A stretch of 64,000 nt of DNA from the NCBI GenBank assembly GCA_001247695.2, contig LGRX02034331.1:109598-173597 (forward strand). The letters run 5' to 3'. Below the pieces are notes generated by a model that was not told the DNA's origin, searched no databases, and was given only the letters and a program-made list of their open reading frames with translations. Every line of letters begins with the position of its first letter. Position 1 is the stretch's first letter. Position numbers and translations under genes: made by a program. Shown in pieces: positions 1 through 64,000 of this stretch. The stretch is from Cymbomonas tetramitiformis (lineage: Eukaryota > Chlorophyta > Pyramimonadophyceae > Pyramimonadales > Pyramimonadaceae).

Positions 1-1369
1 AAATCAATAAAGCGGACACGGTATAAACATGAGAAGTTCCCGACAGGGAACCGACTTAGGGAGCGACGGAACGAGGGGGTGAGGGGGTGAAATCCCCCAT
101 GCCCCCAATGGCACCCCCTTCAGCACAAGGTGTGTAATGGGTGGGCACCCCATTTGACCTGATTTTTAAATCAGACCGATGGCGCCCGATTTGGGTGGCA
201 TTAATGATGGGGGATGCATTGCCACTCGCATTCGAATATTTGGATGCTCCGCGAATTAATGAAAAAATAATGTAGTTTTGCGGTACATGTGGTGGCACGC
301 TCGGGGTAGCAGTGACATTTTGACAAAACATTGTCTCGCCTAGGGAGCGCGCTGCAAGGCCTTTTTTAGTGAGGCGTGCATGAGCACTTTTAGTCTTGTC
401 AACAAGTAAGTATAGCATTGTAGACGAAACCTGCTGCGTGGAATACACGGCGTCGCCCAAGTGCGTGTAAAGCAATTGATGTGTGAGAGACGCCAAAATT
501 GCGACTTTTCATACAATGATGTACAAATGCAAGGGGCTTTGATTCGAAATGTCACTGTGCATTTTTCATTGTGAATGCACCCTGGACCCTGCCACCAAGT
601 AGTATCTAGATATCTGGTCTCATATTTACGCGTTCTGTCGAAATGCCTCTCATCTCTCGAAAAATGCACCCCTTTTAGTGGTATAACCTGTGTACGGGTT
701 AGGGTTTCACGCATGCTTCACTACTGTATACATTGTCACAATTCATGAATTGCGTGGTGGATGGAACCCGTCATGTGTTGTGCTTACGCGCACACAAAAA
801 TCAGCCGCAGCATCGTTCGAAGCGTGCACCTATTATGAATAAATCGTTACCCTACAAGCTCCAAATTCGAAGAGTCGCCATGCATGCACGCGCACACATG
901 AGATGCAATGTTAATACATTGTGTTCATGCCCCGTGCAAGGATTTATTCCAATCACGCCGCAAGAGTAACGACATGATGATGCCACCCGCTTGTGACTCA
1001 CGCACATAAATCGTGCGACTGTTGTGTATACTTAGCTAATGGCACACCATTAAAATTGAGCCGTGCATACTTACAACGATGGAATTTCTTTGGACTGCAT
1101 GACGTTCCGTGCGTACGTGGCGTCCGGATTTATATTTCTTTCCCCCCATCGGGTGGCACAAATGCCTCGATCGTTGAAACGCACGTGCTAGATTCACTAT
1201 TTCGCTTTTCCCCCACAAAACGCGGTCATGTCTTTTTGCCGACGTGGAACCGAAAAACCGACATGCCCGACATGCGCGACATTAAATGCCTGTGCGCCCT
1301 TAAAAAGTTTTTGATCTAACGATAGATTTTAAATTAACGCGACATAGGACGACAAAAAGGAGACAAAAT
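1..1369. other. Non-coding stretch, nothing recognised
   Basis: This stretch is AT-leaning with only short overlapping open frames that show no recognisable domain, no convincing splice structure and no clear repeats. I see no gene in it. Confidence 0.4.
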
Positions 1370-1460
1370 GGGTCGACATGATCTTTTTGGGGTCGACATG
1401 ATCTTTCGTTTTCGAAGACATGCAGAGATAGTGTAGACCCCAAAAAGATAATGTCGACCC
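1370..1460. repeat. Inverted repeat (hairpin), 30 bp arms
   Basis: The arms at 1370-1399 and 1431-1460 are reverse complements with two mismatches, separated by 31 bases. Each arm holds GGGTCGACAT- and CCAAAAAGAT-type segments. Inside the left arm GGTCGACATGATCTTT also begins a direct duplication. It could be a small fold-back insertion; nothing indicates transcription. Confidence 0.75.
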
Positions 1461-2009
1461 TGTCGCATGTCGTCGGTCTGTCAACGAATTTTTCAACGAA
1501 TCAAATCGCCGTGATCAAAAACGCGACGGACCGACATGTCGTCGAAATTCCCAAACCAGGAACAACGACGGGCCTCAGTGACTCAGTGACACGGGTCTAA
1601 TCCTAATGCGAAATTACTAGTCGGCTGGTCGTTATTTCTTACTGTACTTAAACATGGACGCGATTCCCCACCCCTCCCCTAACCCTTCAAATAAAGGCAT
1701 GAGAGAGCGGGTCGGCAGCTCTGACGCGAGAATTTCTTTGGACCTTTCGATGTTCCGGATCTAGAAGAATTGAACGGCTCAATTTTCGTTAGGCCGGAAC
1801 CCATTCGAGAAGAAAAGGAAGGGGGTGGCGCTGAATTAAAGTCGCCCCGACGCCATGCAAACCGAACAGGTCCCATAGTGCCCCCTACCTTTCGGTGTGT
1901 ATAGGAATCGTGACGAGAGGTCTAGCGTGGGGGCTACAAGAAGCCTCGCGGGCCCGAAGGGCCGAGATCATCGATCGAACACTCTATTGTATTCTCGTCT
2001 CGCTGACCC

Positions 2010-2627
2010 ACGTGAGCAAGGGTAGGTATCGATATTCGATAGTTGCGATAGTATCGATTAATCAATATATTGTTATTTATCGATAGGAATTGTGTACCTA
2101 TCGAAATTGATCGATACCCGGCGTGCACCTATCGAAATCGATCGATCATTAAAAAATGTATGTAGCGATTGGCTAGTATCGTAATATCGATTAATCGATC
2201 CTGCCACCGCAATCCGAGCTTTTAGGTGGGCCAATTACTACAACTGGTATAGAGAGAGCCTTCTCGCTAAGATCACCTTTATGCAGTCATGCCTGCCGAA
2301 AAGACTGAATGAGGGAACATTGAACACTCAATAATGGCTAGTATGGATACCATTGAATTTACTCGACATTTGATTGCAAGCGTGTGTTGGCGTGTAGCCC
2401 TGCTTTGAATCCGTACTTGTGTAGTTTGACATTTATCGAGATATCGATAGATCGATAACTGTCGGTGATCACTAATTTATTATTATTTATTGATTACTTG
2501 AACTACCTTATTCATATTGATCGATATGTGATACCAACCTATTGTTATTGATCGATACCCAGACGAGACCTATCGAAAACTATCGATACGCTCGAAAACT
2601 TTCGATACCTACCCTTGCACGTGAGGC
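2010..2627. mobile_element. MITE-like element with CGAT-rich terminal inverted repeats
   Basis: The left end reads CACGTGAGCAAGGGTAGGTA and the right end gives nearly the same sequence as its reverse complement. Both are followed inward by ATCGAT/TATCGA-rich inverted sequence of roughly 90 bp. The ~615 bp unit has no complete gene. Its middle (about 2230-2335) holds a broken hAT-like coding relic, listed separately. Exact ends and target duplication are not clear. Confidence 0.6.
2239..2333 (+). pseudogene. Possible relic of a hAT transposase C-terminal region
   Basis: One forward frame gives TTTGIERAFS. After a one-base frame change the sequence continues as KITFMQSCLPKRLNEGTLN and then a stop. 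The order (an ERxFS motif, then a K...RLNE..L segment) is that of the C-terminal dimerisation region of hAT transposases. The frame break and short length mean no functional protein. The match is by eye on about 30 residues, so it could be chance. Confidence 0.35.
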
Positions 2628-2839
2628 CAAAAGCGAGTTCGGTGAGTCGTGTCACCCGTTCCAAGTTGATAAACGGGGGTCGCCCATGCGCACCCCCGCG
2701 CCCCTCGTCGCGTGTCTCCAACGCGCGCCCCCCAAATCGCCCGATTTCGTCCGCATGCACATTTTTAATGGCTAAAACGCCCCCTCGACAAGGCGGCACC
2801 CTCGCCTGCCCTTAAGTTAACGCTCCCCCATACGCCATA

Positions 2840-3613
2840 CAGTGGCTGTTCCCATTATGACGTGTTCCCATTATGACGCACTTCAGATTTTCATTACAAA
2901 CTCCATATTCTAAGACAGTAGAATCTTCGATTTCGCAATAAAAACAAGGGATTTCACTCAATCGTCCAATCGCGCGATATATAAAACTTGGGTGTAAATG
3001 ATTTTTGTATACAAATGTAAATTCTCTTGCTGTCCAGTAAAATACTCGAAAAAATAGCGCGCGATTCCATGAAATAGCGTTCAAACGCGTGATATATTCG
3101 ATATGACGGAACGGAGCTAGAAAAGGACGGGTAACGAAAAAAACAATTGTTTACAGCGTGTTTCCCCCTGATTTTTGTCGATTCGAAGCTTGGTTTTGTA
3201 TACACTGCATATATTATCTCCCAATGATATTCGAGTTGGCGTCGCGGACCCAGCGCGATATATAAAATACCCCCATTTATATATCATGGGATGGTCAAAA
3301 TTTTCATTTGGGCACGACGTTTGGGTGCAAATCAAGATTTTCCGTATATTTTTACACTCGCACCGAACGATCAGTTTGTTTCATAACAAATCTCATATTA
3401 AGGCGTTGCATCATAATGGGAACAGCAGTATCGACCCTCCACCAATGCGCAGGGTTGTGGAAGCTCGAGATTTTAATATTTTTAAATTCGGTTTTTTGGG
3501 AACTCATCTTGACTGACAAGGTGACATCTCGACCGTTTGCGCGCGCATATCGAATTATCGAGCTCGTCCTGAGGAACGATCCAAAAAGTGCGTCAGAATG
3601 GGAACAGCCACTG
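2840..3613. mobile_element. Tc1/mariner-type MITE (TA-flanked, 774 bp)
   Basis: The element starts CAGTGGCTGTTCCCATTATG and ends with its near-perfect inverse, ...AATGGGAACAGCCACTG. TA lies immediately outside both ends (2838-2839 and 3614-3615). That is the target-site duplication of Tc1/mariner elements, whose ends often begin CAGTG. The TTCCCATTATGACG motif is repeated inside the left end and again in inverse near 3410-3425. No transposase frame is visible, so this is a non-autonomous copy. Confidence 0.7.
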
Positions 3614-4036
3614 TAGGCCTCAAACCACAACCGCGAACCCGAATTTCGATGTAGAATGTTGAATTTGGTGGACACGTGTTGGACAACTAGCCTGGGTGTA
3701 CCAACTGAATGCTCATCTAGATCTTCGTTCATAAATTGTTGATGTTGAACGTCGTGAGCACCGATTGTCTCTTTTGAAATTAGGTCAAACGTTTACGGAC
3801 AATTGAACTAGGGGACAGTGACAAGCCAGGTCGTCGCCACCTCACATTTGGAGGAACTTTCGCACGCTGGTTGCGTGAGTAGACAGACGGTTGTGCACTT
3901 TGGCAGCACGTTCCCGAGTTCAGTTGTCCGTGAACATCCTTCTGTCGTGTGTGAGAAAGCATATTGATATTCATTTGAAGTGGAACCCCTCTACAGTTAT
4001 CATAGGTACTGTTTCAGGTAACCTGGACACTCCACA

Positions 4037-6891
4037 ATGGAAGATACTGTTCTACACCAGTTTCATTGGGGAAACAACCCCGCAAAACAGGCCCGGAAGA
4101 AAAGGCGCGAAAAACGAGGACCAAGCCTGAAAAGGAAAACTGAAGCAACGCAAGCAGGGAGCTCGAAGAAACGAAAAAAGGGGTTACACAAGGTCCGTCT
4201 AGTATCAAGATCGCAATTTGTGCCTGCAACACAAATGTGGCAATTATTTCGTATCAGGTTGCGAAACTGCGTGTCTCCACCGTGAGGATTGTGTTCATAT
4301 GCACTGTGAGCATTTTCACAACCTTATAAAGATCGCATGTTTATTTACCTCGGTAACTGCGACATGCAAACATGGGAAACGATTCACGTTCGTTCTTAAC
4401 ATTCATGTATTTTATTCTTGCAGCCAAAGACAAGGCAGCACACAGTCGCCTTGACTGTGATAATTGCTGGCGAGACTTCGGGGCGAGTGAAGGTGTGGCT
4501 CCTCTATGCGTTTTGATGTTTTGATTAAGATAAGACTTAACGCTTCTGCTTGCGTGACATATACTCAGCGTATAGCTTAACTGCCATACATCTTTTCAGG
4601 TCTTTTTTTAATCCACCAAAGCGCTTCAGGCTTGGGACAACTTCGCCCAGTGTCCTCCATTAATATTTCGTTATTCCTCTCTTGTATTTGAGCAACGAAA
4701 AACCATAACATTACTATTCCTTGGTGTGAGTACTGGGTGCAGGAGTGGTGCCGTACGGACGTAAACTCGATGAACAAGAAGCATCTCGACGCATTCTTGG
4801 AATGCGCTGCCGACGAGATCCCAGAGGAGAGCTGGACTGCATCAAATCCAGACGACAGAGACACTAGCACTAGTGCCATCCAGCATGATATTGCTTGCAA
4901 AGTTATCGCCGACTGTGAGTAACACATCGCTTACAGACCCTTATGTGCCCAGTGCCCGTGCATCTTTCAAGTATGTTCGGAGCTTTCTGCCGTGTCCACG
5001 AAGCGACTGTTCGTAACATTATTTCACTATTAGTTCTCTCACTGCCTGCGCCTTTAGTCTGACGTTCCACAACACTGTCTGCCGCCGTGCTTTTTTTTGC
5101 TGACTTGTGCGCGAATCATGACTTACTGGCAGGACTCTATGTTGCTGTTTTCCGCTTTCTGCCTCGCGCAAGAGGACTGTTCGCAACGCTTTTTGCCGTG
5201 GCGTTCTTCTCCCTTGTGCATCAGGCTTGACTGTTCAAATCGCGTGTATTTATACTCTGCTTGACCGGTAGCTCCTGGCTTGCAGACATATTCCAGGGGG
5301 ACATCACCCACGAAGATGTGCGTGGCCTTCTTGAGCGCAAAAACAGAGACGTCCCAAACAGCCACTTCAAACGGGTATGCACGCTTTCGCTCTCAAACCA
5401 GCTTGAAGCAGTCGTGAGCCTGCAATGCTTGCCTAAGAAGTTAGGCCCTCGCGATATACGGACATAGGGCACTTTGTGGGCTCTTTACCTTCCTGGTTTT
5501 GGCAATCCTGACTTTTGTTTAGTCCTGATTCAGTTCGTTCAAACTTTGAATCCCTGTTTCTTATCATGCGTCGGTGTAGTATATATTTGTGTATCAACTG
5601 TCGGCGCTGTTTGCACTTGTTTATCACCCGTCGGTGCTGGGCACGTGAACTTTTGCAGACGGATGTTCACGAACGACTTCTGATAGAAAATACTCAATAC
5701 TATCAACAACATGCTATGCTCGTTCAAAGGTATGCCTGTGCTCATTTTCACCCTTCGCTTTCGATGGATAGACTTGTGCGGCAACTTGAAAAACGAATAG
5801 TGTTCCTGCTGAGTTGCTTGTTGAAAAGTATTCCACTTTGCTGGCTTGGAGCACTCTGTGACTTATGGGCCTCGCATGGGGCGCAAAGGAGGCGCCGCAG
5901 AAAGGTCCTAACCGTGGCTCAGAGGTGGCATCACACGGGGCACAGAGGTGGGTTAGGAGGTGGCCTACCTTCGGGCTCGGAGGTGGGCTAAGGTGTGGCC
6001 TCACACGAGAGCCTCAGAGGAGACCTCGCACACACGTAAATCAGAGGTGGCCCCACAGGAGCCTCAGAGGAGACCTCGCACACACGTAAATCAGAGGTGG
6101 CCCCACAGGGGCCTCAGAGTTGACCTCCTTGGGGTTGCAGGCGGTTTCGTAGAACGCACGAGGCTCACGTTGGGGGCGTTGAGGCGGCAGGCGACTTGCG
6201 GGAAACATCTCTCTGCGCTTTCGATGGCTGAGCTTGTGATTTTTTTCTGTTGCAGGCTCAAAATTCTATTCAAGGCGCCTTACCTTGAGGACGAAGACGT
6301 CCCAACTCCGGCTTCGAAAGCGTTCATTCCTGAAGAGAACCCTTGCTTTGAGGTCCGGGTTGAGATCCCTACTGAAGCCGGAGAGGAAGAGAGCACGAAG
6401 CCGAACGCCGTCCCTACCTATGCTGTACCTTCACCCTCCCCAGATGAGCAAGTGCTGGCTTCGGGAGCATGCAGCCTTGAAGAGACAGAATGGCCCATAT
6501 GTGACACCGAAGACGACAACGAACAAGGACCAAGCGAAGGTGGAGCAAGCTGGAACATTCGGGAGGTTGAAGAAATTGTTTTGGAGCGGTTGAAGTATCC
6601 GGAGCGGTTGGAGGAAAAGAGAGTCATGAAGTATTCGGAGAGAGAGCTTCAGGATGTACAGCAGTTTTTCAAGGAGGCGAAAATGCATACTTGCCGCAAC
6701 AAGTCCACCTCTGTGGATCCGTTAGCATACTTCAACATGCCCTCCTCCGACTGCGATGAAGTCTATCTTGGGAGCGACAAGGCCTTTTTCGATCGTTCCT
6801 CCAACGCGCAAAGCTCTTTCGGTATGAAGTACCCATACTGTGTTGCCTGTTTTGAAACTTACTTTGCCTTCTTGCAGCTTTAGACTTGTGA
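4037..6891 (+). CDS. Spliced gene of unknown function, seven exons (378 aa)
   Basis: Exons are 4037-4192, 4424-4492, 4743-4914, 5286-5374, 5659-5729, 6256-6821 and 6878-6891. Every intron is GT-AG (donors GTCCGT, GTGTGG, GTGAGT, GTATGC, GTATGC, GTATGA; acceptors mostly TGCAG). Phases agree through all six junctions and the frame closes on TGA at 6889-6891, so the model is internally consistent. The start is the ATG in CACAATGG. The first ~50 residues are very basic (KKRREKR, SSKKRKKG), like a nuclear localisation signal. The large sixth exon is acidic and Ser/Pro-rich, followed by a charged, probably helical ERLKYPERLEEKR part. I recognise no family. Its fifth intron holds a 50 bp tandem repeat. 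Confidence 0.65.
6011..6125. repeat. 50 bp tandem repeat in intron 5 of the 4037-6891 gene
   Basis: Units beginning GCCTCAGAGG occur at 6011, 6061 and 6111. Degenerate AGGTGG-type relatives extend back to about 5870. It lies between the exons at 5659-5729 and 6256-6821. Confidence 0.8.
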
Positions 6892-8496
6892 CGTTGTGCA
6901 TACTTGCTTAGTCTTGCGCGGAGGCTATGACTTTTGGCGTTATTCATGGGGAGTAGCTGGCGATGGCTTCCCGTTCGTTTGCCTCACCACTTGTTGCGTG
7001 CACCTGGCGTCCTATTCTCGATGTTTATGTTAACATGTGCCTGTCACCTGCGATTAGCAGCTGGCTTCCTGCCTTCGGACCCTACCACCATCCTTGCTGT
7101 CTTGCTTGGGGTAATTAGTCATGGGTGTACACCTCGTTCCACACGGTTTTAATTCCTTTTGGGTGATTGTGAGACCTACTCCTCTGCTTAGCACTGCTCC
7201 GTGTGTCTGCGGTTATTCAGGATAAGCATTCACTTCTTCATTTGTATACACTGTGTTGTATATTCTGTGTACAACATCTTTTATGTTCAACATCTTTGGT
7301 ATTATTTTGAGACCGTTTTGCTGGATGTGGCGAACATATTTTGCAAGAGAGCCTTGGCAGCATTGATGCCCTTTTTGTCACCACGCAAAGCAGTCCTACT
7401 CCGATTGCACTGCAAGTTGGAGGGCGTTCAACAGTAATAGTAGTCATAGCAATTGCAATAGTAATAGTAATAGTAATAGTAATAAGTATGATGACGTCGA
7501 CGGTAATAGCAAGTCGGATCAGGAATGCATATTGTGACCGATTTGGGAGATGTCTCCCTAAGTAATCATATTAGCGTTTTGAATAGCGTACTACGACTTA
7601 ATTTTGTGATGAACACGATATTTGTGACAGCATTATACCCTCAATGACATTCATATTACCTCAGAGTTTGTATATATCGGTCGCCCTATCGAATAGCAGT
7701 GACATCTGAGCCGCCATCGAAGTCCGCTTGCATATTTTGAGGAATACGGCTCGCGATCCGCAGGTGCAAACATCAGATGAAAGGATGAACACTCGCACTA
7801 TGATAGCTCTAAAATAGGTTTCATACAACATATATTGGGCGCTAGGAAACTTGTCCGCTAAGATTTGGTCACTCGAAGCGGATCTCGAGGTCCCCGCTTC
7901 CAGTGGCGATGCGCGATAGACGGCATCCTCGAAACGCCATTCCCTCGTCGTTGTTCTGACCAAGGGACGGAGTGCATGTAACGACTGCGAGTTAGCTAAC
8001 TGTACCAGACACAGATTTGAAGCTTGCAATAGTCATCATGCACAAAGTAAGAACAGTTAATTGAAAGCTAATTACGGCTATTACTCTAGGTTGCTTGTGT
8101 ATTGAAAATCAAAAGGAAAGAGTGAATGAACTCACATATCCAAACTAATGTAATACAGCTCAAAGCAGGCTATCATTATACATCCTGGATCTCGTTCACA
8201 ACATAATCTCCATCTTGCACTGACTACCGATATTGTATATACATCGAAATTTGCATTTCAATGTCATATTGCACTGTTCGATCTCCGTATAATCAGATCA
8301 GAATAATCCTATGGCACCGGTGGATGAAGTTCATATCGGCATGTCGACATGTGTCGACACCAGGTCTCAAATTTATATCCTGATTCGGTATTCTGGTTGT
8401 CCAGCTAGTAGAGTGATTTGTGAGCTGCCTGTCGTATTACGGTGTCTACATTATTGATTTTATTTGCGTTATGATTAATTGCCGAAAAAAGGTTCC
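6892..8496. other. Intergenic stretch with a TAATAG microsatellite
   Basis: No gene is supported here. A (TAATAG)n-like microsatellite lies at about 7435-7490. A 122-codon minus frame (8029-7661) is open but has no domain, and I cannot tell it from chance. Confidence 0.4.
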
Positions 8497-8769
8497 TTAT
8501 TTAAAAAAAACGAACGGAATAGTGCCGGTGTCGTTACTATCATCGAGTGTTTCTGGAATAAAATGATATTTGGTTAGGTAAATAATGAGGAGTCCGCGTA
8601 TACGCAGCAGCCACACGATACGATTAAAACGTGTCGGAATGTCCGACTTTAAACCTTCCAACCTTGGCATCAAAGAGGTTCTATTCGATGTGCAGTTTTC
8701 AATGTATTTCTCCAATTCATCCAATGTGGCGCTTGCTCCATTTATGTGGTCCTCGTATAAATGATCCAT
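8497..8769 (-). CDS. Possible small hypothetical protein (90 aa)
   Basis: An ATG-initiated minus frame runs from 8769 to a stop at 8497. The predicted protein has an acidic N-terminal half (HLYEDHINGASATLDELEKY) and one hydrophobic stretch around residues 50-66 (IVWLLRIRGLLIIYL) that could span a membrane. I recognise no family. In this AT-rich setting the frame could be an unspliced exon or chance. Confidence 0.3.
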   Translation of the reverse strand: MDHLYEDHINGASATLDELEKYIENCTSNRTSLMPRLEGLKSDIPTRFNRIVWLLRIRGLLIIYLTKYHFIPETLDDSNDTGTIPFVFFK

Positions 8770-8858
8770 CAAGTCAAGAGTACATGATTTTATATTTGTG
8801 ATCGCGGTCGTTTAATTCGGGGTCCTTACCTTCGGGGGAAAAGATATCGGTCCAGAAA

Positions 8859-8917
8859 TTGGTCCGTCCGTCGGTCCGTCCAAGACAAATTCTTGGACGG
8901 ACGGACGGACGGACGGA
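8859..8917. repeat. GGAC-repeat hairpin
   Basis: A 26-base arm of (GTCC)n type at 8859-8884 is followed after seven bases by its inverse at 8892-8917, with one mismatch. The GGAC microsatellite therefore forms a strong hairpin. Confidence 0.85.
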
Positions 8918-9920
8918 CCAAATGAACAAAGGGTGTACAATTTGGTTGGAATAGAAAAGTGACAATCCTAGAATACAAATTTGAATTCTTAATTCTGGAA
9001 TACAGATCTGCCTCAAAAATTCTTCCGCCTTTCATGAATGATATATATACGTTGGGTTTCAGGTATACGAAAATAAAAAATAAAAAATACGCATGTAGGT
9101 GACTATATTTTGCATAATTATCGGGCGTTGCGTTGTTTTTCATAATCAGCCGACGTGGCTGACTATGCCTCCCGAATGACGATTATTCAAGAGTTTGACG
9201 ATTTTTCAAGTCTACGGCTGTATGAAACGATTTTATCAAATCTACGGTGTATGCGGGTACCATATCAAATCTTTCGCGTCGCGACCGTGAAACCTTTCCG
9301 CAAAATTCTAATCTAATTACTAGTGATGACTGTATCAAAACACGCTCTACGACGCTTCATGTGTGTGTGTGTGTGTGTATCTATATCGGATATTCCGATG
9401 TACCTTCATGAACGTGTCCGTAGCGTAGAATCTGATCTTATCACACAGGTGTATAAATTGGCAATGCCACTTGTCAGCGAAGCATCCCATCTGAGGGATT
9501 TCTAATTATTGATTAAATTGTATCGAAGCACAAGTAATCACTGCTATTCATATACCCCATTCGCACAAGCACACGCTCACAGCTCGCTTCCTGTATCGCA
9601 AATGCCACACTTGCATATCGTGATGCCATCTGCGCATTTGCTTGAATATATTTGCTTGATTATCATGATCGACATTTTATACTCGCATGGTAGTGCCAAT
9701 GGCTGAATTGAAATGTGTATCGTCTCCATTCGCATGGCGTATTGGCAGATATCCCGTTGGATGCATCCCAACCGACACGCAGGCTCGACAGCTATACAGG
9801 AAGCGAGTTGTGGGCAGATATATTTCATAATTGCACCATGCGTGTTTGACATGCAGACGATGTAGAAAGGAGCCCGCTAGATCTCATCGCGACATGTGAG
9901 CACGCCGTCTACAAATATAA
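8918..9920. other. Non-coding stretch with a dispersed-repeat fragment and a GT microsatellite
   Basis: Bases 8943-9050 (GGAATAGAAAAGTGAC ... CAAAAATTCTTCCGCC) match, in inverse orientation, bases about 30,140-30,240. This is another copy of the end of the inverted-repeat element at 28,384-30,255. A (GT)n run lies at 9361-9377. No gene is visible. Confidence 0.5.
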
Positions 9921-10374
9921 TTGTCTATTAAAAGGAAGCACGTCGTGTCACTTGCGTGTTTTTATAATTGTAGCATGCATGCGCGTCCACACAATGCATA
10001 TACTCAGAATAAATGTCTGCATGAATTGTCACTGCGTTTATGCATCATCGATCATCGCAAATATCAGCGCAACGACGCTTCAGGTTTAGGCGGCGCATCC
10101 GCAGGCGCATCCGCAGGCGCAGGCGCATAATACCAGATACATACCCAAATCATTCCCTTGAAGATCTGAAGCAAGTGGCTTTTGAACTGAGATCCGCACA
10201 AAACGACGCTTCGGGTGCAGGCACATCCGCAAGCGCAGGCGCATCCGCAAGCGTGTCTGCAAGCATTCACGATATCGGTCGTTTCATAAATGTCACCCAT
10301 CAACAGCTAGATTTTTCAGATATGGATCTTAGTGAAGCAGAGATGAATGTACTCAATTCAGTAGACCATTCCTG
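9921..10374 (+). other. GCATCCGCAGGC-repeat region, possible exon of an unknown Ala/Ser-rich protein
   Basis: Two copies of an Ala-Ser-Gly-rich segment (NDASG followed by SAGASAG-type residues) lie about 130 bp apart (from 10,070 and 10,202), in different frames. The second runs on into an acidic tail (FSDMDLSEAEMNVLNSVDHS) and a stop at 10,374. The tail looks protein-like, but no start or splice structure could be fixed. Confidence 0.3.
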
Positions 10375-10375
10375 A

Positions 10376-11300
10376 TCTACATGCGCATGTATAAAATAAT
10401 TGTGTGAACGCATATTATAATTTTTATAGCGGCTGGCACGTGTGCGATCATATATGATTATGCATATGTTGTACATATCATGCATGTCTGCATGCATGCA
10501 TCCCGCAACTATTATGTGATTATATTATCATTTCTCAATCTCTGTAATTTTTACCTACGATATACGTTCCTCCTACGTTATACGATTATTTTTATTTTTC
10601 TTATTTTCTTATTTTATTATTATTATTATAACGAAAATAATAATATACGTTCCTCCTACGTTATACGATTATTTATTTATTTATTTATTATTATTATTAT
10701 TTTATTATTATTATCATTATAACATTTTATTATTATTTTCCAAAATTTCCCCCACTCGGGACTTGTGAACCACTTTGGTGAGGTGGCCTCACCAAAGTGG
10801 CTCACCAAAGTGGCTCATAAAATTCACACTGTTGTAACGCGTAATGCGCTGGGTATTCTGAATTATTTATGATGTTTTTGTATATAATTTATATTTGGGA
10901 ACTACCATTTTCCCGTCACAACTGACATGGCAAGAGAAATCCAGCGCAGATGAATATGGCAGTTCGATTAAAATATTTTTCACGGCTGAAATCGCTCGAA
11001 AACCCATGATGTGTTAAGTACGAGAGCCCGCCGCATTAAGCCCCCCTTAAATATTCTCTTTTCGTGATTATTACTGGTCATACGAGCCTGGAAAGGTCCA
11101 ACGTCCAACTCTATAGCCGATGTGGCGCAACATCATTCACGTCTTGGATACATTACGTGATTCATTAGACGGGCGAAATTCGGAACTATAATCTCATTCA
11201 TCTGAACCGTGCACTGAAAATGTAGTAATATCTGCATTTAATCGTGCGTCCCCGCGAAAAAGTCGAAGTGGGGTACGCCACATTTCTTGGGTGGCATATG
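10376..11300. repeat. AT-rich tract and left flank of the retrotransposon insertion (dispersed repeat copy)
   Basis: Bases 10,580-10,740 are (TTA)n/(TTTA)n simple sequence with a duplicated ACGTTCCTCCTACGTTATAC motif. Bases about 10,985-11,300 are clearly related to 28,760-29,058. Both hold TTAAGTAC, then GATGTGGCGCAA, then TTTCTTGGGTGGCATATGAC in the same order. This is a second copy of that repeat, interrupted at about 11,305 by the retrotransposon. Confidence 0.7.
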
Positions 11301-13070
11301 ACTGCTTTTTTGTACGGTATGTCATTTTCGCCATTCTCAAAGTTCATTAAAGAGATTACCTTTCAGCAGACGTTCACAGTCAACACAAGGGCAGGCGGTA
11401 AAAAGAAAAGATCGAGACTCGTGAGACAAAATTTTGTTCAACTGAAATCAGGACTTGGCAGGCACCCAGAACCAGCTAAGATTGACAGAACTAACAAAGA
11501 TCACGCTATGTACGCACTCCCTCTGGAGTACCATTGGTCTGGCCTAGGCACAGTTTTCATTTCGAAGTGCTCCGCCTTGATCTGCCGAAGCTGTGAGGGT
11601 AGAGTAGCAAACGGCCACAGCTCAAAAAACTGCCCCGTAAAGATCTACGGACTCACCGGTTCGGCATCCCAGTTCGCAGAGCCCAGCGGGCCATCAGCTG
11701 AGAGCAACATCCCGCCAGGATTTGGTGAAGGAACAGGCCAGAGCACTGATCAGAAGGCTCCCCGCCGCACACTTCAGAGGCACGGTGGACATCCCCGAAA
11801 CTGCAGGTGCTCGGCTTGCATTAAAGGTAACAAAGTTTCACACACCTTCTGTGATTGTGTTTTACATTGCTGCTATGCTTCTTCCACTTGTCTTGAATTC
11901 CTTGCTTGTAGCTTAACACACACTGCAATTCGGCAGGGAAAAAGAGATCCCTTGCACAATCTGAACCGACACCAAGCCCAGGTGAACGGAAGAAAACTGC
12001 AGGAAGCGACAGGAGAGAGCGGCTCACTCAAATTGCTCAGCAAGAAGGAGCTGAGTTGCAAAACAGGTTTAAAGCATTGGAAGATATGGACTTTGAGACT
12101 TAAGTCTGCTGCCTTTCCTCTCCGAAAGATCTCAGGCTGCCATTGTTTTGAAAAGCTGACACCTAGGTTGTACTCCCATTGGCACCACCAGACATTGATC
12201 GGCTTTCAATTGTTAACTTCAGAGCTGCCTGATAGTGCTCATCGTGTAACACAGCACAACACTCTAAGTATGAGTGATAGCCGTAAAACATTCACACGGC
12301 ATCCCAGAGCTGTTCACTCAGTTCCATCTTATGCTAATTCTCCAGCACACACCTGCATTTCTCTTCCAACTCAGAATTGTGCTGCCTCTGCTTACAATCG
12401 ACTTAAACAAGCCAGTAGTGTCAGTTTATTTTTTGCCCTGCTCAATTTGATCTCCAACTTTCTCACCCTGTCTGTGAAAATTCACAAGTCAACTGATAGC
12501 ACACCCACCAGACTGGTGAGACATACTGAGTGTACACTCACTGCGGAGGGCAGTACTAACCAGCTCAACAATAAGGTCATAGATATAGTTAAACACCTGT
12601 TGGGTTGGAAAATAAACAGTACGGTAAACCTTTCAAACAGATACATAGAAGTCACCAAAAATGTTAGTAACTTAACTAGTTTCTATGCCACTAATAAGTG
12701 CTGGTTTGGTAGTGTGACAATACAGTCTGTTAACATAATATACACCTCTGTTAGCTTAAGAAAACAGTCCTCAAACCGAACTCGGCAGGCTGTTAACTTA
12801 AGGCAACAGTATGTCAACTGCAAGGTGCGCACTGTCAGACTGATACATAGAAGACTAAACCTTTCAAACAGATACGTAGAAGTCACTAAACAAGTTAGGA
12901 ACTTAACTAGTTCCTATGCCACCAATAAATGCCGGTTTGGTAGTGTGACAATACAGTCTGTTAGCATAATATACACCACTGATAGCTTAAGAAAACAGTC
13001 CTTAAACCGAACTCGGCAGCCTGTTAACTTAAGGCAACAATATGTCAACTTAACAGCGGCTCAAATATGA
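11244..13070 (+). CDS. LINE ORF1, zinc knuckle-like protein (start uncertain)
   Basis: The open frame runs 608 codons but begins with GTG, and its first ~20 codons belong to the flanking repeat. The real start must therefore lie further in, or be reached by splicing; GTATGT near 11,317 and TTTCAG near 11,365 are a candidate intron. Residues about 114-130 hold a CX2CX7HX4C motif (CRSCEGRVANGHSSKNC), as in nucleic-acid-binding zinc knuckles of LINE ORF1 proteins. A second Cys cluster (CRCSACIKG) lies near residue 190. The C-terminal 155 residues are a duplicated 77-residue unit. The stop overlaps the ORF2 start in ATGA (13,067-13,070). The likely role is binding of element RNA. Confidence 0.6.
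   Translation: MRPREKVEVGYATFLGWHMTAFLYGMSFSPFSKFIKEITFQQTFTVNTRAGGKKKRSRLVRQNFVQLKSGLGRHPEPAKIDRTNKDHAMYALPLEYHWSGLGTVFISKCSALICRSCEGRVANGHSSKNCPVKIYGLTGSASQFAEPSGPSAESNIPPGFGEGTGQSTDQKAPRRTLQRHGGHPRNCRCSACIKGNKVSHTFCDCVLHCCYASSTCLEFLACSLTHTAIRQGKRDPLHNLNRHQAQVNGRKLQEATGESGSLKLLSKKELSCKTGLKHWKIWTLRLKSAAFPLRKISGCHCFEKLTPRLYSHWHHQTLIGFQLLTSELPDSAHRVTQHNTLSMSDSRKTFTRHPRAVHSVPSYANSPAHTCISLPTQNCAASAYNRLKQASSVSLFFALLNLISNFLTLSVKIHKSTDSTPTRLVRHTECTLTAEGSTNQLNNKVIDIVKHLLGWKINSTVNLSNRYIEVTKNVSNLTSFYATNKCWFGSVTIQSVNIIYTSVSLRKQSSNRTRQAVNLRQQYVNCKVRTVRLIHRRLNLSNRYVEVTKQVRNLTSSYATNKCRFGSVTIQSVSIIYTTDSLRKQSLNRTRQPVNLRQQYVNLTAAQI
12626..13056 (+). repeat. 231 bp in-frame tandem duplication at the end of ORF1
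   Basis: Two copies start at 12,626 and 12,857 (period 231 bp, exactly 77 codons). Both encode NLSNRYxEVTK, ATNKC, FGSVTIQSV and VNLRQQYVN in the same order. The copies differ by scattered substitutions, so the duplication is not very recent, yet the frame is kept. Confidence 0.9.
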
Positions 13071-16000
13071 CCTCACCTTCTCACCATATCCTCACACGCA
13101 AAGGTGCCACACCTAAAAAGCAGATAGAAACTCTGATAGAAACTTTTAGACTGAAATGGAAGACACACACCACTAATGAAACAATTGTTTCAGAAGCCAT
13201 CGAATCGCATAGGAAATATCACCACACCTCGAGCACGGATAACACCAACATTCAAATTCATCTTCTTGTGACTAATGACATATGGTCAACTGCAGTCCAC
13301 ATCATTCCAGAAAGAAAGATTATTCACTGTGAGTTTGATATCTCTAATAATAAATACCAGAAAGACATTTTCACACTTCTCCCTCAAGACCTAAGTGTGC
13401 ACCGCATAACCTTGAAACTGGGAGTACATCCGAATAACATGGGGGTTTTCAATTTTACACTAGCCCACAAAGCCTTTCACATCTTGCACAACACTAAATT
13501 CTTCTCAGCAGCACAATTAAACAGAGACCTACTATACGAACTTGAAAACCTAAATATTAGAATTCTACCACAAACGGGCAGAGAAGCTAGGATAATCAAA
13601 CACGAAAATAACAAAGCCATTTCGACCATACGACAATCACTGAGAACTCACCTTCCGAAAATTGATGCACATCCAACAAAGCCAAATTCTGAAAACAAAG
13701 ACTGTAAATCCACCCACACTGCTTATAACCACCTCATCTCAGGCAAAGGAAAGCCTTCTTGTGAACCCCACACATATGGATACCGCAGGAAACACTCTCA
13801 TAAACAAAAGAGAATAATCCTTAAAACCAAATGCACAAACAAAATCTTTGATATTGAGAACATTTATGACGCAGATGGCAGATGCATACTACAAAAAGCA
13901 AAACACAAAAGCGCCATGAAACAGTCAGAAGAATTAGACCGACTCACAAAACTACAACTAGCACAACACTCTAACAATTTAATTATAATGGGTATGAATA
14001 TGAGAGGCCTCCGACACCACAAAGAAGATAAAGACAGTTTAATCAAATTAGAAACAATCTGCAATCTTTTAATCGACGGACGGGCTGATATAATATGTAT
14101 ATCAGAAACCAAGGTAAATACTGAAAACCTTGCATTAATTAAAACCCTAATGACACAAAAAGGAATCCAATTTCGCACGTCTCATGTAAATGAAAGAGCT
14201 TCCATTGGTTCCATGATCCTATGGAATCCGAAAAGTTTACCACTATCCACCTCGGTCACCACAATCGATGGAGATGCAAAGAGAGCAGTAATGACCAAAT
14301 TTTCAGGAAATAACGGTTTTGAGCTCTACATAGCCAGCGGTTATATGAATGATGCTACACTAGTAGAGGAACAAGTGGAATTATATGACACACTTACTGA
14401 CTGGGCAGGGAAGGCAGGAAATAATCCAAAAAAGGCCTACGTAGAGATAGGTGACAAAAACTGTACCATTACCCCAAATCAGCGGGTGTCAGGTGGAAGT
14501 TACATGTCATATCAAGAGCATGTCGAAAAGAACAAGCATCTTTTAACTTATTTCAACAATGACAGATGTTCTCTTAATGAACTGATAATGGACCGTAATC
14601 CAAACACGGAAATTTTCACACATGTCATATCCAAAAACTCAAAAGCAAAACTCACCCATATCATGGCCAACACAACTATGGCAGAAATGACAGTTAAAAC
14701 AGGATGGACGGAGGAAAACCCTTATATCATCTCCGACCACGGGATAGTATGGGCTGAATTTAAGCTCCCTCAAAACGACACCAAACCGGAGATCTCTACT
14801 GATACAACTTTGCCAACACCTAGATTTAATGGTGCCAAGGAAACCACACATGATGAGTACCCAGGGTACCCAATTAGAATGACAAACAAAAATAAGGATA
14901 CAAAAAGGAAAATAAACAGGAAAGATATTGTAGGACTTCTCGAAGCAAACGGATACAGCACAAATGAACTTGTGCACGCGTGCATCAATAAAAACAAAGC
15001 TAGAGCCGCTATCAGCACCATCAAGGGTGACACCACTGATCTCGATCTTAAACGGGATAATACTGACGGCAGCCCCATAACAGTGAGCAAGCTCATAGCT
15101 AAAAATAAAGAGACAGACAACATAGAACAATGTCTAAAATGGCACAACAAACCCAAGGAATGGTGGATTCACCTTAATAGCCCATGGCATGCAGCTCACT
15201 TACTCTCTAGAGGAAAGGGGATGCCGGAAGGTGGTCTAAACTTAGGCCATAACGACAAAGATAACATCTGGCATATAGGTTCGCCTCACCTTCTAAATAA
15301 GAAAGATGTAAATGCCTATCTCAAACGACACCTTTCGTTCAGCTCACTGGAAGTTAAGAAAATCACGAAATCCAACACAGATGAGCACATGACCAGCTGG
15401 AATATTCTTCTACAACCCCATATGCCTGCTAAATTCTGGAACCTGTACGGATCTGAGATGCATTCGGAAAAAATAGACTGCACCGCCCTTTTATTCCAAT
15501 ACGCTACAGGCTGGGTGTCTTACACTGAAAGACTACATAGCACACTCGAAATGGAAAATGGATCGGAAGCAACTAGAAACGGCGGCACTGGCCTCAAGGA
15601 AATGCACCCTGACGCGACATGGGATACCCTGCACAAATTGGCACATCAGGCGGCAAGTGACGCCTTTGGCACCAAGAATCTGTACAAAACCGGGAGGTCC
15701 GAAAAACCATCAGCAGTATCTAACTATATATACAAATGGCTAAACACAGTACGCCGCACCATCAAATATTTGGATACAAGAACTCATGTTAGCAACATTC
15801 CAAAGCAAGCCAAAAAGGCTGCCCGCACGCTACCGTTTGCCTCGCTCCAACCCAAACACAATGAAGCAGCAGCCACATGGGGATTACGACTGCATGAAAA
15901 TTATGTAATAATCAGAAATGCTTTTCAGAAAAGCAGAGACACAGATATTGAACGACGCAAACTCCGAGAAAAAGAAGCCCTGCAGCATCTTTTCTCAACT

Positions 16001-18256
16001 AACCTTTCGAGGTTTCTAGACACAGTCATGGGAAAGATGAAACCTACTGAAAAAGGTGCAGCCGCAACCCCAGGTAGTGATGGAAAGATACCTGAGACAA
16101 AAACAGAAAGACTAAACACAACACTAGATGAATACAAAAATAAAAAATTATTTTCTACTAACCCGACTGAGCCAGATGAACTCCCTCAGTGGCTTACTGA
16201 CATTCTCAAGGATAGCCCTAAAATTCCCGATACGGCTGCCGTGAGACTATTGACAGAAATCACGCACAAAGAACTCCAACAAGCATACTCGGACTGTGGT
16301 ATCTCTACAGCACCAGGACCCTCAGGGATGAGATACTCGCAGTGGATCAAGGGCCCAGAGAATTTTCAAGAGGTTACTGTCTCACTTTTTAACCACATTC
16401 TTATAACTGGGAAATTTCCAAAGAGTGCAAAATCTGGAGTCATCCTTCCAATCCCTAAAAATCCCTCTGCACCATGTAAAATAGATAATTCTAGACCCCT
16501 CACAATGTTGGAAACGGGTCTTAAACTATTTAATACAATAATTGCTAACCGTCTCAAAACAATACTTAACACCCACCCCATTCTCTTTCCCATTCAAGAT
16601 GCCTTTCTTCCGAATAAAAACATAGATGACTCACTCCAAATTCTGAATGAAGTGATTTCGGATGCCAATAGATACGACAAAGACCTCCACGTAGTTTACC
16701 TGGACCTAAAACAAGCATTTGACAGAGCTGAATTCTGGATGAGCAATTTAGCGCTCAGAAAGTTGGGACTCCCATCACAAATAATCAACATCATCTCAGA
16801 CATTACCAATGATGCCTCTAGAATGGTACTCACTGAAGAAGGCCTCACGGATGAATGGTCCCTAGAATGTGGAGTTCCTCAGGGAGAAGTTCTGAGCCCA
16901 CTAAGGTTTGTAGCCATTATGGACATTCTGGCAATTTGGTTAGCAAAAAGAGCAAACGGTGTAAACCCGACAGGAACCACATATGGATATGAACTGAACT
17001 CGGAACGCCATAGACCAGACAAACCAGGAAACAATGTTATTCCTCCCTCCCAAAACCTATTAGAAAAGGACACCACTTTAAATATCTTTGCACGGTTCTT
17101 TTGTGATGACATCATTCTCGTGGGGAAAACTAAAGACGAAGTTCAAGACATGCTAGGTATAGTTAATGAATTTATGAGCTTCATTGGTATTCCCATCAAT
17201 GTTAAGAAATCCAAATACTCTTACAGAAAGCGCATCAAACCTCAGGGCAAAACAGTAACGCGATATGACCTGTCTGATGATTTACTCATATCAGGGGGTC
17301 ATCTGGAGCCCAATACAAATGACTCGAGTCCTTCCATTGATTCGAAATGGATACCCCCTGAGTCACCAGAATTCCTCGATTTCTCCAATAGCAAAGAGGT
17401 AAACAGATATCTCGGAGTATGGTTTGCACTAAATGGGGAATGGGACAAACAGGCGGAAATCCTTATCGACAGACTTAAATCTACCTTAATATCCATCCAA
17501 CTGCAACACATGACTCTACACCAGCTAAGATATGTTATAAATGCGGTTGTAGTTCCGAGGATGGCATACCCCCTTAAAGTTACCTCAGCAATTGCCAACT
17601 CCTCAAAGAATGTCGCAATTGAATTAGACAAAATGATAGCTTCGTTTATAATTAAATATTTGGGCTGCCCAGTTGACACCAATCACCAAATAATCTGGAC
17701 GGCAGTCTGCCAAGGCGGGTACGGTATTGATAGTGTCTTTGATGTTGTAACCGCGTCGTGTATTACTGAAACTATGAACACCCTGTGTTCTGCGGATGAA
17801 CACGAATATTGGCAACACAACCACACGGACCGTATCACTGATCCCCACCTCATCTCACTATACCGTAGAAATAGCAATCTATGGCTTAAGATAATAATTC
17901 AAAACAACGAAATGGGTAAAAATGCCATCTCGGGTTTCCCCTTATCACACTATGCAACCTACAGTCACACTAAAGACAAACGCTTTAACTGGTTTAGGCG
18001 TACAGGTCACATTATGGCAAAACTTGGATACGCTATCGACTCTAAAAATTACCCTGAAAATGAAGCGGGTGAAACCACATTAATCACCACCCTTCCCAGA
18101 CAACTCTACATGTCGAGGAATGTTACCTCCGCAATACAAAAATACAACCTCAAGCACACAGGCTCCTTTCTAACTCCCTGCGGTGGAATGTTAAAAAACT
18201 GGCAAGAAAGTAAAGGCTTTTTCAGACTGAATGGTAATAGACCCCTGGATGGCTAA
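13067..18256 (+). CDS. LINE ORF2: APE-type endonuclease and reverse transcriptase (1729 aa)
   Basis: This protein nicks target DNA and copies element RNA. Residues about 304-565 form an exonuclease-endonuclease-phosphatase (APE-like) domain, with NMRGL, CISETK, IGDKN and the catalytic ISDH. The usual SxIDY position reads THIMAN. A ~500-residue linker follows. The reverse transcriptase spans about 1075-1400, with PGPSGMRY, motif A YLDLKQAFDR, motif B GVPQGEVLSP, motif C FCDD (Cys before the Asp pair instead of Ala) and NVKKSKY. The start ATG overlaps the ORF1 stop by four bases, which suggests termination-reinitiation. RNase H, normally downstream in the same ORF in RNase H-bearing LINEs, is in ORF3, one frame back. 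The N-terminal 300 residues are unrecognised. Confidence 0.9.
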   Translation: MTSPSHHILTRKGATPKKQIETLIETFRLKWKTHTTNETIVSEAIESHRKYHHTSSTDNTNIQIHLLVTNDIWSTAVHIIPERKIIHCEFDISNNKYQKDIFTLLPQDLSVHRITLKLGVHPNNMGVFNFTLAHKAFHILHNTKFFSAAQLNRDLLYELENLNIRILPQTGREARIIKHENNKAISTIRQSLRTHLPKIDAHPTKPNSENKDCKSTHTAYNHLISGKGKPSCEPHTYGYRRKHSHKQKRIILKTKCTNKIFDIENIYDADGRCILQKAKHKSAMKQSEELDRLTKLQLAQHSNNLIIMGMNMRGLRHHKEDKDSLIKLETICNLLIDGRADIICISETKVNTENLALIKTLMTQKGIQFRTSHVNERASIGSMILWNPKSLPLSTSVTTIDGDAKRAVMTKFSGNNGFELYIASGYMNDATLVEEQVELYDTLTDWAGKAGNNPKKAYVEIGDKNCTITPNQRVSGGSYMSYQEHVEKNKHLLTYFNNDRCSLNELIMDRNPNTEIFTHVISKNSKAKLTHIMANTTMAEMTVKTGWTEENPYIISDHGIVWAEFKLPQNDTKPEISTDTTLPTPRFNGAKETTHDEYPGYPIRMTNKNKDTKRKINRKDIVGLLEANGYSTNELVHACINKNKARAAISTIKGDTTDLDLKRDNTDGSPITVSKLIAKNKETDNIEQCLKWHNKPKEWWIHLNSPWHAAHLLSRGKGMPEGGLNLGHNDKDNIWHIGSPHLLNKKDVNAYLKRHLSFSSLEVKKITKSNTDEHMTSWNILLQPHMPAKFWNLYGSEMHSEKIDCTALLFQYATGWVSYTERLHSTLEMENGSEATRNGGTGLKEMHPDATWDTLHKLAHQAASDAFGTKNLYKTGRSEKPSAVSNYIYKWLNTVRRTIKYLDTRTHVSNIPKQAKKAARTLPFASLQPKHNEAAATWGLRLHENYVIIRNAFQKSRDTDIERRKLREKEALQHLFSTNLSRFLDTVMGKMKPTEKGAAATPGSDGKIPETKTERLNTTLDEYKNKKLFSTNPTEPDELPQWLTDILKDSPKIPDTAAVRLLTEITHKELQQAYSDCGISTAPGPSGMRYSQWIKGPENFQEVTVSLFNHILITGKFPKSAKSGVILPIPKNPSAPCKIDNSRPLTMLETGLKLFNTIIANRLKTILNTHPILFPIQDAFLPNKNIDDSLQILNEVISDANRYDKDLHVVYLDLKQAFDRAEFWMSNLALRKLGLPSQIINIISDITNDASRMVLTEEGLTDEWSLECGVPQGEVLSPLRFVAIMDILAIWLAKRANGVNPTGTTYGYELNSERHRPDKPGNNVIPPSQNLLEKDTTLNIFARFFCDDIILVGKTKDEVQDMLGIVNEFMSFIGIPINVKKSKYSYRKRIKPQGKTVTRYDLSDDLLISGGHLEPNTNDSSPSIDSKWIPPESPEFLDFSNSKEVNRYLGVWFALNGEWDKQAEILIDRLKSTLISIQLQHMTLHQLRYVINAVVVPRMAYPLKVTSAIANSSKNVAIELDKMIASFIIKYLGCPVDTNHQIIWTAVCQGGYGIDSVFDVVTASCITETMNTLCSADEHEYWQHNHTDRITDPHLISLYRRNSNLWLKIIIQNNEMGKNAISGFPLSHYATYSHTKDKRFNWFRRTGHIMAKLGYAIDSKNYPENEAGETTLITTLPRQLYMSRNVTSAIQKYNLKHTGSFLTPCGGMLKNWQESKGFFRLNGNRPLDG

Positions 18257-18273
18257 CCGAAATCGAAAAGGAA

Positions 18274-21200
18274 ATGCTTCAAAACCCTGTAGATTTGGAC
18301 CCACAGGCTAGATATGTCAAGAAACAATATAGAGACAACATAGTACCCCCCGACACGGGTGAATTTCATTGGAAAGGAAATGGTGACCGAAATTCCATCT
18401 CTCTTATTCACATTACCAATATTGACTTAGAGGCCATGTCAATACAATATACAGAATACAGTAACAATGCCATAAACCCTAATGTCTTTGTCAGAATCGA
18501 AGGTACCAACAGTCTTCAATACGACTTTGAATATAGCATCACCAATGACGGTTGCATCCTAATTCCAGCAGGTTCTATTTTCGAAAATAATGACCATATG
18601 GACCCGCCCTCTTCTGTCCTTGCTACAGTCAGTGATATTAACTCACACTATGATTACATCTCAGACAGACAGTATGAAACCATTATTGCCAGAATGAAAA
18701 ACAAAACTGCGGAGGAAGAAAGTGAATACAGCTGCCCTAGCGACTCGGAAGAAGAATCCACCCCCAACGCCGAAAAGAGCAAACAAATGGAAGATTATGA
18801 TATGGCAAGCGATGGTTCTCTATTTGCTGGAAAGAAAACAGCATGCAGTGGGGCAGCATATGCCATAAAAAACTTTGACAACGGGATGCCACTTGTACGA
18901 AAGATGAATATCCCCCCCTCAAGAACTTTCTCCGCATCGGGGCTCCTTATCAAGGAAGATATCCAAAACCCGAGTAGCACATCTGCTGAAATTGCGGGAC
19001 TGCGATTTCTACTCACAGAACAAAAAGAGAAACTCCTCAAATCCATTACTCCAATGGTACATGCCATTGACTCCATGGCAGCAATATCTGCGGTAACAAA
19101 GGATGGCAGGTCCATGAGTGCTCGGGACAAACTACGTGAAGCTAATCGCAGAGATGTGCAGGCTGTTCGCCTATTGCTAGAAGAACTTGGCTTTTACAGT
19201 GAAGGAGACCACAGTAAAATCATCCTTAAATGGATTAGGGGTCACAATAATGACAAAGTCCATGACAGAGTGGACCGTACTGCTAAAAGAGCCTCATTCA
19301 GAGGGGGTTGTTTAGACATCTCCCGCTACGACCCTGCCGAGGAACTACCCTTCTCATTATTCTTTTTTGAGGTCCCTATTTTAGGCGATATCCGTAGTCA
19401 CATCAGAAGAATTCAACGACTCTCACACTATCATAATTGGAGAACTCTACAGTCCCAAGGGAAGTGCCTGAGAATGCTCAACGAGAATAACACAGCCCCC
19501 ACCAAAGATATTTCCAAAATAACACCTAAAGCCTTCACCGCTTCCAGAAGTAGAGAACTCCTGGGTCTTCAAGCCTCTCCAGCACGCTTATTTAAACTGG
19601 GGAAAAGCGGGACTGAAAACTGCCCTTACTGCCAACAGAATACAAAATGCACCTTCGAACACATCCAACTTGAATGCCCAGGGCATAATAATAGTTTGTA
19701 TAGTCTTACAGCAACCCAAGATAGCGAACTAAGGAAAATCATCGCTGAAGAAATCTCAGAAAAGCCTAAACTACTAAACCCTGGAAAAGGTACCACATAC
19801 ATCAAAACACAGCCATCGAAACTTCTTCCACTTGCTGACCTAAGACAGGAAATGAATGAGGAATTATACTTACACGCTCTCCCGGAAGCTAGCATGTACC
19901 GTCCATCAAGTTCAAAAAAGAATACCATTGCTGTGACCGCAAAGCCCGAAATGGACCATGTTACGGGAACAATTAAATATCCCGAACTCCAATATGTCCA
20001 AAAGAAAGAGTTTTGGAAACTTTTGGCTTGGCACCGCCTTTCCAACAAAGCAGTCCCATGCTCACTTGCGGAGTACTCGAATAGGGCACACGATATTCAT
20101 GAAGCACTCAATGCATGTAAGTTTGAATCGGGAGACCCTAAAAACTGCTACGCAATAAGAAGAAGCCTCTTAGATATTTTGGTGGATGACAGAAACCTTG
20201 ACAAAAACGGCTGTGAACTTTTCTCCGACCCACTAAATGCCCACCCTAGAATTTACTCGAGAAGATGCATACCCACCACTAGAATGAAAATAGCCCTCAG
20301 GCCCTTCTGCCATCATGGGAAAATCGGCTTTGATGGTCTCGCTTGGGATGCCTACGTGGACCCGTTAACAGGCATTGGCAGAATCGTTTACGGAAATCCC
20401 CCCTTTGATGGGAAGGATAAGGGCAAATCTTCGGCGGTTATGACTACCTTGGAAATGGGACATAAAGCGGCCAACACCGTCCCTGGATTTTCAGGAACAT
20501 GGATTCTTCCGCTGTCTCCCAAAAACCAAAAAAGATGGTTTGATAAAGGTTTTAAACTTGTTTTCAGATTCCCGCATAACACTATTCCATTTATCCCACA
20601 TGGTTATTGGACGGGTGATGACCCCTACGTTCTCCCAGGTGGCGGATGCTATAAGGATGATTTTTCGGATGTCGTTATCATAGCTATAGACAGTGCACCC
20701 AGTGATACTCAACCAGCCTTTGACTGGAGGCCTACACAGAAAAAGATTGCCAGATGGTTCCTCAATGTCCTTCCTAAGTCCAGAGTCACGAAGAAGAGGC
20801 TAGAATACACCGGAGTCAGCCCTGATATTTGGAATGAAGTTCTGAACGAAAGTGACAAAGTACTTCCTTCTTCGCTGTGCCCATGGCCCACTCAAGACCC
20901 CCCCTATCATCAGAATGGTGCTGAGCAATATTATGGAGGTCACCATGACACGACAATCACCAATGCAAATTCCAAGCCCTTCATAAGCACCGTGAAATGG
21001 CCCAAAGTACTTACACTCATGGGGTACCTCCCTCCTCTTTTTGGTACTGTCCTCAACACGATAGGTGTTCCCCGTGGCAAGATTAAACCTCTCCTTAAAA
21101 AACTTTCAAGAATCTGTAGACAACACACCAAAAATAGGCGAGACGTGTTTCTGTTAAACACCACCACCACCTTGAACACTGACCCGCATACAGTTGACAT

Positions 21201-21276
21201 CCTGGGCAGTGAGACCATGACAGAAACAGAAGCTGTGCAACAATCAAACGACTTTCTTCAAACCCTCCTGCAATAA
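18274..21276 (+). CDS. LINE ORF3: RNase H, zinc motif and Dam-like methyltransferase domain (1000 aa)
   Basis: Residues about 175-335 are an RNase H domain. Its acidic residues are in ASDGS, SAEIAGL and AIDSMAA, and it ends in HNNDKVHDRVDR. Residues about 449-467 hold CPYC...HIQLEC, a CX2C..HX4C zinc motif often found at LINE C-termini. Residues about 640-860 resemble phage-type DNA N6-adenine methyltransferases (Dam family): DPLNAHPRIY, then VYGNPPFDG (motif IV, NPPF near 708-711), a helix with LEMGHKA, WILPLSPKNQKRWF, FRFPHNTIPF and a final strand DVVIIAID. The ATG is 17 bases after the ORF2 stop and one frame back, so reinitiation, frameshifting or a one-base deletion could link the two. 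The RNase H call is firm; the methyltransferase call is inference from motif order. Confidence 0.8.
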   Translation: MLQNPVDLDPQARYVKKQYRDNIVPPDTGEFHWKGNGDRNSISLIHITNIDLEAMSIQYTEYSNNAINPNVFVRIEGTNSLQYDFEYSITNDGCILIPAGSIFENNDHMDPPSSVLATVSDINSHYDYISDRQYETIIARMKNKTAEEESEYSCPSDSEEESTPNAEKSKQMEDYDMASDGSLFAGKKTACSGAAYAIKNFDNGMPLVRKMNIPPSRTFSASGLLIKEDIQNPSSTSAEIAGLRFLLTEQKEKLLKSITPMVHAIDSMAAISAVTKDGRSMSARDKLREANRRDVQAVRLLLEELGFYSEGDHSKIILKWIRGHNNDKVHDRVDRTAKRASFRGGCLDISRYDPAEELPFSLFFFEVPILGDIRSHIRRIQRLSHYHNWRTLQSQGKCLRMLNENNTAPTKDISKITPKAFTASRSRELLGLQASPARLFKLGKSGTENCPYCQQNTKCTFEHIQLECPGHNNSLYSLTATQDSELRKIIAEEISEKPKLLNPGKGTTYIKTQPSKLLPLADLRQEMNEELYLHALPEASMYRPSSSKKNTIAVTAKPEMDHVTGTIKYPELQYVQKKEFWKLLAWHRLSNKAVPCSLAEYSNRAHDIHEALNACKFESGDPKNCYAIRRSLLDILVDDRNLDKNGCELFSDPLNAHPRIYSRRCIPTTRMKIALRPFCHHGKIGFDGLAWDAYVDPLTGIGRIVYGNPPFDGKDKGKSSAVMTTLEMGHKAANTVPGFSGTWILPLSPKNQKRWFDKGFKLVFRFPHNTIPFIPHGYWTGDDPYVLPGGGCYKDDFSDVVIIAIDSAPSDTQPAFDWRPTQKKIARWFLNVLPKSRVTKKRLEYTGVSPDIWNEVLNESDKVLPSSLCPWPTQDPPYHQNGAEQYYGGHHDTTITNANSKPFISTVKWPKVLTLMGYLPPLFGTVLNTIGVPRGKIKPLLKKLSRICRQHTKNRRDVFLLNTTTTLNTDPHTVDILGSETMTETEAVQQSNDFLQTLLQ

Positions 21277-21824
21277 TTTTCAAAAGTCTTGCAACATAAG
21301 ATGGTTCTCTGTCCCCTAGGGGAGGGGCCCTCCCCCCCCCTCCCCTCCCCCACCACCCTCCCCTCTCCCCCGCCCACCCTGACCCCCTTCCTCAGCGTCT
21401 CCAAATACCCCCTTAATTCTTCGACTTCCCTCCCCACCGCTCAGATACAGCCACCCCTCCACTCACCCGGCCATGGCTGCTTCTCCATCTTCTAGAGTTT
21501 TTTGCTATGCACCTAGCTTTTTCTCTAGATGTCACCCTGCGCTGAAAAGTGGGTTGAGCCCCTTTGTGGGCGCGCTATAGCAGAGGGAGTAGCCCCTGGT
21601 GTTTTCACTAGCCTGCTTTGCAGGGATACCGCACTCTCAGGACTTTGTCCCCTTTGCTAGCGTAAATGTTTTATTATTATTATGAGACGCAAAAGATTTG
21701 GTTTGGTTTTTGACAGATTCACCTCTCGCATACGGCATACGTATGATACTCGCAGTGTCACTGTCCCATTTTACAACAGATGTCGCTGTGAGCATTTTGC
21801 GATGTACAGGTGTTATTTGTTAAC
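21277..21824 (+). other. 3' untranslated end of the LINE and the resumed flanking repeat
   Basis: After the ORF3 stop comes a C-rich tract (21,325-21,400), then GC-balanced sequence with CTATAGCAGAGGGAGTAGCC, and a TTTATTATTATTATG end at about 21,670-21,685. From about 21,715 the sequence follows the right half of the repeat seen at 29,085-29,240. Confidence 0.6.
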
Positions 21825-22735
21825 CGCAGGTTTGGCGCTCTGTTTGAGCTAATGCCACTATCGCAATGCAAACTGAGAAATTGTGTCGCCTAAAAGATAG
21901 GGTTGTCAAGTGTTCCCCAATCTTTTCGAAGAGATACTCGATGGGGTCTACTCCACGTGAATTTTCGCGAGGAGAACGCTCGTGATGAGGTCGAAATATT
22001 CCTTTGAATAGCGGGTTTTCCGCTATTAAAGGGTCTGAAAACCTGCGAATCTTTCAACAAGGAGAGGGTTAGTACACCGCGTGAAAAAATAAGCTTCTAT
22101 TGTGTGGCATCTCGGGTCGGTTTCAACCGAGATCTCCAAACGGCAGGTTTGGCGCTCTGTTTGAGCTAATGCCACGAACGAATTGCAAGCTGAAAAAAAC
22201 TGTCGCCAAAAAGATAGGGTTGCCAAGAGTGCCTCCATCTTTTCGGGAAAATACTCAAATCAAACGAACTAGGGGTACCCTAAGGGTAGTTTTCCGCGAG
22301 GAGAACGCTCGTGATGTCCAAATAGTTGTGAAAATAGCGGTCTTCCCGCTATGGAAGGGCCTGAAAACCTGCGAATCTTTCACAAAGGAGAGGGTAAGTC
22401 AATGAGTGTAAGGAAACACTCTTCTATTGTGTGGCATCTCGGGGTTTCACCGAGATCTCCAAACCGCAGGTTTGGCGCTCTGTTTGAGCTAATGCCACGA
22501 ACGAATTGCAAGCTGACAAAAACTGTCGCCAAAAAGATAGGGTTGCCAAGTGTGCGTCCATCTTTTCGTAAAATTGACCAAATGAAGTGATGTAAATATC
22601 ATCATGTGGTGGTTTTGCGCGAGGAGAACGCCGGTAAAGTCCAAAACGCCGTTAGAGTAGCGGTTTTCCCGCTTGCAAAGGGGCTGCCGATCTGTGATTT
22701 TGTAAAGAAGAGAAAGCTCGAGTGTAAACGCGTTT
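21825..22735. repeat. Satellite-like tandem array, ~320 bp monomers, nearly three copies
   Basis: The motif GCAGGTTTGGCGCTCTGTTT recurs at about 21,826, 22,143 and 22,466 (spacing 317 and 323 bp). Each is followed by TGAGCTAATGCCAC, a TGTCGCC..AAAGATAGGGTT segment and GCGAGGAGAACGC. No coding function is evident. Confidence 0.85.
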
Positions 22736-25600
22736 GTTTAAGCGTAGCTACAAAAATGTCATGTTACCATATAATATAATGGAAATAAAATACTATTATA
22801 CTCTAAGAAAATCCAAGAGCGCCATGTCGTCGAAACTTCCCAAAGCCAAAAGGCATTCCAAGCGCGAGCGTAAATCTCTTCAAGAACGGCCCGGTGAGGT
22901 TGACCAAGTCAAATTTTGAACTTGCAACTTCTCAACTGTGTCACGCCGCAAATTTGAAGTATTTCATAATCGATATGGATATAAATGTTGTACCTCATCA
23001 TAGGCCACGATCGATGACATGGCATCACCCGTCTGCGTGACTGCGTCCATCGCACGAACACCCATCACACAGTTTATTATACGCTTATACCACCACCGAT
23101 CAGTGGCTACTACCCGGTGCTTCAATACTGTTACAAGTATCGAAGCAAAACGGATGTAGCCGGCATTAAACTTGGTCATATAGGTCAAACCACATCCTTG
23201 AAAATTCATTCATGGCCCTTTTGAATTTCTGAAAACATGTATACATGCCACCATCAAGTTTAAGGTGTTGTATTTTGAGCGCGTTTTCGAGGGGTAAAAC
23301 GCCAGAAAATAAATTATTTTGCTCAATACTGTTACAAGTATTGAACACTTAAACCCTTGAAAGACCCTAATGCGAGGCCTTGGAGGTCAAACCAACCATC
23401 ATGTTTCGATATTGGATACAGTAATGATTCGCACTTAAGATTATCATGCTATAAGAATATCCCTAGCGAATTTGTGCAAAAATCCCTAAGAATATCAGCA
23501 CCGCGCAAAAAAGGTGGGGATATTCTTAACCCGCCAGGAGCTAAGAATATTGGGACCGGATATGATGAGAAATCCGAGGGCAAGGGCTTACATACGATTA
23601 ATGATCTGAAGGGCACCGAGCTTGCCAAGGCGCGTTGGTCGGACCAGGCCCCAACGAGGCGACATGCAAATCATTTTCAACCATGTCAACTCCGATGGTG
23701 ATGTCCGCTTTCACCAGTTAGACGCCGATAGGGTGCTAGGTCATGCTCAAGCTGGAAATTTGCTTTAAGTATAAGCTGAAAATCTGCTTATGCATAAGCC
23801 GCAATTTTGCTTTCGGACACGCTGAAAATCTACTTACGCGATAAGCTGAAAATCAGCTCATGCATAACGAAGCTCAAGGTTGTCAATCACACATGATCAG
23901 AATCCGATCAGATCCGATCAGATCCGATCAGATCAAAATCAGATCCGATCAGGTGAAAATCAGGTAAATAGACAAAGTGTGTCGTCGTTTGTTAATGTAC
24001 GCTGCTCTTGAATGGCGACAGTCTTCTTGCTCTTTTGCGTATTGCGGAAAGGTGGCTGGGGATCTAGAGCCGGCGTGGGTATTGTACGACCTGGCTCTGG
24101 CTGTGGCAGGCTTGCGTCGCAGTGTGTTTGAGGCACACTTTTATTACTGTACTTCTCTTGGGGTGGTTGGGGGGAAGAAAGTCGATCGACAGTGTGGTTC
24201 TCGATAGCCGTAAGCACAGGGACCTGCAAAATCGTGTCGACTGTTCTAGCTCGGAGTTGGACATACTGATCTTGCGTGATAAGTCCTTCATTTTATCTTG
24301 CGGAGATAACCCCAGCGCGTTCCTAACTTCGGTGTCCATGACTGGTTAGGTGAAGTCAACTGTCCTACAGTGCTCAAGGTGTGTGCTACATGCATTTTGA
24401 AAGAGCTGCCAAGTGGTCAAAATTCGAATTTGGGAGGTTTCTGCCTCGACCGGTCGATCACAGTGCCACTATAAATAGTGGTGCACTATCACTGTCTCGG
24501 CATGTTGTAGTATGATGTACGAGAGCCTACGTAGTATGTACGTATGAAGGTAGGATATATAATCCACGATGCTAAGAATATTGGCATCGCCAGGTGGCGT
24601 ATCGTTGATTTGATCGATGGCCAATCCTTAAGAATAAGTTGGACGAAATTGCCAAATCGCCTAAGAATATCTGCACCGAACGGGAATTTGTGACATTCTT
24701 ATGTGCCGATCATTACTGTAGTATTGAAGATATCTAGCAAGTCACTTGCGTGATTGATATGAATTAGGGCCCGCGCGGTGATGGAACATGACCCACACCC
24801 GCCAGAAATCCGAAATTCGCTTTTTTTAAGGACGAAAATTATTGAATTGCCTCCGCGCGAACGTGTGGCATAAGCACATAAGTCATGGTATGACGGCCGC
24901 GAAGGCTTCTAAAATTCGATATGTATATATACTTGGTCAGTTTAATTGCTCGTGGCCTATCCACATGCATAGAATGCAGTAATGGTATCATTCATATTGT
25001 CGGGTGTGGTGGCAGGAAAGCGCCGAAATATGCCATTTCGACCCGCACCCGCACCCGCACCCAATGCATTTCCACCTATATGGGACCAATTACCAGATGC
25101 CAACGGGCCCCATGACCTAAACATGATTGGGTATGGTGTATACCTTCAATTTGAATGCTTACGCACGTGATTCGGTAGTGTGGTGGGTTTCTAAAAAATT
25201 ATTGAAAATATCATGCCAATTGACAGACCTTTGTGAACTAGGGAATCAAGAAAATCACTACCCCTATGGCATTATGCATCCATTCAAAAGCCTACAAGTG
25301 GAATATTGACCAATGGCGCATATGGCAACTAACTTAAGGTCTTAATTGTGCCCGGATATGCGGGGTAGCACCAGTGGACCACCGGGGGTGCCTGAAAAAA
25401 AATATTGAAATTCAATACTTGTAACAGCATTGAATGCGATTTCAATACTGTCACAAGTATCGGCGGGCAGTAGCCATCAGTGATCCGCTGCTGTGTATAA
25501 TTACTCATCGTCGACTGCCAGACAAATCTTTGGCCTTTTACAAACCTAGCCTCTCCGAGGCATATAGATATGATGTTGGTCTAGTCCGTCCAGTCCGTCA
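22736..25600. other. Non-coding, repeat-scarred stretch
   Basis: There is a duplicated TCAATACTGTTACAAGTAT motif (about 23,121, 23,321 and 25,441, with an inverse at 25,411). Several CTAAGAATAT motifs recur (23,451-24,670). A GATCAGATCC tandem lies at about 23,894-23,955. Overlapping minus frames at 23,960-24,340 look partly protein-like (EKYSNKSVPQTHCDAS), but I could not find a splice solution that keeps phase, so no gene is called. Confidence 0.4.
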
Positions 25601-25604
25601 TCTG

Positions 25605-25661
25605 GACCTGGACGACTGGTGGACGGACTGGACGGACTGGACGGACTGGACGGACTGGACA
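25605..25661. repeat. GGACGGACT short tandem repeat
   Basis: GGACTGGAC / GGACGGACT units of about 10 bp repeat five to six times. Related GGAC-rich sequence occurs at 8859-8917. Confidence 0.85.
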
Positions 25662-25795
25662 AAGATCTCGCAAATTAGGGCTCCCATACTTAAGCCCATA
25701 CTTAAGGAGTGTAACGCGTCGTCGCGCGTCGACGCTTAAGTTTTCCCATACTTTAGAGGGAAAAAAAACTTCTTGTCATACTTCAGGAATATATA

Positions 25796-26092
25796 TCAGG
25801 CTTTTTTGGGTTTAAACAGATGCCGAGTCCCGACAGCAATAATATGCGGGGGCGGGGGTGTGGCGGGGGGACTCAACCAGCTTTGACAAAGGTTGTGCAC
25901 GATTGTCAAACCTGTCCGGGGAGTGTGGTGCACGATAGAGCTCATATATGTAAACCAACTGGCCGTGCACAATCGAACATCCACTCGGGGTCCTTTTGAT
26001 TGAATCAAGTGAGGAGACAACATGTCGAACGAAGACTTGTCCATACGAAACGCGTTGACCCAATGTGTGGCGGCGATGCGATCGGAAGGCAT
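25796..26092 (-). pseudogene. Possible PIF/Harbinger transposase fragment
   Basis: The minus frame reads ATHWVNAFRMDKSSFDMLSP followed by HLIQ. It resembles the N-terminal W..xFRMSKxxFxxLxxxL-PH signature of Harbinger/HARBI1-type transposases. Downstream residues do not follow the family clearly and no DDE triad is visible. If real, it is a short decayed fragment. It overlaps a plus-strand frame (26,022 onward), so only one of the two can be right there. Confidence 0.3.
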
Positions 26093-27099
26093 CTCAACGT
26101 GTCACCAAGTGACTTCCCGATGTGCGTTCCTTCGGAAGATCACGTCGGGGGGATTGGCCTTCGCGGCGCCGAAAAGGGCGGGGAGGGGCTTTGGAATTTG
26201 GGTCAAAACTGTGCCAGGGGACAGTGGCCATTTTAAGCCGTTCGATTGGCATATTGTATTTCTATCCAGTGGGGCAGCTCAATGGAATTGGGCACCGAAA
26301 GGGACCCCAGAACAATTTACTGCGTACTTTGGAGAGCGAGAGCATAGAACCGCTTATAGCTGGCAGCATATGATCGTCATGCCTTCTCACTGGAGCGCTA
26401 GGTCGCTGGGAGCGCTCGAGGGACGGTAGCTGGTTTCTGGAAGACGCCACTCGAGCGAAGGAGCCAGTAGCGCCATTTTCATTACCGATCGGTAATGCGC
26501 GCTGGAAGCATGCGACTCAGACTGACGAGTATCGCGGAATTCCATACACTGGTCCTAAGAAATCGACGCCTACGAACAGTGACGATTCGGGTGCAGGCGC
26601 TGTGGCCTGGAGTAAAGAGAAGCTGTCAGATTCTGATGACGATGATGACGCGGGTGCTACTGACAGTAAGCATGACATTGATACTGCCAGTCCGAAGTGG
26701 GAGTATGACACGCCTGGTGAATATGACACCGAGAATGACGTTAGCGAGTTTGATGACTTGGTAGCTGACGATGTTGAGGAACAGGCTGAAGCTCAAAGGT
26801 TGAAGAGACATGGAGTGCAGTTGATCATGGATGATAAGGGTGAACTTCTCTGGGTGCCAAAGGGCACATCTCCGACATCACCCGTTCAGTCAGAGGATCC
26901 GCCTATCCCCGAGCCGAAGCCTGATGCCATATCTGGTTGTGCGCCAGCCCAAGAGGTGAAGACCAAATCTAAGCTGAAGAGTCAACCTTTCATGGAATAT
27001 GCCAAGACTGTTAATACTATTGCAATGGTTGACAGTGATGGCGAATCTGAGTTGCCCCCTCGGAGGAAGAGAGCCAGAGATAAACTAGAGAGATATTAA
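26022..27099 (+). pseudogene. Probable gene with a frame break: acidic protein of unknown function
   Basis: Frame 26,022-26,429 ends in a protein-like stretch (QWNWAPKGTPEQFTAYFGE, then SWQHMIVMPSHW). From about 26,374 to 27,099 the next frame is open and continues naturally (RWERSRDGSWFLEDATRAKE, then PIGNARWKHATQTDEYRG). It has an Asp-rich tract (SDSDDDDDAG), QLIMDDKGELLWVPKG and a basic end (PPRRKRARDKLERY, stop). No good GT-AG intron restores the frame, so a one-base shift near 26,375-26,428 is likely. The composition suggests a nuclear or element-encoded protein. I recognise no family. Confidence 0.45.
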
Positions 27100-28383
27100 T
27101 GTGTAGATTCTCTGATTAGGATTTGTTGTATAGGTGGCAAATGATGACATGCCAGCCGACAGAGGACAGATCGATCAGAGATCCGAAAGGCGCGCCTTTA
27201 AAGGATAAGACATGAATTGTAGCCCAGTGGAGGCTGTTCTAGCTTAAAGTGATTATTTGGAAGAGCTTTGTCTCACCCTGTTAAAATACTGCTCAATCTT
27301 TCCTGCCATAAAGCAATTGCAATTGTTCAATTGTAGCCTTGTTAAAAAATACCCAAACAATTCCCGGGCAATTGCTTTTGAAATTCAACACACGATAAGC
27401 GGAATATGCTCCATAATCCGAAGTCGATAACGGAAAGTAAGCAGTAGACGAACGTAAAATAGCAAGTAGTAACAAAAGACGAAGACGATTTTGATCCATC
27501 ATATTCAACAGTAAATAAAGACAAAGCCCTTACCCTCAACACTAAAAACCGCAATACACTGTAACGCACTGCGTGAAGCGCAACGCACCGCCACGCGTGG
27601 CGTGACGAAATTTTGCTATCAAGAACTTTCACTACCTATTTTCCACGTATGGGCTGATAACCGAGATCTGAAATCTGAAATCTGATGACCGCAAACCGAA
27701 TTCAGAAATCAATTTGAGATCTGCTGACATCGTGACGACATGGTTCCGCGAAACCGCCATGATTCCTGAATCGTGGTTCCGCGAAACTGCCATGTTGGTT
27801 TTTGCCCAAAACCATGGTTTCGCATGACCACGGTTCAGAAAATGCAATCTGACACGCAATCAGGATATCCCCGCCAGTCAGGCGGAACATTCTGGGGAAT
27901 CTCGCGAAACCATGGTTTCGGGGAACTAAAGTACACAAAACCAAGGTTCCGCGAAACCATGGGTTTAGAACCGACTGCTAAACCATGAACGCTGAAGCGC
28001 CGGCGTGGCGTGAAGTGTTTTGCGCTCGCGCCAAGCGCCGGCGTGGCCTCACAATTTTTACCTCGCGCCGTCGCGCTGGCGCGGGGGGGAATAGGTTTTT
28101 TTGCGCCACACGTCCGATTCCGATTGGAGAGCGCGTGCTCGATTCGCTACTTGTGCGCGGTCTAATCGTGGCTGATTCGGGGCTCCATTCGCGATTGAAT
28201 TTCTGCTCGAATGGTGACTGGATGGGGACTCTATTCGTGATCAAATTTCAGTTTTATTGGTGGCTGATTTGGGGCGCTATTGGTTATCCGAATTTCAGCT
28301 CGAAGAGTGGCTGAATGGGGGCACTATGTTAGGTTATCAAATTTCAGCTCCAATGGTGGGCATATCAAATTTAAAGGATGTGC
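27100..28383. repeat. Repeat-rich stretch with CCATGGTTTCGCG motifs
   Basis: Between 27,735 and 27,985 the motif GGTTCCGCGAAAC / AACCATGGTTTCG occurs at least six times in both orientations, so the DNA can fold in several ways. A GC-rich GCGCCGGCGTGGC pair lies at 27,998-28,045. No gene is supported. An A/T-rich part at 28,250-28,380 repeats AAATTTCAGCTC. Confidence 0.5.
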
Positions 28384-30255
28384 ATTTATTTTGGAATAGA
28401 AAAGTGACCTTCCTGGAATAGAAAATAAAAATTTATTAATTAATGCAGCCTGAAAATTTTATACCGTCCCTCGAAAAATTATTATAACAATGATGCCAAA
28501 GGGATATATGTATATCGGGAAATATTGGGGAAAATTTTCGTTTTTTTTATTCGTCCACGAAAAAGACGATATGTGGCAGTTCAATTTCATAGTTAAATTT
28601 TTTATGCAAATTTCTTGAACCGGTGAACAAATTCCTAGATATAACATTTTTAAAAATTTGGTACCTTCGAGCAGTCACGAAATGCAATGCCTTGGGGGGC
28701 AAGGGGGGGTCATACGAGGTGCCCCGACTACCTTGGGGGGGGCGAACATTGCTTTGGGAAATGTGATATGTTAAGTACACGACCCCCTCAGAATATAAAT
28801 TTCTCTTTCGTGGATATAACCGGCGATAAGAGGCTGGAGATATCGAATGTCGAAAACTGTAGCTGATGTGGCGCAATGCAGTTCCCATCTTCGATGCAGT
28901 CCGTGAGACATTAGTCGGAGAGAATTCGGGATTATAAAGATATCCATCTTAACCGTTCGCTGAAAACGTGTAAATTTCTCTACTTAATCGTGCGCACCCG
29001 CGAAAAAGGTTGAAGTGGTTTACGCCACATTTCTTGGGTGGCATATGACTGCTTTCTCGGGACTTGCGTTTATATATTTTGTTGAGAGAATCTTCAAAGG
29101 GAGACGACAGACGCATACGTGATACTCGTACAGTACAAACGCTTCCAATTTCCCCACTGACGAAACACTTTCCCCATTGTCGTATTACGGGTACAGATGC
29201 GATTTATTAAATATGCACTTTCGACTTACCGCGGAACGCTCTCTCTCTCGCAGCGAGACCCTGTCCTGCCAAGTGAAGATCTTTAAGATTGTGTGCACAT
29301 CTAAGTAACCTATTTGTATATAATATTATCACATATTCCTACTGAGTCAGTGGGTATCCGCATCGTACGCAATGATAACCCCGTTCGCTACTTTTGGAAG
29401 TTGCGAAAATCTTAAATTCACGCTCACTATACCCACATGAACGCGCCAGCCCTTAGCGAGATTTGTAGTGGGCTTTTCAGTGTATACGAATGACCGTTAA
29501 AAGATAACGCATATTAGATAATATTTTGCTAGTCGCTTCCCTCATCCGCTGCGCACGCACGCTTGCAGGCGAGCGCGCGGATGAGGGAGGAAACCCTAGC
29601 GAAAATGTGGACGCGGTTGACATCCGCGTTTTCGCTAGAGCTGACAGCGCGCTGTCAGATGCTCAAAATATGTTCCTTATGCATATATGATATGCGTGGA
29701 AGGTTTGTGATATGCAAGATGCGTTTATGCGATGCGTATGTCGAGCGGTTGGCTCGATGCGTGCCCAATGACCCCCTTCCATGCGCGGCGTCCCAGACCC
29801 CAGGTTGTGCACGGATCTCGCGCGCGCAAAAAATATGTTGTTCCTAACGCACCTCTTAATCAGTATGCTAAGTTTTGGTGCTTCGTATTTATTTCTCAGA
29901 CCTGTATCTCACGCAGCTGGACAGTGACTTACGGGCCCCCGTAAGTCACTGTCCAGCTGCGTGAGATACAGGTCTGAGCGGTATGAGCCAGCGTCGTGTT
30001 TTGATATCTTTTTCGGCCGCACATGGACGAGGTCGGACACGTCATGACTTTCGGAGATCGAAGTGACGCAATATAATTATTGTGTCGACTGATGACATCT
30101 TTGAAGAAACTTTTATATTTTCAGAAGGAGGTGGGGGAAATTTTGGGAAATATCATTCTTGAAAGGCGGAAGAATTTTTGAGGCAGATCTGTAAATTAAA
30201 ATTCAGAATTCAAATTTCTATTCCAGGAAGGTCACTTTTCTATTCCAAAATAAAT
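28384..30255. mobile_element. Inverted-repeat element (~1.9 kb) with 41 bp ends
   Basis: Bases 28,384-28,424 (ATTTATTTTGGAATAGAAAA...) are the exact inverse of 30,215-30,255. No transposase is visible between them. Its interior (28,740-29,240) is the uninterrupted relative of the sequence flanking the LINE at 10,985-11,300 and 21,715-21,820. A fragment of its right end occurs inverted at 8943-9050, so this is a multi-copy family in this window. Confidence 0.7.
29895..29978. repeat. Perfect palindrome: 41 bp arms, 2 bp loop
   Basis: Bases 29,895-29,935 are the exact inverse of 29,938-29,978; only CC (29,936-29,937) lies between. The left arm begins CTCAGACCTGTATCTCACGC and ends ACTTACGGG. It can form a long hairpin or cruciform. 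It could be a small-RNA precursor or a palindrome formed during repair or insertion. Confidence 0.95.
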
Positions 30256-30689
30256 ATATTTCGAAATTTAAATTACAACACAATAACCCTATGATTTGGC
30301 GACAAGTGAGAAATTATTTTCACTTTCAAATCCAAAGTGATCGGATTGCTGCGTTCGATATGCCAAAATGTTCCCATATATCAACTCATATATTGAGCAC
30401 ATTTGCAGCCCCACCATTATAGCATATCAAAATTTACGAACAAATTAATAACCCTGTGACTTGGCGACAAGCGAGAAAATATTTTCTCTTTCAAATCCAA
30501 AATGATCCGATTGCTGCGTTCGATATGCCAAAACTTTCCCATATGTCACCTCATCTCTTGGGCGCATTTGCAGCCCCATCACCTGCGCATATCATTTTTA
30601 CGAAAATAGTTAATACCCTTATGATTTGGCGATAAGCGAGAATAAATTATTTTCAATGGCCAATGACGTTGCGATATCCAGTTCGCCTC

Positions 30690-32600
30690 AAGAAGTGCTA
30701 AGATGGAGCCCATTGTAAGTTACGAGGGGCAGGAATTTTCCCCTCAGAGAGTAATTCGGGTAAACGATATTGGACACGAAGTGGGAACTGATTCCGCGCG
30801 ATCGAAGATGTCATCAGACCTGAGACAGGTCGTCATCGTCATTTCGCCGGATCCGACATGAGTTCCGACGCGAGGTGCCATGCCATGCCAAGCCATGCCA
30901 CCGCTCCGAGGTCAGGTGCACATGGTAAAACTGCGAACGGAAGGTCAAAGGCAAAGGGAAAGGCAAAGGGATTAAGATTTAGCGGCAGTAGGAATAGTTT
31001 TCAGAAGCATATGAAAAGTATTCTAGTGCTTCTGAAAACTATTCCTACTTCTTCTATATCCTAAACCCTTTGCCTTGCCTTTTACCTCTGCACGCGACCG
31101 GCAAGCATCTTTGAAACTTCCGACCGTTCAAAGATGCGTTTTGTATTTTGGGTGCACCCTCATTTTACAAAACAGCCGAGCGCTTCCCGTTTGTGCGGGA
31201 TATTCACATTTATTTCATGGAATATTTCATATGCATTAACATACATGCACACGCAGGGGAAACCCTCGGCTGCTTGGCATCTTTGGGTTTGGGTTTGTGT
31301 TCGAACCCAAACCCAAACCCAATAAATCTGCCTTAGAAATAAATTGCGCGTTGGGCGCACGAGTAAATTGAAGCCTTGAGCTTCTGGTAACTCAAAGATA
31401 TGTATCTTGGCAGTATTTTTGCCAAGTTTCGTGCTCTAGAACGCACGGGAAGCGCTCGGCTGTTTGGCATCTTTGGGTTTGGGTTCGAACCCAAACCCAA
31501 ACCCAAAACATCTGCCTTAGAAATAAATTGCGCGTTTCGCGCACAAGTAACTTGAAGCCTTGAGCTTCAAGTAACCTGAAGATATGTATCTTGGCAGTAT
31601 TTCTGCCAAGTTTCGCGTTCTAGGACGCACGGGAAGCCCTCGGCTGTTTGGAATCTTTGGGTTTGGGTGTCAAGTTCGAACCCAAACCCAAAACATCTGC
31701 CTTAGAAATAAATTGCGCGTTGGGCGCACAAGTAACTTGAAGCCTTGAGCTTCAGGTAACTTAAAGATATGTATCTTGAAAGTATTTGTGCCAAGTTTCG
31801 TGCGCTAGGACGCACGGGAAGCCCAACTTGGCATCTTTGGGTTTGGGTACGTTCGAACCCAAACCCAAAGGCAAAGGCAAAGGACAGTTTCGTAGATTCT
31901 GTCCCGATGCCTTTGCAACCTCGCATGCTAACTCATATTATAATGAATATTCAACATTCAAGCGTTGGATACCCCACGCCAACGGGAAGCGCTCGGCTGA
32001 TTTGTTATTTGGGTATGCGCACCCAAATGACAAAAAACGCATCTTTGAAACTCGTTAGTTTCAAAGATGCGTGGCCGATGCCTTCGTGCTTATGTGTATA
32101 TTTCATATGAAATATGCCATGGAATAAATGTGAATATCCCGCACAAACGGGAAGCGCTCGGCTGTTTTGTAATTTTAGGGTGCACCCAAAATACCAAACG
32201 CATCTTTGAAACTTCCGAGTTTCAAAGATGCTTGCCGGTCGCGTGCAGCGGTAAAGGGCAAGGCAAAGGGTTTATGATATATAATAAGTAGGAATAGTTT
32301 TTAGAAGCAATAGAATATTTTTTATACGCTTCTGAAAACTATTCCCCATGGCACCATGCAACCTGCCAATGCCTTCCCAGCATGCATGCTGCCCTCCGCT
32401 CGGCAGCATGCAATGTGTTGATGTGATTTCGCCGGAAATTTCCGGCGAAGAGACGATGACGACCTGTCTCAGGTCTGATGACCTCTCGATCGCGCGGAAC
32501 CAGTTCCCACTTCGTGTCCAATATCGTTTACCGTAATTCGCATCTTTTCGGTCATCGGAACAGTTTAGATGGATCCCATCTTAACTTATATACTTCCTGA
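30690..32600. mobile_element. Fold-back-like composite element, ~1.9 kb
   Basis: The terminal inverted repeats at about 30,752-30,857 and 32,437-32,543 match closely (TAAACGATATTGGACACGAA; CATCAGACCTGAGACAGGTC). Weaker matching extends outward. A second inverted pair lies inside (31,080-31,230 with 32,090-32,250; shared TTCCCGTTTGTGCGGGATAT and its inverse). Two short hairpins with AGGAATAGTTTTCAGAAGC arms lie near 31,000 and 32,310. The centre (31,250-31,880) is a tandem array. No coding capacity is visible. This layout is typical of fold-back elements; TSDs were not found. Confidence 0.7.
31250..31885. repeat. Central ~185 bp tandem array of the fold-back element
   Basis: Four units begin with CTCGGCTG..TTGGCATCTTTGGG at about 31,265, 31,455, 31,639 and (shortened) 31,825. 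Each holds small palindromes: GGGTTTGGGTTCGAACCCAA, a CTTGAAGCC..GAGCTTCAAG pair and CTTGGCAG..CTGCCAAG. Confidence 0.8.
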
Positions 32601-33769
32601 GGAAGTAAATAAATGCTGCAATCGCGATGCATTCGTGATGCAACGAACAACACTGTTCGTCGATTACCAGTCGATGGAATCGGTTGTCGTCGTCTTATAT
32701 AGGGGGTACGTGAACGTACAGGTGGGGAAAAATCAATTTCCAAAATCGATTGTGGTTGCGAGTAGTTCTAGTTGTTCGTTCTGAATTCTGTGGCATTCGC
32801 ATTGCATGGCATAGCACGGCATGGCATACGCCTTATGGCGTTGGCGTTTGAAGTCCAAGTCGAACATCAACCGACCGCGCGCTGCTCCCGCTTCGCGTCG
32901 CGGAGGCTTTGCCCCCGCTCCGCTCGCGCTCGTACCGTTGTGGCTCATCGTTCTATTTAGGTGTCAACACTTAGATCGACCAATAAAATAGAAGATTGAA
33001 CATCACGGTATCCAAATATCTACAAATCAAAATTCGGTATTTGCAACCAATAGTGTTATTTGAAGCATAGTAGCAAATATTTTGAAATTTGATGTCGCTC
33101 AACCCCCTTCGTCGAGCCGGCCTCAGCCAACCCCGCAGTGGGCGACGGGATGAGCCACGACGGGGGCGCGGAAGCCCAATCTCGCCCTCAAAATTAAAAG
33201 GCCAAATCACCTACGAGGCTCAAACATCCCAGTTGATCCAATTTCAAAGATCCAATTTCAAAGAATAAAATTAATAGATAGTAAGTTGTCGATTCCCCTA
33301 CGGCTCACGGCCACCACAGTGGGGGGGGGCTTCGCCCTCCCCCCCAAAAAAATGTGGGAAGCAACTTGATTTCCATCGGACTCGGCCAGCCCATACAACT
33401 GACGTTCATGACAATGTCATCAACTTTCATTGTCGAAGCTCTCAGCATTAACACTGATCCCCCCCTCGATCCTCGCTAAAAAGAATTATCTCCGTCAGAT
33501 CGATGGTCGTCGATTGACAGTTAAGGGTTCGGACAAAGGTTTAATTCATAATTTATTCGGTTTAACTCGTATTTTATATTTTATAATTGTTCAGACGACA
33601 TTCTGTCGATATATTTATAAATATATAAATAAATATATATACAAACATATCCACAAATTAAAATTAAAATTTTGTTTGCAGCTTTCATCTCAACGACGCA
33701 AATTGATTTCTTCTATTATTACTTTTTAAAGACTTCTCAAATTTATACATCACAGTTAATTTGAATATA
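32601..33769. other. Non-coding stretch, nothing recognised
   Basis: AT-rich sequence with a GCATGGCATAGCACGGCATG run near 32,803 and a G/C-rich patch (33,300-33,350). I find no gene, RNA or clear mobile element. Confidence 0.4.
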
Positions 33770-34325
33770 GGCAGTTTTTATTTAACGACGATATAGGCTA
33801 CTGTACTACACTATACGTCACTCAAAAGCGTGACGATGACGCAAAAGAGCGTCACGCAAAGCAATGTTCGTTCTATTTATATATAGCTGGTTTCTACGAA
33901 ATCAAACCTCTAAAAATTTATACACAAAAGCGTCACGTCAGTTTTTATTTAACGACGCTATAGGCTGAGACTACACTATACGTCACGCAAAAAGCGTCTT
34001 AAAGCTAGGCTGTAAACTACTACACTAATACGTCTCCCAAAAGAGCGTGACGCAAAGCAATGTTCGTTCTGTAATAGCTGGTTTCTGCGAAATCAAACCT
34101 CTAAAAATTTATACACAAAAGCGTCACGTCAGTTTTTATTTAACGACGATATAGACTGAGACTACACTATACGTCACGCAAAAAGCGTCTTAAAGCTAGG
34201 CTGTAAACTACTACACTAATACGTCTCCCAAAAGAGCGTGACGCAAAGCAATGTTCGTTCTGTAATAGCTGGTTTCTGCGAAATCAAACCTCTAAAAATT
34301 TATACACAAATTTGTGACGTCATAA
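33770..34325. repeat. ~191-196 bp tandem array, about 2.8 copies
   Basis: The motif GCAAAGCAATGTTCGTTCT recurs at 33,856, 34,052 and 34,243. Each is followed by TAGCTGGTTTCT.CGAAATC and a TTTTTATTTAACGACG segment. GTGACG/CGTCAC motifs recur in both orientations within each unit. It has no open frame. Confidence 0.85.
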
Positions 34326-34568
34326 AACGGACTTTTTCAAAGAGGGGGACAATCTAAAGATTTTCCCCCAATAATTTTAAAGTTGCAGTGCATTTCGAAG
34401 TAAGATGGTGCTCCATCGTGAGCGCCTGTTCCAGGTCAGCAGAGTTAATATGCTGAACCAATAAAAACGCTCAGACCCAGTTAAGCTGGAATTGCATGAA
34501 AACATGCAGCTACACGGGGTGATGGTGATGGTGATGTCGCACCCGGTATCCCTTCATTTGAAGGCTTA

Positions 34569-34673
34569 GCGCTCCACTCGACTGTCGCGACGACAGGTCG
34601 CGATTATGATTGGAAGAAAACCGACGAGCAGGGCTGATTCAGAGTCGCGACCTGTCGCGACAGTCGAGCGCTT
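34569..34673. repeat. Imperfect hairpin with TCGCGAC repeats
   Basis: Bases 34,569-34,607 (AGCGCTCCACTCGACTGTCG...) pair imperfectly with 34,642-34,673 (...GACAGTCGAGCGCT). ACTGTCGCGAC and ACAGGTCGCGA are the shared cores. The surrounding 34,326-35,149 shows no gene. Confidence 0.7.
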
Positions 34674-35824
34674 AGGAGGGGATGCTTAGGAAGGGGTTAT
34701 GGATGCAACATCGAGTTCAGCAATTATCATCTGAGACATCCGGACTTTGAGACCCTCGGCCTCGCCGTGCCGTGTCACTCGACTGGCGCGCTGGCATGGG
34801 TAGAGAGCTAGAGATGCCATAAATTGATCGATTTCGATTCTGGCGCGTTTCCAGACTGTAAAAAATGTGCACGAGCGCGACGGATCTCTTCGAAGTTTCA
34901 GAACAAGAGAATTTCTTTTTTCCAAGAGATGTTCAACAGCGTTTCCTGTCATTCTTTATGGCTACGAGTTACGTGTGTCAGTTTGGGATTGCTTTCAGAC
35001 GACACACCAGTTTAGGTATTTACATCAATCGATCAGCTCGGCGCACGTATGCCTATCAATCGATAAGTTGCATACGGTTATCCATATCGGCCGAGTAGTT
35101 CAAATAAATTACCGTTTTCGCATCAATCTATCGCAAACCGCGCCGTATCGGGGGTTATAGGGTGTTGAATTTCAAAAAAGTTGGGAAACGTTTGAGGGGG
35201 CTTTGGGCCTTAGGCTCCCGCGAAGGCGGGGTGGTTGAAGGGGGGGTAGGCCTTTGGCCCCCGCGAAGGCGGGGTGAGGAGGGGGGCTTTGGGTAGCACT
35301 TCATTTTTGTCGCGAGGTCTTTTTATTTGTCGCACCATGCGACAACACTGTAATTATATCGTGCGACATGAAAATTCACAGAAATCTTCTGGACGAATGA
35401 TTTTAATATACCAAATTCCGAAACAAAATAACGACAGCGCAAAAATAGTCTAACAGCTTTCAGCGGTACGTAGACAGTGAAAGAATTTCAAGGGTGCGCA
35501 AGCACTAGGCATTCATCTAGCAAGCAAGCGGGCATCATGCACACACAAGCAGAGCACTAAAGTTTGATTTCGTTACAAGAAATGTGCAAATACGATTTTA
35601 AAAGAATGAGCCATACATGGTGAATACAAAATAAGAAATGTCACAACAAGAAAGTTCAAGTACGAGGTTAAATATCAGCGCCTTGAAAATAGCTGGACGC
35701 TAAAAAGCTAACTCAAATCAAACAGATTTCCCGGCAACAACGAAGCATTTCGCCAGCGAGTGATAAGTATTTGAAATACCTGCACGATAAAAGCAGAAAT
35801 ATCAGCACCAAGATAAAAAATAAA

Positions 35825-35956
35825 ACCAGGTGCACACGCAACGAGAAACAGCACGCATGAGAAACATGCGTTCGAAAACAGTAAGCAAAAACCAAGTGCA
35901 CACGCAACGAGAAACAGCACGCATGAGAAACATGCGTTCGAAAACAGTAAGCAAAA
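35825..35956. repeat. 65-66 bp direct duplication
   Basis: GTGCACACGCAACGAGAAAC occurs at about 35,830 and 35,896. Both copies continue with CAGCACGCATGAGAAACATG and GTTCGAAAACAGTAAGC. Confidence 0.9.
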
Positions 35957-35983
35957 ATCCTGCAAAATGACAGAGCAAAGTTA

Positions 35984-36035
35984 GTGAGAGCGGTGGGATT
36001 TGAACCCACACTGCACATACTGTGCAGCTATCGCC
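35984..36035 (-). other. tRNA-like T-arm (Pol III B-box) remnant
   Basis: On the minus strand GTGGGTTCAAATCCCAC forms a perfect T-arm with a B-box-like GGTTCAAATCC. Just before it, CTGCACAGTATGTGCAG can form an anticodon-like arm. No matching 5' acceptor half is present, so this is a partial tRNA or a SINE-type remnant, not a functional tRNA gene. Confidence 0.4.
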
Positions 36036-36639
36036 CCCGTGAAGCATTTTCGAGAGATCCGGAATCCGCTGGTGACGTTGCTGGCAGCAGCAGAAATACA
36101 CAGCAAGAAAGAAAACCTGCATAAAATACAAAAGCGCTGCTTGAACGAAGGGTTGCAAAAGACACCGAAACCGCCGGGCTGTAATACAACCCGTCGGCCT
36201 ACAAGAATTGCTCCGCGATGAGTACCTTTGAGAGCAGCGGTACAAGTACCGCCAGCAACGTTACTGGCGGCATCACACATAGCGCAACAACAAACCAGCC
36301 TGCAAAAAGAAGCGCTGCTCAGCCCCTGTCAGGTTCAACCCACACAGTGTAGCCAGCCCGGTGTAAGAGAAGTAGCAGTGATGCAAATAAAAAGGTTAGA
36401 TATGAAAACGAAAAAGTACAGAGATCAGGGGACAGGAGGTAGGGCTGCATGGTGCGGGCGCCGCCAACTGAAATCTTGAAGTGTCCACTTGATGTCGGAA
36501 ACCAAGGTACCAAATACTACGGCTTGGTCGATCTCAATTTTGAGATCTCCGTTAGGCCTCTCAATGCGACTGGCCTGTAGGTCGTCGATCATCTCATCGT
36601 TCGTTTATAATTTATTACAAAGGATCCAAACAGTGAACG

Positions 36640-37145
36640 TAATACAAGATCGGATGGGAAACGTGTCTCTCGTTCTCGGTTACGAGCGGTCGCTCGATGA
36701 AAATCCGATGTAAGACTGCTTTAGATCGGTGACCCGTTAGATTAAACGTGGGAGCTTTCGCCCGAGGCACACACCCTTGGCCTTATAGGGAGCTAAGTTT
36801 TGCGACAAATTCATAATTGGAAATTCCGCATATCTTCGTGGTATAATTTTTGAATTGTTAAACGTGTCTCTCATTGTCGGTTACGAACGATCGGTCGAGA
36901 CAATCCGGGGTAGGACTGCTGAGATCGGTAAAACCGTTAGATTAAACGCTTTCGCCCAAGACGGACACCTCTGGCCTTGGAGCATCAATCGCATTTAGAA
37001 TTTTTGGGCATAAAACTTACAATTGGTTATTCTGCTTATGACCCATGTTCGTGGTATCCCTCAGATGATATCGTATCATGATTGGCCGGTAAAGCGCGAG
37101 CGCTCGACACAATCCTGGGTAGGACTGCTGACATCGGCAGGAATT
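36640..37145. repeat. Degenerate ~200 bp direct repeats inside the 35,150-37,530 element
   Basis: Three related segments share a GTCTCTC.TTCTCGGTTACGA-like start and GTA.GACTGCT..GATCGG..A.CCGTTAGATTAAACG. They lie near 36,660, 36,862 and (partial) 37,078. Confidence 0.65.
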
Positions 37146-37530
37146 TTTTGGAAATTTTCCAACGGCATAATTTTTGAGGGACAGCTCCTGCGGTGCGGTG
37201 TGTACGATGTCACTTTTTTCCAGGAAACCTGTTTCGCTCCTTTAAGGGATACGAAATGAAAAACAGCATTTTTCTGAAAAAGCTGCGAAGCGTCGTTAAT
37301 ATATAAACGAATCTTTTTGCGACACGACAAATAAAAAGACCTCGCGACACAATTGAGAGGCTACCGGGGCTTTGGCTATTAAAAGAAAAGTCTTATATAT
37401 AGGGCTTTTTGGATCATTTTTCAAGGGGGGCTTTTGGCCTTCGGCGCCGCAAAAGACGGGGGCTTTGGGTCAAAACCCCCAAACGATTTTCGGGCCATTT
37501 CTTTTGAAATTTAACACCCTATTATTCGAC

Positions 37531-37992
37531 AGGTCCAAAAAATTCGATGCCAGGCTTTGGATAACACTGACATACGTCCACGCGTCATACTAACGCATTA
37601 GCATGCTGCAATGCCATCATACGGTCATGATATCATATCACCGCGTGTCAGTTCCTGACTTTAGACCTACAAACGTCATGTCTCCGGACACACAATCTCG
37701 ACGACGCTCCGCAGAATCGATTGGAATGCGGCGCAGTGTGTGCTTAATCCTTTGATCCCCGCCATGGGTACAAAGCGCAGGCGAATAGTTTTCCCCCATT
37801 TCTCTGCTTTTCTGCGGCAGTCTGGTGGCTTGGATTGACCACTGATTGTCAACGAAATCGGTTCAAGGATAAGTATACCCGACAGCAGACTCTAGACCGC
37901 ATTCCAGACATCTAGCTGTCCCGACTGGGATTCCAAGATTGAATTTGACATACAAGATATACTTCACAGACACAACAAGTCATGCAAGGACA
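37531..37992. other. Intergenic, downstream of CEP290
   Basis: This lies just past the CEP290 stop on the minus strand, so it should hold the 3' UTR and polyadenylation signal. I could not fix a signal. The AT-rich to GC-rich change occurs here. Confidence 0.4.
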
Positions 37993-40900
37993 CTATCTAG
38001 CAGGCCTGAAGGGTACTCCAAACTCTTCTGAGTACTTCTTGAGCTGTCTTTCGTATTGTTCCACCACCCTGCTTAGCTCGTGATGATCGTGTTTGAGATC
38101 TTCAATCTCGTCAAAGAATGCAGGATCAAAAGCATTCAACTCGTTTTTGAGGTCCCTGTCCCCCCCGACATTCCCCAGCATTAGCATTTGCACTGCTCTT
38201 CTAAGATCCATACCAGGAAGTCTGCTATCTCGAATGCCCCGGGATACATCAAACAGTCCAACGATATATCTCGGCCATCTCCGTGCACAAGTGTAGCACA
38301 ACGGCAATGCCGAAAGCGGAGTGACGCGTGGCCCAACCAGAATGCAGCGCAAGCGCACAACCTTTAGTTTCCGCTGCGTACACCAACCGCCGAAAAGCCA
38401 AACATGGCGTGCCTGGCATTCGGGTGGCAAGAGAACTAAGCCTATGCCAAGATCGGACCTGTTCTCCGTCTGACACACTGCAAGATCCTGCTGCAGGCTA
38501 TTGATTCGTCCACGAGCTGCTGCTAATTCCTCCTTCGCACGTTCGCCAGCCTGTGAAGACAAACCCCAAGACACCATTGGCAGGACTATTAAAGCCTCGT
38601 CACACTTGTGGCTCAGTGAACCCGTGTCCCCAGCAGTTGCAAGGAATGGAAGCGCCGGCGGGATCACCGGGGCATGCCAGTACAAGAATTATGCTCACTA
38701 CCGTGCCAGCACATTGCCGGCGCCGAAACGGGCGACCTGAACCTACCGGTGCCATCCGCGGAGCAGCCGCCGCCGACTTGAGGTGCTCCATCTCCCGGTC
38801 GGCCTCTTCCAGCTGACGCTGCAGTGCCGACACCGCCCTCGCCTGCGAGATCCATTCGCCTCCCTCCACATTCATACGCACACCCCACGAAACGGCCCAA
38901 CTCGACTACCTCGGGACACGCTGCTGATGTACGGCAATTTGTCTCCAATTTTAAGACCGTATTTGTAGTCAGATCGAAAATAATTTTATACACAGTGTCT
39001 GGCGTAATTTTCGAGTCATCGTCGTCATCGAAAATGCACGTTTGATTAGGTCATGAAATTGCTGTATGATGGACCTCTTGTGTCCTCGAGAACACAACCT
39101 CGGGGTCGCACACGGCGCAGCGGCCACTGCGGGCAGCAGTCATCCCCCGGGGCCCGCGGGGAGGCGCCGGCGCCGGCCAGGCTCGCAGCGGCTCCGAGGA
39201 ACCTCGGCCATGTTCAGGAGTCGCCGATGACCGCTTGAATCGCCCCCAAGGCCGGTCCCGACCCCCGAGGGATGAGCACCACGAATCGTCTCAGCAAGGG
39301 GTGATGCAGTAGCACATTGCACCCCTACATGTGCCTGGCCAGCCGGTGATGCGCTGTATGGAATTTGCTCGAGTCAGGTGATACCACAGGAAACCATGCC
39401 ATAAATATATATTCGGACCGGGAAAGATTATGCTGTTGACAGGGTCTTGCAGTTGATGCCATGCGGCGAAGACCCCTGCGCTTGGGGGGGAGGGGGTCCA
39501 TGCAGCCGCACATGCGGAGCCTCTCTGCGCACCTTCGCCTGCAGATTCTTCTCAAGCTGATCCACCTCTGCTCGCAGCTCCGCTACCTCCGCCGTGCTCG
39601 GTTGGCTCTTGGCACCCGCCTCCGCCCTATGACCGTCGCCCCCCCCATATCCCATCCGGTGGATGTGAGCACAGCCCCATATCCCATCCAGTGGATGTGG
39701 GCGCAGCCCCCCATCCCATCCCGTGGATGTGACCGTCTCCCCTCCATCCCATCCTGTGGATGTGACCGTTTCCCCTCCATCACATCCTGTGGTTGTGACC
39801 GTCTCCTCCACATCCTATCCTGTGGATGTGACCGTCTCCCCCACATCCTATCCTGTGGATGTGACCGTCTCCCCCCCATCCAATCCTGGGGAAGCGAGTG
39901 CAGCCCAATATGCCCTGATTCACGGCAAAGCAGGAGGGGGGCCGCGGCCGAGCTCACTGGCGCAGCTGGCGCCGCAGGTCCGCATTGAGCTCCTCGAGCA
40001 TCGTGGTTCTCTGTGCAATCTCTTTCTGGCCGGCAGTCTCCTGAGCCATCCAAGTGCCGCCCCCCTCAGCGCGCCCCGGCTCCGCGGAGCTCCCCGCAGA
40101 GCCCTCCGCGGCACCGGGATCCCGCGGTAGGCACATCGCCAACCTCTTCGCTCGGCGGCGCCCCCGACCAATCGTATGACACTAAACGGGAAACCCAAGC
40201 TGCAGGTAACGACGTGGCTTCCTCAGAGAGCTTTCCTCAACTTCCTCCGAGGGCTTTTTCGAGGGGGTTTCTGTCTCATCCGCGGGTCATGTGACGGCGT
40301 CCAGTGTACAATCCAAACATGGCCCACCCACGCCCACGCACACGCCTGCTTCACTGGGCCCTGAGCTGGCGCTGCTGGCTGTGCAATCAGGTAGCCGCAG
40401 CCAGGCGGCGTACGCTGCGCCGCCCCCCAGGGCGCTGTGTTGAGTTTCCACCTGCGCCTCTCTGCGCTGGCATCGGCGGAGACTGCTACAGGTGTCGCGA
40501 CGTCGAAGCTCGAGGGAGCGCACGGGTGCAGAAGATGGGCCAGTGGGCATACCCCCCTCTGCAGTGCTCCATTCTGCTCCTCCAGCCCCTCCACGCGCTT
40601 CTTCAACTCCTTCACCTGCGCGCACCGACACGCCGCCGCCACCAACCTCACTTTAACACGGGGCTCGGGCGTGCAGTCAGCTTGCAGGTCCCGCATCAGT
40701 GGCTGCGCCGCAATGAGCAGGGCCCGATGGGCAGCCCTGGAGACCGGGTGCCAGAGGGGGCGTGGCCGTGACCGTGGGAGAGGGGGGGTGGGGGGTGGAT
40801 TCGGGCCTTGTTGACAGCAGCCATGTACTGACGATTGGTGCTGGCCCCCTTCTTCAGGCTCTCATTCTCCGAACGCAGCTTCTCCACCACCCTCTTGAGT

Positions 40901-43118
40901 GCCACGACTACCTCCTCCAGCTCCGCCACCTGTCCCGCTCCACTCCGCACCGCGCTCTGAGCACGCGAGGAACGAGGACGTGGCGGCGGCATCAAAGGGC
41001 GCCAAAGGGCCTGCCACGGCACCTGCTGGGGGTGCTCACCTTAGCAGCTGCCTCGTGCGGCTTGCCTCCGCCCCGTGTTCTGGGCTCGGGGGCATCCATC
41101 CCGCCATCAGCCCTGCGACACCACACCCCTCCTCCAGGCCCTCTCATGCCTTCCACGCCCCCTGCGAGCCTCGTGCCAGCTGGCGGCTCCGGGATGGCTC
41201 TGACATGGCGGGGTGTGCCGCCCGCACGCGACGCTGAACGGCTCAGTCGCGGTCCTTGGCCCTGTCAGCGAGAGGCCGTCCCGCGGAGCGCCCACGCCCA
41301 CAAGGAGGCTTCGCGGACGCACTGCACACCGCATGCCCGCGCTTCTGTGGCAGGCCTCACCAGGAAGGCGGATGCTACACCCAACCGGGAGCCACCGTCC
41401 GCACAGCGCACCACGCCCACCCAACGTGGCAAAAAGTGCGAGTGTGCGTGTTTATCGGGCTGCGAGGGGCAGGGGCTTCGGGGGCCGGGGTTGCAGTGCC
41501 AAGGTGAGATTCAGGGCGCCGAGGGCCGCGCCTGGAGGCCTGGAGGCGCTGCAGGCGCTCCTCCAGCTTGGTGGCCCGCAGTACCGCCTGCTCGCGTTCG
41601 AATTTCAGCTCCAGGTTGACCGCGTCCGCCGACAAAAGCTGGTCCTTCAGCCGCGCTGCCTCTTCCTCCAGCTCCTCCTCCCCGCCTCCGCCCTGCATTC
41701 CCGTGCTCCACGATCCCCGAGCTCGCCGCTGCCCGCCTCGGCCAGATGGGGGGCCCGTGCTGCGTGTGAGTGGAGGGGATCGGAGCCTCCTTCTGGAGCG
41801 AGCTCGCGAGCGCAGTGAACAATTCGATGCGCGGCCCGGAACCGTTGTTTGGTTGGCACACACTGGCCGGAGCGCACCCATGCTGGCAGTCCACATCGGC
41901 CAGGCGGTGGCTCAGCCGGGGGGGAGCGAACCCGTCGAGCGGTGGTGGAGGGTGCATCGTGGGCCGAAGCGCCGGATCGAGCGTGGCGCAGCTGCTCCTC
42001 CAGCTGCTGGATGCGCTGCGCCTGGTCCACCTGGCGCCCGGCGAAGGCCGCCATGCCCCAGAACACGCCCCCCTCAACGAGCTCGCGTGCGTTGAACCCC
42101 TCGACCGCAATGCGCCGAGACGGTGCCCGGGACTCTGGGGCCAGACATCCCCCCTAGGCTCAGGGCTGCTCTGGCCACAACCGGGACCCCTTTACCTGTC
42201 ACGTCTGACAGACCACCACCTGAGGAACTAGAATGGACTAGAGCTGAGTCAAGAGTAAATGTGGTTGAAAGACCGTTGCTCTGTGTTTGGCGTGCTGCGT
42301 CTCCTTCGCAATCATGTGGGGCAGCAGCCGTCTGCGCCACCTGGGCCGACGTGCGCACCTGCACCACGCGCTGCAGGTGCTGGTTCTCGCGCTCGGCGAC
42401 CTGCAGCTCCGCCTCGGCCTTCCGAAGCTCTTCATGCACTCCAGCCTGCGGCGCCTCCTCCCCGGCTGCTTCCCCTCAGTGCTCATCCCGGAGGCTCGGC
42501 AGCTCAAACGCCTGAGCGCACAACGCATGACGCGCACGGGCCGCGGGGAAGGGGTGCGCCTCGTGTCTCTCGGGAGAGCTCAGATAACCGCGATGGCGGT
42601 GTCACAGCAAACACGAGCAGGGAAGCGGGGAGCGGGGCGCAGGGGAGCGGGGAGGGCGGAATGGCGCTTTGGGCTCGGGGAGGGGCGGAGTGGCGCTTCA
42701 AGCTCGGGGAGGGCGGAGTGGCGCTTGGGGCTCGGGGAGGCGGAGTGGTGCTTGGGGCTCGGGGAGGGCGGAGTGGGCGCTTTGGGCTCAGGGAGGGCGG
42801 AATGGCGCTTCAAGCTCGGGAGGGCGGGTGGGCGCTTGGGGCTCGGGGAGGGCGCACCGCGAGCCCCGCGGCCCCCGCAGAGGGGCCCTCGGGCCTGCCG
42901 AGCTTAAGCTGCAGGCCGCGGACGCGCGAGTTGAGCGTGCTGCGGTCTTTCTGTAACTCGAGGATGTTCTGCTGCTGCCGGGCGCTCGTCTTCTCCGCAG
43001 CTTCCAGGGTGCGCATCTTCTCCTCCAGCTTCTTGCGCAGCAGATCCACCTTCTTTTGTAACTTCTTGTCCTCTTCCCACCTCTCCAGCGCTTGATTGCC
43101 CGCCAGCATGGACCCTTT
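37993..43118 (-). CDS. CEP290: CEP290 exons 37-47 (C-terminal part and stop)
   Basis: Exons are 42,899-43,118, 42,359-42,438, 41,932-42,030, 41,540-41,692, 40,807-40,929, 40,553-40,615, 39,958-40,040, 39,533-39,596, 38,747-38,842, 38,459-38,550 and 37,993-38,155. Anchors are LERWEEDKKLQKKVDLLRKK (vertebrate IRWEEGKKWQAKIEGIRNK), VVEKLRSENESLKKG (VVEKVQRENEQLKKA) and the final DLKNELNAFDPAFFDEIEDL (ELENFDPSFFEEIEDL). No GT fits the 3' ends of the 42,899, 41,540 and 40,807 exons, but an in-phase GC does. The stop is TAG. The C-terminus ends FGVPFRPAR, shorter than the acidic vertebrate tail. Confidence 0.88.
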
Positions 43119-46100
43119 CTGCAGGGCCCCGGCCGCGTTCCGGACTTAGCCTCGGGGAGAAGGAGCGCGCCACGTGGGAAACTCCAACTCGGCGCCGCCT
43201 CCGATCGCAGCCGTGGGATGGGCAATCGAATCTGGCGCGCCGCGCCTTCCGTAAGGCCCGGTGTAGATCGGGGCTCGACCACAGCGCCTCGGCGGGATTT
43301 TGGTGCGAGCATCCCGCCTCGTCGCATTTGTGTCGGCGGGCCTCCGTGGTCGCAGACTGACCCCGTTCACCTCAATCAGGCAGCGCGCGACTTCGGCATC
43401 GGGCGCCACCGCAAAGCGTCGAGAGGAGGAGAGCCGTGATTCAGTCCATACGATGCGCCGACGCCTCTGCCGCCACTCTTCCGCGAGAGATGACAAGGCG
43501 CGTGATGACGTGCACCGCCGAGTGGCCGCAGGCTCCGCAGCGCCACGCCTTGCTAGACAAGACATGCGCATCGACCGAGCGTGGTGCTGCACCCGACGAT
43601 TGCACACGTGGCAGTGGCAGGGAGGCACAGGAGCTGCGGGAGGGCGGAGGGTAGATAGCAGGGAGGCCCAGGAGCTGCGGGAGGGCGGAGGGTAGATAGC
43701 AGGGAGGCCCAGGAGCTACGGGGAGCGCACCCTCGCGGATGGCAGAGCAGGCTTGGAGAGCACGCCGGTGGCGGCGGCACGGGCCTGTTCGAGGTGGGCG
43801 GTGAGCTTGGCAATGGTGGCCTCCTTCTCGGTCACCTGAGCCTGCAGCCGCGTGTGCAGCAGCGGGTCGGAGTTGGCCAGCCCCGCCTCCAGGCTCGCGC
43901 GCACCTCTGTGCCTTCGCTTTTGAGCAGGCGCGACAGCTTCTGGTTCTGGGCCTGCAGCACGTTGACGCGCTTCTCCAGCTCCTCCACTCTCCCCTTGTC
44001 CTCTTCCTGCACCCCACACCCCCATCCAGGCCTCACGCCCCGGATGGCGACTTGGGGTGGAGACGCATATCGAAGCACAGAGGCGCGCAAGGCGAGGTTA
44101 CGAGGTGTGAAGCTCACAGCGCGAAGTGGTGGAGTGCTCGGTGCGGGGAGTGGGGGCAGACCTTAAGCATGGTGGTCTTGAACTCCTTGCGGTCAGCTCG
44201 CACCCTGGTGCTGCGCACGCTCCGGCGCTCCTTCGTCAGGTCCGCTGACAGCTGCTTCGCTGCGGTCTCGGAGCGGTTCAGCTCGTCCGTCACCTTCTCC
44301 AGTTCCCGCTCCTGCTCCTCGCCCCCGGTGCCCCCTGGATAGTGTCAGACCCGCGGAGCCAGCCTCCTTGCGCCATTTGCCTCGCGCAATCCTCGGCGTG
44401 AGCGGCGCGAGGCACACGCGCTGGGCAGCCAACCAATCAGCTTCGCAGGCGTCCTACCTTGCCCTCCAGCAGCTTCTTGCCGCGCGTCACTTCCTCCTTG
44501 GCTCGCTGCAGCTTGTCCTTCATCTCAGTCACCTGCTCCTGCATCGCTTGCGCCTGTGCCCTCGTCGCCAACCCCCCCAGGCCCTCACCATCATGCCCTA
44601 TCTGGCGCAGCGTCCGTGTGTGCAGCTCCGTTCCCTTGCTATCACATTCGTGGAGTCCTCGCGGATGCTGCCGGACCGAGGGGTGAGGACTCGTCGAGGG
44701 CTAAGCCGAAAACGTGTTCAGCAGCCCTGATTGGTATATCTGGGCGTTCGATCCTCGTGGATTTGTTGATCGGTCCATCTGAGTCGCCCATCTGCTTTTT
44801 GGTCGGTCCGGGGCGTTTACACTCAACACTTAACATACTTTGAGCTTAACACCCGAGGAGTCCTCACCCCTCTACCTGGCCCATGTTGGCGATGGCTCGG
44901 CGCGCTGGGGGAGCAGAGAGCGCTTGCTGTAGCGCAGGAAGCCCTACGGCTGGGCCCCGCACTCTGTGCCAATTCGCTCGCGTATGCCTCCTCCACGTGT
45001 GCACGAGTTTCTGCCCCTGATCGCTGCAGCTCGCTTGCTCGCTCGCGCCACATGCCCATCGCGCCCGCTGCATGTGCTCGCGCCACATGCCCATCGCGCC
45101 CGCTGCATATTCTCGCGTCACATGCCCGTCTCGGTGCTCGCGCCACATGCCCATCGCGCCCGCTGCATGTGCTCGCGCTACATGCCCATCACACTTACTG
45201 CAACTGCTCCCAATGAAGGCGGGTCTACCTGGGCGGCCTGGGCCTCGGTGGATTTAACGTAGGAGCCTTGGATGTCGTCGGTGGCATTGGCCTTCATGGT
45301 GTCGATCAAGCGCGCCTCCAGCTGCTTGATGGCCTCCTTCAGCTGCGCCAGCCTCTTGTCCTTGCCGTTCAGCTGCGTCTTCAGCTTCGCCACCAAGCTC
45401 TCCATGATCTTCGAGGGCCCCCGCACCTTCTCCCGCTCTATCTCCTGCACTAGCCGCTCGATCTCCGCCTCTTTTGACCGAACTTGCTCCTCCAATCGCG
45501 CCTGCGCCACACCAAGCCCACCCATCCCGCCTCGCGTCGCGCGCCTTCCCTCTCACTGCCGGCAAGTGGCTCTCACTGTCGGCAGCGTTCCACACCATCT
45601 GCACAGCGTCACATGCAGCCAAGAGCGCCGCTTGCCAGCGCGAGCCTTCAGACACACCCTTCCCCCCCGCTGCCTACGCACGCCGCGCTGCACGGATGGT
45701 CCACGGGTCCCCTCGTTCACCAGCTACGTCGGGAGCCCGGCGCTTTGCCGCGCCCTGTGGAGGAGCGCCCCCTGCAAGGGCCTGTTGACCCCTTCCTGAT
45801 GAGCATCACGGCCCGTGCATCCTAACTGCATCAGAGCCCCGGTGATGTCACGAGCTGCGGCGCCCCGCTCTCCTGCGGCCGGGTATCCAGCTTCGGTGCT
45901 GCCCTGCGCTGCCTCGCCTGAGACGGGAACCGGCGCCTCCCGCGGGTGCTCAGATCGCGCGCATCAAGCGCGCCACGCCCGCCCGCCCACCCGGTCCACG
46001 TGGCGGAGGTCCCTCCTTGGGCACCACGCACCTGAAGGAGGTCGTACTTGGCGCCGGCCTGCTCCAGCTGGTTGCGCAGCACCTCGATCTCCCCCTCGCG

Positions 46101-49100
46101 GTCGCTCAGCTGCGCGCAGAGGTCCTGGTATGTCTTGTCCAGCGCCAGCTTCTGCGAGGCGGAGGGCGAGGCCGGGGGGTCCGCCTTGTTGCTCCTCGTG
46201 GACGGCTGCCGGCTCGCCTGCATCATGGCGCTGAGGGACTCCTGCTTGGGATCGTTGTGCAGTGCCCCGTACAGCTCCTGAATGCCCGCGTTGTTCTTGG
46301 AGAAGAGCAGCTGCCGTCAGTCTCAGCCACCCCCCTCCCCCTTTCCCCGGTCATCTCGCCTCCCAGCTGCACCATGCGCCCGCATCACGCAGCCGTACGC
46401 GGCTGCGGCCTCTACCGCGCAGGGCACCGCAGGTCACCGCAGCAGCAGCAGTACGAGCCAGGGGCGCCGAGCTGCACCAACTTGACATCGGGCCTTAGAG
46501 GCTGCCGGCAAGCTGGCAGCAAGGACCGCTGCCAGTGGACTTGGTGGATGGTATCGCCACCGTCTCGGCTTGTGCAAGCCGGGGCTTAAGGAAACCGGGC
46601 TCTGTAAGGAGCTCTGTGAGGAGTGGCCGAGGCGCGTTCAAGAGTGCTCTCCAAAGGGGGTCACGGGGACAGGCAAACCTCATTCAGCCGCTCGATTTCC
46701 TCCATGTCCTTCTTCCGCTGCACCACATTGTCTTGCCGCACCTTTGCAAGGCTCTCCCGCACCTCCCGCACCTCCCTCTCCTTCTCCTCCACCTGCGCCA
46801 TCAGCCGCTTCATGGTCGCCTGTGCCACCGCCGTCACCTGCAAGTCCCGCCCACCCCCCCGGGCCATACCTTTTTCAAAACCCCCCTCCCTTCCTACTCG
46901 CGACGTTGCCAACGGGAGGATTCTTGGAGGCATCTCGGCCAATGCCTCACCGGATGGCACAGATGCAGCTGTGCACCCCGCCTGGGCACTGCAGGGGGCT
47001 GTCTGGAATTGAAAAACCTACCGATACCTCTCCGAGACGCCGGGGCGGAGGCAAAGGGCGCCCACGGGTTGATCGGAAACGCCCGCCACTGCGCCAATGA
47101 GAGTGGGTGCTCGTGCTCCTGGGCAGGACGGCCACACGGGCGGCTCACCTGCTCAATCGCGGAGTCCTCGGCAGAGGAGGTGCCCTTCTGCACCTCCAGG
47201 GTCCAAGCATTCAGCCGCTGCTCCAGGTCCAGCTTCTCTTGCCTGTGCGCCCGCTTGCCGGTAAGGCTTCCCACGCGTTGGGTAGCTCTGGACGATCTCC
47301 CTGCACGGCGCAGAGGTGCTGACAGGTAACGCCTCGAGGCGGGGTGAGGGACGCCCCCCATGGGGCGAGCACAGCCGAGTGATTGAGCGGTCGCGCTGTG
47401 ACAGAGGAGGGGGGGTGGGAAAAGGGGGCGGGCTCTGACTGGACGGCTTGGAGGACCTCCTTGGTGGCGAGGTGATCGAGGCGGGCCTGGTCGTAGTTGT
47501 GCTTCAGCTCCTGCTGCTCCAGCTTGAGGGATTTGATACTCTCTAACTGCTCCATGAGCAACTCTTGGTTATCCTCGATCGCCTCCGCCAGTTTCGGCTG
47601 GTCCATCGTGGCTAGCTTCCGCGACGTCAGCGACTCCACCGCCACTTTGCCTACGCCATCGCTCTGTGCCCGGCACACCACCAAATGCTCCCACCCCCAT
47701 CCCATCCGGCTTAGCAACACGTCGCACCTATCCAACCACAAGGGCTCACTCACTTGAGCCCCGCGGCTTCACCAGCCAATCAGAGCGGTGACAGCATCGA
47801 TGGCTCCAAGGGCTGGAGAGGGGTGGAGAGCTCGGGGCAGGGTAGAGTGGCCGGAAGGGTGAGGAACAGCAGCATGGGACTTGCATCGACGACGGCACAA
47901 GGGCACCCGAGGCCTGGCTTATGATGGGACCTCAGGGCGTGACGGGCGTGGGCACCTTGCCCTCCTCCGGGTTGAGAGCGCGCTTGGCTTCCAGGAGGTC
48001 AGCCTGCAGCTGCCGCATTCGGCGCGTCACCGTGTCGATCTTCTGCTCTGCCTCCACGCGCGCCCGCAGCGCCTCCTCCTCGATCCGTTGCACGTTCACC
48101 TCGCGCTCTTCGTCGACCTGTCCGCTCCCCCCCCCAACAGGCGCAAGATCCCCCTCTCTGCCGCAACTGACACAAACTGACGCACCCCACAGAGCGTGCT
48201 AAATCCCCACCGTGCAGACTGACGCACACCACAGAGCGTGCTAAATCCCCACCGTGCCCGGCAGCATCCCACGCCAGCTGCATGTGCCCTCCTCCAACAA
48301 CCCTGTTCTGAGCCGCTCTCAGCATATAGCATCCCCACTCTGTCTGACCAAATTGGCACGTCCAAGCATGAAGGATACCCCTCTCCCCACCTCCCCCTAA
48401 GCCCTCCCCCCAAACACACTTGAGAGACGTAAGGACCACCACTAAAGGCCCAACCACCGCATCAGGCCAATCACAACGAGAGCTTGGTCGGTGAATAACC
48501 ACTCACGCCATGCAACATGCACAGGACCGTGATTCGAAGCCCAATCATTTAGGCGAGTGAGGAATTTCCCCACACCCTTCACCCGTATCCACCCGGTGAG
48601 ACGCGGACCTAGCGGGCTGAAGGCTGAACACTGCCATACAAGCCGCACGGCACAAATGATGGGCACCCCAAGCAAGGCTGCCCGACCACCAATGCAGCAG
48701 CAAAGGTGCACTGGACGAAGGAAAGCGGCTGCATCCCCAGCACTTGCCTCCTCCCACAGAATACATAGCACCGCCGTCTCTGCATGTATGGCGAACACAG
48801 CCAGAGACGCGAGGAACAAACCCCCCAACCCCCCGCCAAATACGGGACACTCTGCAGTTTGAGGCAGCCCTGCACTACTTGCCACCTCATAGAAACGTGT
48901 GCCCTTGCCATCGCCCCAGTAGAACCAGTGGGGTCAAGCAGTGCCCGCTTCCGCTGGCAGAACTGCAGCAGATCAGAGAGCGGTGCTAGAGGCGTCTCGC
49001 GGGCGATCGAAGCCACACGGCGCCCTTCGATCAATCGTGCCAACACGAAAGCAGATCGTCCTGACCCCCTCCCTGCCACGCCGCGCTCTCCGGCCACTGT

Positions 49101-52100
49101 CCTCGGCGGGGGGCCTCAGGGGCCTCTCCGGTCTCTCGGCCCTCCCCGAGGGGCCGCACCTTGTGCAGGAAGTGGACTTGCTCGTTCAACATGTGAGCTT
49201 CCCGGAGCAGCTTGGACTCCGAGAGCCGCAGCTGCAGGATCTGCTCGCTGAGCTGCACGTTCTGGGCGAGCGCGTCCGGCACGTTGCTCTCCGCCAGGAG
49301 GCGCTTCACGTGCGCCGCCTGATCCACGCGCGCCTCCGCCGCCGCCAGCTGCTCGCGCAGGTCCGCCTTCTCCTCGCGCATCTGCGCCATCTCCCCCTGG
49401 AGGCCACGGTGACGCTCCCGGAGGTCCAGCAGCGCCTGGCTCCACTCCGCCGCCTTGCGAGACTCCACACGCCCACGCGCGGTGTGCTCGATCCGCTGCA
49501 GCGCCGACTCGTGCTCGCGCAGCACCCCGCGCACGTCCCGCTGCATGCCGAAGAACTGCGACTCCCGATCCGCCAGCCGCTTTGCCAATCGATCCCTGCC
49601 CACCTCCCCACCTCCCCCCGCCCCGCCCCCAAACCGTGCGAGAGTGAGCCTGTGAGGACTTGGGGGCACGGCCCTGCTCAGAGCGTCCGCGGACGTCGGA
49701 TCCAGTGAGAGCCGTCCACGGACGTCGGATCCAGTGAGAGTCTGAGGCAGTGCGAGAGAACTGCGTGAAGCACTGAGGTTCAAACTTCAACCTCCTCTAC
49801 CTTCGAGCGCGCCACCTGCTGGGCCATGCATCTCACCAATGTGAAGATCCAACGGCTCAGAACAGGTTGCGGCGTTTCCCCGAGCCTCAGATGGCGAGGC
49901 CAATTGCTGCGTTCCGCTCCCAGAGAATCATTTCTGTCAGGCGCACGCCCCAGCATGGCTTTCGTGTCGAGGGGATGCCCCCACACGGCGGCCGCTGGCA
50001 CTGGCATCTGCCTGGGTGGAGGCCGCAGGCCGCACTCAGACAGCTGGCGCCCGCGGCCGAGCCCTTAGCCCCGAGGGACCGGTGCGCGGGGTGAGGGCTG
50101 CTGGCTCGCAGCGGAAGGGGGCGCTGCGCGGGGTGAGGGCTGGTGGCTCGCAGCGGAAGGGGGCGCTGCGCGGGGTGAGGGCTGGTGGCTCGCAGCGGAA
50201 GGGGGCGCTGCGCGGGGTGAGGGCTGATGGCCCGCAGCGGAAGGGGGCGCTGTGCATGGCCAGGCAACACAACGGGAGGGCGGCAGGGGGAATGGAGACG
50301 GCGGGTAGCGTGGAATGCGTGTCACGAGCGGGCAGGGGCAGGGGGCATGGCAGAACCGGGAGGGTAGCAGGGGGGGGCTAGGCCAGGAGCAGCGGGAGGT
50401 GTGGAGGCGACGGCACCTCTCGCCCTCCGCACGGTCACGATGAGCCTCTGCCCGGGCTGTGGTGTGCTTCAGCTGCAGCTCCTTCGTACGCATCCGCAGC
50501 AGCTGCCATGCCATGCACCAGCCACCAGTCAGCAAGCCCTCTCTCCCCCGCCAGCACCGCAGCGGCCGGCTCCAGTGCTGTGAAAGTCCGCTCAAGAGCG
50601 GGCGTCAGGGCCGGCTCCAGTGCTGGGAAAGTCCGCTCAAGAGGGGGTGTCAGGGCCGGCTCCAGTGCTGTGAAAGTCTGCTCAAGAGGGCGCCAGGGCC
50701 GGCTCCAGGGCTGTGAAAGTCCGCTCAAGAGAGGCGCCAGGGCCGGCTCCAGTGCTGTGAAAGTCTGCTCAAGTGGGGGCGTCAGGGCTGGCTCCAGGGC
50801 TGTGAAAGTCCGCTCAAGTGGGGGCGTCAGGGCTGGCGTCCCCAGATGCATACTGACCCTGCAGTCAGAGGGCTGAGAGACACGCAAGGGGGAGCGGGCA
50901 CCTCTTCGTGCAGCTTGCCAATTTCAGCGTGGTGATCGCTAACCGCCTCCTGCACCCACCTCCGCATGAGTGAGAGGTGCTTTGTCCGGTTTACACTCTC
51001 GGAACTTGTTGGTTGTCACACGCCAAATCTGTTCGGAGAATTCAGTGGGAGGTGTCCCTTGTCGAGTAGTATGAAGTTTCAGGGGGAGTTTGTGTGTGTG
51101 TGTGAGGTGTCATCTTCAGTGCCTCAGGTATTTCAGGTATTTCACAGCGTCCGCAGAGGGGAAAGGGGAGGGGGCGTTGCCAGGCCTGCCTGGCACCAAC
51201 TCTGTTTCAGGAAGCTGAGTGGGTGGTGAGATACGCACGGCATCCGCGGGCTCGAAGAGGCCGACCCTCGGAAGAACAAGAGAGTATAGAGATAGATCAG
51301 AGGAGAGGCGCGAGGGGGCTAGGGGAGGGGGAGGGGCGCTCTGCATTTTCAAAGGCACACGGCGCATGACTAATGAGGCAGGACCAGTGGCCGCACCATC
51401 TTACGCATTGCCTCACGCAACCCGTTGAGCTCGAGGTTCCGCATGTGCTGGCTGGTCACCTGCGGAGGCAGACTCGGAAGGCGTGAGGCACAGCCGGGGA
51501 CCGGGCTCCCAAGAGCATGCCCGACGGGGACGGCTCGGTGCGACTGCTGCGAGACGCGAGCTGCCGGCGCGCACCCCCGCCGGGCGCGCCGCAAATGCAC
51601 ATGGTCTCGGACATCACCGCCGGAGAGGGCGCGGAAGGCCGGAGCGCGGCGGGCGCACCGTGCGGTGCAGCTGCGCCTCTGCCACGCCGGCGCGGTCGCG
51701 CTCCTTGTGCGCCTCGGCCTCGAGGGTCACGAGCCGCTGCTGCAGCTCCTGGGTCTGCAGCGCGTCCATCCGGTACCGCTCCAGAGTGACGCTGGTCGCC
51801 AGCCTGCGCAGGTGGTCCGTCTCCGCCTCCTGCAGCAGCACCCGTCGCCGCACCATCGCTTCTGACACAACCACCCCTTGCGGCACTGTGCATCCACCGG
51901 CATGAAGCGCGGAAGCATCGTGGCAGCGGAGGCATCCACCGGCATAAAGCGCGGAAGCATGGTGGCAGCGGAGGCATCGTGGGAGGCGCGGCGTGAGCGC
52001 ACATCTGGAGCGCGGAGCCTCCTCTCGGCGCCACCCAGCTCCCCTGGCATTGCCACCGAGCGCCATGCCGCACAGGCTACGACCAGGCCTCAGCTTGCCC

Positions 52101-55100
52101 ACGCGTGTAGCAGCCTTTGCCTCAGCAGCTTCCCAGAAGCCTCCTCGGACCACAACGGAGGTTCGGCAGTGTGGGGAGGGGGGACCTGTGCAGCATGAAG
52201 CTGCGAGGACATCTGGCTGAGCTGGCGGCCCATCTCCTTTAGCTCTTGCTCCAACTCCTTCTTAGCTTCCTCCAGGCGCTGGCGCTCCTTGGCGTCGTAG
52301 TCCGACTGCCGGTTGGCACTCTCGAGCTCCACCTGGCATGCGCTCCAACCGCCGCTCCCCCAACGCCGCCGTCCCCTTCTTTGTTCCATGCATGCCGGCC
52401 GAAAGGAGTCCGCAGTATGAGTGAGGGCAGCAGCCTTATATGCGACAAGGGGATCGTCGGCGCGGGTCCCACCTTGAGCTGGACATTGGCAGCCTTATAT
52501 GCGGCCAGGGGATCGTCGGCGCGAGTCTCCGCCTTCAGGGCCTGGTCGAGCTGGTGGGCGCGCTCCTTGTGGTGGGCGCACTCGTCCATCGCCGCCGTCA
52601 GCTCCACTTGCAGCCGATTCAGGTCCTCGGTGGCGTTCTCCGCCTTCAGCTCGCCCACCACTTGGTCCGTCCGCTCCACCATCAGCCGCTTGTATTTCAT
52701 CTGTCAGCCGCCCACGCCCGCCTCTAGCGCCCACGTTAGCTCTGCGCCGTTGCCCGATCGTGGCCCCGAGTACCGCGCCTCTCCCCATCCATAGCGTTAT
52801 CCCACCGCCCCTCTATCCCCGTATCTTTGTTCCAAATTGCAGACTCTCTCCTGCGCATGGATATCACGTAGCCACGTACATCAACTGTAACGCGTGGTAG
52901 ACACCTGCGTCGAATGAACCGCATCACGTACATCGGCTGTGGCGCGCAGTAGGCACCCGTCACTGTGCCTGCGTCGAATCGACCGCATCACGTACATCGG
53001 CTGCGGCGCGTGGCAGGTATCTGTCACTGTGCCCGCATCGAATCGACCGCATCGCATCTGCCCGCCACGGTGCGCCTCACGCCATTGTCCGCGCTTTGCT
53101 CGCAAGGTAATTGAGCTCGCGCGCTCGCAGCTGCGCTGTTTTTATATGAAACTTTATTTTCTTTTCTTTGTCGAGAAAAGTTGGGAAGGGGAATCGAACC
53201 GTCGACCTCCCGCTTTGATGATGGGCGCTCTACCACTGAGCTATTCCAACCAATTGATGTTATTCTTGCTGCATTTTTTTCTGATTTATATTATTTTTAC
53301 ATATTCTATAAATTTAACTATAGACGATCCGGTACCTCTTTCGAGCCCACTGGATCTATAATCGAGGTCGAGGGTATCGTGCGAAACACGTCCCGATAAC
53401 CGTCGTAAGTAGAAGTAGAGGAGGCAAGGGGCGCTGCGTGGATGGGATGCCGGGCGATGCGCGTGAACCACGCTTTTGGGCGATTTCCCAATTATTTCCC
53501 AGTTTTTTTTCACGGGGAGGTGGGGTGGGGAATTAGAAGCTGAGGGTTCAGACTGGCATCTCGGAGGGTGCACACCTGCATCTCCCGGAGCATTTCCTGG
53601 GTGCTGTCAAACATCTCCCGCGGCACGCACATGTCGATGTCCTGCTGAAGCAAGTCCACCTGCCACACCAGGAGTGCCGCGCGCGCCCACAACTTCACAC
53701 CGTGCATGCGCCGCCACCTCCAGGCCACACACTGCAGCCCTTGCCCTGCAGCCGGCGCCGCTTCGGATGGCAACCCCGCTTCCAAAAAGCCAGCGCCGCG
53801 CCATTCAGCACATCGTGGTGTTTCATGCACAGGGGCGCACCGCCGGGACGTGGCAGACCAGCTATCACCCACCAAAGATCCTCCGATCGCTTCAAGCAAA
53901 CCCCCCACTTTGCAAAGAGCCAATCGGGGCGTTTCTCATGATCCTGTTTTGTTCGACATGTTGTGTCCGAGCTTACGGATTTCCCCATAGCTCATCGCCT
54001 GTTTCAGGGCTGTTTGATCGTTCCTCGTAAGCCCTCCCCCCTCTGAGGACCCCATCGACTCCCCTGAGCCCTCATCACCTCTATCCTCCCGGCGCGGCAC
54101 CTATTAGGCCTGCAAGGCGTGCACAACGCACCCGGGTGTTCGCAGAGGTGGCTTGGCGTGAGAGCTCTCCCGTGCGCTCCTGAGTGATGGTAAGCAGCTC
54201 TTCCATGTCCTCCATCAGCTCCTGAGATCATGCCGCGCCGCCCGCGCCCCAGGCACCGCCCTCTGAGCGCGCCCCAGCAGTCACATGACGCGGGGACCGT
54301 CCACCTGGGAATCGCGCCACCTGCCATGCCCCCGCTGCGCCGCACACGGATCCGTGCCAGGTGGCACAACCTCGCTTCCCCTGCATCTGCGGGGCGCGTG
54401 ATGCTCTAAGCGATCCGCAAAGGCGGCGCACACAATGCCGCGAGGCGGCGCACCTGTTTAAGGGCGAGGTGCGCTCGCTCTGCCGTGGAAGTGGCGTTCA
54501 GCACGCGCTCCAGCCGCACCTCCTTCACCTGCTCCCCCCACATCCGACCCCAATAACGGAGGAGGATAGGCCTGAATCAAGGGAACCCCTGCGGGACGCC
54601 CCCCACTTGCCACAGGCGCCCTTCAGTCAAAAGCGGGGCTGCCTCGGGAGGGCTCGGTCACCGACCTGCACGAGCGTGAGCTTGTTGGTCACCCCGACGA
54701 GCTCGCGTTTGAGGTCGCTGTTGGTGCTCGCTTTGAGACGTTCCACGAGGCGCCGGTTCTCCTGCAGCTCCACCGCAGCCTCCTGCGCTAGGCCTTCGGC
54801 CTTCTGCAGCTTCTGGGCGAGCGTCTCACGCTCCGTTCGCCAGTCCGCGCGCAGGCGCACGTGCTCCCGGTACAGCAGGCCGCGCTGGTCCCCGGCCTGC
54901 TGCAGCAGCTCCTTGTACCTGGCCACCTCCGCCATAATCTTCTCCAGGCGCTCCTCCTGCCGCATCAGGCCAAACCCCAGCAAGCGCCCGCCGAATCGCC
55001 ACGACATCGCCAGGCGAGCACAGGCATCGCACACCGCATCACACCCCCCTGCACCGTGGGCGACCCTCCTTCACTCCCCCCTCCGCATAGCTGCACGCGC

Positions 55101-58100
55101 CATACTGCTACTTGGCTCGCCATCGCCAGCATGATCGTGGCAAAGCTGGGGTGGGGGGTTAGGGGTTGTCACAACCAGGCGCGGCGGGGGGCCTCGGGGA
55201 GATGTAGGCCAGAGCGAGATGAAAGAAAGCAGGCAAGGCGGGGATGCAGCAGAACGAGGTGGCGCATGGGAGATCAGGCGATGGCCGGGGAGGTCAGACA
55301 GGGGAGGCCGTGGGGCGCATGGGAGATCAGGCGATGGCCGGGGAGGTCAGACAGGGAGGCCGTGGGGCGCATGGGGAAAAGGCAGGCGAGAGATGGCAGG
55401 TGAAGGAAGGGAGGGCGAACGGAGGGTGCGGCAGGGGAGACAGGGGAGACGAGGACGGGCGAGAGGCGCACCTTCTTGCTCTGCTCTTGCAGGCACTCGA
55501 TGAGCTGCAGCTCGAGGGAGTGCTTGGTCATCACCTCCTCCTCCGTCAGCTCCACATTCGGCAGCCGCTCCTCAAGCATCGGGGCATCCCCGATGACCGT
55601 GACAGTGCTAGGCCTCTCGCCTGCAGTGCCCGCATCCAGCTCCGCCTACACACCATAACACCCCCACCACCTCCCCGGAGAGTCAGGAGAGGCCTCAGGC
55701 TCCCAGCTTGCCTTCCCTCACAGCTCTTGCTCTCCATAAAGACCCGAGAGAGCCCGCAGCCCGTCTCAACCGTGGGGCGGCTGGAGGGGTGGCAGCCACG
55801 AGCTCAAGGGAGGGGACAGCCAGATTCCTCGGGCTCTCACACATACCCTCTGGAGTAGCAGCACGGCTACTTTTGGGGGGGCGCGCCGTGAAGCGCGCCG
55901 CACTCATGGTTGCGCGAATGGAAGAGGCCGCGCATGCACCTTCAGTTTATCGCGCTCCGTGCGCAGCTGCTCCATCGCACTCGCCATTTCCTGCAGCGCT
56001 GCCACGCCCACCAGCCCGGCGCCCCCGCCGCCGCCGCCGCCGCCACCCTGATCTGCGCTCAGCCGCAAGCTCTCGCCACTGAGCCGCGTCACGCCGCCGA
56101 CCTCCGCGCCGCCCGCCAGAGGCGCCTGCTCCCCCAAACCCCCCTCCGATCCATCCATCGCAGTATCGTCAGTCGCCCTCCTCCATCTGTTGTAGCACTC
56201 TGGAGTCCTGTGGCTCAGATCAGTACCGTAGATCCAGACCCAACGGCAACAATGCAGCACATCCGATCAAAGAGTCATTCGCAAGGTCAGAGGGTGCTGT
56301 TTCTAGTGGTGATCCGGGAGCTAAAAGTCCATCAGCTCGGAGGACCCGTGAAGTGTAAGCTTTCGCATCATCATCCCAGAAGCGAAATGATTGGACCGTT
56401 GCTGCCGTGGCGTTTGGGTGCACACACCGATGATCCCTTTTTTAAATGAAGCGGCGACTTGCTTTTGAATGGGACCGACTGCGGAAATTCCAGAAACGTG
56501 TGCCCATGAGCGAATCAGAGCGCACAAAGTGCTTAGTCGCGCTGGGATATCGTGCGGGGTGCACCGTGGACGGGTCCCGCATGGCCTTCTCGAGGTCGGA
56601 GATGATCCGCTCGAGGCGGGGTCGCAGCGTGTCCTCTGCCGGCCGTGCCCCTAGGATACGCTCCAGCGCTTTCACCACCTGCAGCAACCACGGGGACGCT
56701 TGTGTCACTGGCCAGAACGCGTGGCGCAGCAAGGCCATTGGGGGAGGACAGGCCGGCCGTCAATCGGAACGCGTGAAGGAGCAGATATCCGCACGCAATA
56801 CATTTGTGTCATTGGCCAGTCCACAAGACGCTCCAAGTTAGAGGCTGCCACGCTCCACTGCCCACCTGTGAGGACAGCTTCTGGTTCTGTGCCGTGAGCT
56901 GCTCGTTCTCGCGGCGCGCTGTCACGATATTCTCCTGCGCCCGAGCAACCTCCTCACCTCACACGAGCTCGCACTCAACACGGCTGCCCCAAAGCATGGG
57001 ATGGACACTCCAAAGCTGTGACCAAATCGCTGATCCACATATGTGATCTGCAGTGCCGAGCCAGATCCACATCTGTGATCTACAGTGCCGAGCCGGATCC
57101 ACATCAGTGATCTACGCGAGACCCCCATCACTGGTACTCAGGGGTCCCGATCTAGGGAGTCACAACGGCGGGGCAGGCAAGGGCATGGGGCGCCTCGTGA
57201 CCCACCTGCATGACGGCGGAGTCCACCTGCGCCATGGAGAGCTTCTGCTGCATTTCTTTAAGTGCGCCGGTGTCCACTGCCTTGGTTCCCCCCGCCTTAT
57301 TCAGCAGCTCCGGCTGCTCCACCACCAGCTGCGCCAGCCGCTCCTGCAAACGCCGCCCTCCCAGCCCCGGGGGGGGCTTAGCAAGTGGCGCCGAGCTTCA
57401 GGCGTGTCTGATGAGCTCGCAGGTCAGCTTTGGCTTTGTGAGGTGGTCGAGCGGACTGGCCAGACCTGCAGATTTCGCACTTGGTCTTCGAGCTTGGACA
57501 CCACCTCCGAGTCACCCATGCCATCTGTGCCCCCACCTCTCCCATTCATACCATTGCCAGCATCAGCCAGAGCTCAGAGTCCCAAGTGAGGTGCAGCCAT
57601 CAAATCGTCATCCCAAAACACCAGTCTCAACGTCTCTCCCGGCCACCCGCATGACCCCAAATGGTGTGCGCATGTGTCATAGCATCACCCTGGACATGGT
57701 CATCCGGAGAAATCGCGCTGGACATGCTCACCCGGAGGAATGATCCTGCGCATGCTCATGCGGAGGGATCATCCTGGACATGCTCACCCGGAGGAATCAT
57801 CCTGCGCATGCTCATGCGGAGAAATCGCGCTGGACATATGTTCACTTACATATCCACACTTACACATCCACTTACAACATATGTTCACTTAGTTGGATTA
57901 AGTAGCTACAGCCACTCCCTTGGCCAGAACGCCAAGGGAATGGCGTTTCGAGGATGGCGTTTACCGCTCCTCGCCACAAGAAGCGAGGACCCAAAGATCC
58001 GCTTCGAGTGACCAAATCTGAGCGGGCAAGTTACCTAGCGCCCAAAATATGTCGTATGCAACATAATTTGGGCCTAGCATGCTGTGGATGTTCCTAATCT

Positions 58101-61100
58101 ATTCAGTAATTAACACCGCCGAAACAGCGGTTTCGCGGTGTTAACATTGGCGGAGCGCGAGAAGCGCTCTTCAAAGCATGCCAGGCGGGTCTCGAGAGCG
58201 GCTCAGATGTCACGCGATGGGCGGGTCTCGAGAGCGGCTCAGATGTCACGCGACGGGCGGGTCTCGAGAGCGGCTCAGATGTCACGCGACGGGCGGGTCT
58301 CGAGGCGGCTCAGATGTCACGCGGGCACAGGTGTCACGCGACGGGCGGGTCTCGAGAGCGGCTCAGATGTCACGCGACGGGCTGGTCTCGAGAGCGGCTC
58401 AGCTGTCACGCGACGGGCGGGTCTCGAGAGCGGCTCAGATGTCACGTGACGGGCGGGGGATTCGATCTACCGACCGATGCAGCATGCGGCAGCGTCTGAC
58501 TCCTTCATGTGAGGTTTCGTTAGGTCATAAAGACGCTGAACGACACTGGAGCTGCACTGTCGCAGGCAGTCGGAGGAGAGTCTCGGGGAGGTGAAGCAGC
58601 AAGGGAAGGCGCACAGTGGAGGGGGGGGGGCAGGCGGGGAAGTGCTCACCGCCGAGGCGCATGTCGTCTGCGAAGTCCTCCAACAGGGACAGTTGGTTCG
58701 GCGTCAGCCCAAGCTTCGCCGCATTCTCACCATACCACTTTGCCCGGTACCGTAGCTCCACCCGCAGCTTGCGCCTCTCCTCCTCCAAATCTGTCACCTG
58801 GCGTGTCAACGCAACACCAAAAGCGCCAGCATTCAGCCACAGAGCCCATCGCACCCGTGGTCAGGGGTGGTCGCAACACCAAAAGCACCAGCATTCAGCC
58901 ACAGAGCTCATCGCACCCGTGGTCGGTGTACACGCAACACCAAAAGCACCAGCATTCAGCCACAGAGCCCATCGCACCCGTGGTCAGGGGTGGTCGCAAC
59001 ACCAAAAGCACCAGCATTCAGCCACAGAGCTCATCGCACCCGTGGTCGGTGTACACGCAACACCAAAAGCACCAGCATTCAGCCACAGAGCCCATCGCAC
59101 CCGTGGTCGGTGTACACGCAACACTAAAAACACCGGCATTCAGCCACAGAGCCCATCGCACCCGTGGTCGGTGTACACGCAACACCAAAAACACCGGCAT
59201 TCAGCCACAGAGCCCATCGCACCCGTGGTCGGTGTACACGCAACACCAAAAACACCGGCATTCAGCCACAGAGCCCATCGCACCCGTGGTCAGGGGTGGT
59301 CGAGGGATTGATGGGCGTCATGGCCGAGGGGTTGATGGGCATCGTGGCCGTGAGACAATGGGGGTTTCTGAAACGAAGGGGCCCTCAGAGTTGCGGCAAC
59401 GAGGCATTTGTAAAAAGGCGGTGAGGATGGCATCACCTCCCGCTCCAGTTGCGCGTTCAGAGCGCGCAGTGACGATGTCTCCACCTTGGCTTTCCCTCGG
59501 TAGTCCTCCAGTTCCAGCACCTTGTCCCCCGGTATCCCCTGAGGAGGCACGCCCCAGCCTAGCCGCACCTCACGCCACACAAAACCTTGCACAAGGAAGC
59601 GGCGGGGGAGCTTTAGGCTGCCTGCATCCCACCCGAATCTGGTGATGCCGCCAGTGGCAGCCCTTTTAAACACCGGACCCGTATTCCCCTCCATGCAGCT
59701 GCAATAAAGGAGATGCCAGAGGGCGCCAGGGTCACGGAGGAGTTGATAGGCAGGCGAGAGGGCCCGATGGGGACGCACGGCTTCCTCGCGCAAATAGGTG
59801 TTCTGCTCGGCCAGGTCCTCGAGCTGCTCGGAGAGCGCATTCATTTTGCGGACCGTGCTCTGCTGGTGCTCTTCCGCTGCCTTCAGGTCCTTCTTCAGCT
59901 TTTTGATCTCCCTGATCCCGTCATGAAACCCCGTCATCATCGAAGGGCTCCCTGATCCCGTCATGAATCCCCCGGCATCATCGAAGGGCTCCCTGACCCC
60001 GTCATGAATCCCCCGGCATCATCGAAGCGCTCCCTGATCCCCATGAATCCCTGTCATCATCGAAGCGCTCCTGATCCCGTCATGAATCCCTGTCATCGTC
60101 GAAGCGCTCCCTGATCCCGTCATGAATCCCTGTCATCATCGAAGAGCTCCCTGATCCTGTTATGATGCCACGTCATCATCGAAACCCTCCCTGATCCCGT
60201 CATGAAGCCCCGTCATCATCGAAGGGCCCCCCTGCTCCCGTCATGAAGCCCCGTCATCATCGAAGGGATGCCTGATCCTGTTATGAAGCCCCGTCGGCAT
60301 CGACGGGATTGGGCAGCGCTCTTGCACATAAAAATGTGCCTCGAGGCCCCCTCAAGAGCCGGCAGCGTGGTGGTGTCATGGGGGTGCGCAGTGAGGCAGG
60401 CTGTGTTCGAGGAGCATACCGCATGGCTTCAGGGAGTCCATACACTCCAGCCTCATACTGCTGCATACGTGAGAGCGCTTCCTCCAGCTCCTGCTGTGTC
60501 CGGACCAAATTCTGCATCCCCCCTTCCCCACCCCCACATCGCACCCTCCTCACGGGCCCAATTCCCACCAAAGCCCCAAGACCACACAACCTGCACACGG
60601 CCAGCCTCCAAGATGCTCGAGTGCAAACTCCTCCACCAGGGGGATGCACCTCAACTCTATGAGGTCCTCAGGGGGGTGGTCGACAACAGTACACGCTCGG
60701 GAGGCGGCGGCATATAGCGGCGCAACACGCAGGGGCGCCTCGCGTGCGCAACGAAAAAGGAAAAGCGTTAAAGGAGGGGGGTGCACTTCACCGAGGAGAG
60801 AGCTGCAATACCCTGTGCGCCGTCTGTCATCACGGCATTCCGACCCCACATGCATTCGGTGCTACGCAAGGCGTGGTGGTAGGAGGGAGGTGTAGGCGCA
60901 CATTGTCCAGGCGGCTAAAGTTGTTGCGTTCCGAGTCGACCCCCTTCTTCAGGCGTGTGTTCTCCACCTCCAGGCTTTTGAGCTTGGCCCGCTGCTTTTC
61001 GAGGGCCACTTCCACCTCCTTGCCGACGTCCTTCTCCAGCTGGCCCAAGTCCCCACCCAAACCCTCCTCACAATCCTGACGACAAGGCTTTCCGCAAGCT

Positions 61101-63449
61101 CAAGCCGAGGCATGCACTGTCCAGGCTCGGCCGCGAACGATCCTATCCGACCCCTTTGCCATTCCGATTCCCGCCGTGATCTTGGCGCCTGGCCCACATG
61201 GCACGCCAGATTAACAAACGGCCACATCCCCATGCCATAGATTAGCCCGCTGCGAATGCCATGCTCGGTGCCAGGGTATGCATACGATATGGTTGTTCCA
61301 TGGATTGAGGTGCAGTGCCCACGATCCCCGGTCTACAAACCCGAGAGACGATGAAGGGGCACCTCATAGTATGCGTCGGCCATCATGGCCTCTTTCTGCT
61401 GAGCGGTGACAAGCGCAGCTTGCAGCTTTTGCAGCTTGTCCTCGCGTGTGTCCTGCGTCCTCACTCCCAACCCTCGCGCCATCCCCCTGTGAGCCAACTA
61501 CCAAAAATCCACAGTACATTCATTCGCCTCCCAAACCCCAACCCAACTCGCAAACCCCTCTCCAAATTATTAATCGGCCCAAGCCTCAGCCTCAGCCCTC
61601 ATTCATCGAAACCGCTCAATCCTGCTACCCCATTTGTCTACAGGCCCATGCCACATCTATAATGCATCCCACACCCGCGCCCCATCCACCACTCATCCAA
61701 CGGACAAAGCTCACCTCCACCATTCACCAATCAGCCCAAGCCACACCCGATTCCTCCAATGTCATTTTCGCCGCCCCTTCAGGCGCCATGCATGTTGCCC
61801 ATGTTGCAGAGGTGTGATCTGCTCCAGTGGGCATCCCCCACCCTGACTGTGTGCCCCATAGACCTGCTGCATACATCCGGTCCAGTGGGCATGCCCCACC
61901 CTGACTGTGTGCCCCATAGACCTGCTGCCTACATCCGGTCCAGTGGGCATCCCCACCCTGACTGTGTGCCCCATAGACCTGCTGCATACATCCGGTCCAG
62001 TGGGCATCCCCCACCCTGACTGTGTGCCCCATAGACCTGCTGCATACATCCGGTCCAGTGGGCATCCCCCACACTGACTGTGTGCCCCATAGACCTGCTG
62101 CATACATCCGGTCCAGTGGGCATCCCTCACCCTGACTGTGTGCCCCATAGACCTGCTGCATACATCCGGTCCAGTGGGCATCCCCCACACTGACTGTGTG
62201 CCCCATAGACCTGCTGCATACATCCGGTCCAGTGGGCATCCCTCACCCTGACTGTGTGCCCCATAGACCTGCTGCATACATCCGGTCCAGTGGGCATGCC
62301 CCACCCTGACTGTGTGCCCCATAGACCTGCCGCATAAATCTGCCACAAGCACAAGTACCACAGCGTGGCTGCAGACCGTCGTTTTGTCTGCAGGAGGGAG
62401 GCAGGGCCACGCACAATGCGATGGCGTATTTCGCCTTCGTCCACCTTCGAGCCCTCGGCCTCGGATTGGATTCTGCTCAGCTCTGTCAGCAGCTTCTCAC
62501 GTTCTTCCATCCCCGCCAGCATCTCCGCATCCTTCGAAGCCAGCCGCTCCTCCCACTCCTGCGCCGCACTCGTGCACTGCTCAGACGCCACCGGCAGCTG
62601 TTCTTCGCAGTCCGGTACCACCTCGAACCGGCCCACCCTCGAATGCGTTTCGAGGACACCGTCCAGTCGAGCAGCGGCCTCGTAGCGAAAGCGAGGATGA
62701 GGCAGCCCTCCCGTTGTCAGCAGAGGGCGCCTTACCTTGTATAGTTGCTGGAATTTTACCTCGAACTGTTCCAGGAGGGACATCTTCTCCTCCACCGCAG
62801 CTGCAGGTACACAGCAGGCACTTACCACATACAGCCAAGGCACAGCTGCAGGTGCAAGCGCGAATGTGGGTTAGACAGCTGGAGGTAAATGAGCCCTGAG
62901 GGGGGCCTGCGTGCGCATGCGGCCGGCTTCACCAGCTGGGGTGCGGTTTAAACCTGACAGCTCCTCGGTTTGCGCAACGAGTTCCGAGCGCTCGCGCTCG
63001 AGCTCCTCCACCGTCATCTCCAGCTCTTCCTCCTTCACTTTCATCTCGCGCTGCAACTCCTCCATGGTCAAGATGTCAGCTGAGACTTGCTGGACCTCTT
63101 CCTCAAGCTCCTTCTCTCTCGCCTGCCAGGGTGCCCCACATCAAACCACACCACCTGCTTCATCAACACGGGGCCACCCCCCCTGCAAACTGCCGCTCGA
63201 GCTGCCGCCCCCCTGCGAACAGTCAGGACCTGCTCAACACGAGGCACACACCAGAAGCTTGACATTCTTGTTTTCAAGGAGCTTGTTGTCACGTTGGTAG
63301 CGGCTGATATCGCGATTACGCTGGAGCAGATCGTCTCCCTTCTTCTTGTCGTCCAGCTCCTTATTCCCAGACTGCTTCTTCAGGCGCTCGACCTCTTGCC
63401 GCAGCTCCTGCACCTCAGACTTCAAGTCCTTGCTTTCTTCCGTGGCCAC
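37993..63449 (-). CDS. CEP290: CEP290, ciliary transition-zone coiled-coil protein (47 exons in window, 5' end beyond the edge)
   Basis: CEP290 builds the Y-link region of the transition zone at the cilium base, tethers microtubules to membrane and gates ciliary entry. The 47 exons, listed in the following entries, join in one uninterrupted frame: 6735 nt, 2244 residues plus the stop at 37,993. Vertebrate CEP290 is about 2480 residues; about 200 N-terminal residues are missing beyond 64,000. Almost the whole protein is predicted coiled coil. Identity rests on collinear blocks: YEAGVYGLPEAM, RGLLYREHVRLRADW, LERWEEDKK, and the C-terminal NAFDPAFFDEIEDLKHDHHE. Introns are short, mostly GTGCG-type donors, three probably GC. 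Exact ends of about five exons were chosen by phase. Presence implies a ciliated or flagellated organism. Confidence 0.92.
39647..39906. repeat. 33 bp minisatellite, about 8 copies (CEP290 intron)
   Basis: Units of the type CCATCCTGTGGATGTGACCG lie in the intron between the 39,958 and 39,533 exons. The left part varies (GAGCACAGCC in place of ACCGTCTCC). Confidence 0.9.
42653..42855. repeat. ~28 bp G-rich minisatellite, about 7 copies (CEP290 intron)
   Basis: Units GGGCGGAGTGGCGCTT plus GGGCTCGGGGA repeat with small changes between the 42,899 and 42,359 exons. The plus strand is strongly G-rich and could form G-quadruplexes. Confidence 0.85.
43731..48117 (-). CDS. CEP290: CEP290 exons 28-36
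   Basis: Exons are 47,956-48,117, 47,440-47,633, 47,149-47,242, 46,679-46,837, 46,032-46,310, 45,229-45,501, 44,458-44,553, 44,162-44,317 and 43,731-44,006. QATMKRLMAQVEEKEREVRE matches vertebrate HQTIANMQARLNQKEEVLKK. GPSKIMESLVAKLKTQLNGK matches PTTTMRNLVERLKSQLALK. The 46,032 exon adds a Ser/Pro/Ala-rich, probably unstructured segment (SRQPSTRSNKADPPASPSAS) where vertebrates also have a Pro-rich interruption of the coil. Confidence 0.88.
45045..45192. repeat. 35 bp minisatellite, about 4 copies (CEP290 intron)
   Basis: CGCCACATGCCCATCGCGCC recurs with CGCTGCATGTGCT; one copy is shortened. It lies just upstream (minus sense) of the 44,458 exon's intron and after the 45,229 exon. Confidence 0.8.
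49160..51829 (-). CDS. CEP290: CEP290 exons 23-27
   Basis: Exons are 51,659-51,829, 51,397-51,459, 50,902-50,949, 50,417-50,502 and 49,160-49,595. The last is the longest visible exon (436 nt) and encodes RLADRESQFFGMQRDVRGVL through LNEQVHFLHK. LLRMRTKELQLKHTTARAEA matches vertebrate ITMLEMKELNERQRAEH. The 5' end of the 51,659 exon is phase-based; the CAG before GAGGCG is the only in-phase choice. The introns here hold three separate tandem repeats. Confidence 0.85.
50085..50258. repeat. 42 bp minisatellite, 4 copies (CEP290 intron)
   Basis: GCGCGGGGTGAGGGCTGGTG repeats with GCTCGCAGCGGAAGGGGGCGCT. It lies between the 50,417 and 49,160 exons. The same intron also has a 2-copy repeat at about 49,680-49,741 (GGACGTCGGATCCAGTGAGAG type). 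Confidence 0.9.
50568..50845. repeat. 45 bp minisatellite, about 6 copies (CEP290 intron)
   Basis: GGGCCGGCTCCAGTGCTGTG followed by AAAGTCCGCTCAAGAGGGGG repeats between the 50,902 and 50,417 exons. Confidence 0.9.
52186..54956 (-). CDS. CEP290: CEP290 exons 17-22
   Basis: Exons are 54,666-54,956, 54,454-54,528, 54,132-54,221, 53,576-53,659, 52,473-52,700 and 52,186-52,332; all are phase 0. The strongest anchor is QRGLLYREHVRLRADWRTE against vertebrate QQSLLYKEYLSEKETWKTE, continuing to LVQ as vertebrate VLQV. REMFDSTQEMLREMQMKYKR spans the 53,576/52,473 junction and aligns with LSELELANKQYNELTAKYRD. The 873-base intron between those two exons holds a tRNA-like unit and a short tandem repeat. 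Confidence 0.88.
52901..53056. repeat. ~60 bp repeat, 2-3 copies (CEP290 intron)
   Basis: CGCATCACGTACATCGGCTG with CACTGTGCCTGCGTCGAAT repeats in the intron between the 53,576 and 52,473 exons. Confidence 0.75.
53180..53251 (-). tRNA. tRNA-like gene, probably a pseudogene, with intact Pol III boxes
   Basis: The minus strand carries a 72-base tRNA-like unit. It begins GGTTGGAATAGCTCAGTGG, with a perfect D-arm GCTC..GAGC and A-box, then a B-box GGTTCGATTCC, and is followed directly by TTTT as a Pol III terminator. The acceptor ends pair with one mismatch. The anticodon stem (CCCAT/GCGGG) and T-stem have mismatches. The loop reads CATCAAA without the universal U33, so the amino acid cannot be assigned (TCA by position). 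It lies in a CEP290 intron on the same strand. Confidence 0.5.
55240..55380. repeat. ~55 bp repeat, about 2.3 copies (CEP290 intron)
   Basis: GCGCATGGGAGATCAGGCGA with GGCCGGGGAGGTCAGACAGG repeats between the 55,472 and 54,666 exons. Confidence 0.85.
55472..57524 (-). CDS. CEP290: CEP290 exons 11-16
   Basis: Exons are 57,466-57,524, 57,206-57,343, 56,866-56,934, 56,565-56,678, 55,940-56,125 and 55,472-55,615. The ends of the 57,466, 55,940 and 55,472 exons at their 5' side were picked to keep phase. RPRLERIISDLEKAM matches vertebrate IPSLERLVNAIESKN. The 55,940 exon encodes a run of nine Gly (from a CCG/GCC trinucleotide tract), probably a length-variable insertion. PSTVTVIGDAPMLEERLPNV lies in the 55,472 exon just before the EERLEKI segment. 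Confidence 0.8.
57690..57840. repeat. ~33 bp degenerate minisatellite (CEP290 intron)
   Basis: GGACATGCTCACCCGGAGG and GCGCATGCTCATGCGGAG alternate with AATCGCGCT or GATCATCCT. They lie in the same long intron (57,525-58,649) as the 36 bp array. Confidence 0.75.
58183..58458. repeat. 36 bp minisatellite, about 8 copies (CEP290 intron)
   Basis: GGGCGGGTCTCGAGAGCGGC followed by TCAGATGTCACGCGAC repeats. One copy is shortened near 58,304-58,335. Confidence 0.9.
58650..61452 (-). CDS. CEP290: CEP290 exons 5-10
   Basis: Exons are 61,363-61,452, 60,902-61,039, 60,420-60,511, 59,779-59,911, 59,437-59,520 and 58,650-58,797. YEAGVYGLPEAM in the 60,420 exon matches vertebrate YESGVYGLEDAV. EIKKLKKDLKAAEEHQQ and LAEQNTYLREEA follow in the same order as vertebrate EIKNCKNQI...LDENEALRERV. 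Then come VLELEDYRGKAK and LEEERRKLRVELRYRAKW, matching LEEERLDLKKKIRQMAQE. The intron before the 59,779 exon carries about ten copies of a repeat that contains the splice acceptor itself. Confidence 0.9.
58805..59297. repeat. 61-62 bp minisatellite, 8 copies (CEP290 intron)
   Basis: ATTCAGCCACAGAG recurs at 58,831, 58,893, 58,954, 59,016, 59,077, 59,138, 59,199 and 59,260. Two sub-types (GTCAGGGGTGGTCG or GTCGGTGTACACG linkers) alternate at first and then one takes over, showing higher-order spread. It fills most of the intron between the 59,437 and 58,650 exons. Confidence 0.95.
59912..60290. repeat. ~40 bp minisatellite, about 10 copies, containing the exon 8 splice acceptor
   Basis: CTCCCTGATCCCGTCATGAA recurs about every 40 bp. 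On the minus strand each copy reads GGGATCAG then GGAG, the same as the acceptor and first four exon bases of the 59,779-59,911 exon. Confidence 0.9.
61815..62335. repeat. ~58 bp minisatellite, about 9 copies (CEP290 intron)
   Basis: CATAGACCTGCTGCATACAT with CCGGTCCAGTGGGCAT and CACCCTGACTGTGTGCC repeats with very few differences. It lies between the 62,415 and 61,363 exons. Confidence 0.95.
62415..63449 (-). CDS. CEP290: CEP290 exons 1-4 of the window (N-terminal part)
   Basis: Exons are 63,252-63,449, 62,954-63,122, 62,736-62,800 and 62,415-62,678. Donors are GTGTGT, GTTTAA, GTAAGG and GTGCGT; phases are 0, 1/2 and 0. The coiled-coil sequence includes SKDLKSEVQELRQEVERLKK and ELEMTVEELERERSEL. 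The fourth exon holds AAQEWEERLASKDAEML, aligning with the vertebrate segment AKVEEWKLILSSKDDEI near residue 320. Compared with vertebrates the first exon here corresponds to about residue 190. Earlier exons are outside the window. Confidence 0.85.
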
Positions 63450-63748
63450 CTTTCGCCACACACCGCACAGCCCACAGCCACCCGTCACCAACATTTCCAT
63501 GCTCGTAGCATGCGCAACTCTGGCGTGTTGAGCACGAAGAGGCCACATTATGTGTGGCTCGATGACCTCCCTCTCTAGGAACATCTAGGGCATCCGGCAT
63601 GCAAATGCAGATTCCCCCTCAGCCCATTGACCACAACCAGCTCCTGGACAACCAGGTCACGTTTTGAGGGCTCCTATACGATATGCATATAGTTGGGCGT
63701 TGCTTTGGAGCCAATACACAAACGGCCATGGAAAAACGTTTGATACGG

Positions 63749-64000
63749 CACTCACCAAGAGTCAAACAACTCATGTCAGTGTGTATTCTTGCGAGTGATA
63801 AAGCACTCACCAAGGGCCGAACAGCTCATGCCAGTGTATATTCTTGCGAGTGATAAGGCACTCACCAAGAGCCGAACAGCTCATGCCAGTGTATATTTTT
63901 GCGAGTGATAAGGTACTCACCAAGAGCTGAACAACTCATGCCAGTGTATATTCTTGCGAGTGATAAGGCATGGACCAAGGGCCGAACAACTCATGCCAGT
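63749..64000. repeat. 55 bp minisatellite, at least 4.5 copies, running off the window
   Basis: CACTCACCAAGAGCCGAAC starts at 63,749, 63,804, 63,859, 63,914 and 63,969 (exactly 55 bp each). It lies upstream (minus sense) of the first visible CEP290 exon and is probably intronic. Confidence 0.9.

What the first reader, a model, noticed from the sequence alone, without database searches (positions are those of the whole stretch)
20200..20860. LINE ORF with a Dam-like DNA N6-adenine methyltransferase domain after RNase H
The C-terminal third of ORF3 reads DPLNA, YGNPPFDG, LEMGHKA, WILPLSPKNQKRWF, FRFPHNTIPF and DVVIIAID in an order typical of phage Dam-family N6-adenine methyltransferases, with NPPF as motif IV. 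It is fused to RNase H and a zinc motif of a non-LTR retrotransposon. I know of no described LINE of this layout. Such an enzyme could mark new cDNA or element copies with 6mA, relevant to algae, where 6mA is an active mark.
Basis: partly seen in the sequence, partly recalled or inferred. Interest (0 to 1): 0.93.

Follow-up and report, generated by a model that had tools for sequence, protein, structure and literature searches.

The report
LINE retrotransposon with adenine-methyltransferase-like domain
An abundant jumping gene in a green-alga genome carries, fused to its reverse-transcriptase protein, a conserved domain that looks like an adenine-methylating enzyme, with a predicted shape closest to the enzyme that marks the caps of messenger RNAs, so the element may chemically mark its own RNA or DNA.

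Summary
In intact copies the window's RT ORF and ORF3 form one 3128-aa ORF: N-terminal region, endonuclease-like region, RT, RNase H, zinc motif, methyltransferase. The window copy is defective: first 386 codons missing, frame break near 18244, and a private N-to-D change. The "DPLNA" motif reads NPLNA in 29 of 30 copies examined.

The domain is a Rossmann methyltransferase fold. NPP[FY] is kept in 15 of the 17 aligned rows that reach it; dN/dS is 0.10, like the RNase H; the model has mean pLDDT 78.9.

The parts
12401..13054 (+). part of the element's 5' leader, containing a 231-bp tandem repeat (12625-13050); at the junction at about 13054/13055 the first 386 codons of the intact ORF are missing
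   Evidence: blastn against copies C8035 and C6926; TRF; tblastn starts at residue 387 of 3128. 12401 is where the compared piece began, not a mapped 5' end.
13067..18256 (+). first part of the broken ORF: endonuclease-like region and reverse transcriptase
   Evidence: ORF of 1729 aa; colinear with residues 387-2118 of the intact ORF
14033..14332 (+). AP-endonuclease-like (EEP) region; motifs SETK 14102, and beyond the Pfam match GDKN 14450 and SDHG 14732
   Evidence: PF03372 E 0.16, 12.2 bits, below the 24.5 cut-off; motif positions; reading the motifs as EEP motifs is recalled
16451..17245 (+). reverse transcriptase domain (FCDD at 17099)
   Evidence: PF00078 E 2.5e-22, 80 bits
18244..18274 (+). 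place of the frame break that separates the two ORFs in the window copy
   Evidence: tblastn changes frame at 18244; three copies read in full are open here
18274..21276 (+). ORF3: C-terminal 1000 aa of the element's protein in this copy
   Evidence: colinear with residues 2119-3128
18685..19296 (+). RNase H domain
   Evidence: PHROG 531 RNase H E 1.3e-4, residues 138-341; dN/dS 0.10; no Pfam match
19621..19677 (+). zinc-type motif CPYC-x9-H-x4-C
   Evidence: positions; a motif of the same kind in P0001, P0002, P0005, P0009, P0013; zf-RVT weak match in 2 of 24 rows
19840..20964 (+). methyltransferase region as modelled (ORF3 residues 523-897)
20158..20763 (+). approximate Rossmann core shared with CAPAM and other adenine methyltransferases (model residues 107-308)
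   Evidence: ranges of the rows
20212..20241 (+). motif CELFSDPLNA (NPLNA in 29 of 30 loci; ELFSN..N type across the family)
20395..20406 (+). catalytic-type motif NPPF
   Evidence: NPP[FY] in 15 of 17 rows reaching it; NPPF in 30 of 30 genomic loci
21277..21683 (+). 3' UTR ending in a TTA-repeat tail; then unrelated flank
   Evidence: the same kind of tail with different flanks in 11 of 30 fetched loci (window's own included), the other 19 not matched by the pattern or cut before it

Best explanation
This is a high-copy, probably recently active non-LTR retrotransposon (LINE) of a green alga. Its single 3128-aa protein ends in what looks like a working SAM-dependent N6-adenine methyltransferase, placed after an endonuclease-like region, RT, RNase H and a zinc motif. 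Shown by computation: the domain architecture, full-length open copies, a Rossmann methyltransferase fold closest among solved structures to CAPAM/PCIF1, a conserved NPPF, and purifying selection. Inferred: the protein binds its own transcript in cis, as LINE proteins do (established knowledge of LINEs), and the C-terminal domain transfers a methyl group to N6 of adenosines of that RNA. The site may be near the 5' end, giving m6A or m6Am that stabilises the RNA, raises its translation, or marks it as self before target-primed reverse transcription. The step from fold to RNA substrate rests only on CAPAM being the nearest solved fold. Cap specificity is not shown. My confidence that the domain is a real, selected N6-adenine-type methyltransferase is about 0.9. 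The figure below is for the whole statement with RNA as substrate.
Against: Profile comparison by sequence does not favour CAPAM. LINE versus CAPAM scores 17.8; of 100 column-shuffled nulls the 95th percentile is 17.8 and the maximum 25.0. LINE versus the genome's own Dam domains scores 26.1, above all 100 nulls (maximum 22.4), though over only 57 columns around NPPF; the CAPAM profile had only two sequences. PF12237 stays far below its cut-off (13.6 against 31.1 bits), matches 1 of 24 rows, and DUF832 matches as well or better. No solved Dam (PF05869) structure was found with one Dam query, so the fold search could not weigh Dam against CAPAM. In plain Foldseek a chain of a human mitochondrial ribosome assembly intermediate (9g5b; probably a KsgA-type rRNA methyltransferase, inferred) ranks just above CAPAM by E-value (6.1e-5 against 7.7e-5). 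CAPAM's cap-binding helical domain is not clearly present: the zebrafish rows cover only residues 419-673. The window copy itself is defective.
Confidence: 0.48

Rival explanations
1. DNA N6-adenine methyltransferase. The domain descends from the Dam-type methylase that DIRS and some other retroelements of the same genome carry, and it methylates the element's new cDNA or genomic copies.
For: The sequence profile of the domain beats all 100 shuffled nulls against the genome's own Dam domains around NPPF. The order RNase H then methyltransferase is that of DIRS elements (PMC3266345, passages; by eye in L045, L049, L057). The genome is rich in PF05869 matches (150 scored of 7257 candidates, all 150 over the cut-off). 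One phage protein named DNA N-6-adenine-methyltransferase is rank 20 of the viral fold matches, TM-score by target length 0.51.
Against: No PF05869 match in any of 24 rows, while three true Dam domains of the same genome match at 1.2e-13 to 1.3e-14. The CAPAM fold match is much longer and begins before the core. The P-value against Dam shifts between 0.00048 and 0.0085 with the version of the alignment.
Confidence: 0.36
2. A methyltransferase fold that has lost catalysis and serves as a nucleic-acid-binding or scaffolding part of the LINE protein.
For: No activity data exist. Two fragmentary family rows have changed motifs (KPPF in P0016, NLPF in P0025). The window copy has lost a conserved asparagine.
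Against: NPP[FY] kept in 15 of 17 rows down to about 30% identity, NPPF in 30 of 30 loci of this family, and dN/dS 0.10.
Confidence: 0.12
3. No methyltransferase at all: a chance motif, or a degenerate restriction-like endonuclease, which many LINEs carry after a CCHC motif.
For: The zinc motif before the domain resembles that before restriction-like endonucleases (recalled). Pfam gives no match over a cut-off in the domain.
Against: A model of mean pLDDT 78.9 whose 50 listed solved-structure rows are SAM-dependent methyltransferases by title, bar a few whose titles do not say, and NPPF conservation.
Confidence: 0.03

Closest known systems
CAPAM / PCIF1 (mRNA cap-specific adenosine N6-methyltransferase, PF12237)
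   Different: 10-11% identity. The cap-binding helical domain is not clearly present. It is fused to a LINE protein, whereas PCIF1 is a host protein described as WW-linker-HD-MTD (PMC10544176, passages).
Dam (PF05869) domains of DIRS-type retrotransposons and phages
   Same: Adenine methyltransferase type with NPPF/Y, lying after RNase H in the polyprotein. Profile similarity around NPPF.
   Different: No Pfam Dam match. The host element has RT with an endonuclease-like region and a TTA tail, with no recombinase match in its ORF.
SymbioLINE-Dnmt (LINEs of Symbiodinium with cytosine methyltransferase in ORF1; PMC5890265, passages)
   Same: A LINE that carries a nucleic-acid methyltransferase kept by purifying selection.
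   Different: There a C5-cytosine DNMT in a separate upstream ORF; here an adenine-type methyltransferase at the C-terminus of the single RT polyprotein.
Dualen/RandI and Utopia/NeSL non-LTR elements
   Same: Non-LTR elements with extra domains: Dualen carries two endonucleases and is listed among clades with RNase H; some Utopia and NeSL carry an N-terminal Ulp1-like protease (PMC4640811, passages).
   Different: In Utopia the C-terminal domain is a restriction-like endonuclease; here it is a methyltransferase fold. No RT phylogeny was made, so the clade is not assigned.

Membership tests
Non-LTR retrotransposon (LINE) | reverse transcriptase domain in a multicopy element | tested here: met
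   PF00078 E 2.5e-22; 108 matches scored, a lower bound
Non-LTR retrotransposon (LINE) | AP-type endonuclease before RT | tested here: inconclusive
   PF03372 below cut-off (E 0.16); SETK, GDKN and SDHG motifs in order
Non-LTR retrotransposon (LINE) | fixed 3' end with a short simple repeat tail and unrelated flanks | tested here: met
   TTA tail with different flanks in 11 of 30 fetched loci; the other 19 not matched by the pattern or cut; four copies compared
Non-LTR retrotransposon (LINE) | absence of LTRs; target-site duplications | not tested
   5' ends not mapped
Dam methyltransferase, Pfam PF05869 | score above the curated cut-off | tested here: not met
   no match for ORF3 or for any of 24 rows of A6
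Dam methyltransferase, Pfam PF05869 | NPPF/Y motif IV in a Rossmann methyltransferase fold | tested here: met
   (shared with many adenine methyltransferases)
CAPAM/PCIF1, Pfam PF12237 | score above the curated cut-off | tested here: not met
   best 13.6 bits against cut-off 31.1 (P0010); 1 of 24 rows matched at all
CAPAM/PCIF1, Pfam PF12237 | CAPAM methyltransferase-domain fold | tested here: met
CAPAM/PCIF1, Pfam PF12237 | cap-binding helical domain and m7G pocket | tested here: inconclusive
   zebrafish rows cover 419-673 only; human rows start at 166-167
CAPAM/PCIF1, Pfam PF12237 | cap-dependent adenosine N6-methylation activity | not testable with these tools
   needs an assay
DIRS retrotransposon | tyrosine recombinase | tested here: not met
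   Pfam scan of 3005 aa of an intact ORF gave only RVT_1; a separate ORF was not sought
SymbioLINE-Dnmt | C5-cytosine methyltransferase domain | tested here: not met
   no such Pfam match in the ORF

The most novel reading that the evidence does not exclude
A LINE that encodes its own CAPAM-like cap-adenosine (m6Am) writer: the retrotransposon protein N6-methylates the first adenosine of its own capped transcript in cis, and so controls the stability, translation or recognition of its RNA without using the host's epitranscriptome enzymes. As far as I know, and in the papers searched, this would be the first retrotransposon-encoded RNA adenosine methyltransferase.
Probability: 0.25. Interest if true: 0.92.

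Novelty: new variant of a known kind. Interest (0 to 1): 0.74.

Why it matters
Retrotransposons that carry methyltransferases are known (Dam in DIRS; cytosine DNMT in Gypsy, DIRS and LINE elements). In the listed results of seven searches of open-licence PubMed Central papers I saw none that describes a LINE with an adenine methyltransferase, or any retroelement with a CAPAM-like one. If the substrate is RNA, a mobile element would own an epitranscriptome writer. At least ten copies with full-length open frames and relatives in other datasets would make the question testable directly, by direct RNA sequencing for m6A/m6Am and by 6mA maps of the same element in one alga. It would also bear on where CAPAM, found only in eukaryotes in one survey (PMC8868631, passages), came from.

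Tried and rejected
Structure of the whole ORF3 with three sequences gave mean pLDDT 33 and was not used. Sequence searches of the PDB with ORF3, P0010, two family profiles and a subgroup consensus gave no methyltransferase. PHROGs gave only RNase H and ribonuclease families. Scans of viral contigs found no relative of ORF3 or of P0001, and a scan of prokaryote contigs none of the domain (pattern-based, so of limited reach). A motif pattern for CAPAM in viral contigs gave one unrelated hit. The whole-family consensus gave no Pfam match; only the consensus of the distant subgroup did, and there DUF832 scored better (E 0.018) than PCIF1 and MIOS_WD40 (0.17 each). In one search DUF832 matched 3 of 24 rows (best E 0.017) and PCIF1 one (0.052). 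Global profile alignment of the LINE domain with Dam failed (E 0.72). The P-value against Dam was 0.0085, 0.00048 and 0.0074 in three versions of the alignment, so it is unstable. A restriction-like endonuclease in the C-terminus was considered because of the zinc motif and rejected on the fold. The search of the alga's own genome for PF12237, meant to find the host's CAPAM, did not complete. No solved structure of the Dam family turned up with one Dam query, so its absence from the fold list says nothing.

Rows dropped: P0011, P0024 and P0026 were left out of A6 before the motif counts (P0011 and P0026 are off the motifs; P0024 is garbled after the first motif, which reads ELFSNILS, that is, without the last asparagine). 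P0024 was still in A5.

Full report
What is there. The window (part of an 851.7-Mb eukaryote-sized assembly in 25,745 contigs) contains on the + strand two long ORFs, 13067-18256 (1729 aa) and 18274-21276 (1000 aa). The only relative of the second ORF that bears an organism name is a Cymbomonas tetramitiformis protein (P0002), and that alga's genome is put at 850 Mb-1.2 Gb (start of an abstract in the listing). The host is therefore probably Cymbomonas or a close prasinophyte. This is an inference, because the assembly is unnamed.

The intact element. A search of the same genome with 381 aa of the C-terminal part gave 108 scored matches at 97-100% identity (of 4443 first-look candidates, so a lower bound). 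104 of the 108 have no stop inside, and 10 of the 108 lie in open frames of 3128-3170 aa. Three copies (C6926, C8035, C489) read in full have one open frame of 3128 aa beginning with M. The window copy aligns to residues 387-2118 in one frame and 2119-3128 in another. It therefore lacks the first 386 codons, the junction being at about 13054 next to leader sequence with a 231-bp tandem repeat, and it has a frame break near 18244. The 3' end is sharp: four copies share the 3' UTR up to a TTA-repeat tail and then have different flanks, as do 11 of 30 fetched loci, the rest not matched or cut. RT matches PF00078 at 2.5e-22, RNase H matches PHROG 531 at 1.3e-4 but no Pfam family, and the endonuclease region is weak in Pfam (E 0.16) but has SETK, GDKN and SDHG in order. 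The N-terminal part reads YIYDPFG...NCGTW like a Ulp1 protease. That is a reading from memory, and Pfam does not confirm it.

The finding's domain. One of them, DPLNA, is peculiar to this copy: the other 29 of 30 loci have NPLNA. Three homology searches brought 26 proteins, nearly all fragments on contigs under 5 kb from ENA, NCBI or JGI sources; those of the last two searches have 28-96% identity to the window's domain. In the working alignment of 24 rows (A6; P0011, P0024 and P0026 left out) 17 rows, the window's included, reach motif IV, and 15 of these have NPPF or NPPY. The two exceptions are fragments with KPPF and NLPF. 19 rows reach the upstream motif (ELFSN..N type), and all 19 keep its last asparagine; the dropped P0024 has S there. 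At least P0001, P0002, P0005, P0009 and P0013 have a zinc motif of the same kind just upstream, so the arrangement zinc motif then methyltransferase is older than this family.

Selection. Between copies C6926 and C8035 dN/dS is 0.10 in the methyltransferase region (21 synonymous, 8 non-synonymous differences), 0.10 in RNase H, 0.12 in the endonuclease region, 0.03 in RT, 0.30 in the zinc region and 0.32 in the N-terminal region; C8035 against C489 gives 0.10 in the methyltransferase too (domain borders set by me). The domain is kept like the element's enzymes. Identity to P0001 is 70% in the domain against 54% over the aligned ORF3.

Sequence tests between the two candidate families do not agree with the fold. 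No row matches Pfam Dam, although three Dam domains of other retroelements from the same genome match at 1.2e-13 to 1.3e-14. P0010 and the consensus of the distant subgroup find PCIF1 weakly (E 0.052, 0.17), but unrelated families score as well. In HMM-HMM comparison with 100 column-shuffled controls each, the domain scores 26.1 with the genome's Dam domains (control maximum 22.4; 57 columns around NPPF) and 17.8 with CAPAM (control 95th percentile 17.8, maximum 25.0; 127 colinear columns). The CAPAM profile had only two sequences. Dam against CAPAM scored 27.6, without a control of its own. All three may be one superfamily of NPPF enzymes. No solved Dam structure was found to compare. I therefore file the domain as a member of neither Pfam family and call it CAPAM-like in fold.

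Mechanism. Shown by computation: architecture, full-length open copies, fold, motif, selection. Inferred: LINE proteins bind their own mRNA in cis, so a C-terminal adenosine methyltransferase would meet the element's own RNA first. CAPAM as the nearest solved fold suggests N6 of adenosine in RNA, possibly cap-adjacent, but the cap-binding helical domain of CAPAM (PMC10544176, passages) is not clearly present. Methylation of cDNA or genomic copies is the main rival, supported by the sequence test and by the analogous position in DIRS polyproteins (PMC3266345, passages).

Known context. Dam in DIRS elements and cytosine methyltransferases in Gypsy, DIRS and LINE elements are described (PMC5890265, passages; PMC6338049, one of four parts of its text). 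The LINE case (SymbioLINE-Dnmt) has a cytosine enzyme in ORF1. Searches for a LINE with an adenine methyltransferase or a retrotransposon with PCIF1/CAPAM (open-licence PubMed Central papers only) showed none: two returned no paper, one listed all 5 (88), and the others listed 20 of 57, 20 of 40, 10 of 188 and 10 of 107 (15, 46, 115, 138). I judged this from titles, starts of abstracts and term counts, so a missed report is possible.

Verdict. A real, selected and unusual domain on a LINE. It is a new variant of the known theme of methyltransferase-bearing retroelements.

Noticed in passing
L050, L051, L052, L054, L056, L060-L063 (own-genome loci): An abundant second element type in the same genome has a Pfam Dam domain (PF05869, 1.2e-13 in L050) in long open frames (2557 aa for L050; matches of like score, not fetched, lie in frames of up to 3110 aa). 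Downstream letters look like the zinc-binding region of a Ty3-type integrase (by eye), so it may be an LTR element with a Dam domain.
   Followed up: partly
L044-L049, L053, L057 (own-genome loci): DIRS-like elements (by eye): RNase-H-like stretch followed directly by a Dam domain (PF05869, 1.3e-14 in L045, 3e-14 in L049). The genome thus seems to hold several retroelement types with adenine-methyltransferase-type domains.
   Followed up: partly
intact copies, N-terminal about 385 codons (for example G000:C6926:9638-10792): The part missing from the window copy reads like a Ulp1-type cysteine protease (by eye; Pfam finds no such match) and evolves faster (dN/dS 0.32) than the enzymatic domains.
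   Followed up: partly
window 20212-20241: The window copy has D in place of an asparagine that the other 29 of 30 genomic loci keep, as might be expected of a dead copy.
   Followed up: yes
window 21822-22686: Tandem repeat of about 323 bp (2.7 copies), beginning about 140 bases after the element's 3' end.
   Followed up: no
window 58809-59291 and 61823-62340: High-identity minisatellites (61-bp unit, 7.9 copies; 58-bp unit, 8.9 copies).
   Followed up: no
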